Source: Sycon ciliatum (lineage: Eukaryota; Porifera; Calcarea; Leucosolenida; Sycettidae). From it: a stretch of 64,000 nt of DNA. The DNA is taken from contig NC_088646.1 of assembly GCF_964019385.1 (NCBI RefSeq), positions 14,833,905 to 14,897,904 on the forward strand, given 5' to 3'. The translations under genes were made by a program, and so were the position numbers. This document shows positions 1 through 64,000 of the stretch, one piece after another (position 1 is the stretch's first letter; every line of letters starts with the position of its first letter). Below the pieces are notes generated by a model. That model worked only from the letters and a program-made list of their open reading frames with translations. It searched no databases and had not been told where the DNA came from.

Positions 1-2746
1 CGAATCCGTGTGAGTGCATCTGTGGACCGATTTTCCTGAAAAGGAATATGCAAAGTACAGAAAATCTCAGTGGGGCGCTATCTGTGATTTTCCTTGATAA
101 TCATGGAGAGCACAGCAAATCCGTGTGGGGCGCAATCTGTGGATTTCGTTGGAAATCATGAAGGGCACAGCGAATCCCTGTGGCCCTGTGGTGGCCCGGT
201 GCGGGGACTCTGTGGCCCGATTTTCTTGAAACAGAACAGTCAGAGCACGGCGAATCTGTGTGGGAGGCTATCTGTGAATTTGCTTGAAAATCATGGACAG
301 CACTGCAAATCCGTGTAGGGTCAATCTGTGACCCGATTTTCTTGAGAAAGAACAGGCAGAGCACAGCGAATCCGTGTGGGGCGCTATCTGTGAATATTTT
401 TTGAAAATCATGGAGAGCACATCAAATCCGCGTGGGTCCAATCCATGACACGATTTTCTTGAAAAAGAACAGACAGAGCACAGGGAATCCGTCTGGGGCG
501 CAATCTGTGAATTTCCTTGAAAATCATGGAGAGCACAGAGAATCCGTGTGGGGTCAATCTGTGGCCCAATTTTCCTGTCAAAGAAAATACAGAAGACAGC
601 GAACCCGTGTGGGGCGCAATCTGTGAATTTCCCTAAAAAACCTGAAGAGCACATCAAATCCGTGTGGGGCGCAATATCCGTGTGGGGGCAACTGTGGACC
701 GATTTTCCTGAAAAGGGACAAACAAAGCACAGAGAATCCGCGCGGGGACAATCTGTGAGTTTCATTGAAAATCATGAAGAGCACGGCGAATCTGTGTGAG
801 TGCACGTGTGGACCGATTTTCCTGAAAAGGAATATGCAAAGCACTGAAAATCCGTGTGGGGCGCTATCTGTGATTTTCCTTGATAATCATGGAGAGCACA
901 GCAAATCCGTGTGGGGCGCAATCCGTGAATTTCGTTGGAAATCATGAAGGGCACAGCGAATCCTAGTGCGGGGACTCTGTGGCCCGATTTTCTTGAAACA
1001 GAACAGTCAGAGCACGGCGAATCCGTGTGGGACGCTATCTGTGAATTTGCTTGAAAATCATGGACAGCACTGCAAATCCGTGTAGGGTCAATCTGTGACC
1101 CGATTTTCTTGAGAAAGAACAGGCAGAGCACAGCGAATCCGTGTGAGGCGCTATCTATGAATTAGCTTGAAAATCATGGAGAGCACATCAAATCCGCGTG
1201 GGTCCAATCCGTGACCCAATTTTCTTGAAAAAGAACAGACAGAGCACAGCGAATCCGTGTGGGGCGCTATCTGTGAATTTGCTTGAAAATCATCGAGAGA
1301 ACAGCAAATCCGTGCAGGGTCAATCTGTGACCAGATTTTCTTGAAAAATAGCAGTTAGAGCACAGCGAATCCGTGTGGGGCACTATCTGTGAACTTCCTT
1401 GAAAATAATGTAGAGCACAGCAAATCCGTGTGGGGTCAATCTGCGGCCGGATTTTCTTGTCAAAGAAAATACAGAGCACAGCAAATCCGTGTGGTGCGCT
1501 GTTGATGAATTTCCCTAAAAAAACATGAATAGCACCTAAAATCAGTGTGGGGGGCAATATGTGAGGCTCGTTGAAAATCATGAACAGCACAGCGAATCCG
1601 TGTGGGGGCATCTCAGGACCGATTTTCCTGAAAAGGAACATACAAAGCACAGAGAATTCGTGTGGGGGACAATCTGTGAGTTTCATTGAAAATCATGAAG
1701 AGCACAGCGAATCTGTGTGGGGGCATCTGTGGACCGATTTTCCTCAAAAGGAATATACAAAGCACAGAGAATCCTTATGGGGCGCTATCTGTGAAGTTCC
1801 TTGATAATCATGGAGAGCACGCAAATCCGTGTGGGGCGCTATCTGTGGATTTCGTTGGAAGTCATGAAGACCACATCAAATCCGTGTGGGGCGCGATATG
1901 TGTGTTTCGTTGAAAGTCATGAAGAGCACAGCGAATCCGTGTGGGGCATCTCCGGATCGATTTTCCTGAAAAGGAACATAGAAAGCACAGAGAATCCGTG
2001 TGGGGGCATCTGTGGACCGATCTTTTTGAAAAGGAACATACAAAGCACAGAGAATGCGTGTGGGGAGCTTTCTGTGAATTTCCTTGATAATCATGGAGAA
2101 CACGGCGAATCCGTGTGGGGCGCCATCTTTGAATTTCCCTAAAAAACATGAGTACATCAAATCCGTGTGCGGTGCAATATGTGAGTTTCGTTGAAAATCA
2201 TGAAGAGCACAGCGAATCCGTGTGGGTGCATCTGTGGACCGATGTTCCCGAAAAGGAAAATACAAAGCTCAGAGAATCCGTGTGGGGCGCAATCTATGAA
2301 TTTCCTTGATAATCATGGAGAGGACAGCAAATCCGTGTGGGGCGCAATCTGTGGATTTCGTTGGAAATCATGAAGGGCACGGCGAATCCTAGTGCGGGGA
2401 CTCTGTGGCCCGATTTTCTTGAAACAGAACAGTCAGAGCACGGCGAATCCGTGTGGGACGCTATCTGTGAATTTGCTTGAAAATCATGGACAGCACTGCA
2501 AATCCGTGTGGGGTCAATCTGTGATCCGATTTTCTTGAAAAAGAACAGACAGAGCACGGCGAATCCGTGTGGGGCGCTATCGATGAATTTCCTTGAAAAT
2601 CATGGAGGTCACAGCGAATCCGTGTGGGGTCAATCTGTGGCCCAATTTTCCTGTCAAAGAAAATACAGAAAACAGCGATTCCGTGTAGGGCGCTATCTGT
2701 GAATTTCCCTAAAAAACCTGAAGAGCACATCAAATCCGTGTGGGGC
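1..2746. repeat. Satellite A, block 1 (about 54-61 bp monomers)
   Basis: Head-to-tail monomers share the core gcgaatccgtgtggggcgc. Each is followed by one of two flavours: a 'W' type (ctgtggatttcgttggaaatc or ctgtgaatttccttgaaaatc, then atgaagagcac) and a 'P' type (ctgtggcccgattttcttgaaaaagaac). Spacing between successive gagcacag marks is about 54-61 bp. A longer period is also visible: the rare variant tgcttgaaaatcatggacag recurs at 281, 1048 and 2474, so about 767 bp separates the first two. The block is cut by the window start and ends abruptly where satellite C begins. No coding potential is credible, since the short ORFs on both strands just translate the repeat. Confidence 0.95.
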
Positions 2747-4170
2747 GGAAAGGCGCTCAGAAGCGCGCAGCGGTGCGCAGAGGCGCGCAGAGGTGCGCAG
2801 AGGGGCGCAGAGGCGCGCAAAGGCACGCCGAGACGCGTAGGTCCGCGCAGAGGCGCGCAGAGACGCGCAAAGGCACGTAGAGGCACGCAGAGGCGAGCAG
2901 ACGCACGCAGAGCCGTGTGGAAGCGCACAGAGGCGCGCAGAGGTGCACAGAGGCACGCAGAGGCGCGTAGAGGCGCGCAGAGGCGAGCAGAGGCGCGTAG
3001 ATGCGCACAGAGGCGATCAGAGGCGGGCAGAGGCACGCATAGCCGAGCAGTGGAGCGCAGAGGCGCGCAGAGGTGCGCATAGGCACGCAGAGGCGCGCAG
3101 AAATGCGCAGAGGCGCGCAGAGGCACGCAGAGGCGCGCAGAGGCGAGCAGAGGCCAGCAGAGGCACGTAGAGGCAAGAAGAGGCGCGCAGAGGCTCGCAG
3201 AGGCGCTCAGAGGCGCGCAGAGGCGCGCAGAGGCGCGCAGAGGCGCGCAGAGGTGCGCAGAGGCGAGCAGAGGCGAGCAGCGGTGCGCAGAGGCAAGCAG
3301 AGGCGCGCAAAGGCTCGCAGAGGCGCTCAGAGGCGCCCAGAGGCACGCAGAGGCGCGCAGAGGCGCGCAGAGGCGGCTATAGGCGTGCAGAGGCGCGCAA
3401 AGGCGCGCAGAGGGGAGCAGAGGAAAGGCAGAGGCGCACAGAGGCAAGCAGAGGCGCGCAAAGCCGTGTAGAGTCGCACAGAGGCACGCACAGGCCGGCA
3501 GAGGCGCGCAGAAGCGTGCGCAAAAGTGAGCAGAGAAGCAGAGGCACAAAGGCGCGGGCAGAGGCGCGGAAAGGCGCTCAGAGGCCCATAGCGGTGCGCA
3601 GAGGCGCGCAGAGGCACGCAGAGGCGCTTAGGTCCGCGCAGAGGCGCGCAGAGACACGCAAAGGCACGCAGAGGCATGCAGAGGCGAGCGGACGCACGCA
3701 GAGGTGTGTGGAAGCGCACAGAGGCGCGCAGAGGTGCGCAGAGGCGCGTAGAGGTGCGCAGAGGCGAGCAGAGGAGCGCCTGAGACACGAGCAGAGGCGC
3801 ACAGAGGCGGACAGAGGCACGCAGAAGCGAGCAGTGGAGCGCAGAGGCACGCAGAGGCGCGCAGAGGCGCGCAGAGGCACGCACAGGCACGCAGAGGCCA
3901 GCAGAGGCCAGCAGAGGCCAGCAGAGGCGCGCAGAGGCAGGCAGAGGCGCGCAAAGGCTCGCAGAGGCGCTCAGAGGCACGCAGAGGCGCGGAGAGGCGC
4001 GCAGAGGCGCCCAGAGGCGCGCACGGGCGGGCATAGGCGCGCAAAGGCGCGTAGAGGTGCGCAGAGGCGCTCATAGGGGAGCAGAGGCACGCAGAGGCGC
4101 ACAGAGGCGAGCAGAGGCAAGCAGAGGCGTGCAAAGGCGCGCAGAGGCGTGCGCAAAGACGAGCAGAGGC

Positions 4171-5175
4171 GCGGATAGTAACTGATAGGCGCTCACAGGC
4201 GAGCAGAGGCAAGCAGAGGCGGGCAGAGGTGCGCAGAGGCGAGCAGAGTCGCTCAGAGGCGACCAGAGGCACGCAGAGCTCGCAGAGGTACGCAGAGGCA
4301 CTCAGAGGCGCGTAGAGGCGGGCACGCAGAGGCGCGCAGAGGCACGCACAGGCGCACACAGGCGTGCAGAGGCGCGCAGAGGCACGCAGACGCGCGCAGA
4401 GGCGTGCGCAAAGGCGAGCAGAGGCGCAGACGCGCGCAGACGCGCACGCAAAGGCGGGCAGAGGCGCAGAGGCGCGCGCAAAGGCGAGCAGAGGCGCGGA
4501 TAGGCGCTCAGAGGCGAACAGATGGGAGCAGAGAGGAGCAGAGGCGAGCAGAGGCGCGCAAAGGCAAGCAGAGGCGCTGAGAGGGAGTAGAGGCGCGCAG
4601 AGGCAAGCAGAGGCGCACAGAGGCGAGCAGAGGCGCGCAGAGGCACACAGAGGCACGCAGAGGCGCGCAGAGGCGCTCAGAGGCGCTCAGAGGCGCACAG
4701 AGGCGCGCGCAAAGGCGAGCAGAGGCGCAGAGGCGTGCGCAAAGGCGAGCAGAGGCGCGGATAGTAACTGATAGGCGCTCACAGGCGAGCAGAGGCAAGC
4801 AGAGGCGGGCAGAGGTGCGCAGAGGCGAGCAGAGTCGCTCAGAGGCGACCAGAGGCACGCAGAGGCGCGCAGAGGTACGCAGAGGCGCTCAGAGGCGCGT
4901 AGAGGCGGGCACGCAGAGGCGCGCAGAGGCACGCACAGGCGCACACAGGCGTGCAGAGGCGCGCAGAGGCACGCAGACGCGCGCAGAGGCGTGCGCAAAG
5001 GCGAGCAGAGGCGCAGACGCGCGCAGACGCGCACGCAAAGGCGGGCAGAGGCGCAGAGGCGCGCGCAAAGGCGAGCAGAGGCGCGGATAGGCGCTCAGAG
5101 GCGAACAGATGGGAGCAGAGAGGAGCAGAGGCGAGCAGAGGCGCGCAAAGGCGAGCAGAGGCGCGCAAAGGCAAG
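4171..5175. repeat. Tandem duplication of about 587 bp inside satellite C
   Basis: A distinctive string gcggatagtaactgatagg occurs at 4171 and again at 4757. The following roughly 400 bases, including gtcgctcagaggcgaccag and the gacgcgcgcagacgcgcacg cluster, match in order. The copies drift from an offset of 586 to 588 through a 2-bp indel (gagctcgc versus gaggcgcgc). This is a duplication of a block of variant 10-mers, above the level of the 10-bp unit. Confidence 0.85.
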
Positions 5176-7330
5176 CAGAGGCGCTGAGAGGCGCGCAGAA
5201 GCGCGCAGAGTCGGGTATAGGTGTGCAGAGGCGCGTAGAGGCACGCAGAGGGGCGCAGAGGGGAGCAGATGCGCGCAGAGGCGCACAGAGGCCAGTAGAG
5301 GCGAGCAGAGGCGAGCAAAGGCGCGTAGAGGCATCCAGAGGCGCGCACAGGCGCGCACAGGCGTGCAGAGGCGCGCAGAGGCGTGTGTAAAGGCGAGCAG
5401 AGACGCAGAGGCGCGCGCAAAGGCGAGCAGAGGCAGAGAGGCGCGCGCAAAGGCAAGCAGAGGTGCGCAGAGGTGCGCAGACGCGCGTAGTGGCGCGCAG
5501 AGGCGCGAAGAGGGGCGCAGAGGCGCGCAGAGGCGAGCAGAGGAGCACCTGAGGCACGCGCAGAGGCGCACAGAGGCGGACAGAGGCACGCACAGGCGAG
5601 CAAAGGAGCGCAGAGGCGCACAGAGGCGCGCAGAGGAGAGCAGAGGATCGCCTGAGCGCGCAAAGGCGTACGCAGAGGCGGGCAGAGGCGCACAGAGGCC
5701 AGCAGAGGCGAGCAGAGGCGTACAAAGGCTTGTAGAGGCGCACATAGGCATGCAGAGGCGCGCACAGGCGCGCAGAGGCGCGCACAGGCGTGCGCAAAGG
5801 CGAGCAGAGGCGCAGAGGCGCGCGCAAAGGTGAGCAGAGGCACAGAGGCGCGCGTAAAGGCAAGCAGAGGCGCGCAGTGGTGCGTAGAGGCGCGCAGAGG
5901 CGCGCAGAGGCGAGCAGAGGGGAGCAGAGGAGCACCTGATGCACGCGCAGAGGCGTGCAGAGGCAAGCAGAGGCAAGCAGAGGCGCACAGAGGCGAGCAG
6001 AGGCGCACAGAGGCGCACAGAGGCACGCAGAGGCGCACGCAAAGGCGAGCAGAGGCGCAGAGGCGCGCAAAGGCGAGCAGAGGCGCGGGCAGGCGCTCAG
6101 AGGCGAACAGAGGGGAGCAGAGGCTAGCAGAGGTGCGCAGAGGCGAGCATAGGCGCGCAGAGGCGCTGAGAGGCGCGCAGAGGCGCGCAGAGGCGCGCAG
6201 ATGCGGGTATAGGTGTGCAGAGGCGCGCAGAGGCGGGTAGAGGTGCGCAGAGGGGAGCAGAGGCGCGCAGAGGCGCCCAGAGGCCAGCAGAGGCGAGCAG
6301 AGGCGTGCAAAGGCGCGTAGAGGCACAGAGGCGTGCGTAAAGGCGAGCAGAGGCGCAGAGGCATGCGCAAAGGCGAACAGAGGCACAGAGGCGCGCGCAA
6401 AGGCAAGCAGAGGCGCGCAGAGGTGCGCAGAGGCGCGCAGAGGCGAGCAGAGGAGCACCTGAGGCACGCGCAGAGGCGCATAGAGGCGGACAGAGGCACG
6501 CACAGGCGAGCAAAGGAGCGCAGAGGCGCACAGAGGCGCACAGAGGAGAGCAGAGGAGCGCCTGACCGCGCAAAGGCGTACGCAGAGGCGGGCGGAGGCG
6601 CACATAGGCCAGCAGAGGCGAGCAGAGGCGTGCAAAGGCGTGTAGAGGCGCACATAGGCATGCAGAGGCGCGCACAGGCGCGCAGAGGCGCAAACAGGCG
6701 TGCGCAAAGGCGAGCAGAGGCGGAGAGGCGCGCGCAAAGGCGAGTGGAGGCACAGAGGCGCTCGCAAAGGCAAGCAGAGGCGCGCAGAGGTGCGCAGAGG
6801 CGCGTAGTGGTGCGTAGAGGCGCGCAGAGGCGCGCAGAGGCGCGCAGAGGGGCGCAGAGGCGACCAGAGGAGCACCTCAGGCACGCGCAGATGCGCTCAA
6901 AGGCGGACAGAGGCACGCAGAGGCACGCAGAGGCGAGCAGAGGAGCGCAAAGGCGCGCATAGGCGCGCAGAGGCGTGCGCAGAGGCGTGCGCAGAGGCGA
7001 GCAGAGGCGCAGAGTCGCGCGCAAAGGCGGGCAGAGACGCGCAGAGGCGTGCAGAGGCGCGCAGAGTGGAGTAGAGGCGTGCAGAGGCAAGCAGAGGCAT
7101 GCAAAGGCGCGGAGATGTGCGCAGAGGCGCACGCAGAGGCACGCAGAGGGGAAAAGAGGAGCGCAGAGGCGAGCAGAGGCCCGCCAAGGCGCGTAGAGGT
7201 GCGCAGAGGCGCACAGAGGCACGCCCTGCGCGCCTCTGCGCGCAGGGGCGCGCTTAAAGGCGAGCAGAGGCGCAGAGGCGTGCGCAAAGGCGAGCAGAGG
7301 CGCGGATAGGCGCTCAGAGGCGAGCAGAGG
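5100..7330. repeat. Left copy of a 5.1-kb-spaced segmental duplication in satellite C
   Basis: Landmark variants occur here and again about 5.1 kb downstream in the same order: gatgggagcag (5108 and 10245), gggtataggtgtgcag (5213 and 10320), the gagtggagtagaggcgtgc string (about 7060 and 12157) and a short palindrome (7224 and 12319). Offsets range from about 5,095 to 5,137 because of small indels. The partner copy is at about 10237-12430. Confidence 0.8.
7224..7247. repeat. Perfect 10-bp inverted repeat with a 4-nt centre, copy 1
   Basis: Arms ccctgcgcgc and gcgcgcaggg flank ctct. This is the clearest place in the array where the minisatellite unit appears in reverse orientation (gcctctgcgc). 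The same palindrome recurs at 12319-12342 as part of the 5.1-kb duplication. Confidence 0.9.
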
Positions 7331-8796
7331 CGAGCAGAGGTGGGCAGAGGTGCGCAGAGGCAAGCAGAGGCGTGCAGAGGCGTGCAGAGGCGCGCAGAGG
7401 GGAAAACAGGCGCGCAGAGGCGCACAGAGGCGAGCAGAGGCGCGCAGAGGCACACAGAGGCACGCAGAGGCGCGCAGAGGCGCGCAGAGGCGCTCAGAGG
7501 CGCTCAGAGGCGCGCAGAGGCGCGCGCAAAGGCAAGCAGAGGCGAAGAGGCATGCGCAAAGGCGAGCAGAGGCGCGGATAGGTGCTGATAGGCGCTCACA
7601 GGCGAGCAGAGGCAAGCAGAGGCGGGAAGGGGTGCGCAGAGGCGAGCAGAGTCGCACAGAGGCGACCAGAGGCACGCAGAGGCGCGCAGAGGTACGCAGA
7701 TGCGCTCAGAGGCGCGCAGAGGCGGGCACGCAAAGGCGCGCACAGGCACGCACAGGCGCACTCAGGCGTGCAGAGGCGCACGCAAAGGCGAGCAGAGGCG
7801 CAGAGGCGCGCGCAAAGGTGAGCAGAGGCGCGGATAGGCGCTCAGAGGCGAACAGATGGGAGCAGAGGGGAGCAGAGGCGAGCAGAGGCGCGCAAAGGCG
7901 AGCAGAGGCGCTGAGAGGCGCCCAGAGGCGCGCAGAGGCGCGCAGAGTCGGGTATAGGTGTGCAGGGGCGCGTAGAGGTACGCAGAGGGGCGCAGAGGGG
8001 AGCAGAGGCGCGGAGAGGCGCACAGAGGCCAGCAGAGGCGAGCAGAGGCGTGCAAAGGCGCGTAGAGGCATCCAGAGGCGCACAAAGGCGCGCACAGGCG
8101 TGCAGAGGGGAGCAGAGGCGCAGAGGCGCGCGCAAAGGCGAGCAGAGGCACAGAGGCGCGCGCAAAGGCAAGCAGAGGCGCGCAGAGGTGCGCAGAGGCG
8201 CGTAGTGACGCGCAGAGTCGCGCAGAGGCGCGCAGAGGCGCGCAGAGGCGAGCAGAGGAGCACCTGAGGCACGCGCAGAGGCGCACAGAGGCGGACAGAG
8301 GCACGCACAGGCGAGCAAAGGAGCGCAGAGGCGCACAGAGGCGCGCAGAGGAAAGCAGAGGATCGCCTGAGCGCGCAAAGGCGTACGCAGAGGCGGGCAG
8401 AGGCGCACAGAGGCCAGCAGAGGCGAGCAGAGGCGTGCAAAGGCGAGCAGAGGCAAGCAGATGCGCGCAAAGGCGCGTGGAGGCACGCAGAGGCGCGCAC
8501 AGGCGCGCACTGTTGCACACAGGGATGTGGAGGCGCGCAGAGACACGCAGAGGCGCATAGAGGCGTGCGCAAAGGCGAGAAGAGGCGCAGAGGCGCGCAG
8601 AGGCGCGCGCAAAGGCGAGCCGAGGCGCAGAGGCACGCGCAAAGGCGAGCATAGGCGCGGATAGGCGCTCAGAGGCAAACAGAAGGGAGCAGAGTCGAGC
8701 AGAGGTGCGCAGAGGCGAGCCGAGGCGCGCAAAGGCGCGCAGAGGCGCTGAGAGGCGCCCAGAGGCGCGCAGAGGGGCGCAGAGGCGCGCAGAGGC

Positions 8797-9440
8797 GGGT
8801 ATAGGTGTGCAGAGGCGCGCAGAGGCGCGTAGAGGCGCACAGAGGCATGCAGAGGCGCGCACAGGCGTGCAGAGGCGCGCAGAGGCGTGCGCAAAGGCGA
8901 GCAGAGGTGCAGAGGTGCAGAGGCGTGCGCAAAGGCGAGCAGAGGCGCAGAGGCGCGCGCATAGGTGAGCAGAGGCAAAGAGGCGCGCTCAAAGGCAAGC
9001 AGAGGCGCGCAGAGGTGCGCAGACGCGCGCAGAGGGGCGCAGAGGCGAGCAGAGGGGCGCAGAGGCACGCAGAGGCGCAGAGGCACGCGCAAAGGCGAGC
9101 AGAGGCGCGGATAGGCGCTCAGAGGCAAACAGAAGGGAGCAGAGTCGGGCAGAGGGGCGCAGAGGCGCGCAGAGGCGGGTATAGGTGTGCAGAGGCGCGC
9201 AGAGGCGCGTAGAGGCGCACAGAGGCATGCAGAGGCGCGCACAGGCGCGCATAGGCGTGCAGAGGCGCGCAGAGGCGTGCGCAAAGGCGAGCAGAGGTGC
9301 AGAGGTGCAGAGGCGTGCGCAAAGGCGAGCAGAGGCGCAGAGGCGCGCGCATAGGTGAGCAGAGGCAAAGAGGCGCGCTCAAAGGCAAGCAGAGGCGCGC
9401 AGAGGTGCGCAGAGGCGCGCAGAGGGGCGCAGAGGCGAGC
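8797..9440. repeat. Tandem duplication with 380-bp spacing in satellite C
   Basis: The string gggtataggtgtgcagagg starts at 8797 and 9177. It is followed in both copies by the same series of variants, including gaggtgcagaggtgcagagg and cataggtgagcagaggc. The second copy continues into a run of near-perfect 10-mers at about 9461-9530. Confidence 0.85.
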
Positions 9441-10236
9441 AGAGGGGCGAAGAGGCACGCAGAGGCGCGCAGAGGCGCGCAGAGGCGCGCAGAGGCGCGC
9501 AGAGGCGCGCAGAGGCGCGCAGAGGCGAGCAGAGGAGCGCCTGAGCGCGCAAAGGCGTACGCAGAGTCGGGCAGAGGCGCGCAGAGGCGTGCTGAGGCGC
9601 GCAGAGGGGAGTAGAGGCGTGCAAAGGCGCGCAGAGGTGCACAGAGGTGAGCAGAGGCCCGCAAAGGCGCGTAGAGGTGCGCAGAGCCGCACGCAGAGGT
9701 GCGCAGAGGCGGGCAGAGGCGCGCAGAGGCGTGCAGAGGCGCGCAGAGGGGAAAACAGGCGCGCAGAGGCAAGCAGAGGCGCACAGAGGCGAGCAGGGGG
9801 CGCAGAGGCACACAGAGGCACGCAGAGGCGCGCAGAGGCGCGCAGAGGCGCGCGCAAAGGCGAGCAGAGGCGCAGAGGCGTGCGCAAAGGCGAGCAGAGG
9901 CGCGGATAGGTGCTGATAGGCGCTCACAGGTGAGCAGAGGCAAGCAGAGGCGGGCAGAGGTGCGCAGACGCGAGCAGAGTCGCTCAGAGGCGACCAGAGG
10001 CACGCAGAGGCGCGCAGAGGTACGCAGATGCGCTCAGAGGCGCGCAGAGGCGGGCACGCAGAGGCGCGCACAGGCACGCACAGGCGCAGACAGGCGTGCA
10101 GAGGCGCGCAGAGGCACACAGACGCGCGCAGAGGCGTGCGCAAAGGCGAGCAGAGGCGCAGAGGCGCGCAGACGCGCACGCAAAAGCGAGCAAAGGCGCG
10201 CGCAAAGGCGAACAGAGGCGCGGATAGGCGCTCAGA

Positions 10237-12430
10237 GGCGAAAAGATGGGAGCAGAGGCAAGCAGAGGCAAGCAGAGGCGCGCAAAGGCGAGCAGAGGCG
10301 CTGAGAGGCGCGCAGAGTCGGGTATAGGTGTGCAGAGGCGCGTAGAGGCACGCAGAGGGGCGCAGAGGGGAGCAGAGGCGCGCAGAGGCGCACAGAGGCC
10401 AGCAGAGGCGAGCAGAGGCGTGCAAAGACGCGTAGAGGCATCCAGAGGCGCGCACAGGCGCGCACAGGCGTGCAGAGGCGCGCAGAGGCGCGCGCAAAGG
10501 CGAGCAGAGGCACAGAGGCGCGCGAAAAGGCAAGCAGAGGCGCGCAGAGGTGCGCAGAGGCGCGTAGTGGCGCGCAGAGGCGCAGAGGCGCGCAGAGGCG
10601 AGCAGAGGAGCACCTGAGGCACGCGCAGAGGCGCACAGAGGCGGACAGAGGCACGCACAGGCGAGCAAAGGAGCGCAGAGGCGCACAGAGGCGCGCAGAG
10701 GAGAGCAGAGGATCGCCTGAGCGCGCAAAGGCGTACGCAGAGGCGGGCAGAGGCGCACAGAGGCCAGCAGAGGCGAGCACAGGCGTGCAAAGGCGTGTAG
10801 AGGCGCACATAGGCATGCAGAGGCGCGCACAGGCGCGCAGAGGCGCGCAAAGGCGTGGGCAAAGGCGAGCAGAGGCGCAGAGGCGCGCGCAAAGGCGAGC
10901 AGAGGCACAGAGGCTCGCGCAAAGGCAAGCAGAGGCGCGCAGAGGTGCGCAGAGGCGCGTAGTGGTGCGTAGAGGCGCGCAGAGGCGCGCAGAGGGGCGC
11001 AGAGGCGCGCAGAGGCGAGCAGAGGCGAGCAGAGGACCACCTGAGGCACGCGCAGAGGCGGACAGCGGCGCACAGAGGCGTGCAGAGGCAAGCAGAGGCG
11101 CACAGAGGCGAACAGAGGCGTGCAAAGGCGCACAGAGGCGCACAGAGGCGCGCAGAGGCGCACGCAAAGGCGAGCAGAGGCGCAGAGGCGCCCAAAGGCG
11201 AGCAGAGGCGCGGATAGGCGCTCAGAAGCGAACAGAGGGGAGCAGAGGCTAGCAGAGGTGCGCAGAGGCAAGCATAGGCGCGCAAAGGCGCGCAGAGGCG
11301 CTGAGAGGCGCCCAGAGGCGCAGAGGGGCGCAGAGGCGCGCAGAGGCGGGTATAGGTGTGCAGAGGCGCGCATAGGCGCGTAGAGACGCGCAGAGGGGCG
11401 CAGAGGGGAGCAGAGTCGCCCAGAGGCCAGCAGAGGCGAGCAGAGGCGTGCAAAGGCGCGTAGAGGCATCCAGAGGCGCGCACAGAGGCGTGCGTAAAGG
11501 CGAGCAGAGGCGCAGAGGCATGCGCAAAGGCGAGCAGAGGCACAGAGGCGCGCGCAAAGGCAAGCAGAGGCGCGCAGAGGTGCGCAGAGGCGCGCAGAGG
11601 CGCGCATAGGAGCACCTGAGACACGCGCAGAGGCGCATAGAGGCGGAAAGAGGCACGCACAGGCGAGCAAAGGAGTGCAAAGGCGCACAGAGGCGCGCAG
11701 AGGCGCGCAGAGGAGAGCAGAGGAGCGCCTGAGCGCGCAAAGGCGTACGCAGAGGCGAGCGGAGGCGCACAGAGGCCAGCAGAGGCGAGCAGAGGCGTGC
11801 AAAGGAGTGTAGAGGCGCACATAGGCATGCACAGGCGCGCACAGGCGCGCAGAGGCGCAAACAGGCGCGCGCAAAGGCGAGCAGAGGCACAGAGGCGCTC
11901 GCAAAGGCAAGCAGAGGCGTGCAGAGGTGCGCAGAGGCGCGTAGTAATGCGTAAAGGCGCGCAGAGGGGCGCAGAGGCGAGCAGAGGAGCACCTCAGGCA
12001 CGCGCAGATGCGCTCAGAGGCGGACAGAGGCACGCAGAGGCACGCAGAGGCGAGCAGAGGAGCGCAAAGGCGCGCAGAGGCGCGCATAGGCGCGCAGAGG
12101 CGTGCGCAAAGGCGCAGAGGCGCGCGCAAAGGCGGGCAGAGGCGTGCAGAGGCGCGCAGAGTGGAGTAGAGGCGTGCAGAGGCAAGCAGAGGCATGCAAA
12201 GGCGCGGAGATTTGCGCAGAGGCGCACGCAGAGGCACGCAGAGGGGAAAAGAGGCGAGCAGAGGCGAGCAGAGGCCCGCAAATGCGCGTAGAGGCGCGCA
12301 AAGGCGCACAGAGGCACGCCCTGCGCGCCTCTGCGCGCAGGGGCGCGCCTAAAGGCGAGCAGAGGCGCAGAGGCGTGCGCAAAGGCGAGCAGAGGCGCGG
12401 ATAGGCGCTCAGAGGCGAGCAGAGGCGAGT
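10237..12430. repeat. Right copy of the 5.1-kb-spaced duplication in satellite C
   Basis: This is the partner of about 5100-7330, matched through the shared ordered landmarks given in that entry. The two copies differ by scattered substitutions and indels of whole 10-bp units, for example fewer units around 11310-11340 and 12100-12120. Confidence 0.8.
12319..12342. repeat. Perfect 10-bp inverted repeat with a 4-nt centre, copy 2
   Basis: The arms and centre are identical to those at 7224-7247. Flanking sequence matches except for cgcgccta here versus cgcgctta there. Confidence 0.9.
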
Positions 12431-14798
12431 AGAGGTGGGCAGAGGTGCGCAGAGGCAAGCAGAGGCGCTCAGAGGTGCGCAGAGGCGGGCATAGGCGGGC
12501 ATAGGCGTGCAGAGGCGCGTTGAGGCACGCAGAGGGGAGCAGAGGCGCGAAGAGGCGCACAGAGGCGAGCAGAGGCAAGCAGAGGCGCGCAAAGGCACTT
12601 GGAGGCACGCAGAGGCGCGCACAGGCGCGCACAGTTGCACACAGGCGTGCAGAGGCGCGCAGAGGCACGCAGAGGCGCGCAGAGGAGAGTAGAGGCGTGC
12701 AGAGGCGCGCAGAGGCGCACAGAGGCAAGCAGAGGCCCGCAAAGGCGCGTAGAGGTGCGCAGAGGCGGGCAGAGGCGTGCAGAGGCGTGCAGAGGCGCGC
12801 AGAGGCGCGCAGAGGGAAAAAGAGGCGCGCAGAGGCGAGCAGAGGCGCGCAGAGGCACACAGAGGCACGCAGAGGCGCGCAGAGGTGATCAGAGGCGCGC
12901 AGAGGCGCGCGCAAAGGCGAGCAGAGGCGCAGAGGCGAGCAGAGACGCGGAGAGGTGCTGATAGGCGCTCAGAGGCGCTCACAGGCGAGCAAAGGCAAGC
13001 AGAGGCGGGCAGAGGTGCGCAGAGGCGAGCAGAGGCGCTCAGAGGCGACCAGAGGCACGCAGAGGCGCGTAGAGGTACACAGAGGCGCTCAGAGGCGCGC
13101 AGAGGCGGGCACGCAGAGGCGCGCACAGGCGCACACAGGCGTGCAGAGGCGCGCAGAGGCACACAGACGCGCGCAGAGGCGTGCGCATAGGCGAGCAGAG
13201 GCGCAGAGGCGCGCAGAGGCGCACGCAAAGGTGAGCAGATGCGCTGAGGCGCGCGCAAAGGCGAGCAGAGGCGCGGATCGGCGCTCAGAGGCGAACATAG
13301 GGGAGCAGATGCGAGCAGAGGTGCGCAGAGGCGAGCAGAGGCGCTCAGAGGCGCCCAGAGGCACGCAGAGGCGCGCAGAGGCGTGCGGAAAGGCGAGCAG
13401 AGGCGCAGAGGCGTGCGCAAAGGCGAGCAGAGGCGCGGCTAGGCGCTCAGAGGCGAGCAGAGGCTGGCAGAGGCGCCCAGAGGCACGCAGAGGCGCACAG
13501 CGGCACGCAGAGGCGCGCAGAGGCGCTCAGAGGCGCGCAGAGGCGGGCATAGGCGTGCAGAGGCGCGTAGCGGCGCGCAGAGGCGCGCAGAGGGGAACAG
13601 AGGCGCGCAGAGGCGCACAGAGGCGAGCAGAGGCGCGCAAAGGCGCGTAGAGGCGCACACAGGCGTGCAGAGGCACACAGAGGCACGCAGAGGCGCGCAG
13701 AGGCGTGCGCAAAGGCGAGCAGAGGCGCGCGCAAAGGCGAGCAGACGCACAAAGGCAAGCAGAGGCGGGGAAAAGCGCTCAGAGACGCGCAGAGGTGCGC
13801 AGAGGCGCGCAGTGGTGCGTAGAGGCGCGCAGAGGGGCGCAGAGGCGAGCAGAGGCGAGCAGAGGAGCACCTGAGGCACGCGCAGAGGCGGACAGAGGTA
13901 CGCAGAGGCACGCAGAGGCGAGCAGAGGAGCGCAAAGGCGCACAGAGGCGCGCAGCGGCGCGCAGAGGCGAGCAGAGGAGCGCCTGAGCGCGCAAAGGCG
14001 TACGCAGAGGCGGGCAGAGGCGTGCAGAGGCTCGCAGAGGGGAGTAGAGACGTGCAGAGGCAAGCAGAGGCGCACAGAGGCGAGCAGAGGCCCGCAAAGG
14101 CGCGTAGAGGTGCGCAGAGGCGCGCGTAGAGGCGCACGCAGAGGCGGGCAGAGGAGCGCAGAGGAGCGCAGAGGGGAAAAGAGGCGCGCACAGGCAAGCA
14201 AAGGCGCACAGAGGCGAGCAGAGGCCCGCAAAGGCGCGTAGAGGCGCGCAGAGGCGCACAGAGGCACGCAGAGGCGCACAGAGGCACGCAGAGGCGCGCA
14301 GAGGCGCGCAGAGGCGCGCAGAGGCGCGCAGAGGCGCGCAGAGGCGCGCAGAGGCGCGCAGAGGCGTGCGCAAAGGCGAGCAGAGGCACAGAGGCGTGTG
14401 CAAAGGCGAGGATAGGCGCTCATAGGCGAGCAGAGGCGAGCAGAGGCGGGCATAGCTGCGCAGAGGCGAGCAGAGGCGCTCAGAGGCGCCCAGAGACACG
14501 CAAGAGGCGCGCAGAGGCGCGCAGAGGCGCGCAGAGGCGCGCAGAGGCGGGCATAGGCGTGCAGAGGGAAGCAGAGGCGGGCAGAGGCGCGCAGAGGCGC
14601 ACAGAGGCGAGCAGAGGCGAGCAGATGTGAGCAGAGGCGCGCAAAGGCGCGTAGAGGCGCACAGAGGCACGCAGAGGCGCGCACAGGCGCGCACAGGCAA
14701 GCAGAGGCGGGGAAAAGCGCGCAGAGGTGCGCAGAGGCGCGAGCAGAGGCACGCAGGGGCGCGAAGGGCCACGCAAATGCGCGCAGAGGAGGGCAAAG

Positions 14799-14961
14799 GT
14801 GAGTGAGTGCGTGTGTGTGTGTGCGTGTGCATTCGTGCGAACGTTTTCACGTTTGTGCACATGGGTACATGCGCACGTGGGCATGTGAGTGCGCGCATGC
14901 ATGAGCAGGTGTGTGTGAGCGCATGCGTGCGTGCGCGGACGTGTGCGTACGTGTGTTTGTG
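14799..14961. repeat. GT/GC-rich alternating purine-pyrimidine tract
   Basis: A stretch built of gt, gc, ca and ac steps (gtgcgtgtgtgtgtgtgcgtg near the start, then gcgcgcatgcatg and gcgcatgcgtgcgtgcgcg). It lies exactly where satellite C stops. Such alternation is the known sequence requirement for left-handed Z-DNA. It is followed by a short purine-rich run (gacagaaagagagaggcagg) up to about 14990. Confidence 0.85.
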
Positions 14962-14963
14962 GG

Positions 14964-15152
14964 TCAGAGACAGAAAGAGAGAGGCAGGGGGATGATAGAC
15001 AAAACAATAATTATTTCAATCTGAGCACTAACTTTGTAGTTGGATCCAAATATACAGAGGTACAAGTGCAATCCTAGCTTCTTCGCATGCTGAAATGCAG
15101 TAACAGCCACATCGTTCTGAGCCTTGTCCCATTCACCCATGGGAATCGCCAC
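14964..15152 (-). pseudogene. Short unidentified reading, possible exon fragment
   Basis: Minus-strand frame of 62 codons from an ATG at 15152, starting MAIPMGEWDKAQNDVAVTAF and continuing QHAKKLGLHLYLCIFGSNYK before a hydrophobic tail that runs into the purine-rich border of the GT tract. The first 40 residues have plausible protein composition. The tail looks like translated non-coding sequence, so an exon end near residue 40 is conceivable. It lies downstream, on the same strand, of the acidic reading at 15365-15883. No family is recognised and the call is weak. Confidence 0.2.
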
Positions 15153-15364
15153 GTTGGCTGCTTCTCAACCATCAAACCCCACGAACTACGCGCGCGGCAT
15201 GCGCCAGTGCCGCTCCGCCAAGTGGCCCGCCATTCTGAACCTTACGCTGAACTTAGCGAACCTTTGCTCCTGCCACCACGAAGGCCCCTAGGTTCGACTT
15301 CAACATCGAGCAGCTCGACTTCGATGTCCGTCTGCGACATCTCTACGTCTGCGTGTGCCTCAGA

Positions 15365-15883
15365 TTATGCCTCGTGCGCCAGCTCATCAGCATGGATGAT
15401 CAAAATCGGCATATCAAAGCTCTCTGCTTCCGTAAAATGCAGTGCTTCCTCCGCCACAATCTCAAACAACTCGCCATCCCGATCATTCTCTTCAGCAGCA
15501 TCCACTACGGCTTCATCATCTTCATACCAGACCGAGGAACTGGAGGCGGGTTCACCGAGGAGGCGGGTAATACAGCTCGATCGCCTCTCCCGGAGGGATT
15601 TTGCCGTGACGGACACTGCGCATTTACAGGATCGACCGCTCAGCCACAAACTCAAATTTGACCTACCGAAGTCAGTGGATATGCTGTGTAGACCCTCTAC
15701 GGCTTTTCTAAGTCCTACGTCATTAGGTCTGTGTAGGCGCACGGTCACTCCAGCGACTTGGCCCATAGCTGCGACCGTAGATCTACGCGTCAGGCGGACG
15801 TGTTTAGCCTTTAGGTGGTGAAATCCCCGTGCCGCAAGGTCCCCGCCACACAAGTACCGGTATCGGCATCTGAAACCACCCAT
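15365..15883 (-). pseudogene. Unidentified acidic, coding-like reading, probably a broken gene or element
   Basis: The minus strand is open for 172 codons from an ATG at 15883. I do not recognise the protein. The C-terminal half is unlike random translation: it is strongly acidic (YEDDEAVVDAAEENDRDGEL, then FEIVAEEALHFTEAES) and ends HADELAHEA before a TAA at 15365-15367. Reading on in the same frame past that stop gives another acidic run of about 37 codons (SEAHADVEMSQTDIEVELL and onward) before the next stop. That suggests a once longer frame with an in-frame nonsense change. The N-terminal half is rich in R, S and C and less convincing, so a frameshift around 15550-15600 is possible. A + strand reading over 15087-15821 is serine-rich and looks like the antisense shadow of this one. 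No promoter, splice site or domain is identified. Confidence 0.35.
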
Positions 15884-17139
15884 GCGTTATGTCCGGACCG
15901 CACTAGGCCGATTTTAGGCCGACATGGACTCGTACGAAAAATTCTCGTTACCGGGCGAACATACTAATTGCCTCATGTGGACGGTGTTGTCGTACACGTT
16001 TCCGACAAATCTGCGGCGAGTTTCTTGCCGCATTCGCACCTGGTCGATATTTTGCCGATTTGTAGTGCTGTGCGGCAGGTTACCGCCCCCTGTCCTCGTT
16101 TACATGCAGAGCACAGTGAATTTCAGCGACAATCCAGTTCGTGGCGTGCAGCCGATGGTTTTTCGTCAAAGTCCAGGAAACTTCAAACTTCAAACTCCCT
16201 ATGGTGTAAACGAGGAAAGGGGACGGCAAACTGCTGCACGGCATATTTCATTGCCGTTTCTCTGTGGGATGGGTAGAAAGAATAATTAGACAGCCTCTGA
16301 TAAATCCTATTAAGACCGTGGCACGCCTTAGACAGGTGAAAATTTGTCTAAGAATTTTCGAAGGGTCGATAGATGATGCGGTGTGCAGGTGCGGTGCTAC
16401 CTATGAGGGGGAGTAAAAAATCCTTAAACTGGAGCAGGGCAAATCCGCGTGGGGCGCTATCTGTGAATTTCCTTGAAAATCATGAAGAGCACAGCGAATC
16501 CTTGTGGGGACAATCTGTGGCCCGATATTCCTGAAAAGGAATATACAGAGCACAGCGAATCCGTGTGGGGCGCAATCTGTGGATCTGTGAATTTAACTGA
16601 AACACATGAAGAGCACAGTAAATCCGTATGGGTGGCCATCTGTGGATTTCGTAGAAAATCATGAAGAGCACTGCGAATCCGTGTTGGATCAATCTGTGGC
16701 CCGATTTTCCTGACAAAGAGCATGCAGAGCACAGCGAATTCGTGTGGGACGCTATGTGTGAATTTCCCTAAAAAATCATGAAGAGGACAGCGATTCCTTG
16801 TGGGGGCAATCTGTAGCCCGATTTGTCTGAAAGGGAACATACAGAGCACAGCGAATCCGTGTGGGGCACAATCTGTGAATTCTCCTGAATAACATCAAGA
16901 GCACAGCGAATCGGTGTCGGGCGCTATATCCGTGAATTTTGCTGCTCTGAAAAAGAACATGCAGAGCACAGCGAATCCGTGTGGGGCGCAATATCTGTGA
17001 ACTTTGTTGAAAATCAAGAATAGCACAGCGAATCCGAGTGGGGGCAATCTGTGGCCCGAGTTCCTGAAAAGGAATAAACGGAGCACAGCTAAACCGTGGT
17101 GGGTGCTATCTGTGAATTTAACTGAAAACATGAAGAGCA

Positions 17140-17291
17140 CCCTCTAGGATCAAAGGCGCAGATGCAGCGCCTAAACGGTGGGAGGTGAGTAGATCAGACC
17201 CACCACCCTTTGATCCTAGAGGGTGGTGGCGTTCCCACGGCGGATGCGGAAAACTCGGCTTCCAGCCGAGTCTCACGCGAACCGTGAAATT
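17140..17291. mobile_element. Short dispersed repeat, rearranged copy
   Basis: A 152-bp insert in satellite A related to part of the insert at 55241-55496. It carries 17-bp inverted arms at 17140-17156 (starting ccctctaggatc) and 17207-17223 (ending gatcctagaggg). The roughly 50 bp between them is in opposite orientation relative to the tail, compared with the other copy. The tail contains a hairpin, actcggct-tcc-agccgagt (17253-17271), then tctcacgcgaaccgtgaaattt. At 55.3 kb the same hairpin position reads gggcctttggcc, so pairing is kept although bases changed. The family is not recognised. A structured-RNA-derived short retroelement is one possibility. Confidence 0.6.
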
Positions 17292-18963
17292 TAATTTTAA
17301 TGAAGAGCACAGCAAATCCGTGTGGGGCGCTATCTGTGGATTTCGGTGAAAATCGTGAAGAGTACAGCGAATCCGTGTGGGTAATCTGCGACATTATTTT
17401 CTTGAAAAGGAACATTATACAGCACAGAGAATACGTGCGGGGCGCTATCTGTGAATTTCCTTGACAAATCTAGGAGAGCACAGCGAAATCGTGTGGGGCA
17501 ATCTGTGGCCCGATTTCTCTGAAAAAGAACATGCAGAGCACAGCGAATCTGTGTGGGGCGCTATATCTGTGAACTTCGTTGAAAATCAATAAGAGCACAG
17601 CGAATCCGTGTGGCGGCAAACTGTGGCCCGATATTCCTGAAAAGGAATACACAGAGCACAGCGAAGAGCACATTAAATCCGTGTGATGCGCTATCTGTGA
17701 ATTTTCCTGAAAATCATGAAGAGCACAGCGAATCCGTGTGGGGCAATCTGTGACATTTTGTTCCTGAAAAAGAACATACACAGCACAGCGAATACGTGTG
17801 GGGCGCTATTTGTGAATTTCCTTGAAAATCATAGAGAGCACAGTGAATTCGTGTGGGGGCAATCTATGGCCCGATTTTTCTGAAAAAGAACGAGCAGAGC
17901 ACAGCGAATCCGTGCGGGGCGTTATCTGTGAATTTGGCTGAAAATCATGTCGAGTCAAGCAAATCCGTGTGGGGGCAATCTGTGAATTTAACTAAATCAC
18001 ATGCAGAGCACAGCGAATCCGTGTGGGGCGCTAGATAAGAATTTCCTTGAAAACCATGAGAGCGCAGCGAATCCATGTGGGGGCGAACTGTGGCTACGTT
18101 TCGCTGAAAAATGACATGCAGAGAACAGCGAATCCGTGTGGGGCACTATCTGTTAATTTCCCCGAAAACCATAAAGAGCACAGCGAATCCGTGTGGTGCA
18201 CAATCTGTGGCCCGATTTCCCGGAAAAAGAACATACACCGCACAGCGGATAGGTGTGAGGCGTTATCTGTGAATTTCCTTGAAACTCATGGAGAGCAATG
18301 GAGAGCTAAGCTAATCCGTGTGGGCCGCAATCTGTGGATTTCGTTGTAAATCATGAAGAGCACAGGGAATCCTTGTGGGGGGAATCTGTGGCCCGATTTT
18401 CCTGAACAAGAACAAACAGAGCACAGCGAATCCGTGTGGGGCGCTACCTGTGAATTTCCTTGAAAATCATAGAGAGCACAGCAAATTCGTGTGGGGTCAT
18501 TCTGTGGCCCGATTTCCCAGAAAAAGAACATGCAGAGCACAGTGAATCCGTGTGGGGCTCCATCTGGGATTATCCCAGAGAAATATGAAGAGCACATCAA
18601 ATCCGTGTGGGGGCATCTGTGGACCGATTTTCCTGAAAGGGAACATTAAAAGCACGGAAAACCCGTGTTGGGCGCTATCTGTGAATTTCCTTGATATTCA
18701 AGGAGAGCACGGCAAATCCGTGTGGGGCGCAATCTGTGTATTTCGTTGGAAATCATGAAGGTCACAGCGAATCCGTGTGGGGGAACTCTGTGGCCCGATT
18801 TTCTTCAAAAAGAACAGACATAGCACAGCGGATCCGTGTGGGGCGCTATATGTGAATTTCCTTGAAAATCAGGGACCGCACGGAAAATCCCTGTGGGGTC
18901 AATCTGTGGCCTGATTTTCCTCATAAAGAACATACAGAGCACAGCGAATCCGTGTGAGGCGCC

Positions 18964-18988
18964 ATCTATATATAAATAATAATAATCT
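18964..18988. repeat. AT-rich microsatellite inside satellite A
   Basis: The run ctatatataaataataataat interrupts a monomer between gcgccat and ctgtgaa. It is a short simple repeat of (ta)n then (aat)n type. Confidence 0.8.
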
Positions 18989-19625
18989 GTGAATATTCCT
19001 GAAAAACATGAAGACCACATCAAATCCGTGTGGGGCGCAATAAGTGAGTTTCGTTGAAAGTCATGAAGAACACAGCGAATCCGTGTGGGGCGCGATAAGT
19101 GAGTTTCGTTGAAAGTCATGAAGAGCACAGCGAATCCGTGTGGGGGCATCTGTGGGCCGATTTTCCTGAAAAGAAACATACAAAGCACAGAGAATCCGTG
19201 TGGGGCACAATCTATGGATTTCGTTGGAAATCATGAAGAGGACAGCGAATCCGTGTGGGGCGCAATCTGTGGATTAAGTTGTAAATCATGAAGAGAAGCA
19301 CAGCGAATACGTGTGGGGAAAAAGAACAGACAGAGCGCAGCGAATCCGTGTGGGGCGCTATCTGTGAATTTCCTTGAAAATGATGGAGAGCACAACAAAT
19401 CAGTGTGGGGCCAATCTGAGGCCTGTTCATCCTCATAAAGAACATACAGACAGAGCACAGCGAATCCGTGTGGGGCGCTATCTGTGAATTTCCCTTAAAC
19501 ACATGAAGACCACATCCAATCCGTGCGGGGCGCAATATGTGAGTTTCGTTGAAAATCATGAAGAGCACAGCGAATCCGTGTGGGGTGCAATCTGCGCATT
19601 TCGTTGAAAATTATGAAGAGCACAG

Positions 19626-19793
19626 CCGTGGCTGACAGTTCAATCCTATTTTAAGCTATGAGTTCCACTGATGACGCCTCATTGGCCGAAACATTCTGGC
19701 TGTCTGCATCATGGAGTATTTCGCTCCTCGATTTCGATCTTGTAGAGCACTCTCAATCACTATTAATCAGTCTGGCTGTCTGCATCATTAAAC
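19626..19793 (+). mobile_element. Hammerhead-bearing insert in satellite A, copy 1
   Basis: Foreign sequence of about 168 bp starting ccgtggctgacag and ending before aacaggaataaacagagc, where satellite A resumes. It contains a hammerhead-like core (19664-19708) and, 76 bp downstream, a second copy of the 3' half of that motif (cagtctggctgtctgc at 19768-19783). That is the remnant of a tandem arrangement. The same insert, with the same satellite borders, recurs at 25583-25756. Hammerhead motifs are known in Penelope-like retroelements, retrozymes and some animal satellites, but there is no coding sequence here to assign a class. Confidence 0.75.
19664..19708 (+). ncRNA. Hammerhead ribozyme-like motif (type I), copy 1, degraded
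   Basis: The layout matches a minimal type I hammerhead. Stem I 5' strand is tcca (19664-19667). The catalytic core CTGATGA is intact (19668-19674). Stem II is cgcc/ggcc with loop tcatt (19675-19687). GAA follows at 19688-19690. Stem III is acat/ctgt with loop tctgg (19691-19703). The predicted cleavage base is C at 19704, followed by stem I 3' strand tgca (19705-19708). Each of the three stems has one mismatch: tcca against tgca, C opposite C at the base of stem II, and T opposite C at the top of stem III. The strict core bases are all present. Activity is doubtful. Confidence 0.7.
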
Positions 19794-20162
19794 AGGAATA
19801 AACAGAGCACAGCGAATCTGTGTTGGGCGCTATCTGTGAATTTCCTTGATCATTACCGAGAGCACAGCAAATCCGTGTGGGGCGCAATCTGTGGATTTCG
19901 TTGGAAATCATGAAGAGCACAGCGAATCCGCGTGAGGGGACTCTGTGGCCCGATTTTCTTGAAATGGAACATACAAAGCACAGAGAATCTGTGTGGGGCG
20001 CTATCTGTGGATTTCCCTGAAAAACATGAAGAGGACAGTGAATTCGTGTGGGGCGCAATCTATGGATTTCGTTGGAAATCATGAAGAGCGCAGCGAATCT
20101 GTGTGGGGAAAATAACAGACAGAGCACAGCGAATCCGATTGGGTCGCGATCTGTGAATTTCC
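19794..20162. repeat. Satellite A monomers between two inserts
   Basis: About six monomers with the usual gagcacagcaaatccgtgtg core and both flavours. The right edge, gaatttcc, abuts the TTAA target site of the foldback element. Confidence 0.93.
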
Positions 20163-21031
20163 TTAAAGGGGAAGTATACCCTAAAATCAAATTTTCACCA
20201 GTTGTAGTCTTCGGGGTGCTGAGTCGAATGGTCTTGGTCCGAGGAAGCTGCGACGCTCCCTTCCTACTTGAATCCCAATCGAACTCGCGCACTTCCACCG
20301 AAACTGGGTGACTGCGCCCTACTAGATGGGGATTTGTATGCAAAATGTCACTAAAAGCGCCATTTCGTTCTTATAAGAGCACGGATGACCGCGATTGGCC
20401 CATATGTTGTAGTCTTTTGGACGCTGAGTCGACTGGTTTTGGTCCGAAAAGGCTGCGATGCAGCGTTCCTCCTTTATTCCCAATCGAACATGGTTGAAGA
20501 AGCAGTCACGTGCTCCTGGGTGCCCAAATCACCTGGTCACCGCGCCAGCAGGCGACAACTTTCACACCAAGGTTCAACTCGAGTTCAACTCGAGTGACAG
20601 GACTGCACCCAAAAAAGGTCAAACAGGCTAGTAAGTTGTACCCTGCAGGCACGGTGACCAGGTGACTGGTGTACGCAGGAGCACGTGACCGCTTGTTCAA
20701 CCATGTTCGATTGGGAATAAAGGAGGAACGCTGCATCGCAGCCTTTTCGGACCAAAACCAGTCGACTCAGCGTCCAAAAGACTACAACATATGGGCCAAT
20801 CGCGGTCATCCGTGCTTTTATAAGAACGAAATGGCGCTTTTAGTGACATTTTGCATACAAATCCCCATCTAGTAGGGCGCAGTCACCCAGTTTCGGTGGA
20901 AGTGCGCGAGTTCGATTGGGATTCAAGTAGGAAGGGAGCGTCTCAGCTTCCTCGGACCAAGACCATTCGACTCAGCACCCCGAAGACTACAACTGGTGAA
21001 AGTTTGATTTTAGGGTATACTTCCCCTTTAA
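20163..21031. mobile_element. Foldback (long inverted repeat) DNA transposon with TTAA target duplication
   Basis: The element spans 20167-21027 and is flanked on both sides by TTAA (20163-20166 and 21028-21031). Its ends are perfect inverted repeats beginning aggggaagtataccctaaaa. The arms continue inward for about 340 bp with only a handful of mismatches, then about 60 bp more with weaker similarity, so almost the whole element folds back on itself around about 20590. A short palindromic string (caactcgagtt, caactcgagtg) sits at the centre. Each arm also contains two diverged direct sub-repeats about 205 bp apart (gttgtagtct at 20201 and 20406, each ending cccaatcgaac). TTAA duplication is typical of the piggyBac superfamily, so this is probably a non-autonomous derivative. 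There is no transposase frame; identical short peptides read from both arms are by-products. Confidence 0.85.
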
Positions 21032-24000
21032 TAATCATGGAGAGCACAGCAAATCCGTTTGGGGCACAATCTGTGGATTTCGTTGGAAATCTGAAGAGCA
21101 CAGCGAATCCGTGTGGGGGACTCTGTGGCCCGATTTTCTTGAAAAAGAACAGAGAACAGAGCACAGCAAATCCGTGTGGGCGCAATCTGTGGCCCGATTT
21201 TCTTGAAAAAGAACAGAGCACAGCGAATGCGTGTGGGGCGCTATCTGTAAATTTCCTTGATAATCATGGAGAGCACAGCAAATCCGTGTGGGGTGCAATC
21301 TGTGGATTTCGTTTGAAATCATGAAGAGCACAGCAAATCCGTGTGAGGCCCACTCTGTGGCCCGATTTTCTTTGAAAAGAACAGACAGAGCACAGAGCAC
21401 TGCAAATCCGTGTGGGGTCAATCTGTGGCCCGATTATCTTGAAAAAGAACAGAGCACAGGGAATCCGCGTGGGGCGCTATCTGTGAATTTGCTTTATAAT
21501 CTTGGAGAGCACAGCGAATCCGTGGGGAACGCAATCTGCGCATTTCGTTGGAAATCATGAAGAGCACAGCGAATCCGCGTGGGGGGACTCTGTCGCCCGA
21601 TTTTCTTGAAATGGAACATACAAAGCACAGAGAATCTGTGTGGGGCGCTATCTGTGAATTTCCCTGAAAAACATGAAGAGGACAGTGAATTCGTGTGGGG
21701 CGCAATCTATGGATTTCGTTGGAAATCATGAAGAGCGCAGCGAATCTGTGTGGGGAAAAGAACAGACAGAGCACAGCGAATCCGTGTGGGGCGTGATCTG
21801 TGAATTTCCTTGATAATCATGGAGAGCACAGCAAATCCGTGTGGGGCGCAATCTGTGGATTTCGTTGGACATCTGAAGAGCACGGCAAATCCGTGTGGGG
21901 GACTCTGTGGCCCGATTTTCTTGAAAAAGAACAGAGCACAGAGCACAGCAAATCCGTGTGGGGCGCAATCTGTGGCCCGATTTTCTTGAAAAAGAACAGA
22001 GCCCAGCGAATGCGTATGGGGCGCTATCTGTGAATTTCCTTGATAATCATGGAGAGCACAGCAAATCCGTGTGGGGTGCAATCTGTGGATTTCGTTTGAA
22101 ATCATGAAGAGCACAGCGAATCCGTGTGAGGCCAACTCTGTGGCCCGATTTTCTATGAAAAGAACAGACAGAGCACAGAGCACAGCAAATCCGTGTGGGG
22201 TCAATCTGTGGCCCGATTATCTTGAAAAAGAACAGAGCAAAGGGAATCCGCGTGGGGCGCTATCTGGGAATTTACTTTATAATCATGGAGAGCACAGCGA
22301 ATCCGTGTGGGGCGCAATCTGCGCATTTCGTTGGAAATCATGAAGAGCACAGCGAATCCGCGTGGGGGACTCTGTGGCCCGATTTTCTTGAAATGGAACA
22401 TACAAAGCACAGAGAATCTGTGTGGGGTGCTATCTGTGAATTTCCCTGAAAAACATGAAGAGGACAGTGAATTCGTGTGGGGCGCAATCTATGGATTTCG
22501 TTGGAAATCATGAAGAGCGCAGCGAATCTGTGCCGGGAAAAGAACAGACAGAGCACGGGAAATCCGTATGGGGCGCGATCTGTGAATTTCCTTGATAATC
22601 ATGGAGAGCACAGCAAATCCGTGTGGGGCGCAATCTGTGGATTTCGTTGGAAATCTGAAGAGCACGGCGAATCCGTGTGGGGGACTCTGTGGCCCGATTT
22701 TCTTGAAAAAGAACAGAGCACAGAAGAGCACAGCAAATCTGTGTGGGGCGGAATCTGTGGCCCGATTTTCTTGAAAAAGAACAGAGCACAGCGAATGCGT
22801 GTGGGGCGCTATCTGTGAATTTCCTTGATAATCATGGAGAGCACAGCAAATCCGTGTGGGGTGCAATCTGTGGATTTCGTTTGAAATCATGAAGAGCACG
22901 ACGAATCCGTGTGAGGCCCACTCTGTGGCCCGATATTCTTTGAAAAGAACAGACAGAACACAGAGCACAGCAAATCCGTGTGCGGTCAATCTGTGGCCCG
23001 ATTATCCTGAAAAAGAACAGAGCACAGGGAATCCGCGTGGGGCGCTATCTGGGAATTTGCTTTATAATCATGGAGAGCACAGCGAATCCGTGTGGGGCGC
23101 AATCTGCGCATTTCGTTGGAAATCATGAAGAGCACAGCCAATCCGCGTGGGGGACTACTCTGTGGCCCGATTTTCTTGAAATGGAACATACAAAGCACAG
23201 AGAATCTGTGTGGAGCGCTATCTGTGAATTTCCCTGAAAAACATGAAGAGGACAGTGAATTCGTGTGGGGCGCAATCTATGGATTTCGTAGGAAATCATG
23301 AAGAGCGCAGAGAATCTGTGTGGGGAAAAGAACAGACAGAGCACAGCAAATCCGTGTGGGGCGCGATCTGTGAATTTCCTTAATAATCATGGAGAGCACA
23401 GCAAATCCGTGTGGGGCGCAATCTGTGGATTTCGTTGGACATATGAAAAGCACGGCGAATCCGTGTGGGGGACTCTGTGGCCCGATTTTCTTGAAAAAGA
23501 ACAGAGCACAGAGCACAGCAAATCCGTGTGGGGCGCAATCTGTGGCCTGATTTTCTTGAAAAAGAACAGAGCACAGCGAATGCGTGTGAGGCGCTATCTG
23601 TAAATTTCCTTGGTAATCATGGAGAGCACAGCAAATCCGTGTGGGGTGCAATCTGTGGATTTCGTTTGAAATCATGAAGAGCACAGCGAATCCGTGTGAG
23701 GCCCACTCTGTGGCCCGATTTTCTTTGAAAAGAACAGACAGAGCACAGAGCACAGCAAATCCGTGTGGGGTCAATCTGTGGCCCGATTATCTTGAAAAAG
23801 AACAGAGCAAAGGGAATTCGCGTGGGGCGCTATCTCGGAATTTAATCATGGAGAGCACAGCGAATCCGTGTGGGGCGCAATCTGCGCATTTCGTTGGAAA
23901 TCATGAAGAGCGCAGCGAATCCGCGTGGGGGACTCTGTGGCCCGATTTTCTTGAAATGGAACATACAAAGCACGGAGAATCTATGTGGGGCGTTATCTGT

Positions 24001-25582
24001 GAATTTCCCTGAAAAACATGAAGAGGACAGTGAATTCGTGTGGGGCGCAATCTATGGATTTCGTTGGAAAACATGAAGAGCGCAGCGAATCTGTGTGGGG
24101 AAAAGAACAGACAGAGCACAGCGAATCCGTATGGGGCGCGATCTGTGAATTTCCTTGATAATCATGGAGAGCACAGCAAATCCGTGTGGGGCGCAATCTG
24201 TGGATTTCTTTGGAAATCTGAAGAGCACGGCGAACCCGTGTGGGGGACTCTCTGGCCCGATTTTCTTGAAAAAGAACAGAGCACAGAGCACAGTAAATCC
24301 GTGTGGGGCGCAATCTGTGGCCCGATTTTCTTGAAAAAGAATAGAGCACAGCGAATGCGTGTGGGGCGCTATCTGAAAATTTCCTTGATAATCATGTAGA
24401 GCACAGCAAATCCGTGTGGGGTGCAATCTGTGGATTTCGTTTGAAATCATGAAGAGCAAAGCGAATCTCTGTGGCCCGATTTGCTTGGAAAAGAACAGAC
24501 AGAGCACAGAGCACAGCAAATCCGTGTGGGGCGCAATCTGTGGATTTCGTTGGAAATCTGAAGAGCACGGCGAATCCGTGTGGGGACTCTGTGGCCCGAT
24601 TTTCTTGAAAAAGAACAGAGCACAGAGCACAGCAAATCCGTGTGGGGCGCAATCTGTGGCCCGATTTTCTTGAAAAAGAACAGAGCACAGAGCACAGCAA
24701 ATCCGTGTGGGGCGCAATCTGTGGCCCGATTTTCTTGAAAAAGAACAGAGCACAGCGAATGCGTGTGGGGCGCTATCTGTGAATTTCCTTGATAATCATG
24801 AAGAGCACAGCAAATCCGTGCGAGGCCCACTCTGTGGCCCGATTTTCTTTGAAAAGAACAGACAGAGCACAGAGCACAGCAAATCCGTGTGGGGTCAATC
24901 TGTGGCCCGATTATCTTGATAAAGAACAGAGCACAGGGAATCAGCGTGGGGCGCTATCTGTGAATTTGCTTTATAATCTTGGAGAGCACAGCGAATCCGT
25001 GTGGAACGCAATCTGCGCATTTCGTTGGAAATCATGAAGAGCACAGCGAATCCGCGTGGGGGGACTCTGTGGCCCGATTTTCTTGAAATGGAACATACAG
25101 AGCACAGAGAATCTGTGTGGGGCGCTATCTGTGAATTTCCCTGAAAAACATGAAGAGGACAGTGAATTCGTGTGGGGCGCAATCTATGGATTTCGTTGGA
25201 AATCATGAAGAGCGCAGCGAATCTGTGTGGGGAAAAGAACAGACAGAGTACAGCGAATCCGTGTGGGGCGCGATCTGTGAATTTCCTTGATAATCATGGA
25301 TATCACAGCAAATCCGTGTGGGGCGCAATCGGTGGATTTCGTTGGAAATCTCAAGAGCACGGCGAATCCGTGTGGGAGACTCTGTGGCCCGATTTTCTTG
25401 AAAAGAACAGAGCACAGCGAATGCGTGTGGGGCGATATCTGTGAATTTCCTTGATAATCATAGAGAGCACAGCAAATCCGTGTGGCGTGCAATCTGTATA
25501 TTTCGTTTGAAATCATGAAGAGCACAGCGAATCCGTGTGCGGCGCAATCTGTGGATTTCGTTGGAAATCATGAAGAGCACAG
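21032..25582. repeat. Satellite A, block 3, with a higher-order repeat of about 780 bp
   Basis: Monomers are highly similar between groups and arranged in a larger repeat. The marker gtggggaaaagaacagacag recurs near 21750, 22535, 23320, 24096 and 25228. The first four intervals are about 775-787 bp, and the last one is longer because of extra monomers near 24480-24760. Within a group the order of W and P monomers is conserved. A doubled gagcacagagcacagc string marks some P monomers. Confidence 0.93.
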
Positions 25583-25756
25583 CCGTGGCTGACAGGTCAA
25601 TCCTATTTTGAGCTATGAGTTGCACTGATCCTCGAGGCCTCATTGGCCGAAACAGTCTGGCTGTCTGCATCATTGAGTATTTCGCTCCTCGATTTCGATC
25701 TTGTAGAGCACTCTCAATAGAACTCTCAATCAGTCTGGCTGTCTGCTTCATTGAAC
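25583..25756 (+). mobile_element. Hammerhead-bearing insert in satellite A, copy 2
   Basis: Second copy of the insert at 19626-19793, about 5.96 kb away, with matching satellite A sequence on both borders. It contains a hammerhead-like motif (25621-25669) and the extra 3' half motif 78 bp downstream (cagtctggctgtctgc at 25731-25746). The shared borders imply one insertion later copied with its satellite flanks rather than two independent insertions. Confidence 0.75.
25621..25669 (+). ncRNA. Hammerhead ribozyme-like motif (type I), copy 2, core interrupted
   Basis: All three stems pair perfectly: stem I tgca (25621-25624) with tgca (25666-25669), stem II ggcc (25636-25639) with ggcc (25645-25648) around tcatt, and stem III acag (25652-25655) with ctgt (25661-25664) around tctgg. 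GAA (25649-25651) and the cleavage base C (25665) are in place. The core reads CTGAT, then four extra bases cctc (25630-25633), then GA, so the CTGATGA box is split and the copy should be inactive. Its stems are intact where copy 1 has mismatches, and copy 1 has the intact box. Together they support descent from a functional hammerhead. Confidence 0.72.
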
Positions 25757-25800
25757 AGGAATAAACAAAGCACAGAGAATCCGTGTGGTCAAATATGGTC
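25757..25800. other. Junction of satellite A to satellite B
   Basis: The last partial satellite A monomer (aaagcacagagaatccgtgtgg) passes directly into satellite B (tcaaatatggtcaaaattt). The bases gtggtcaa fit both families (satellite A gtgtggggtcaatc, satellite B aggtggtcaaat), so the join lies within a short microhomology. Confidence 0.85.
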
Positions 25801-28320
25801 AAAATTTGACAATTTCTCACCTTTCTTCCCGTTTCAAGCTCAGAACATAAATAATAACCATACTGATCCTGTTTTATAGCTGGACATAGGGAGGTGCACC
25901 AAGAAAAAAAGCCACATTTCTCTAAACAACTCGCCCAGGGCTGCTGAAAGCTGAAAATAACCTATCTCCAAGTTTGGGGCTTGTCGCCGTGAATCTTCAC
26001 TTTGCGACTAAAGTATTCACAGCAGTGCCAAAATTTCTGAGTCATTGAATGTGGGTGCCAGCGGCCTACAAGCAAACAAAAAATGAAATCAATACGACCA
26101 CTCATATTACAGCTGGGTCATGTTATAGGGAGATGCATTAAAATTGACAGGTGTTCAAATATGGTCAAAATTTGACAATTTCTCACCTTTCTTCCCGTTT
26201 CAAGCTAGGAACATAAATAATGACCATCCTGATCCTGTTTTATAGCTGGACATAGGGAGGTGCACCAAGAAAAAAAGCCACTTTTCTCTAAACAACTCGC
26301 CCAGGGCTGCTGAAAGCTGAAAATAACCTATCTCCAAGTTTGGGGCTTGTCGCCGTGAATCTTCACTTTGCGACTATTGTATTCACAGCAGTGCCAAAAT
26401 TTCTGAGTCATTGAATGTGGGTGCCAGCGGCCTACAAGCAAACAAAAAATGAAATCAATGCGACCATTCACATTACAGCTGGGTCATGTTATAGGGAGAT
26501 GCATTAAAATTGACAGGTGGTCAAATATGGTCAAAATTTGACAATTTCTCACCTTTCTTCCCGTTTCAAGTTCAGAACGTGAATAATGACCATCCTGATC
26601 CTGTTTTATAGCTGGACATAGGGAGGTGCACCAAGAAAAAAAGCCACATTTCTCTAAACAACTCGCCCAGGGCTGCTGAAAGCTGAAAATAACCTATCTC
26701 CAAGTTTGGGGCTTGTCGCCGTGAATCTTCACTTTGCGACTACAGTATTCACAGCAGTGCCAAAATTTCTAAGTCATTGAATGTGGGTGCCAGCGGCCTA
26801 CAAGCAAACAAAAAATGAAATCAATACGACCACTCATATTACAGCTGGGTCATGTTATAGGGAGATGCATTAAAATTGACAGGTGGTCAAATACGGTCAA
26901 AATTTGACAATTTCTCACCTTTCTTCCCGTTTCAAGCTCAGAACATAAATAATAACCATACTGATCCTGTTTTATAGCTGGACATAGGGAGGTGCACCAA
27001 GAAAAAAAGCCACATTTCTCTAAACAACTCGCCCAGGGCTGCTGAAAGCTGAAAATAACCTATCTCCAAGTTTGGGGCTTGTCGCCGTGAATCTTCACTT
27101 TGCGACTAAAGTATTCACAGCAGTGCCAAAATTTCTGAGTCATTGAATGTGGGTGCCAGCGGCCTACAAGCAAACAAAAAATGAAATCAATACGACCACT
27201 CATATTACAGCTGGGTCATGTTATAGGGAGATGCATTAAAATTGACAGGTGTTCAAATATGGTCAAAATTTGACAATTTCTCACCTTTCTTCCCGTTTCA
27301 AGTTCAGAACTTGAATAATGACCATCCTGATCCTGTTTTATAGCTGGACATAGGGAGGTGCACCAAGAAAAAAAGCCACATTTCTCTAAACAACTCGCCC
27401 AGGGCTGCTGAAAGCTGAAAATAACCTATCTCCAAGTTTGGGGCTTGTCGCCGTGAATCTTCACTTTGCGACTAAAGTATTCACAGCAGTGCCAAATATA
27501 CTAAGTCATTGAATGTGGGTGCCAGCGGCCTACAAGCAAACAAAAAATGAAATCAATACGACCACTCATATTACAGCTGGGTCATGTTATAGGGAGATGC
27601 ATTAAAATTGACAGGTGGTCAAATACGGTCAAAATTTGACAATTTCTCACCTTTCTTCCCGTTTCAAGCTCAGAACATAAATAATAACCATACTGATCCT
27701 GTTTTATAGCTGGACATAGGGAGGTGCACCAAGAAAAAAAGCCACATTTCTCTAAACAACTCGCCCAGGGCTGCTGAAAGCTGAAAATAACCTATCTCCA
27801 AGTTTGGGGCTTGTCGCCGTGAATCTTCACTTTGCGACTAAAGTATTCACAGCAGTGCCAAAATTTCTGAGTCATTGAATGTGGGTGCCAGCGGCCTACA
27901 AGCAAACAAAAAATGAAATCAATACGACCACTCATATTACAGCTGGGTCATGTTATAGGGAGATGCATTAAAATTGACAGGTGTTCAAATATGGTCAAAA
28001 TTTGACAATTTCTCACCTTTCTTCCCGTTTCAAGTTCAGAACTTGAATAATGACCATCCTGATCCTGTTTTATAGCTGGACATAGGGAGGTGCACCAAGA
28101 AAAAAAGCCACATTTCTCTAAACAACTCGCCCAGGGCTGCTGAAAGCTGAAAATAACCTATCTCCAAGTTTGGGGCTTGTCGCCGTGAATCTTCACTTTG
28201 CGACTACAGTATTCACAGCAGTGCCAAAATTTCTAAGTCATTGAATGTGGGTGCCAGCGGCCTACAAGCAAACAAAAAATGAAATCAATACGACCACTCA
28301 TATTACAGCTGGGTCATGTT

Positions 28321-28507
28321 TATTTCTTGTGTACTTGCATACTGGTATTAGTTTAGTCCCACAACCTGCGATAAAATGATCCACTGTAGCACCTACTCCA
28401 CTTTCATGTTTATGTATCTATGTCATTCGGATCTTCCCAAGTTGTACAATGTACTGTTGAGATACCGAATTCAAATAAATCAATACCATACCATACCATA
28501 CCATACC
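28321..28507 (+). mobile_element. 187-bp retroelement 3'-tail fragment, copy 1
   Basis: Inserted between gggtcatgtt and atagggag of a satellite B monomer. It starts tatttcttgtgtacttgc, has a polyadenylation-like aataaa at 28474-28479, and ends in about five tandem ataCC pentamers (atacc repeated). A short 3' segment with AATAAA and a microsatellite tail fits a 5'-truncated non-LTR retrotransposon or SINE, but the family is not recognised. No clear target duplication is visible. A 60-codon frame across it is accidental. Confidence 0.65.
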
Positions 28508-28537
28508 ATAGGGAGATGCATTAAAATTGACAGTTGT

Positions 28538-30158
28538 TCAAATACGGTCAAAATTTGACAATTTCTCACCTTTCTTCCCGTTTCAAGCTCAGAACATAAA
28601 TAATAACCATACCGATCCTGTTTTATAGCTGGACATAGGGAGGTGCACCAAGAAAAAAAGCCACATTTCTCTAAACAACTCGCCCAGGGCTGCTGAAAGC
28701 TGAAAATAACCTATCTCCAAGTTTGGGGCTTGTCGCCGTGAATCTTCACTTTGCGACTAAAGTATTCACAGCAGTGCCAAAATTTCTAAGTCATTGAATG
28801 TGGGTGCCAGCGGCCTACAAGCAAACAAAAAATGAAATCAATACGACCACTCATATTACAGCTGGGTCATGTTATAGGGAGATGCATTAAAATTGACAGG
28901 TGGTCAAATACGGTCAAAATTTGACAATTTCTCACCTTTCTTCCCGTTTCAAGCTCAGAACATAAATAATAACCATACCGATCCTGTTTTATAGCTGGAC
29001 ATAGGGAGGTGCACCAAGAAAAAAAGCCACATTTCTCTAAACAACTCGCCCAGGGCTGCTGAAAGCTGAAAATAACCTATCTCCAAGTTTGGGGCTTGTC
29101 GCCGTGAATCTTCACTTTGCGACTAAAGTATTCACAGCAGTGCCAAAATTTCTAAGTCATTGAATGTGGGTGCCAGCGGCCTACAAGCAAACAAAAAATG
29201 AAATCAATACGACCACTCATATTACAGCTGGGTCATGTTATAGGGAGATGCATTAAAATTGACAGGTGGTCAAATACGGTCAAAATTTGACAATTTCTCA
29301 CCTTTCTTCCCGTTTCAAGCTCAGAACATAAATAATAACCATACTGATCCTGTTTTATAGCTGGACATAGGGAGGTGCACCAAGAAAAAAAGCCACATTT
29401 CTCTAAACAACTCGCCCAGGGCTGCTGAAAGCTGAAAATAACCTATCTCCAAGTTTGGGGCTTGTCGCCGTGAATCTTCACTTTGCGACTAAAGTATTCA
29501 CAGCAGTGCCAAAATTTCTGAGTCATTGAATGTGGGTGCCAGCGGCCTACAAGCAAACAAAAAATGAAATCAATACGACCACTCATATTACAGCTGGGTC
29601 ATGTTATAGGGAGATGCATTAAAATTGACAGGTGTTCAAATATGGTCAAAATTTGACAATGTCTCACCTTTCTTCCCGTTTCAAGTTCAGAACTTGAATA
29701 ATGACCATCCTGATCCTGTTTTATAGCTGGACATAGGGAGGTGCACCAAGAAAAAAAGCCACATTTCTCTAAACAACTCGCCCAGGGCTGCTGAAAGCTG
29801 AAAATAACCTATCTCCAAGTTTGGGGCTTGTCGCCGTGAATCTTCACTTTGCGACTACAGTATTCACAGCAGTGCCAAAATTTCTAAGTCATTGAATGTG
29901 GGTGCCAGCGGCCTACAAGCAAACAAAAAATGAAATCAATACGACCACTCATATTACAGCTGGGTCATGTTTATTTCTTGTGTACTTGCATACTGGTATT
30001 AGTTTAGTCCCACAACCTGCGATAAAATGATCCACTGTAGCACCTACTCCACTTTCATGTTTATGTATCTATGTCATTCGGATCTTCCCAAGTTGTACAA
30101 TGTACTGTTGAGATACCGAATTCAAATAAATCAATACCATACCATACCATACCATACC
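28538..30158. repeat. Four-monomer higher-order repeat of satellite B carrying one 187-bp insert
   Basis: Four monomers of distinct type (tacgg/taccg, tacgg/taccg, tacgg/tactg, then tatgg with cttgaataatg and tacagt) end in the 187-bp retroelement tail. The insert-to-insert distance here is 1,651 bp, exactly 4 x 366 + 187. The same 1,651-bp spacing recurs between the inserts at 61874 and 63525. Confidence 0.85.
29972..30158 (+). mobile_element. 187-bp retroelement 3'-tail fragment, copy 2
   Basis: In the same satellite position as copy 1 and apparently identical to it, 1,651 bp downstream. It was copied with the surrounding monomers. Confidence 0.65.
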
Positions 30159-33100
30159 ATAGGGAGATGCATTAAAATTGACAGTTGTTCAAATACGGTC
30201 AAAATTTGACAATTTCTCACCTTTCTTCCCGTTTCAAGCTCAGAACATAAATAATAACCATACCGATCCTGTTTTATAGCTGGACATAGGGAGGTGCACC
30301 AAGAAAAAAAGCCACATTTCTCTAAACAACTCGCCCAGGGCTGCTGAAAGCTGAAAATAACCTATCTCCAAGTTTGGGGCTTGTCGCCGTGAATCTTCAC
30401 TTTGCGACTAAAGTATTCACAGCAGTGCCAAAATTTCTAAGTCATTGAATGTGGGTGCCAGCGGCCTACAAGCAAACAAAAAATGAAATCAATACGACCA
30501 CTCATATTACAGCTGGGTCATGTTATAGGGAGATGCATTAAAATTGACAGGTGGTCAAATACGGTCAAAATTTGACAATTTCTCACCTTTCTTCCCGTTT
30601 CAAGCTCAGAACATAAATAATAACCATACCGATCCTGTTTTATAGCTGGACATAGGGAGGTGCACCAAGAAAAAAAGCCACATTTCTCTAAACAACTCGC
30701 CCAGGGCTGCTGAAAGCTGAAAATAACCTATCTCCAAGTTTGGGGCTTGTCGCCGTGAATCTTCACTTTGCGACTAAAGTATTCACAGCAGTGCCAAAAT
30801 TTCTAAGTCATTGAATGTGGGTGCCAGCGGCCTACAAGCAAACAAAAAATGAAATCAATACGACCACTCATATTACAGCTGGGTCATGTTATAGGGAGAT
30901 GCATTAAAATTGACAGGTGGTCAAATATGGTCAAAATTTGACAATTTCTCACCTTTCTTCCCGTTTCAAGCTCAGAACATAAATAATAACCATACTGATC
31001 CTGTTTTATAGCTGGACATAGGGAGGTGCACCAAGAAAAAAAGCCACATTTCTCTAAACAACTCGCCCAGGGCTGCTGAAAGCTGAAAATAACCTATCTC
31101 CAAGTTTGGGGCTTGTCGCCGTGAATCTTCACTTTGCGACTAAAGTATTCACAGCAGTGCCAAATATTCTAAGTCATTGAATGTGGGTGCCAGCGGCCTA
31201 CAAGCAAACAAAAAATGAAATCAATACGACCACTCATATTACAGCTGGGTCATGTTATAGGGAGATGCATTAAAATTGACAGGTGGTCAAATACGGTCAA
31301 AATTTGACAATTTCTCACCTTTCTTCCCGTTTCAAGCTCAGAACATAAATAATAACCATACTGATCCTGTTTTATAGCTGGACATAGGGAGGTGCACCAA
31401 GAAAAAAAGCCACATTTCTCTAAACAACTCGCCCAGGGCTGCTGAAAGCTGAAAATAACCTATCTCCAAGTTTGGGGCTTGTCGCCGTGAATCTTCACTT
31501 TGCGACTAAAGTATTCACAGCAGTGCCAAAATTTCTGAGTCATTGAATGTGGGTGCCAGCGGCCTACAAGCAAACAAAAAATGAAATCAATACGACCACT
31601 CATATTACAGCTGGGTCATGTTATAGGGAGATGCATTAAAATTGACAGGTGTTCAAATATGGTCAAAATTTGACAATTTCTCACCTTTCTTCCCGTTTCA
31701 AGTTCAGAACTTGAATAATGACCATCCTGATCCTGTTTTATAGCTGGACATAGGGAGGTGCACCAAGAAAAAAAGCCACATTTCTCTAAACAACTCGCCC
31801 AGGGCTGCTGAAAGCTGAAAATAACCTATCTCCAAGTTTGGGGCTTGTCGCCGTGAATCTTCACTTTGCGACTACAGTATTCACAGCAGTGCCAAAATTT
31901 CTAAGTCATTGAATGTGGGTGCCAGCGGCCTACAAGCAAACAAAAAATGAAATCAATACGACCACTCATATTACAGCTGGGTCATGTTATAGGGAGATGC
32001 ATTAAAATTGACAGGTGGTCAAATACGGTCAAAATTTGACAATTTCTCACCTTTCTTCCCGTTTCAAGCTCAGAACATAAATAATAACCATACCGATCCT
32101 GTTTTATAGCTGGACATAGGGAGGTGCACCAAGAAAAAAAGCCACATTTCTCTAAACAACTCGCCCAGGGCTGCTGAAAGCTGAAAATAACCTATCTCCA
32201 AGTTTGGGGCTTGTCGCCGTGAATCTTCACTTTGCGACTAAAGTATTCACAGCAGTGCCAAAATTTCTAAGTCATTGAATGTGGGTGCCAGCGGCCTACA
32301 AGCAAACAAAAAATGAAATCAATACGACCACTCATATTACAGCTGGGTCATGTTATAGGGAGATGCATTAAAATTGACAGGTGGTCAAATATGGTCAAAA
32401 TTTGACAATTTCTCACCTTTCTTCCCGTTTCAAGCTCAGAACATAAATAATAACCATACTGATCCTGTTTTATAGCTGGACATAGGGAGGTGCACCAAGA
32501 AAAAAAGCCACATTTCTCTAAACAACTCGCCCAGGGCTGCTGAAAGCTGAAAATAACCTATCTCCAAGTTTGGGGCTTGTCGCCGTGAATCTTCACTTTG
32601 CGACTAAAGTATTCACAGCAGTGCCAAAATTTCTGAGTCATTGAATGTGGGTGCCAGCGGCCTACAAGCAAACAAAAAATGAAATCAATACGACCACTCA
32701 TATTACAGCTGGGTCATGTTATAGGGAGATGCATTAAAATTGACAGGTGTTCAAATATGGTCAAAATTTGACAATTTCTCACCTTTCTTCCCGTTTCAAG
32801 CTAGGAACATAAATAATGACCATCCTGATCCTGTTTTATAGCTGGACATAGGGAGGTGCACCAAGAAAAAAAGCCACTTTTCTCTAAACAACTCGCCCAG
32901 GGCTGCTGAAAGCTGAAAATAACCTATCTCCAAGTTTGGGGCTTGTCGCCGTGAATCTTCACTTTGCGACTAAAGTATTCACAGCAGTGCCAAAATTTCT
33001 GAGTCATTGAATGTGGGTGCCAGCGGCCTACAAGCAAACAAAAAATGAAATCAATGCGACCATTCACATTACAGCTGGGTCATGTTATAGGGAGATGCAT

Positions 33101-36100
33101 TAAAATTGACAGGTGGTCAAATATGGTCAAAATTTGACAATTTCTCACCTTTCTTCCCGTTTCAAGTTCAGAACTTGAATAATGACCATCCTGATCCTGT
33201 TTTATAGCTGGACATAGGGAGGTGCACCAAGAAAAAAAGCCACATTTCTCTAAACAACTCGCCCAGGGCTGCTGAAAGCTGAAAATAACCTATCTCCAAG
33301 TTTGGGGCTTGTCGCCGTGAATCTTCACTTTGCGACTACAGTATTCACAGCAGTGCCAAAATTTCTAAGTCATTGAATGTGGGTGCCAGCGGCCTACAAG
33401 CAAACAAAAAATGAAATCAATACGACCACTCATATTACAGCTGGGTCATGTTATAGGGAGATGCATTAAAATTGACAGGTGGTCAAATACGGTCAAAATT
33501 TGACAATTTCTCACCTTTCTTCCCGTTTCAAGCTCAGAACATAAATAATAACCATACTGATCCTGTTTTATAGCTGGACATAGGGAGGTGCACCAAGAAA
33601 AAAAGCCACATTTCTCTAAACAACTCGCCCAGGGCTGCTGAAAGCTGAAAATAACCTATCTCCAAGTTTGGGGCTTGTCGCCGTGAATCTTCACTTTGCG
33701 ACTAAAGTATTCACAGCAGTGCCAAAATTTCTGAGTCATTGAATGTGGGTGCCAGCGGCCTACAAGCAAACAAAAAATGAAATCAATACGACCACTCATA
33801 TTACAGCTGGGTCATGTTATAGGGAGATGCATTAAAATTGACAGGTGTTCAAATATGGTCAAAATTTGACAATTTCTCACCTTTCTTCCCGTTTCAAGTT
33901 CAGAACTTGAATAATGACCATCCTGATCCTGTTTTATAGCTGGACATAGGGAGGTGCACCAAGAAAAAAAGCCACATTTCTCTAAACAACTCGCCCAGGG
34001 CTGCTGAAAGCTGAAAATAACCTATCTCCAAGTTTGGGGCTTGTCGCCGTGAATCTTCACTTTGCGACTACAGTATTCACAGCAGTGCCAAAATTTCTAA
34101 GTCATTGAATGTGGGTGCCAGCGGCCTACAAGCAAACAAAAAATGAAATCAATACGACCACTCATATTACAGCTGGGTCATGTTATAGGGAGATGCATTA
34201 AAATTGACAGGTGGTCAAATACGGTCAAAATTTGACAATTTCTCACCTTTCTTCCCGTTTCAAGCTCAGAACATAAATAATAACCATACCGATCCTGTTT
34301 TATAGCTGGACATAGGGAGGTGCACCAAGAAAAAAAGCCACATTTCTCTAAACAACTCGCCCAGGGCTGCTGAAAGCTGAAAATAACCTATCTCCAAGTT
34401 TGGGGCTTGTCGCCGTGAATCTTCACTTTGCGACTAAAGTATTCACAGCAGTGCCAAAATTTCTAAGTCATTGAATGTGGGTGCCAGCGGCCTACAAGCA
34501 AACAAAAAATGAAATCAATACGACCACTCATATTACAGCTGGGTCATGTTATAGGGAGATGCATTAAAATTGACAGGTGGTCAAATATGGTCAAAATTTG
34601 ACAATTTCTCACCTTTCTTCCCGTTTCAAGCTCAGAACATAAATAATAACCATACTGATCCTGTTTTATAGCTGGACATAGGGAGGTGCACCAAGAAAAA
34701 AAGCCACATTTCTCTAAACAACTCGCCCAGGGCTGCTGAAAGCTGAAAATAACCTATCTCCAAGTTTGGGGCTTGTCGCCGTGAATCTTCACTTTGCGAC
34801 TAAAGTATTCACAGCAGTGCCAAAATTTCTGAGTCATTGAATGTGGGTGCCAGCAGCCTACAAGCAAACAAAAAATGAAATCAATACGACCACTCATATT
34901 ACAGCTGGGTCATGTTATAGGGAGATGCATTAAAATTGACAGGTGTTCAAATATGGTCAAAATTTGACAATTTCTCACCTTTCTTCCCGTTTCAAGCTAG
35001 GAACATAAATAATGACCATCCTGATCCTGTTTTATAGCTGGACATAGGGAGGTGCACCAAGAAAAAAAGCCACTTTTCTCTAAACAACTCGCCCAGGGCT
35101 GCTGAAAGCTGAAAATAACCTATCTCCAAGTTTGGGGCTTGTCGCCGTGAATCTTCACTTTGCGACTAAAGTATTCACAGCAGTGCCAAAATTTCTGAGT
35201 CATTGAATGTGGGTGCCAGCGGCCTACAAGCAAACAAAAAATGAAATCAATGTGACCATTCACATTACAGCTGGGTCATGTTATAGGGAGATGCATTAAA
35301 ATTGACAGGTGGTCAAATATGGTCAAAATTTGACAATTTCTCACCTTTCTTCCCGTTTCAAGTTCAGAACTTGAATAATGACCATCCTGATCCTGTTTTA
35401 TAGCTGGACATAGGGAGGTGCACCAAGAAAAAAAGCCACATTTCTCTAAACAACTCGCCCAGGGCTGCTGAAAGCTGAAAATAACCTATCTCCAAGTTTG
35501 GGGCTTGTCGCCGTGAATCTTCACTTTGCGACTACAGTATTCACAGCAGTGCCAAAATTTCTAAGTCATTGAATGTGGGTGCCAGCGGCCTACAAGCAAA
35601 CAAAAAATGAAATCAATACGACCACTCATATTACAGCTGGGTCATGTTATAGGGAGATGCATTAAAATTGACAGGTGGTCAAATACGGTCAAAATTTGAC
35701 AATTTCTCACCTTTCTTCCCGTTTCAAGCTCAGAACATAAATAATAACCATACTGATCCTGTTTTATAGCTGGACATAGGGAGGTGCACCAAGAAAAAAA
35801 GCCACATTTCTCTAAACAACTCGCCCAGGGCTGCTGAAAGCTGAAAATAACCTATCTCCAAGTTTGGGGCTTGTCGCCGTGAATCTTCACTTTGCGACTA
35901 AAGTATTCACAGCAGTGCCAAAATTTCTGAGTCATTGAATGTGGGTGCCAGCGGCCTACAAGCAAACAAAAAATGAAATCAATACGACCACTCATATTAC
36001 AGCTGGGTCATGTTATAGGGAGATGCATTAAAATTGACAGGTGGTCAAATACGGTCAAAATTTGACAATTTCTCACCTTTCTTCCCGTTTCAAGCTCAGA

Positions 36101-36746
36101 ACATAAATAATAACCATACTGATCCTGTTTTATAGCTGGACATAGGGAGGTGCACCAAGAAAAAAAGCCACATTTCTCTAAACAACTCGCCCAGGGCTGC
36201 TGAAAGCTGAAAATAACCTATCTCCAAGTTTGGGGCTTGTCGCCGTGAATCTTCACTTTGCGACTAAAGTATTCACAGCAGTGCCAAAATTTCTGAGTCA
36301 TTGAATGTGGGTGCCAGCGGCCTACAAGCAAACAAAAAATGAAATCAATACGACCACTCATATTACAGCTGGGTCATGTTATAGGGAGATGCATTAAAAT
36401 TGACAGGTGTTCAAATATGGTCAAAATTTGACAATTTCTCACCTTTCTTCCCGTTTCAAGTTCAGAACTTGAATAATGACCATCCTGATCCTGTTTTATA
36501 GCTGGACATAGGGAGGTGCACCAAGAAAAAAAGCCACATTTCTCTAAACAACTCGCCCAGGGCTGCTGAAAGCTGAAAATAACCTATCTCCAAGTTTGGG
36601 GCTTGTCGCCGTGAATCTTCACTTTGCGACTACAGTATTCACAGCAGTGCCAAAATTTCTAAGTCATTGAATGTGGGTGCCAGCGGCCTACAAGCAAACA
36701 AAAAATGAAATCAATACGACCACTCATATTACAGCTGGGTCATGTT

Positions 36747-36933
36747 TATTTCTTGTGTACTTGCATACTGGTATTAGTTTAGTCCCACAACCTGCGATAA
36801 AATGATCCACTGTAGCACCTACTCCACTTTCATGTTTATGTATCTATGTCATTCGGATCTTCCCAAGTTGTACAATGTACTGTTGAGATACCGAATTCAA
36901 ATAAATCAATACCATACAATACCATACCATACC
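36747..36933 (+). mobile_element. 187-bp retroelement 3'-tail fragment, copy 3
   Basis: Same insertion point, 6,775 bp after copy 2, which is exactly 18 x 366 + 187. It has one tail variant (ataccatacaatacc), a private substitution after duplication. Confidence 0.65.
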
Positions 36934-39409
36934 ATAGGGAGATGCATTAAAATTGACAGTTGTTCAAATACGGTCAAAATTTGACAATTTCTCACCTTTC
37001 TTCCCGTTTCAAGCTCAGAACATAAATAATAACCATACCGATCCTGTTTTATAGCTGGACATAGGGAGGTGCACCAAGAAAAAAAGCCACATTTCTCTAA
37101 ACAACTCGCCCAGGGCTGCTGAAAGCTGAAAATAACCTATCTCCAAGTTTGGGGCTTGTCGCCGTGAATCTTCACTTTGCGACTAAAGTATTCACAGCAG
37201 TGCCAAAATTTCTAAGTCATTGAATGTGGGTGCCAGCGGCCTACAAGCAAACAAAAAATGAAATCAATACGACCACTCATATTACAGCTGGGTCATGTTA
37301 TAGGGAGATGCATTAAAATTGACAGGTGGTCAAATACGGTCAAAATTTGACAATTTCTCACCTTTCTTCCCGTTTCAAGCTCAGAACATAAATAATAACC
37401 ATACTGATCCTGTTTTATAGCTGGACATAGGGAGGTGCACCAAGAAAAAAAGCCACATTTCTCTAAACAACTCGCCCAGGGCTGCTGAAAGCTGAAAATA
37501 ACCTATCTCCAAGTTTGGGGCTTGTCGCCGTGAATCTTCACTTTGCGACTACAGTATTCACAGCAGTGCCAAAATTTCTGAGTCATTGAATGTGGGTGCC
37601 AGCGGCCTACAAGCAAACAAAAAATGAAATCAATACGACCACTCATATTACAGCTGGGTCATGTTATAGGGAGATGCATTAAAATTGACAGGTGTTCAAA
37701 TATGGTCAAAATTTGACAATTTCTCACCTTTCTTCCCGTTTCAAGCTAGGAACATAAATAATGACCATCCTGATCCTGTTTTATAGCTGGACATAGGGAG
37801 GTGCACCAAGAAAAAAGCCACTTTTCTCTAAACAACTCGCCCAGGGCTGCTGAAAGCTGAAAATAACCTATCTCCAAGTTTGGGGCTTGTCGCCGTGAAT
37901 CTTCACTTTGCGACTAAAGTATTCACAGCAGTGCCAAAATTTCTAGGTCATTGAATATGGGTGCCAGCGGCCTACAAGCAAACGAAAAATGAAATCAATG
38001 CGACCATTCACATTACAGCTGGGTCATGTTATAGGGAGATGCATTAAAATTGACAGGTGTTCAAATATGGTCAAAATTTGACAATTTCTCACCTTTCTTC
38101 CCGTTTCAAGTTCAGAACTTGAATAATGACCATCCTGATCCTGTTTTATAGCTGGACATAGGGAGGTGCACCAAGAAAAAAAGCCACATTTCTCTAAACA
38201 ACTCGCCCAGGGCTGCTGAAAGCTGAAAATAACCTATCTCCAAGTTTGGGGCTTGTCGCCGTGAATCTTCACTTTGCGACTAAAGTATTCACAGCAGTGC
38301 CAAAATTTCTAAGTCATTGAATGTGGGTGCCAGCGGCCTACAAGCAAACAAAAAATGAAATCAATACGACCACTCATATTACAGCTGGGTCATGTTATAG
38401 GGAGATGCATTAAAATTGACAGGTGGTCAAATACGGTCAAAATTTGACAATTTCTCACCTTTCTTCCCGTTTCAAGCTCAGAACATAAATAATAACCATA
38501 CTGATCCTGTTTTATAGCTGGACATAGGGAGGTGCACCAAGAAAAAAAGCCACATTTCTCTAAACAACTCGCCCAGGGCTGCTGAAAGCTGAAAATAACC
38601 TATCTCCAAGTTTGGGGCTTGTCGCCGTGAATCTTCACTTTGCGACTAAAGTATTCACAGCAGTGCCAAAATTTCTGAGTCATTGAATGTGGGTGCCAGC
38701 GGCCTACAAGCAAACAAAAAATGAAATCAATACGACCACTCATATTACAGCTGGGTCATGTTATAGGGAGATGCATTAAAATTGACAGGTGTTCAAATAT
38801 GGTCAAAATTTGACAATTTCTCACCTTTCTTCCCGTTTCAAGCTAGGAACATAAATAATGACCATCCTGATCCTGTTTTATAGCTGGACATAGGGAGGTG
38901 CACCAAGAAAAAAGCCACTTTTCTCTAAACAACTCGCCCAGGGCTGCTGAAAGCTGAAAATAACCTATCTCCAAGTTTGGGGCTTGTCGCCGTGAATCTT
39001 CACTTTGCGACTAAAGTATTCACAGCAGTGCCAAAATTTCTAGGTCATTGAATATGGGTGCCAGCGGCCTACAAGCAAACGAAAAATGAAATCAATGCGA
39101 CCATTCACATTACAGCTGGGTCATGTTATAGGGAGATGCATTAAAATTGACAGGTGGTCAAATATGGTCAAAATTTGACAATTTCTCACCTTTCTTCCCG
39201 TTTCAAGTTCAGAACTTGAATAATGACCATCCTGATCCTGTTTTATAGCTGGACATAGGGAGGTGCACCAAGAAAAAAAGCCACATTTCTCTAAACAACT
39301 CGCCCAGGGCTGCTGAAAGCTGAAAATAACCTATCTCCAAGTTTGGGGCTTGTCGCCGTGAATCTTCACTTTGCGACTAAAGTATTCACAGCAGTGCCAA
39401 AATTTCTAA

Positions 39410-41700
39410 GTCATTGTATGTGGGTGCCAGCGGCCTACAAGCAAACAAAAAATGAAATCAATACGACCACTCCTATTACAGCTGGGTCATGTTATAGGGA
39501 GATGCATTAAAATTGACAGGTGGTCAAATACGGTCAAACTTTGACAATTTCTCACCTTTCTTCCCGTTTCAAGCTCAGAACATAAATAATAACCATACTG
39601 ATCCTGTTTTATAGCTGGACATAGGAAGGTGCACCAAGAAAAAAAAGCCACATTTCTCTAAACAACTCGCCAAGGGCTGCTGAAAGCTGAAAATAACCTA
39701 TCTCCAAGTTTGGGGCTTGTCGCCGTGAATCTTCACTTTGCGACTAAAGTATTCACAGCAGTGCCAAAATTTCTGAGTCATTCAATGTGGGTGCCAGCGG
39801 CCTACAAGCAAACAAAAAATGAAATCAATACGACCACTCATATTACAGCTGGGTCATGTTATAGGGAGATGCATTAAAATTGACAGGTGTTCAAATATGG
39901 TCAAAATTTGACAATTTCTCACCTTTCTTCCCGTTTCAAGCTAGGAACATAAATAATGACCATCCTGATCCTGTTTTATAGCTGGACATCGGGAGGTGCA
40001 CCAAGACAAAAGCCACTTTTCTCTAAACAACTCGCCCAGGGCTGCTGAAAGCTGAAAATAACCTATCTCCAAGTTTGGGGCTTGTCGCCGTGAATCTTCA
40101 CTTTGCGACTAAAGTATTCACAGCAGTGCCAAAATTTCTAGGTCATTGAATATGGGTGCCAGCGGCCTACAAGCAAACGAAAAATGAAATCAATGCGACC
40201 ATTCACATTACAGCTGGGTCATGTTATAGGGAGATGCATTAAAATTGACAGGTGGTCAAATATGGTCAAAATTTGACAATTTCTCACCTTTCTTCCCGTT
40301 TCAAGTTCAGAACTTGAATAATGACCATCCTGATCCTGTTTTATAGCTGGACATAGGGAGGTGCACCAAGAAAAAAAGCCACATTTCTCTAAACAACTCG
40401 CCCAGGGCTGCTGAAAGCTGAAAATAACCTATCTCCAAGTTTGGGGCTTGTCGCCGTGAATCTTCACTTTGCGACTAAAGTATTCACAGCAGTGCCAAAA
40501 TTTCTGAGTCATTCAATGTGGGTGCCAGCGGCCTACAAGCAAACAAAAAATGAAATCAATACGACCACTCATATTACAGCTGGGTCATGTTATAGGGAGA
40601 TGCATTAAAATTGACAGGTGGTCAAATATGGTCAAAATTTGACAATTTCTCACCTTTCTTCCCGTTTCAAGTTCAGAACTTGAATAATGACCATCCTGAT
40701 CCTGTTTTATAGCTGGACATAGGGAGGTGCACCAAGAAAAAAAGCCACATTTCTCTAAACAACTCGCCCAGGGCTGCTGAAAGCTGAAAATAACCTATCT
40801 CCAAGTTTGGGGCTTGTCGCCGTGAATCTTCACTTTGCGACTAAAGTATTCACAGCAGTGCCAAAATTTCTAAGTCATTGTATGTGGGTGCCAGCGGCCT
40901 ACAAGCAAACAAAAAATGAAATCAATACGACCACTCCTATTACAGCTGGGTCATGTTATAGGGAGATGCATTAAAATTGACAGGTGGTCAAATACGGTCA
41001 AACTTTGACAATTTCTCACCTTTCTTCCCGTTTCAAGCTCAGAACATAAATAATAACCATACTGATCCTGTTTTATAGCTGGACATAGGAAGGTGCACCA
41101 AGAAAAAAAAGCCACATTTCTCTAAACAACTCGCCAAGGGCTGCTGAAAGCTGAAAATAACCTATCTCCAAGTTTGGGGCTTGTCGCCGTGAATCTTCAC
41201 TTTGCGACTAAAGTATTCACAGCAGTGCCAAAATTTCTGAGTCATTCAATGTGGGTGCCAGCGGCCTACAAGCAAACAAAAAATGAAATCAATACGACCA
41301 CTCATATTACAGCTGGGTCATGTTATAGGGAGATGCATTAAAATTGACAGGTGTTCAAATATGGTCAAAATTTGACAATTTCTCACCTTTCTTCCCGTTT
41401 CAAGCTAGGAACATAAATAATGACCATCCTGATCCTGTTTTATAGCTGGACATCGGGAGGTGCACCAAGACAAAAGCCACTTTTCTCTAAACAACTCGCC
41501 CAGGGCTGCTGAAAGCTGAAAATAACCTATCTCCAAGTTTGGGGCTTGTCGCCGTGAATCTTCACTTTGCGACTAAAGTATTCACAGCAGTGCCAAAATT
41601 TCTAGGTCATTGAATATGGGTGCCAGCGGCCTACAAGCAAACGAAAAATGAAATCAATGCGACCATTCACATTACAGCTGGGTCATGTTATAGGGAGATG
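39410..41700. repeat. Rare-variant block of satellite B, tandemly duplicated with 1,464-bp spacing
   Basis: Several rare changes occur together and recur 1,464 bp (4 x 366) later: tcattgtatg (39411 and 40875), tcaaactttgac (aact at 39537 and 41001), ataggaaggtgc with eight A residues, cgccaagggctgc, tcattcaatg, and catcgggaggtgcaccaagac. A third, slightly altered copy of much of this set lies at about 48560-49350 (aactttgac at 48702). Confidence 0.85.
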
Positions 41701-44700
41701 CATTAAAATTGACAGGTGGTCAAATATGGTCAAAATTTGACAATTTCTCACCTTTCTTCCCGTTTCAAGTTCAGAACTTGAATAATGACCATCCTGATCC
41801 TGTTTTATAGCTGGACATAGGGAGGTGCACCAAGAAAAAAAGCCACATTTCTCTAAACAACTCGCCCAGGGCTGCTGAAAGCTGAAAATAACCTATCTCC
41901 AAGTTTGGGGCTTGTCGCCGTGAATCTTCACTTTGCGACTAAAGTATTCACAGCAGTGCCAAAATTTCTAAGTCATTGAATGTGGGTGCCAGCGGCCTAC
42001 AAGCAAACAAAAAATGAAATCAATACGACCACTCATATTACAGCTGGGTCATGTTATAGGGAGATGCATTAAAATTGACAGGTGGTCAAATACGGTCAAA
42101 ATTTGACAATTTCTCACCTTTCTTCCCGTTTCAAGCTCAGAACATAAATAATAACCATACTGATCCTGTTTTATAGCTGGACATAGGGAGGTGCACCAAG
42201 AAAAAAAGCCACATTTCTCTAAACAACTCGCCCAGGGCTGCTGAAAGCTGAAAATAACCTATCTCCAAGTTTGGGGCTTGTCGCCGTGAATCTTCACTTT
42301 GCGACTAAAGTATTCACAGCAGTGCCAAAATTTCTGAGTCATTGAATGTGGGTGCCAGCGGCCTACAAGCAAACAAAAAATGAAATCAATACGACCACTC
42401 ATATTACAGCTGGGTCATGTTATAGGGAGATGCATTAAAATTGACAGGTGTTCAAATACGGTCAAAATTTGACAATTTCTCACCTTTCTTCCCGTTTCAA
42501 GCTCAGAACATAAATAATAACCATACCGATCCTGTTTTATAGCTGGACATAGGGAGGTGCACCAAGAAAAAAAGCCACATTTCTCTAAACAACTCGCCCA
42601 GGGCTGCTGAAAGCTGAAAATAACCTATCTCCAAGTTTGGGGCTTGTCGCCGTGAATCTTCACTTTGCGACTAAAGTATTCACAGCAGTGCCAAAATTTC
42701 TAAGTCATTGAATGTGGGTGCCAGCGGCCTACAAGCAAACAAAAAATGAAATCAATACGACCACTCATATTACAGCTGGGTCATGTTATAGGGAGATGCA
42801 TTAAAATTGACAGGTGGTCAAATACGGTCAAAATTTGACAATTTCTCACCTTTCTTCCCGTTTCAAGCTCAGAACATAAATAATAACCATACTGATCCTG
42901 TTTTATAGCTGGACATAGGGAGGTGCACCAAGAAAAAAAGCCACATTTCTCTAAACAACTCGCCCAGGGCTGCTGAAAGCTGAAAATAACCTATCTCCAA
43001 GTTTGGGGCTTGTCGCCGTGAATCTTCACTTTGCGACTAAAGTATTCACAGCAGTGCCAAAATTTCTGAGTCATTGAATGTGGGTGCCAGCGGCCTACAA
43101 GCAAACAAAAAATGAAATCAATACGACCACTCATATTACAGCTGGGTCATGTTATAGGGAGATGCATTAAAATTGACAGGTGTTCAAATACGGTCAAAAT
43201 TTGACAATTTCTCACATTTCTTCCCGTTTCAAGCTCAGAACATAAATAATAACCATACTGATCCTGTTTTATAGCTGGACATAGGGAGGTGCACCAAGAA
43301 AAAAAGCCACATTTCTCTAAACAACTCGCCCAGGGCTGCTGAAAGCTGAAAATAGCCTATCTCCAAGTTTGGGGCTTGTCGCCGTGAATCTTTACTTTGC
43401 GACTAAAGTATTCACAGCAGTGCCAAAATTTCTAGGTCATTGAATATGGGTGCCAGCGGCCTACAAGCAAACAAAAAATGAAATCAATGCGACCATTCAC
43501 ATTACAGCTGGGTCATGTTATAGGGAGATGCATTAAAATTGACAGGTGTTCAAATATGGTCAAAATTTGACAATTTCTCACCTTTCTTCCCGTTTGAAGC
43601 TCAGAACTTGAATAATGACCATCCTGATCCTGTTTTATAGCTAGATATAGGGAGATGCACCAAGAAAAAAGGCCACATTTCTCTAAACAACTCGCCCAGG
43701 GCTGCTGAAAGCTGAAAATAACCTATCTCCAAGTTTGGGGCTTGTCGCCGTGAATCTTCACTTTGCGACTAAAGTATTCACAGCAGTGCCAAAATTTCTG
43801 AGTCATTGAATGTGGGTGCCAGCGGCCTACAAGCAAACAAAAAATGAAATCAATACGACCACTCATATTACAGCTGGGTCATGTTATAGGGAGATGCATT
43901 AAAATTGACAGGTGTTCAAATACGGTCAAAATTTGACAATTTCTCACCTTTCTTCCCGGTTCAAGCTCAGAACATACATGTAAATAATAACCATACTGAT
44001 CCTGTTTTATAGCTGGACATAGGGAGGTGCACCAAGAAAAAAAGCCACATTTCTCTAAAAAACTCGCCCAGGGCTGCTTAAAGCTGAAAATAACCTATCT
44101 CCAAGTTTGGGGCTTGTCGCCGTGAATCTTCACTTTGCGACTAAAGCATTCACAGCAGTGCCAAAATTTCTGAGTCATTGAATATGGGTGCCAGCGGCCT
44201 ACAAGCAAACAAAAAATGAAATCAATACGACCATTCACATTACAGCTGGGTCATGTTATAGGGAGATGCATTAAAATTGACAGGTGGTCAAATATGGTCA
44301 AAATTTGACAATTTCTCACCTTTCTTCCCGTTTCAAGTTCAGAACTTGAATAATGACCATCCTGATCCTGTTTTATAGCTGGACATAGGGAGGTGCACCA
44401 AGAAAAAAAGCCACATTTCTCTAAACAACTCGCCCAGGGCTGCTGAAAGCCGAAAATAACCTATCTCCTAGTTTGGGGCTTGTCGCCGTGAATCTTCACT
44501 TTGCGACTAAAGTATTCACAGCAGTGCCAAAATTTCTAAGTCATTGAATGTGGGTGCCAGCGGCCTACAAGCAAACAGAAAATGAAATCAATACGACCAC
44601 TCATATTACAGCTGGGTCATGTTATAGGGAGATGCATTAAAATTGACAGGTGTTCAAATACGGTCAAAATTTGACAATTTCTCACCTTTCTTCCCGTTTC

Positions 44701-47700
44701 AAGCTCAGAACATAAATAATAACCATACTGATCCTGTTTTATAGCTGGACATAGGGAGGTGCACCAAGAAAAAAAGCCACATTTCTCTAAACAACTCGCC
44801 CAGGGCTGCTGAAAGCTGAAAATAACCTATCTCCAAGTTTGGGGCTTGTCGCCGTGAATCTTCACTTTGCGACTAAAGTATTCACAGCAGTGCCAAAATT
44901 TCTGAGTCATTGAATGTGGGTGCCAGCGGCCTACAAACAAACAAAAAATGAAATCAATACGACCGTTCACATTACAGCTGGGTTATGTTATAGGGAGATG
45001 CATTAAAATTGACAGGTGGTCAAATATGGTCAAAATTTGACAATTTCTCACCTTTCTTCCCGTTTCAAGTTCAGAACTTGAATAATGACCATCATGATCT
45101 TATTTAATACCTGGACATAGGGAGGTGCACCAAGAAAAAAAGCCACATTTCTCTAAACAACTCGCCCAGGGCTGCTGAAAGCTGAAAATAACCTATCTCC
45201 AAGTTTGGGGCTTGTCGCCGTGAATCTTCACTTTGCGACTAAAGTATTCACAGCAGTGCCAAAATTTCTGAGTCATTGAATGTGGGTGCCAGCGGCCTAC
45301 AAACAAACAAAAAATGAAATCAATACGACCATTCACATTACAGCTGGGTAATGTTATAGGGAGATGCATTAAAATTGACAGGTGGTCAAATATGGTCAAA
45401 ATTTGACAATTTCTCACCTTTCTTCCCGTTTCAAGTTCAGAACTTGAATAATGACCATCATGATCTTGTTTTATTCCTGGACATAGGGAGGTGCACCAAG
45501 AAAAAAAGCCACATTTCTCTAAACAACTCGCCCAGGGCTGCTGAAAGCTGAAAATAGCCTATCTCCAAGTTTGGGGCTTGTCGCCGTGAATCTTCACTTT
45601 GCGACTAAAGTATTCACAGCAGTGCCAAAATTTTGTAGGTCATTGAATATGGGTGCCAGCGGCCTACAAGCAAACAAAAAATGAAATCAATGCGACCATT
45701 CACATTACAGCTGGGTCATGTTATAGGGAGATGCATTAAAATTGACAGGTGTTCAAATATGGTCAAAATTTGACAATTTCTCACCTTTCTTCCCGTTTCA
45801 AGTTCAGAACTTGAATAATGACCATCCTGATCCTGTTTTATAGCTGGACATAGGGAGGTGCACCAAGAAAAAAAGCCACATTTCTCTAAACAACTCGCCC
45901 AGGGCTGCTGAAAGCTGAAAATAACCTATCTCCAAGTTTGGGGCTTGTCGCCGTGAATCTTCACTTTGCGACTAAAGTATTCACAGCAGTGCCAAAATTT
46001 CTAAGTCATTGAATGTAGGTACCAGCGGCCTACAAGCAAACAGAAAATGAAAACAATACGACCACTCATATTACAGCTGGGTCATGTTATAGGGAGATGC
46101 ATTAAAATTGACAGGTGTTCAAATACCGTCAAAATTTGACAATTTCTCACCTTTCTTCCCGTTTCAAGCTCAGAATATACATGTAAATAATAACCATACT
46201 GATCCTGTTTTATAGCTGGACATAGGGAGGTGCACCAAGAAAAAAGCCACATTTCTCTAAAAAACTCGCCCAGGGCTGGTTAAAGCTGAAAATAACCTAT
46301 CTCCAAGTTTGGGGCTTGTCGCCGTGAATCTTCACTTTACGACTAAAGTATTCACAGCAGTGCCAAAATTTCTGAGTCATTGAATGTGGGTGCCAGCGGC
46401 CTACAAGCAAAAAAAATGAAATCAATACGACCACTCATATTACAGCTGGGTCATGTTATAGGGAGATGCATTAAAATTGACAGGTGTTCAAATATGGTCA
46501 AAATTTGACAATTTCTCACCTTTCTTCCCGTTTCAAGCTAGGAACATAAATAATGACCATCCTGATCCTTTTTTATAGCTGGACATAGGGAGGTGCACCA
46601 AGAAAAAAAGCCACTTTTCTCTAAACACCTCGCCCAGGGCTGCTGAAAGCTGAAAATAAGGTGACCTATCTCCAAGTTTGGGGCTTGTCGCCGTGAATCT
46701 TCACTTTGCGACTAAAGTATTCACAGCAGTGCCAAAATTTCTCGGTCATTGAATGTGAGTGCCAGCGGCCTACAAGCAAACAAAAAATGAAATCAATACG
46801 ACCACTCATATTACAGCTGGATCATGTTATAGGGAGATGCATTAAAATTGACAGGTGTTCAAATATGGTCAAAATTTGACAATTTCTCACCTTTCTTCCC
46901 GTTTTAAGCTCAGAACATAAATAATGACCATACTGAGCCTGTTTTACAGCTGGACATAGGGAGGAGCACCAAGAAAAAAGCTACATTTCTCTAAACAACT
47001 CGCCCAGGGCTGCTGAAAGCTGAAAATAACCTATCTCCAAGTTTGGGGCTTGTCGCCGTGAATCTTCACTTTGCGACTAAAGTATTCACAGCAGTGCCAA
47101 AATTTCTAAGTCATTGAATGTGGGTGCCATCGACCTACAAGCAAACAAAAAATGAAATCAATACGACCACTCACATTACAGCTGGGTCATGTTATAGAGA
47201 GATGCATTAAAATTGACAGGTGGTCAAATATGGTCAAAATTTGACAATTTCTCACCTTTCTTCCCGTTTCAAGCTCAGAACTTGAATAATGACCATCCTG
47301 ATCCTGTTTTATAGCTGGACATAGGGAGGTGCACCAAAAAAACAAGCCACATTTCTCTAAACAACTCGCCCAGGGCTGCTGAAAGCTGAAAATAACCTAT
47401 CTCCAAGTTTGGGGCTTGTCGCCGTGAATCTTCACTTTGCGACTAAAGTATTCACAGCAGTGCCAAACTTTCTGAGTCATTGAATGTGGGTGCCAGCGGC
47501 CTACAAGCAAACAAAAAATGAAATCAATACGACCACTCACATTACAGCTGGGTCATGTTATAGGGAGATGCATTAAAATTGACAGGTGTTCAAATATGGT
47601 CAAAATTTGACAATTTCTCACCTTTCTTCCCGTTTGAAGCTCAGAACTTGAATAATGACCATCCTGATCCTGTTTTATAGCTGGACATAGGGAGGTGCAC

Positions 47701-50700
47701 CAAGAAAAAAAGCCACATTTCTCTAAACAACTCGCCCAGGGCTGCTGAAAGCTGAAAATAACCTATCTCCAAGTTTGGGGCTTGTCGCCGTGAATCTTCA
47801 CTTTGCGACTAAAGTATTCACAGCAAAGCCAAAATTTCTAGGTCATTGAATGTGAGTGCCAGTGGTCTACAAGCAAACAAAAAATGAAATCAATACGACC
47901 ACTCATATTACAGCTGGGTCATGTTATAGGGAGATGCATTAAAATTGACAGGTGGTCAAATATGGTCAAAATTTGACAATTTCTCACCTTTCTTCCCGTT
48001 TCAAGCTCAGAACATAAATAATGACCATACTGATCCTGTTTTATAGCTGGACATAGGGAGGTGCACCAAGAAAAAAAGCCACATTTCTCTAAACAACTCG
48101 CCCAGGGCTGCTGAAAGCTGAAAATAACCTATCTCCAAGTTTGGGGCTTGTCGCCGTGAATCTTCACTTTGCGACTAAAGTATTCACAGCAGTGCCAAAA
48201 TTTCTAGGTCATTGAATATGGGTGCCAGCGGCCTACAAGCAAACGAAAAATGAAATCAATGCGACCATTCACATTACAGCTGGGTCATGTTATAGGGAGA
48301 TGCATTAAAATTGACAGGTGGTCAAATATGGTCAAAATTTGACAATTTCTCACCTTTCTTCCCGTTTCAAGTTCAGAACTTGAATAATGACCATCCTGAT
48401 CCTGTTTTATAGCTGGACATAGGGAGGTGCACCAAGAAAAAAAGCCACATTTCTCTAAACAACTCGCCCAGGGCTGCTGAAAGCTGAAAATAACCTATCT
48501 CCAAGTTTGGGGCTTGTCGCCGTGAATCTTCACTTTGCGACTAAAGTATTCACAGCAGTGCCAAAATTTCTAAGTCATTGAATGTGGGTGCCAGCGGCCT
48601 ACAAGCAAACAAAAAATGAAATCAATACGACCACTCCTATTACAGCTGGGTCATGTTATAGGGAGATGCATTAAAATTGACAGGTGGCAAAAATACGGTC
48701 AAACTTTGACAATTTCTCACCTTTCTTCCCGTTTCAAGCTCAGAACATAAATAATAACCATACTGATCCTGTTTTATAGCTAGACATAGGAAGGTGCACC
48801 AAGAAAAAAAAGCCACATTTCTCTAAACAACTCGCCAAGGGCTGCTGAAAGCTGAAAATAACCTATCTCCAAGTTTGGGGCTTGTCGCCGTGAATCTTCA
48901 CTTTGCGACTAAAGTATTCACAGCAGTGCCAAAATTTCTGAGTCATTCAATGTGGGTGCCAGCGGCCTACAAGCAAACAAAAAATGAAATCAATACGACC
49001 ACTCATATTACAGCTGGGTCATGTTATAGGGAGATGCATTAAAATTGACAGGTGTTCAAATATGGTCAAAATTTGACAATTTCTCACCTTTCTTCCCGTT
49101 TCAAGCTAGGAACATAAATAATGACCATCCTGATCCTGTTTTATAGCTGGACATCGGGAGGTGCACCAAGACAAAAGCCACTTTTCTCTAAACAACTCGC
49201 CCAGGGCTGCTGAAAGCTGAAAATAACCTATCTCCAAGTTTGGGGCTTGTCGCCGTGAATCTTCACTTTGCGACTAAAGTATTCACAGCAGTGCCAAAAT
49301 TTCTAGGTCATTGAATATGGGTGCCAGCGGCCTACAAGCAAACGAAAAATGAAATCAATGCGACCATTCACATTACAGCTGGGTCATGTTATAGGGAGAT
49401 GCATTAAAATTGACAGGTGGTCAAATATGGTCAAAATTTGACAATTTCTCACCTTTCTTCCCGTTTCAAGTTCAGAACTTGAATAATGACCATCCTGATC
49501 CTGTTTTATAGCTGGACATAGGGAGGTGCACCAAGAAAAAAAGCCACATTTCTCTAAACAACTCGCCCAGGGCTGCTGAAAGCTGAAAATAACCTATCTC
49601 CAAGTTTGGGGCTTGTCGCCGTGAATCTTCACTTTGCGACTAAAGTATTCACAGCAGTGCCAAAATTTCTAAGTCATTGAATGTGGGTGCCAGCGGCCTA
49701 CAAGCAAACAAAAAATGAAATCAATACGACCACTCATATTACAGCTGGGTCATGTTATAGGGAGATGCATTAAAATTGACAGGTGGTCAAATACGGTCAA
49801 AATTTGACAATTTCTCACCTTTCTTCCCGTTTCAAGCTCAGAACATAAATAATAACCATACTGATCCTGTTTTATAGCTGGACATAGGGAGGTGCACCAA
49901 GAAAAAAAGCCACATTTCTCTAAACAACTCGCCCAGGGCTGCTGAAAGCTGAAAATAACCTATCTCCAAGTTTGGGGCTTGTCGCCGTGAATCTTCACTT
50001 TGCGACTAAAGTATTCACAGCAGTGCCAAAATTTCTAAGTCATTGAATGTGGGTGCCAGCGGCCTACAAGCAAACAAAAAATGAAATCAATACGACCACT
50101 CATATTACAGCTGGGTCATGTTATAGGGAGATGCATTAAAATTGACAGGTGTTCAAATACGGTCAAAATTTGACAATTTCTCACCTTTCTTCCCGTTTCA
50201 AGCTCAGAACATAAATAATAACCATACTGATCCTGTTTTCTAGCTGGACATAGGGAGGTGCACCAAGAAAAAAAGCCACATTTCTCTAAACAACTCGCCC
50301 AGGGCTGCTGAAAGCTGAAAATAACCTATCTCCAAGTTTGGGGCTTGTCGCCGTGAATCTTCACTTTGCGACTAAAGTATTCACAGCAGTGCCAAAATTT
50401 CTAAGTCATTGAATGTGGGTGCCAGCGGCCTACAAGCAAACAAAAAATGAAATCAATACGACCACTCATATTACAGCTGGGTCATGTTATAGGGAGATGC
50501 ATTAAAATTGACAGGTGGTCAAATACGGTCAAAATTTGACAATTTCTCACCTTTCTTCCCGTTTCAAGCTCAGAACATAAATAATAACCATACTGATCCT
50601 GTTTTATAGCTGGACATAGGGAGGTGCACCAAGAAAAAAAGCCACATTTCTCTAAACAACTCGCCCAGGGCTGCTGAAAGCTGAAAATAACCTATCTCCA

Positions 50701-53700
50701 AGTTTGGGGCTTGTCGCCGTGAATCTTCACTTTGCGACTAAAGTATTCACAGCAAAGCCAAAATTTCTGAGTCATTGAATGTGGGTGCCAGCGGCCTACA
50801 AGCAAACAAAAAATGAAATCAATACGACCACTCATATTACAGCTGGGTCATGTTATAGGGAGATGCATTAAAATTGACAGGTGTTCAAATACGGTCAAAA
50901 TTTGACAATTTCTCACCTTTCTTCCCGTTTCAAGCTCAGAACATAAATAATAACCATACTGATCCTGTTTTATAGCTGGACATAGGGAGGTGCACCAAGA
51001 AAAAAAGCCACATTTCTCTAAACAACTCGCCCAGGGCTGCTGAAAGCTGAAAATAACCTATCTCCAAGTTTGGGGCTTGTCGCCGTGAATCTTCACTTTG
51101 CGACTAAAGTATTCACAGCAGTGCCAAAATTTCTGAGTCATTGAATGTGGGTGCCAGCGGCCTACAAGCAAACAAAAAATGAAATCAATACGACCACTCA
51201 TATTACAGCTGGGTCATGTTATAGGGAGATGCATTAAAATTGACAGGTGTTCAAATATGGTCAAAATTTGACAATTTCTCACCTTTCTTCCCGTTTCAAG
51301 CTAGGAACATAAATAATGACCATCCTGATCCTGTTTTATAGCTGGACATAGGGAGGTGCACCAAGAAAAAAAGCCACTTTTCTCTAAACAACTCGCCCAG
51401 GGCTGCTGAAAGCTGAAAATAACCTATCTCCAAGTTTGGGGCTTGTCGCCGTGAATCTTCACTTCGCGACTAAAGTATTCACAGCAGTGCCAAAATTTCT
51501 AAGTCATTGAATGTGGGTGCCAGCGGCCTACAAGCAAACAAAAAATGAAATCAATACGACCACTCATATTACAGCTGGGTCATGTTATAGATAGATGCAT
51601 TAAAATTGACAGGTGGTCAAAGTGACGGTCAAAATTTGACAATTTCTCACCTTTCTTCCCGTTTCAAGCTCAGAACATAAATAATAACCATACTGATCCT
51701 GTTTTATAGCTGGACATAGGGAGGTGCACCAAGAAAAAAAGCCACATTTCTCTAAACAACTCGCCCAGGGCTGCTGAAAGCTGAAAATAACCTATCTCCA
51801 AGTTTGGGGCTTGTCGCCGTGAATCTTCACTTTGCGACTAAAGTATTCACAGCAGTGCCAAAATTTCTGAGTCATTGAATGTGGGTGCCAGCGGCCTACA
51901 AGCAAACAAAAAATGAAATCAATACGACTACTCATATTACAGCTGGGTCATGTTATAGGGAGATGCATTAAAATTGACAGGTGTTCAAATATGGTCAAAA
52001 TTTGACAATTTCTCACCTTTCTTCCCGTTTCAAGCTAGGAACATAAATAATGACCATCCTGATCCTGTTTTATAGCTGGACATAGGGAGGTGCACCAAGA
52101 AAAAAAGCCACTTTTCTCTAAACAACTCGCCCAGGGCTGCTGAAAGCTGAAAATAACCTATCTCCAAGTTTGGGGCTTGTCGCCGTGAATCTTCACTTTG
52201 CGACTAAAGTATTCACAGCAGTGCCAAAACTTCTCAGTCATTAAATGTGGGTGCCAGCGACCTACAAGCAAACAAAAAATGAAATCAATGTGACCATTCA
52301 CATTACAGCTGGGTCATGTTATAGGGAGATGCATTAAAATTGACAGGTGGTCAAATATGGTCAAAATTTGACAATTTCTCACCTTTCTTTCCGTTTCAAG
52401 CTCAGAACTTGAATAATGACCATCCTGATCCTGTTTTATAGCTGGACATAGGGAGGTGCACCAAGAAAAAAAGCCACATTTCTCTAAACAACTCGCCCAG
52501 GGCTGCTGAAAGCTGAAAATAACCTATCTCCAAGTTTGGGGCTTGTCGCCGTGAATCTTCACTTTGCGACTAAAGTATTCACAGCAGTGCCAAAATTTCT
52601 AAGTCATTGAATGTGGGTGCCAGCGGCCTACAAGCAAACAGAAAATGAAATCAATACGACCACTCATATTACAGCTGGGTCATGTTATAGGGAGATGCAT
52701 TAAAATTGACAGGTGTTCAAATACGGTCAAAATTTGACAATTTCTCACCTTTCTTCCCGTTTCAAGCTCAGAACATAAAATTTATAATAACCATACTGAT
52801 CCTGTTTTATAGCTGGACATAGGGAGGTGCACCAAGAAAAAAAGCCACATTTCTCTAAACAACTCGCCCAGGGCTGCTGAAAGCTGAAAATAACCTATCT
52901 CCGAGTTTGGGGCTTGTCGCCGTGAATCTTCACTTTGCGACTAAAGTATTCACAGCAGTGCCAAAATTTCTGAGTCATTGAATGTGGGTGCCAGCGGCCT
53001 ACAAGCAGACACAAAATGAAATCAATACGACCATTCACATTACAGCTGGGTAATGTTATAGGGAGATGCATTAAAATTGACAGGTGGTCAAATATGGTCA
53101 AAATTTGACAATTTCTCACCTTTCTTCCCGTTTCAAGTTCAGAACTTGAATAATGACCATCATGATCTTGTTTTATAGATGGACATAGGGAGGTGCACCA
53201 AGAAAAAAAGCCACATTTCTCTAAACAACTCGCCCAGGGCTGCTGAAAGCTGAAAATAGCCTATCTCCAAGTTTGGGGCTTGTCGCCGTGAATCTTCACT
53301 TTGCGACTAAAGTATTCACAGCAGTGCCAAAATTTCTAGGTCATTGAATATGGGTGCCAGCGGCCTACAAGCAAACAAAAAATGAAATCAATGCGACCAT
53401 TCACATTACAGCTGGGTCATGTTATAGGGAGATGCATTAAAATTGACAGGTGTTCAAATATGGTCAAAATTTGACAATTTCTCACCTTTCTTCCCGTTTG
53501 AAGCTCAGAACTTGAATAATGACCATCCTGATCCTGTTTTATAGCTAGATATAGGGAGATGCACCAAGAAAAAAGGCCACATTTCTCTAAACAACTCGCC
53601 CAGGGCTGCTGAAAGCTGAAAATAACCTATCTCCAAGTTTGGGGCTTGTCGCCGTGAATCTTCACTTTGCGACTAAAGTATTCACAGCAGTGCCAAAATT

Positions 53701-54211
53701 TCTAAGTCATTGAATGTGGGTACCAGCGGCCTACAAGCAAACAGAAAATGAAATCAATACGACCACTCATATTACAGCTGGGTCATGTTATAGGGAGATG
53801 CATTAAAATTGACAGGTGTTCAAATATGGTCAAAATTTGACAATTTCTCACCTTTCTTCCCGGTTCAAGCTCAGAACATACATGTAAATAATAACCATAC
53901 TGATCCTGTTTTATAGCTGGACATAGGGAGGTGCACCAAGAAAAAAAGCCACATTTCTCTAAACAACTCGCCCAGGGCTGCTGAAAGCCGAAAATAACCT
54001 ATCTCCTAGTTTGGGGCTTGTCGCCGTGAATCTTCACTTTGCGACTAAAGTATTCACAGCAGTGCCAAAATTTCTAAGTCATTGAATGTGGGTGCCTGCG
54101 GCCTACAAGCAAACAGAAAATGAAATCAATACGACCACTCATATTACAGCTGGGTCATGTTATAGGGAGATGCATTAAAATTGACAGGTGTTCAAATACG
54201 GTCAAAATTTG

Positions 54212-54379
54212 AAAATAACCTATCTCCAAGTTTGGGGCTTGTCGCCGTGAATCTTCACTTTGAGACTAAAGTATTCACAGCAGTGCCAAATATTCTGAGT
54301 CAATGAATGCAAACAAGCAAACAAAAAATGAAATCAATACGACCATTCACATTACAGCTGGGTAATGTTATAGGGAGAT
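54212..54379. repeat. Internally deleted satellite B monomer
   Basis: The monomer jumps from ggtcaaaatttga directly to aaaataacctatctcc, losing about 155 bp. It later lacks most of the gtgggtgccagcggcc segment (gtcaatgaatgcaaacaagc). This damaged unit borders the insert that follows. Confidence 0.85.
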
Positions 54380-54568
54380 GTGTAGTATCCCTGCCTGGCT
54401 GATACGGAAGTAATACGGAAGTAATACGGAAACAATACGGAGCAACCTTATGTATATTAATTTTAGTGTATCTTCGCATATAAGCATACGGCGTTTGCTG
54501 CATAAAAGCAGCTGCGCTTTTTCTGTTTTAATTAGATTAGATTAGATTGGATAGCAATGAAAGCTAAC
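54380..54568. mobile_element. Unidentified 189-bp insert with short tandem repeats
   Basis: Foreign sequence between agggagatg and cattaaaattgac of satellite B, starting tgtgtagtatccctgcctgg. It contains four imperfect 11-bp repeats (gatacggaagt, aatacggaagt, aatacggaaac, aatacgg) at about 54401-54440, an ataaaagca string, and a (ttaga)n run at about 54528-54548. A solo LTR or another element end is possible because it begins TG and ends near CA. No target duplication is seen, so this is unproven. Confidence 0.5.
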
Positions 54569-55238
54569 ATTAAAATTGACAGGTGATCAAATATGGTCAA
54601 AATTTGACAATTTCTCACCTTTCTTCCCGTTTCAAGCTCAGAACTTGAATAATGACCATCCTGATCCTGTTTTATAGCTGGACATAGGGAGGTGCACCAA
54701 GAAAAAAAGCCACATTTCTCTAAACAACTCGCCCAGGGCTGCTGAAAGCTGAAAATTACCTATCTCCAAGTTTGGGGCTTGTCGCCGTGAATCTTCATTT
54801 TGCGACTAAAGTATTCACAGCAGTGCCAAAATTTCTGAGTCATTGAATGTGGGTGCCAGCGGCCTACCAGCAAACAAAAAATGAAATCAATACGACCACT
54901 CATATTACAGCTGGGTCATGTTATAGGGAGATGCATTAAAATTGACAGGTGTTCAAATACGGTCAAAATTTGACAATTTCTCACCTTTCTTCCCGTTTCA
55001 AGCTCAGAACATAAATAATGACCATACTGATCCTGTTTAGCAGCTGGACCTAGGCCAGGGAGGTGCAACAAGAAAAAAAGCCACATTTCTCTAAACAACT
55101 CGCCCAGGGCTGCTGAAAGCTGAAAATAACCTATCTCCAAGTTTGGGGCTTGTCGCCGTGAATCTTCACTTTGCGACTAAAGTATTCACAGCAGTGCCAA
55201 AATTTCTAGGTCATTGAATGTTAGTGCCAGCGGCCTAC

Positions 55239-55240
<2 letters not shown>
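54569..55240. repeat. Satellite B monomers, diverged
   Basis: About two 366-bp units with above-average private change (gaaaattacc, cttcattttgc, tgtttagcagctggacctag with a small duplication). The unit ends at cggcctaca, where the A-tract of the next insert starts. Confidence 0.93.
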
Positions 55241-55270
<30 letters not shown>

Positions 55271-55496
55271 GGTTCGCGTGAGACTCGGCCAAAGGCCCAG
55301 TTTTCCGCATCCGCAGGAACGCCACCACCCTCTTGGATCAAGGCGCAGATGCAGCTCCTAAACGGTGGGAGGTGAGTAGATCAGACCCACCACAAAGTGG
55401 TCAAAGACCGAAATCCCATTCACCGCATCCATGTTTCCCTCGTGCCAGGCCACGAGTTCCCAATTAACTGTGGGTCGCAGCACGGCTGGAAAAAAT
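55241..55496. mobile_element. 256-bp insert with A-tract, related to the 17.1-kb repeat
   Basis: It begins with an A run of about 25 and then tttcacggttcgcgtgagac, and ends ggctggaaaaaatcc. The 7-bp string cctacaa flanks it on both sides (55234-55240 and 55497-55503), a plausible target duplication. The part up to about 55393 matches the repeat at 17140-17291, but with its segments in a different relative orientation. On the minus strand the element ends in the hairpin region followed by a T run. No coding sequence is assigned; a short minus-strand frame over 55358-55546 is not recognised. The sister segment at 59.58 kb lacks this insert. Confidence 0.65.
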
Positions 55497-55555
55497 CCTA
55501 CAAGCAAACAAAAAACAAAATCAAAAAATGAAATCAATACGACCACTCATATTAC

Positions 55556-55714
55556 TGTAATAGTTTTACCTTGACACTTCTTGCTTGTCTTATGGTAACA
55601 CCTTGTGTTCCTACTATTCTCACTCCTGCGGTTCTCACCTTTCTTTTGCTTTATAACCTCTGGTTTGAACATCATTTGACGAATTCTCCAATCAATCAAG
55701 TCTATACTGTTACA
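55556..55714 (+). repeat. Putative 159-bp LTR, copy 1
   Basis: The segment starts tgtaatag and ends ctgttaca, so its ends are near-perfect inverted repeats (TGTAA and TTACA exact). It is followed one base later by tggtagcttgagg (55716-55728), where a tRNA primer-binding site starting TGG is expected. No second LTR is present. The call rests on end structure, the primer-site position and the gag-like frame that follows. Confidence 0.6.
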
Positions 55715-55728
55715 CTGGTAGCTTGAGG

Positions 55729-56097
55729 ATGGTTGAGATCATCGTTTGCCCTTTGACGTGCCTTGTGCTCCTGGCCGCTACTGCTCTGCTATACGCCGCT
55801 TTCCGTGAGATCCGCCGCGCTCGGGACAACGTGGCTGCTACAGTTGGACGACATCAATTACCTGCTACATCAAGCTCAAGTCCTCCGGATCTAGCCCCGT
55901 GTCGATCGCGTTCTCTCTCCCAGACAAGCCCGAGCGTCAAACGCGTTACCAGAGAACCGAATGTTTTCCATGGCAACCCTTCCGAGTTCAAAGAATGGGT
56001 ATTTACGGTCGAGTTAGCCTTGAAGTGCTCGCCTCAAGGTGACCCGGAGAGCCAAGTTAACTTTGCGGCTAGCGACCATCCTGATCCTGTTTTATAG
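55729..56097 (+). pseudogene. Truncated LTR-retrotransposon gag fragment, copy 1
   Basis: From the ATG at 55729, 14 bases after the putative LTR, a frame of 122 codons runs to TAG at 56095-56097. An in-frame TTG lies 6 nt upstream, but the ATG is preferred. Residues 3-24 are hydrophobic (a possible membrane segment, unusual for Gag), followed by basic FREIRRARD and a Ser/Pro-rich linker (about 47-70). Residues 80-90 read FHGNPSEFKEW, then VFTVELALKC. This resembles the start of the capsid region in retrotransposon Gag proteins, where F-x-G, then W-x-x-x-hydrophobic, is typical. Residues 116-122 are encoded by satellite B, which resumes at 56074, so the protein is cut off and cannot be complete. 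Family (Ty1/copia or Ty3) is not resolved. Confidence 0.6.
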
Positions 56098-59000
56098 CTG
56101 GACATAGGGAGGTGCACCAAGAAAAAAAGCCACATTTCTCTAAACAACTCGCCCAGGGCTGCTGAAAGCTGAAAATAACCTATCTCCAAGTTTGGGGCTT
56201 GTCGCCGTGAATCTTCACTTTGCGACTAAAGTATTCACAGCAGTGCCAAAATTTCTGAGTCATTGAATGTGGGTGCCAGCGGCCTACAAGCAAACAAAAA
56301 ATGAAATCAATACGACCACTCATATTACAGCTGGGTCATGTTATAGGGAGATGCATTAAAATTGACAGGTGTTCAAATACGGTCAAAATTTGACAATTTC
56401 TCACCTCTCTTCCCGTTTCAAGCTCAGAACATAAATAATAACCATACCGATCCTGTTTTATAGCTGGACATAGGGAGGTGCACCAAGAAAAAAAGCCACA
56501 TTTCTCTAAACAACTCGCCCAGGGCTGCTGAAAGCTGAAAATAACCTATCTCCAAGTTTGGGGCTTGTCGCCGTGAATCTTCACTTTGCGACTAAAGTAT
56601 TCACAGCAGTGCCAAAATTTCTAGGTCATTGAATATGGATGCCAGCGGCCTACAAGCAAACAAAAAATGAAATCAATGCGACCATTCACATTACAGCTGG
56701 GTCATGTTATAGGGAGATGCATTAAAATTGACAGGTGGTCAAATATGGTCAAAATTTGACAATTTCTCACCTTTCTTCCCGTTTCAAGTTCAGAACTTGA
56801 ATAATGACCATCCTGATCCTGTTTTATAGCTGGACATAGGGAGGTGCACCAAGAAAAAAAGCCACATTTCTCTAAACAACTCGCCCAGGGCTGCTGAAAG
56901 CTGAAAATAACCTATCTCCAAGTTTGGGGCTTGTCGCCGTGAATCTTCACTTTGCGACTACAGTATTCACAGCAGTGCCAAAATCTCTAAGTCATTGAAT
57001 GTGGGTGCCAGCGGCCTACAAGCAAACAAAAAATGAAATCAATACGACCACTCATATTACAGCTGGGTCATGTTATAGGGAGATGCATTAAAATTGACAG
57101 TTGTTCAAATACGGTCAAAATTTGACAATTTCTCACCTTTCTTCCCGTTTCAAGCTCAGAACATAAATAATAACCATACCGATCCTGTTTTATAGCTGGA
57201 CATAGGGAGGTGCACCAAGAAAAAAAGCCACATTTCTCTAAACAACTCGCCCAGGGCTGCTGAAAGCTGAAAATAACCTATCTCCAAGTTTGGGGCTTGT
57301 CGCCGTGAATCTTCACTTTGCGACTAAAGTATTCACAGCAGTGCCAAAATTTCTAGGTCATTGAATATGGGTGCCAGCGGCCTACAAGCAAACAAAAAAT
57401 GAAATCAATGCGACCATTCACATTACAGCTGGGTCATGTTATAGGGAGATGCATTAAAATTGACAGGTGGTCAAATATGGTCAAAATTTGACAATTTCTC
57501 ACCTTTCTTCCCGTTTCAAGTTCAGAACTTGAATAATGACCAACCTGATCCTGTTTTATAGCTGGACATAGGGAGGTGCACCAAGAAAAAAAGCCACATT
57601 TCTCTAAACAACTCGCCCAGGGCTGCTGAAAGCTGAAAATAACCTATCTCCAAGTTTGGGGCTTGTCGCCGTGAATCTTCACTTTGCGACTAAAGTATTC
57701 ACAGCAGTGCCAAAATTTCTGAGTCATTGAATGTGGGTGCCAGCGGCCTACAAGCAAACAAAAAATGAAATCAATACAACCACTCATATTACAGCTGGGT
57801 CATGTTATAGGGAGATGCATTAAAATTGACAGGTGGTCAAATATGGTCAAAATTTGACAATTTCTCACCTTTCTTCCCGTTTCAAGCTAGGAACATAAAT
57901 AATGACCATCCTGATCCTGTTTTATAGCTGGACATAGGGAGGTGCACCAAGAAAAAAAGCCACTTTTCTCTAAACAACTCGCCCAGGGCTGCTGAAAGCT
58001 GAAAATAACCTATCTCCAAGTTTGGGGCTTGTCGCCGTGAATCTTCACTTTGCGACTAAAGTATTCACAGCAGTGCCAAAATTTCTGAGTCATTGAATGT
58101 GGGTGCCAGCGGCCTACAAGCAAACAAAAAATTAAATCAATGGGACCATTCACATTACAGCTGGGTCATGTTATAGGGAGATGCATTAAAATTGACAGGT
58201 GGTCAAATATGGTCAAAATTTGACAATTTCTCACCTTTCTTCCCGTTTCAAGTTCAGAACTTGAATAATGACCATCCTGATCCTGTTTTATAGCTGGACA
58301 TAGGGAGGTGCACCAAGAAAAAAAGCCACATTTCTCTAAACAACTCGCCCAGGGCTGCTGAAAGCTGAAAATAACCTATCTCCAAGTTTGGGGCTTGTCG
58401 CCGTGAATCTTCACTTTGCGACTACAGTATTCACAGCAGTGCCAAAATTTCTAAGTCATTGAATGTGGGTGCCAGCGGCCTACAAGCAAACAAAAAATGA
58501 AATCAATACGACCACTCATATTACAGCTGGGTCATGTTATAGGGAGATGCATTAAAATTGACAGTTGTTCAAATACGGTCAAAATTTGACAATTTCTCAC
58601 CTTTTTTCCCGTTTCAAGCTCAGAACATAAATAATAACCATACCGATCCTGTTTTATAGCTGGACATAGGGAGGTGCACCAAGAAAAAAAGCCACATTTT
58701 TCTAAACAACTCGCCCAGGGCTGCTGAAAGCTGAAAATTACCTATCTCCAAGTTTGGGGCTTGTCGCCGTGAATCTTCACTTTGCGACTAAAGTATTCAC
58801 AGAAAGTCCAAAATTTCTGAGTCTTTGAATGTGGTTGCCAGCGGCCTACAAGCAAACAAAAAATGAAATCAATACGACCACTCATATTACAGCTGGGTCA
58901 TGTTATAGGGAGATGCATTAAAATTGACAGGTGGTCAAATACGGACAAAATTTGACAATTTCTCACCTTTCTTCCCGTTTCAAGCTCAGAACATAAATAA

Positions 59001-59622
59001 TAACCATACTGATCCTGTTTTATAGCTGGACATAGGGAGGTGCACCAAGAAAAAAAGCCACATTTCTCTAAACAACTCGCCCAGGGCTGCTGAAAGCTGA
59101 AAATAACCTATCTCCAAGTTTGGGGCTTGTCGCCGTGAATCTTCACTTTGCGACTAAAGTATTCACAGCAGTGCCAAAATTTCTAGGTCATTGAATATGG
59201 GTGCCAGCGGCCTACAAGCAAACAAAAAATGAAATCAATGCGACCATTCACATTACAGCTGGGTCATGTTATAGGGAGATGCATTAAAATTGACAGGTGG
59301 TCAAATATGGTCAAAATTTGACAATTTCTCACCTTTCTTCCCGTTTCAAGTTCAGAACTTGAATAATGACCATCCTGATCCTGTTTTATAGCTGGACATA
59401 GGGAGGTGCACCAAGAAAAAAAGCCACATTTCTCTACACAACTCGCCCAGGGCTGCTGAAAGCTGAAAATAACCTATCTCCAAGTTTGGGGCTTGTCGCC
59501 GTGAATCTTCACTTTGCGACTAAAGTATTCACAGCAGTGCCAAAATTTCTAGGTCATTGAATGTTAGTGCCAGCGGCCTACAAGCAAACAAAAAATGAAA
59601 TCAATACGACCACTCATATTAC
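56074..59622. repeat. Satellite B between the two gag fragments
   Basis: Resumes mid-monomer at gaccatcctgatcctg and continues with the 366-bp period for about 9.7 units. About 108 bp of satellite is missing between the left and right borders of the gag insert. Confidence 0.95.
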
Positions 59623-59781
59623 TGTAATAGTTTTACCTTGACACTTCTTGCTTGTCTTATGGTAACACCTTGTGTTCCTACTATTCTCACTCCTGCGGTT
59701 CTCACCTTTCTTTTGCTTTATAACCTCTGGTTTGAACATCATTTGACGAATTCTCCAATCAATCAAGTCTATACTGTTACA
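59623..59781 (+). repeat. Putative 159-bp LTR, copy 2
   Basis: Same sequence as 55556-55714, 4,067 bp downstream, with the same satellite junction (actcatattac then tgtaatag). Confidence 0.6.
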
Positions 59782-59795
59782 CTGGTAGCTTGAGG

Positions 59796-60164
59796 ATGGT
59801 TGAGATCATCGTTTGCCCTTTGACGTGCCTTGTGCTCCTGGCCGCTACTGCTCTGCTATACGCCGCTTTCCGTGAGATCCGCCGCGCTCGGGACAACGTG
59901 GCTGCTACAGTTGGACGACATCAATTACCTGCTACATCAAGCTCAAGTCCTCCGGATCTAGCCCCGTGTCGATCGCGTTCTCTCTCCCAGACAAGCCCGA
60001 GCGTCAAACGCGTTACCAGAGAACCGAATGTTTTCCATGGCAACCCTTCCGAGTTCAAAGAATGGGTATTTACGGTCGAGTTAGCCTTGAAGTGCTCACC
60101 TCAAGGTGACCCGGAGAGCCAAGTTAACTTTGCGGCTAGCGACCATCCTGATCCTGTTTTATAG
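59796..60164 (+). pseudogene. Truncated LTR-retrotransposon gag fragment, copy 2
   Basis: Same 122-codon frame as at 55729, with identical protein. The only nucleotide difference I found in the 518-bp fragment is synonymous (gctcgcctc in copy 1, gctcacctc here). The same right junction into satellite B (gctagc then gaccatcctg) shows this is a segmental copy, not a second insertion. Confidence 0.6.
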
Positions 60165-61873
60165 CTGGACATAGGGAGGTGCACCAAGAAAAAAAGCCAC
60201 ATTTCTCTAAACAACTCGCCCAGGGCTGCTGAAAGCTGAAAATAACCTATCTCCAAGTTTGGGGCTTGTCGCCGTGAATCTTCACTTTGCGACTAAAGTA
60301 TTCACAGCAGTGCCAAAATTTCTGAGTCATTGAATGTGGGTGCCAGCGGCCTACAAGCAAACAAAAAATGAAATCAATACGACCACTCATATTACAGCTG
60401 GGTCATGTTATAGGGAGATGCATTAAAATTGACAGGTGTTCAAATACGGTCAAAATTTGACAATTTCTCACCTTTCTTCCCGTTTCAAGCTCAGAACATA
60501 AATAATAACCATACCGATCCTGTTTTATAGCTGGACATAGGGAGGTGCACCAAGAAAAAAAGCCACATTTCTCTAAACAACTCGCCCAGGGCTGCTGAAA
60601 GCTGAAAATAACCTATCTCCAAGTTTGGGGCTTGTCGCCGTGAATCTTCACTTTGCGACTAAAGTATTCACAGCAGTGCCAAAATTTCTAAGTCATTGAA
60701 TGTGGGTGCCAGCGGCCTACAAGCAAACAAAAAATGAAATCAATACGACCACTCATATTACAGCTGGGTCATGTTATAGGGAGATGCATTAAAATTGACA
60801 GGTGTTCAAATACGGTCAAAATTTGACAATTTCTCACCTTTCTTCCCGTTTCAAGCTCAGAACATAAATAATAACCATACTGATCCTGTTTTATAGCTGG
60901 ACATAGGGAGGTGCACCAAGAAAAAAAGCCACATTTCTCTAAACAACTCGCCCAGGGCTGCTGAAAGCTGAAAATAACCTATCTCCAAGTTTGGGGCTTG
61001 TCGCCGTGAATCTTCACTTTGCGACTAAAGTATTCACAGCAGTGCCAAAATTTCTGAGTCATTGAATGTGGGTGCCAGCGGCCTACAAGCAAACAAAAAA
61101 TGAAATCAATACGACCACTCATATTACAGCTGGGTCATGTTATAGGGAGATGCATTAAAATTGACAGGTGTTCAAATATGGTCAAAATTTGACAATTTCT
61201 CACCTTTCTTCCCGTTTCAAGCTAGGAACATAAATAATGACCATCCTGATCCTGTTTTATAGCTGGACATAGGGAGGTGCACCAAGAAAAAAAGCCACTT
61301 TTCTCTAAACAACTCGCCCAGGGCTGCTGAAAGCTGAAAATAACCTATCTCCAAGTTTGGGGCTTGTCGCCGTGAATCTTCACTTTGCGACTAAAGTATT
61401 CACAGCAGTGCCAAAATTTCTGAGTCATCGAATGTGGGTGCCAGCGGCCTACAAGCAAACAAAAAATGAAATCAATGCGACCATTCACATTACAGCTGGG
61501 TCATGTTATAGGGAGATGCATTAAAATTGACAGGTGGTCAAATATGGTCAAAATTTGACAATTTCTCACCTTTCTTCCCGTTTCAAGTTCAGAACTTGAA
61601 TAATGACCATCCTGATCCTGTTTTATAGCTGGACATAGGGAGGTGCACCAAGAAAAAAAGCCACATTTCTCTAAACAACTCGCCCAGGGCTGCTGAAAGC
61701 TGAAAATAACCTATCTCCAAGTTTGGGGCTTGTCGCCGTGAATCTTCACTTTGCGACTACAGTATTCACAGCAGTGCCAAAATTTCTAAGTCATTGAATG
61801 TGGGTGCCAGCGGCCTACAAGCAAACAAAAAATGAAATCAATACGACCACTCATATTACAGCTGGGTCATGTT

Positions 61874-62060
61874 TATTTCTTGTGTACTTGCATACTGGTA
61901 TTAGTTTAGTCCCACAACCTGCGATAAAATGATCCGCTGTAGCACCTACTCCACTTTTATGTTTATGTATCTATGTCATTCGGATCTTCCCAAGTTGTAC
62001 AATGTACTGTTGAGATACCGAATTCAAATAAATCAATACCATACCATACCATACCATACC
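61874..62060 (+). mobile_element. 187-bp retroelement 3'-tail fragment, copy 4
   Basis: Same insertion point. It shares two substitutions with copy 5 (gatccgctg instead of gatccactg, and cttttatg instead of ctttcatg), so copies 4 and 5 form a separate lineage from copies 1-3. Confidence 0.65.
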
Positions 62061-63524
62061 ATAGGGAGATGCATTAAAATTGACAGTTGTTCAAATACGG
62101 TCAAAATTTGACAATTTCTCACCTTTCTTCCCGTTTCAAGCTCAGAACATAAATAATAGCCATACCGATCCTGTTTTATAGCTGGACATAGGGAGGTGCA
62201 CCAAGAAAAAAAGCCACATTTCTCTAAACAACTCGCCCAGGGCTGCTGAAAGCTGAAAATAACCTATCTCCAAGTTTGGGGCTTGTCGCCGTGAATCTTC
62301 ACTTTGCGACTAAAGTATTCACAGCAGTGCCAAAATTTCTAAGTCATTGAATGTGGGTGCCAGCGGCCTACAAGCAAACAAAAAATGAAATCAATACGAC
62401 CACTCATATTACAGCTGGGTCATGTTATAGGGAGATGCATTAAAATTGACAGGTGGTCAAATATGGTCAAAATTTAACAATTTCTCACCTTTCTTCCCGT
62501 TTCAAGCTCAGAACATAAATAATAACCATACTGATCCTGTTTTATAGCTGGACATAGGGAGGTGCACCAAGAAAAAAAGCCACATTTCTCTAAACAACTC
62601 GCCCAGGGCTGCTGAAAGCTGAAAATAACCTATCTCCAAGTTTGGGGCTTGTCGCCGTGAATCTTCACTTTGCGACTAAAGTATTCACAGCAGTGCCAAA
62701 ATTTCTGAGTCATTGAATGTGGGTGCCAGCGGCCTACAAGCAAACAAAAAATGAAATCAATACGACCACTCATATTACAGCTGGGTCATGTTATAGGGAG
62801 ATGCATTAAAATTGACAGGTGTTCAAATATGGTCAAAATTTGACAATTTCTCACCTTTCTTCCCGTTTCAAGCTAGGAACATAAATAATGACCATCCTGA
62901 TCCTGTTTTATAGCTGGACATAGGGAGGTGCACCAAGAAAAAAAGCCACATTTCTCTAAACAACTCGCCCAGGGCTGCTGAAAGCTGAAAATAACCTATC
63001 TCCAAGTTTGGGGCTTGTCGCCGTGAATCTTCACTTTGCGACTAAAGTATTCACAGCAGTGCCAAAATTTCTGAGTCATTGAATGTGGGTGCCAGCGGCC
63101 TACAAGCAAACAAAAAATGAAATCAATGCGACCATTCACATTACAGCTAGGTCATGTTATAGGGAGATGCATTAAAATTGACAGGTGGTCAAATATGGTC
63201 AAAATTTGACAATTTCTCACCTTTCTTCCCGTTTCAAGTTCAGAACTTGAATAATGACCATCCTGATCCTGTTTTATAGCTGGACATAGGGAGGTGCACC
63301 AAGAAAAAAAGCCACATTTCTCTAAACAACTCGCCCAGGGCTGCTGAAAGCTGAAAATAACCTATCTCCAAGTTTGGGGCTTGTCGCCGTGAATCTTCAC
63401 TTTGCGACTACAGTATTCACAGCAGTGCCAAAATTTCTAAGTCATTGAATGTGGGTGCCAGCGGCCTACAAGCAAACAAAAAATGAAATCAATACGACCA
63501 CTCATATTACAGCTGGGTCATGTT

Positions 63525-63711
63525 TATTTCTTGTGTACTTGCATACTGGTATTAGTTTAGTCCCACAACCTGCGATAAAATGATCCGCTGTAGCACCTAC
63601 TCCACTTTTATGTTTATGTATCTATGTCATTCGGATCTTCCCAAGTTGTACAATGTACTGTTGAGATACCGAATTCAAATAAATCAATACCATACCATAC
63701 CATACCATACC
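63525..63711 (+). mobile_element. 187-bp retroelement 3'-tail fragment, copy 5
   Basis: Located 1,651 bp after copy 4, with the same two lineage-specific substitutions and the same satellite position. Confidence 0.65.
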
Positions 63712-64000
63712 ATAGGGAGATGCATTAAAATTGACAGTTGTTCAAATACGGTCAAAATTTGACAATTTCTCACCTTTCTTCCCGTTTCAAGCTCAGAACA
63801 TAAATAATACCCATACCGATCCTGTTTTATAGCTGGACATAGGGAGGTGCACCAAGAAAAAAAGCCACATTTCTCTAAACAACTCGCCCAGGGCTGCTGA
63901 AAGCTGAAAATAACCTATCTCTAAGTTTGGGGCTTGTCGCCGTGAATCTTCACTTTGCGACTAAAGTATTCACAGCAGTGCCAAAATTTCTAAGTCATTG

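Follow-up and report, generated by a model that had tools for sequence, protein, structure and literature searches.

The closest described relatives of the elements reported here are the metazoan non-LTR retrozymes, which Cervera and de la Pena (2020, PMC7229834) describe as RNAs of ~170-400 nt, with a GC content given as <50% in the text and <45% in Figure 1C of that paper. Where a later review (PMC7761336) treats their repeats, it denies that there is a conserved motif revealing a helper, which bears on the question of how animal retrozymes re-enter the genome. Type I hammerheads in repeated DNA are also known from the newt, schistosome and cave-cricket repeats, in which, as presented in PMC7229834 and PMC6155905, the repeat unit itself bears the hammerhead. 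A third system is that of the Penelope-like elements, which according to the account in PMC11167929 encode a reverse transcriptase (RT) and GIY-YIG, carry a hammerhead near the insertion end, occur in tandem copies, use AT-rich targets, and begin reverse transcription at an internal RNA site; the last four of these features have counterparts in the retrozymes described below, whereas the retrozymes have no ORF.

We analyzed a 64,000-nucleotide stretch of the Sycon ciliatum genome (the window), in which Tandem Repeats Finder located a satellite array of ~55-bp-based units at 16432..25784, on the + strand like all of the features that follow. The array, which is interrupted by a foldback element, is the carrier of two inserts and not part of the element; in contrast to the newt, schistosome and cave-cricket repeats, a foreign ~55-bp satellite appears to have captured a retrozyme insertion. 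The alignment of the copy 1 insert (19625..19789) to a dispersed insertion of a family that we call A begins at unit phase 0, is broken by internal gaps and reaches the canonical 3′ end; the insert corresponds to ~1.4 units minus internal deletions. The copy 2 insert (25581..25754) was delimited by reading, by alignment of the two copies, and by alignment to the dispersed family-A insertion. Direct reading bore out the original prediction that two copies, ~5.96 kb apart, keep the full order of a type I hammerhead, and both motifs were also found by a covariance model, R1, described below. The copy 1 motif (19664..19708) is worn, and reads TCCA / CTGATGA / CGCC-TCATT-GGCC / GAA / ACAT-TCTGG-CTGT / C / TGCA, with an intact CTGATGA box (19668-19674) and one mismatch per stem. 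The copy 2 motif (25621..25669) reads TGCA / CTGAT+CCTC+GA / GGCC-TCATT-GGCC / GAA / ACAG-TCTGG-CTGT / C / TGCA, with all three stems (4 bp each) perfectly paired and the box broken by the 4-base insertion CCTC (25630-25633); both of these states had been correctly predicted.

The predicted second 3′ half-motif was likewise found as a direct repeat downstream in each copy, at a spacing of 76 bp in copy 1 (19765..19788) and 78 bp in copy 2 (25728..25754), and tandem-unit alignment identifies it as the 3′ half of the next tandem unit, which was the terminal unit of the original insertion. The two inserts are ~91% identical, and in their alignment the left and right junctions with the satellite unit are the same. 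Because these junctions are common to both, copies 1 and 2 are probably one insertion duplicated with the array rather than two insertions, and the use of the two copies as independent evidence is therefore not supported.

In the window by itself, a hammerhead beyond chance cannot be proved. A loose descriptor (loops of 3-14, at least 3/4 pairs per stem), evaluated on first-order random sequence of local composition, gave 6.5 chance sites per Mb per strand, or ~0.8 expected in the window over both strands, and the 1 site observed was copy 1; a stricter descriptor gave 1 observed compared to 0.01 expected. The Rfam hammerhead search had no match in the window at the gathering threshold or at E<=10. 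The ~0.8 expected loose sites and the Rfam result are both compatible with a chance resemblance, in which an unrelated satellite insert happens to fit the hammerhead layout. Against this, model R1, trained on 18 copies that all lie outside the window, matched copy 2 at 25616-25678 with 71.6 bits (E 1.1e-17) and copy 1 at 19659-19717 with 57.8 bits (E 7.7e-14). The half-motifs scored 16.3 and 15.0 bits (E 0.03 and 0.08), and since the top score in viral control loci (125 kb) was 14.2 bits, their identification rests on sequence identity and not on R1. The strict descriptor found no match in the same 125 kb of control sequence, comprising 17 loci of the viral collections with a hammerhead-like pattern, and an exact 20-mer of the insert had no match in these collections.

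The Rfam model RF00163 (Hammerhead_1) has the same fold as the motifs found here but misses the window copies as well as perfect family-A hammerheads. Applied at E<=1 to 20 loci of this genome, it reported no family-A site and some sites of a second family, B, copies of which reached its gathering score at 4 loci. The original prediction had named the lack of a significant covariance-model hit as a refutation; with Rfam the window indeed had no match, whereas the family-built model was highly significant. Such a test would mislead with the Rfam model, because that model reports no family-A hammerhead in the 20 loci at E<=1 while the family-built one matches with high significance.

A search of the 538-Mb host genome uncovered the intact relatives that had been anticipated; the autonomous partner that was also expected was not identified in this search. 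Family A consists of dispersed tandem units of ~240 bp, each with a perfect type I hammerhead, and its sister family B, together with B2, has units of 226-228 bp. Exact cores numbered 89 for family A and 1528 for family B, compared to 0 for reversed control patterns. The strict descriptor found 90 sites, compared to 0.025 expected, in 136.8 kb of fetched loci, which had been selected because they matched, and which include one window copy and two loci (L024 and L025) contained within a third (L045); several loci are duplicated by their flanks (L029/L030, L056/L057 and L062/L063), and the counts are not all independent. In family B, 13 of 16 sampled insertions were 98-100% identical to one reference unit.

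Both families have three helices, of which stem I is open and helix III is a hairpin of 4 bp, around the type I hammerhead core (CUGANGA ... GAA ... UH), and both agree with the definition of retrozymes as short tandem repeats of 150-450 bp with a type I hammerhead in each. Beyond 4-5 bp, stem I has an irregular appearance. The element had been described as having no coding sequence; consistent with this, neither of the two window ORFs overlapping the inserts or the insert edges had a Pfam match, and in a concatemer of 6 units the longest reading without a stop was 77 aa for family A and 83 aa for family B. Judged by these sequence characters, families A and B are metazoan-type non-LTR retrozymes. 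They share with the retrozymes portrayed in PMC7229834 the small non-coding tandem units (226 and 240 bp here), a single type I hammerhead in each, the lack of an LTR (as seen here by reading; the class is defined as also having no primer binding site or polypurine tract), co-existence with Penelope-like elements, and target duplications of >4 bp, which are found here in part of the insertions. Compared to that portrayal, there are at least two families here with a mostly fixed 3′ end, ATTGAG|(TAT), an unrelated satellite has one of these families embedded in it, and the GC content of 49-50% (49.2% for A and 49.6% for B, one unit each) is at the top of the published range.

Stems I and II were found to vary with compensation, as predicted. 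In 28 distinct hammerheads chosen without requiring stem I/II pairing, 209/224 stem I/II cells were paired, compared to a mean of 184.6 and a maximum of 194 in 2000 permutations. The 18 aligned copies, drawn from a list that did require pairing, were 98.1% paired compared to 91.9% when shuffled, a value reached by 0/500 shuffles. Covariation was A-U/G-C in stem I and G-C/U-A and C-G/U-A in stem II; stem III is invariant in the 18-copy alignment, and the count of further pair types was no higher than in shuffles (288/500 reach it). The covariation across families, the 89 exact family-A cores with none in the control, and the R1 E values of 1e-17 and 8e-14 make a chance resemblance extremely improbable, and we rejected a chance origin on the basis of the genome-wide copies with compensated stems, the covariation and the family model.

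Satellite-type copies of the insert number at least 22, on four contigs, with copies at C1:35.6-35.8 Mb and C7:11.57 Mb among them, and the satellite insert has the same 3′ end as the dispersed copies; the core is missing only from the window's two among the 22 found. The alignment of the satellite insert as ~1.4 units with internal deletions, together with the dispersed ~240-bp tandem units, upholds the tandem arrangement at which the half-motif had been thought to hint; we read the satellite as having captured one ~1.4-unit insertion and then multiplied it. It could be proposed instead that the satellite adopted the hammerhead and that the ribozyme now serves the array by processing its transcripts, and the 20 satellite-type copies outside the window do retain the stem I GCA, the box, stem II and GAAACA. 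However, recent copying of one version of the array could equally give a uniform core, the hammerheads of both window copies are broken, and of the 9 distinct satellite copies that were read elsewhere in the genome, 8 have lost the fourth stem III pair; we consider adoption unlikely. Our reading, which we hold to be very probable, is that the inserts are decayed copies of a metazoan retrozyme, a retroelement that is non-autonomous and codes for no protein, and that an insertion of it, for which we propose a cycle below, was captured by the satellite.

The dispersed copies of both families have a distinctive insertion footprint. Most insertions share the 3′ end ATTGAG|(TAT), 11-15 nt beyond the cleavage site: it was found in 12/18 dispersed loci of family A (the other 6/18 end elsewhere), in 16/19 alignable loci of family B (of 21; the other 3/19 end elsewhere), and in 16/16 of a family-B follow-up set that was chosen by hand. 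Insertion lengths range from 0.2 to 4.6 units in families A and B and the 5′ ends differ, although not uniformly, as 4/16 in the follow-up set begin within ~15 nt of one full unit. Target duplications were >=10 nt in 4/12 family-A insertions (mismatched pairs 1/132), >=9 nt in 8/19 family-B insertions (0/342), and >=13 nt in 9/16 of the follow-up set (3/240), in which 3 of the 9 long duplications lie within simple repeats and 7/16 insertions have no duplication of >=13 nt. Overlaps of TA/TAT between the insertion end and the target are common, whereas the Penelope-like enzyme of PMC11167929 is reported there to start at a site non-homologous to the target. The fixed 3′ end, variable 5′ end and target duplications favor the retroelement interpretation given originally, and the footprint suggests that an RNA, either circular or multimeric, was copied by target-primed reverse transcription. 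What is new here is that the insertions of two families mostly share a fixed 3′ end, with varied 5′ ends and target duplications. A hairpin just 3′ of the putative start site (GCTC...GAGC) folded in most, not all, of 22 sequences, which is suggestive only.

In the cycle that we propose, tandem copies would be transcribed and the hammerhead would cut each unit at CTGT-C^TGCA, where the structure is observed and the activity is predicted; in family B the predicted cleavage site is C^CGCA. A host ligase, as in published retrozymes, would join the ends into a circle. The reverse transcriptase of another element would nick the target DNA at TA/TAT, and the freed target 3′ end (...ATA) could then pair with the UAU that directly follows ATTGAG in the RNA, and so act as primer, such that the cDNA would start at ATTGAG|UAU, 11-15 nt past the cleavage/ligation point. 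Copying would continue back across the ligation point and on around the circular template for up to 4.6 units before drop-off. The resulting insertions would agree at the 3′ end, differ at the 5′ end, contain units in tandem and be flanked by a target duplication. One of them would have entered the 55-bp satellite, lost internal parts and multiplied with the array. We lean, although only slightly, towards the view that the retrozymes enter in this way, by target-primed reverse transcription from the fixed site ATTGAG|UAU of a circular RNA with repeated circling.

Indirect support for a circular RNA intermediate comes from the insertions that cross the cleavage site, from their multi-unit length, and from variants shared between units in 2 of the 8 multi-unit insertions compared. 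In one of these (L088), a variant absent from the other 7 insertions is present in 4/4 units that reach the position, and in another (L092), such a variant is in 2/2 units, as the copying of one circle predicts. The retrozymes might also insert without a circle, by reverse transcription of uncut linear multimers transcribed from tandem loci. Such RNAs likewise span the cleavage site and yield tandem insertions, and a homogeneous linear multimer would equally give tandem units and shared variants; moreover, cleavage by the ribozyme was unnecessary for insertion of a Penelope-like element in the in vitro work of PMC11167929. Two hammerhead variants mixed within insertion L091, and four changes confined to one unit of L093, also agree with a linear multimer, and would be unexpected from a single circle unless the units mutated later, the template was switched or a second insertion took place. 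In contrast, the private variant in every possible unit of L088 and L092 is expected for a circle, whereas a linear multimer would give it only from a uniform source array, and we regard the linear multimer as possible but doubtful.

Penelope-like elements are present in this genome, as GIY-YIG matches with long ORFs and, in one, a weak RT match, and they have a hammerhead-like motif after the ORF. Together with the minimal type I hammerheads reported in Penelope-like elements in PMC11167929, this could suggest that the insert derives from the autonomous element itself, as a piece of a Penelope-like terminal repeat, and does not represent a separate retrozyme. However, the Penelope-like motif (GAAACGTT) is without a stem III hairpin and differs from that of families A and B, and model R1 had no match in the two Penelope-like loci tested (L081 and L085). 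The Penelope-like 3′ end is also fixed (of 948 candidates, 40 were scored; with a query of 251 bases, 41/43 of the matches listed end at bases 189-204), but it lies ~86-120 nt past the motif, compared to 11-15 nt past the cleavage site in the retrozymes, and has a different tail. In families A and B the tandem units measure 226-240 bp and have helix III, but no open frame of >83 aa in a concatemer and no RT plus GIY-YIG ORF, and among the fetched loci a family-A unit continuous with such an ORF was not seen. An origin as a Penelope-like fragment is therefore very unlikely. Because the Penelope-like ends are farther from the motif and have another tail, the fixed 3′ ends alone do not prove that Penelope-like elements are the helper of the retrozymes. 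A LINE was seen upstream of another hammerhead, at locus L067, which is a candidate association only.

The window shows what we read as the capture of a ribozyme by a satellite array and its multiplication there, and a case missed by the standard Rfam model. The largely fixed end that two families share, taken with the target duplications and the tandem units (up to 4.6), suggests a start site, primer and template that can be tested, and with 1528 family-B cores and near-identical insertions, this genome looks good for testing rolling-circle reverse transcription of ribozyme-made circles. If the fixed-site reading is true, it would provide, for an animal, a concrete footprint of this process, and a starting point in the search for the helper enzyme.

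Direct reading of both hammerhead copies in the window bore out the full type I order, with copy 1 (19664-19708) having an intact box and one mismatch in every stem and copy 2 (25621-25669) having perfect 4-bp stems and a box with four additional bases. The inserts that carry them are ~165-175 bp long, are about 91% identical to each other and lie in a satellite of ~55-bp-based units, and a 3' half-motif is repeated 76 and 78 bp 3' of the respective hammerheads. The junctions to the satellite unit are identical in both inserts, and therefore they are most simply a single insertion that was duplicated along with the array. The satellite between the inserts also holds a long foldback element (20165-21030) with near-palindromic ends (AAGGGGAAGTATACCCTAAAATC...) and TTAA-like flanks, resembling a TTAA-targeting non-autonomous DNA transposon. 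Elsewhere in the window, a 12-kb array (2751-14789) built from the ~10-bp unit AGGCGCGCAG (~72% matches) has long reading frames open in several directions, and a 366-bp satellite broken up by short ATACC runs begins about 30 bp past the second insert and occupies most of the remainder (25785-63714).

It cannot be shown well from the window sequence by itself that the hammerheads are better than chance. A loose descriptor found 1 site vs about 0.8 expected over both strands of the 64 kb (at 6.5 per Mb per strand); a stricter one found 1 vs 0.01. The Rfam check proposed with the original prediction gave zero hammerhead hits, as did every other Rfam run on the window.

The genome-wide search for the insert did find relatives, including dispersed loci with a hammerhead. 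Using the insert as a query against the host genome (538 Mb, 313 contigs), at least 61 matches were obtained (40 of 178 first-look candidates scored). Among the matches listed, 22 were full-length or nearly so (2 in the window and 20 on contigs C1, C4, C7 and C12), and 39 were partial and scattered over the chromosomes, many at ~240 bp spacing. Nine distinct copies of the 20 outside the window were read, all within the same kind of satellite, and the alignment suggests that the remainder are similarly embedded. The 18 dispersed loci fetched (L026-L043) consist of ~240-bp tandem units, with 0.7-2.8 units in each best alignment, and define a family (family A) with the hammerhead TTGCA-CTGATGA-GGCC-TCATT-GGCC-GAA-ACAG-TCTGG-CTGT-C^TGCA (^, predicted cleavage). 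Its exact-core pattern occurs 89 times genome-wide and the reversed pattern 0 times; comparison of individual positions placed 20/20 of the outside satellite-type copies, and 0/2 window copies, among the 89.

Applied to the 136.8 kb of loci fetched from this genome, a strict descriptor found 90 sites vs 0.025 in first-order Markov copies, which is a density and not an unbiased rate because the loci were fetched for matching, L018 is the window copy, and L024 and L025 are contained in L045; 125 kb of viral loci gave 0 sites. In 28 distinct hammerheads (from 71 rows), selected by core and tail only, with the stem III letters part of the selection, 209/224 stem I and II cells were paired (permuted mean 184.6, maximum 194 in 2000). 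In an alignment of 18 copies drawn from a list of 51 distinct copies for which pairing was required, 98.1% of cells were paired vs 91.9% when shuffled (reached by 0/500 shuffles). Three pairs were changed on both sides (17/500), the count of further pair types was ordinary (288/500), and stem III was invariant. A covariance model built from these 18 copies, none from the window, scored copy 2 at 71.6 bits and copy 1 at 57.8 bits, and the half-motifs at 16.3 and 15.0 bits, near the best viral control (14.2).

Most of the insertions share a 3' end. Twelve of the 18 dispersed family-A loci stop at ...CATCATTGAG(TAT), phases 90-101 of the 240-bp unit, and 6 end elsewhere. When five copies were aligned, the satellite insert, compared to a dispersed insertion, was found to start at unit phase 0-7, to lack internal parts and to stop at this canonical end. 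Therefore, the second half-motif, which had been taken as a hint of tandem arrangement, does reflect one: it is the unit that terminates an ordinary insertion of ~1.4 units. Of the nine distinct outside satellite copies that were read, eight have lost the fourth stem III pair. A cluster on contig C10 (29305866-29439271) has 13 listed family-A units, each with a 90-95-base part-unit, at kilobase spacings and with only one of the 89 exact cores; it is apparently a second, independent array that captured and multiplied one retrozyme insertion. Outside this cluster, 20/23 listed terminal part-units end at phases 90-98 (40/637 candidates scored).

Further families came from stretches adjoining the fetched loci and from a genome search with Rfam RF00163, which gave at least 21 loci at E<=1e-3, 4 of them over the gathering score (74/76,236 candidates scored). 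Family B has 226-bp units, the hammerhead CTGCG-CTGAYGA-GTCC-ACAAA-GGAC-GAA-ACAG-TT-CTGT-C^CGCAG and 1528 exact-core copies (reversed pattern, 0); variant B2 has GTTC/GAAC as stem II, and the genome contains several more hammerhead families. The 3' end of family B, ATTGAG(TAT) at phases 193-199 of 226, was found in 16/19 alignable loci (of 21). It was also found in 16/16 further loci of the 1528, which were chosen after the pattern had been seen, all on C1 and the plus strand, and about half for multiple units. These 16 insertions are 0.30-4.57 units long with variable 5' ends, although in 4/16 the start lies no more than about 15 nt from one full unit.

Target duplications were >=10 nt in 4/12 of the family-A loci that stop at the shared 3' end (1/132 in mismatched pairs), >=9 nt in 8/19 family-B loci (0/342) and >=13 nt in 9/16 follow-up loci (3/240), three of these nine in simple repeats; L029/L030, L056/L057 and L062/L063 are duplicates by their flanks. 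Many duplications start with TA or TAT, so that they overlap the TAT of the element itself. As read off the sequences, 11-15 nt separate the predicted cleavage point from the 3' end downstream of it, and therefore the template was not a linear monomer that had simply been cut; either it had been religated or it had never undergone cleavage. Among eight multi-unit insertions compared, all four units of L088 that reach the position carry a variant which the remaining seven insertions lack, and both units of L092 carry one such variant. The last unit of L091 has a different hammerhead variant, four changes are confined to one unit of L093, and L087 and L094 had no informative substitutions in the unit-by-unit comparison.

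Other motifs were seen in the fetched loci. A separate hammerhead-like group with GAAACTnnnAGT[A/T] (L026:600-654, L032:1282-1336, L041:672-725, L047:932-986, L063 and L064) carries either U or A where cleavage would occur, and its stem I is varied yet paired. Minimal hammerheads with GAAACGTACGTC occur at L067:3400-3440 and L068:1110-1160; the ~350-bp repeat that contains the L067 motif is preceded by a LINE in which endonuclease and RT domains are present. Opposite-orientation retrozyme pairs at L042:1085-1201 and L087:925-975 lie tail to tail round a (TA)n target, forming a palindrome, which in L042 has a sub-cut-off Rfam score as microRNA mir-5856. The small contig C291 (L074) has a GIY-YIG protein ORF, the end of which presumably resembles bacterial UvrC, and is probably bacterial contamination in the assembly.

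A Penelope-like identity for the families was rejected: they have a helix III hairpin and a different tail, and the element units contain no long open frame, in agreement with the earlier view that the element is non-coding. Penelope-like elements were judged to occur in the genome from their layout, from long ORFs with GIY-YIG hits and from a weak RT hit; they have a hammerhead-like motif and a fixed 3' end of their own. Three of their terminal regions at 421-bp spacing on C10 (28066619-28067656), too tight for an intervening ORF, are perhaps a tandem non-autonomous derivative. At L085:2236-2247 and in L082-L084, Penelope-like insertions stop at two sites 35-40 nt apart, CTTCGAGT and ...ACTTCGTTTA, resembling the optional "tail" that PMC11167929 reports for Penelope-like elements.

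In most of the features tested, the families here agree with the metazoan non-LTR retrozymes described in PMC7229834; their GC of 49-50% is borderline. That paper and PMC7761336 suggest Penelope-like elements as retrozyme helpers, and they remain candidates here; their 3' ends do not match the retrozyme 3' ends. PMC7761336 describes metazoan retrozyme repeats as lacking a conserved motif that would reveal a helper, and searches of an open-access library gave no paper in which metazoan retrozymes are said to insert with a fixed end. The retrozyme class is already known, and what is added to it here is the footprint of insertion and the capture of a copy by a satellite.
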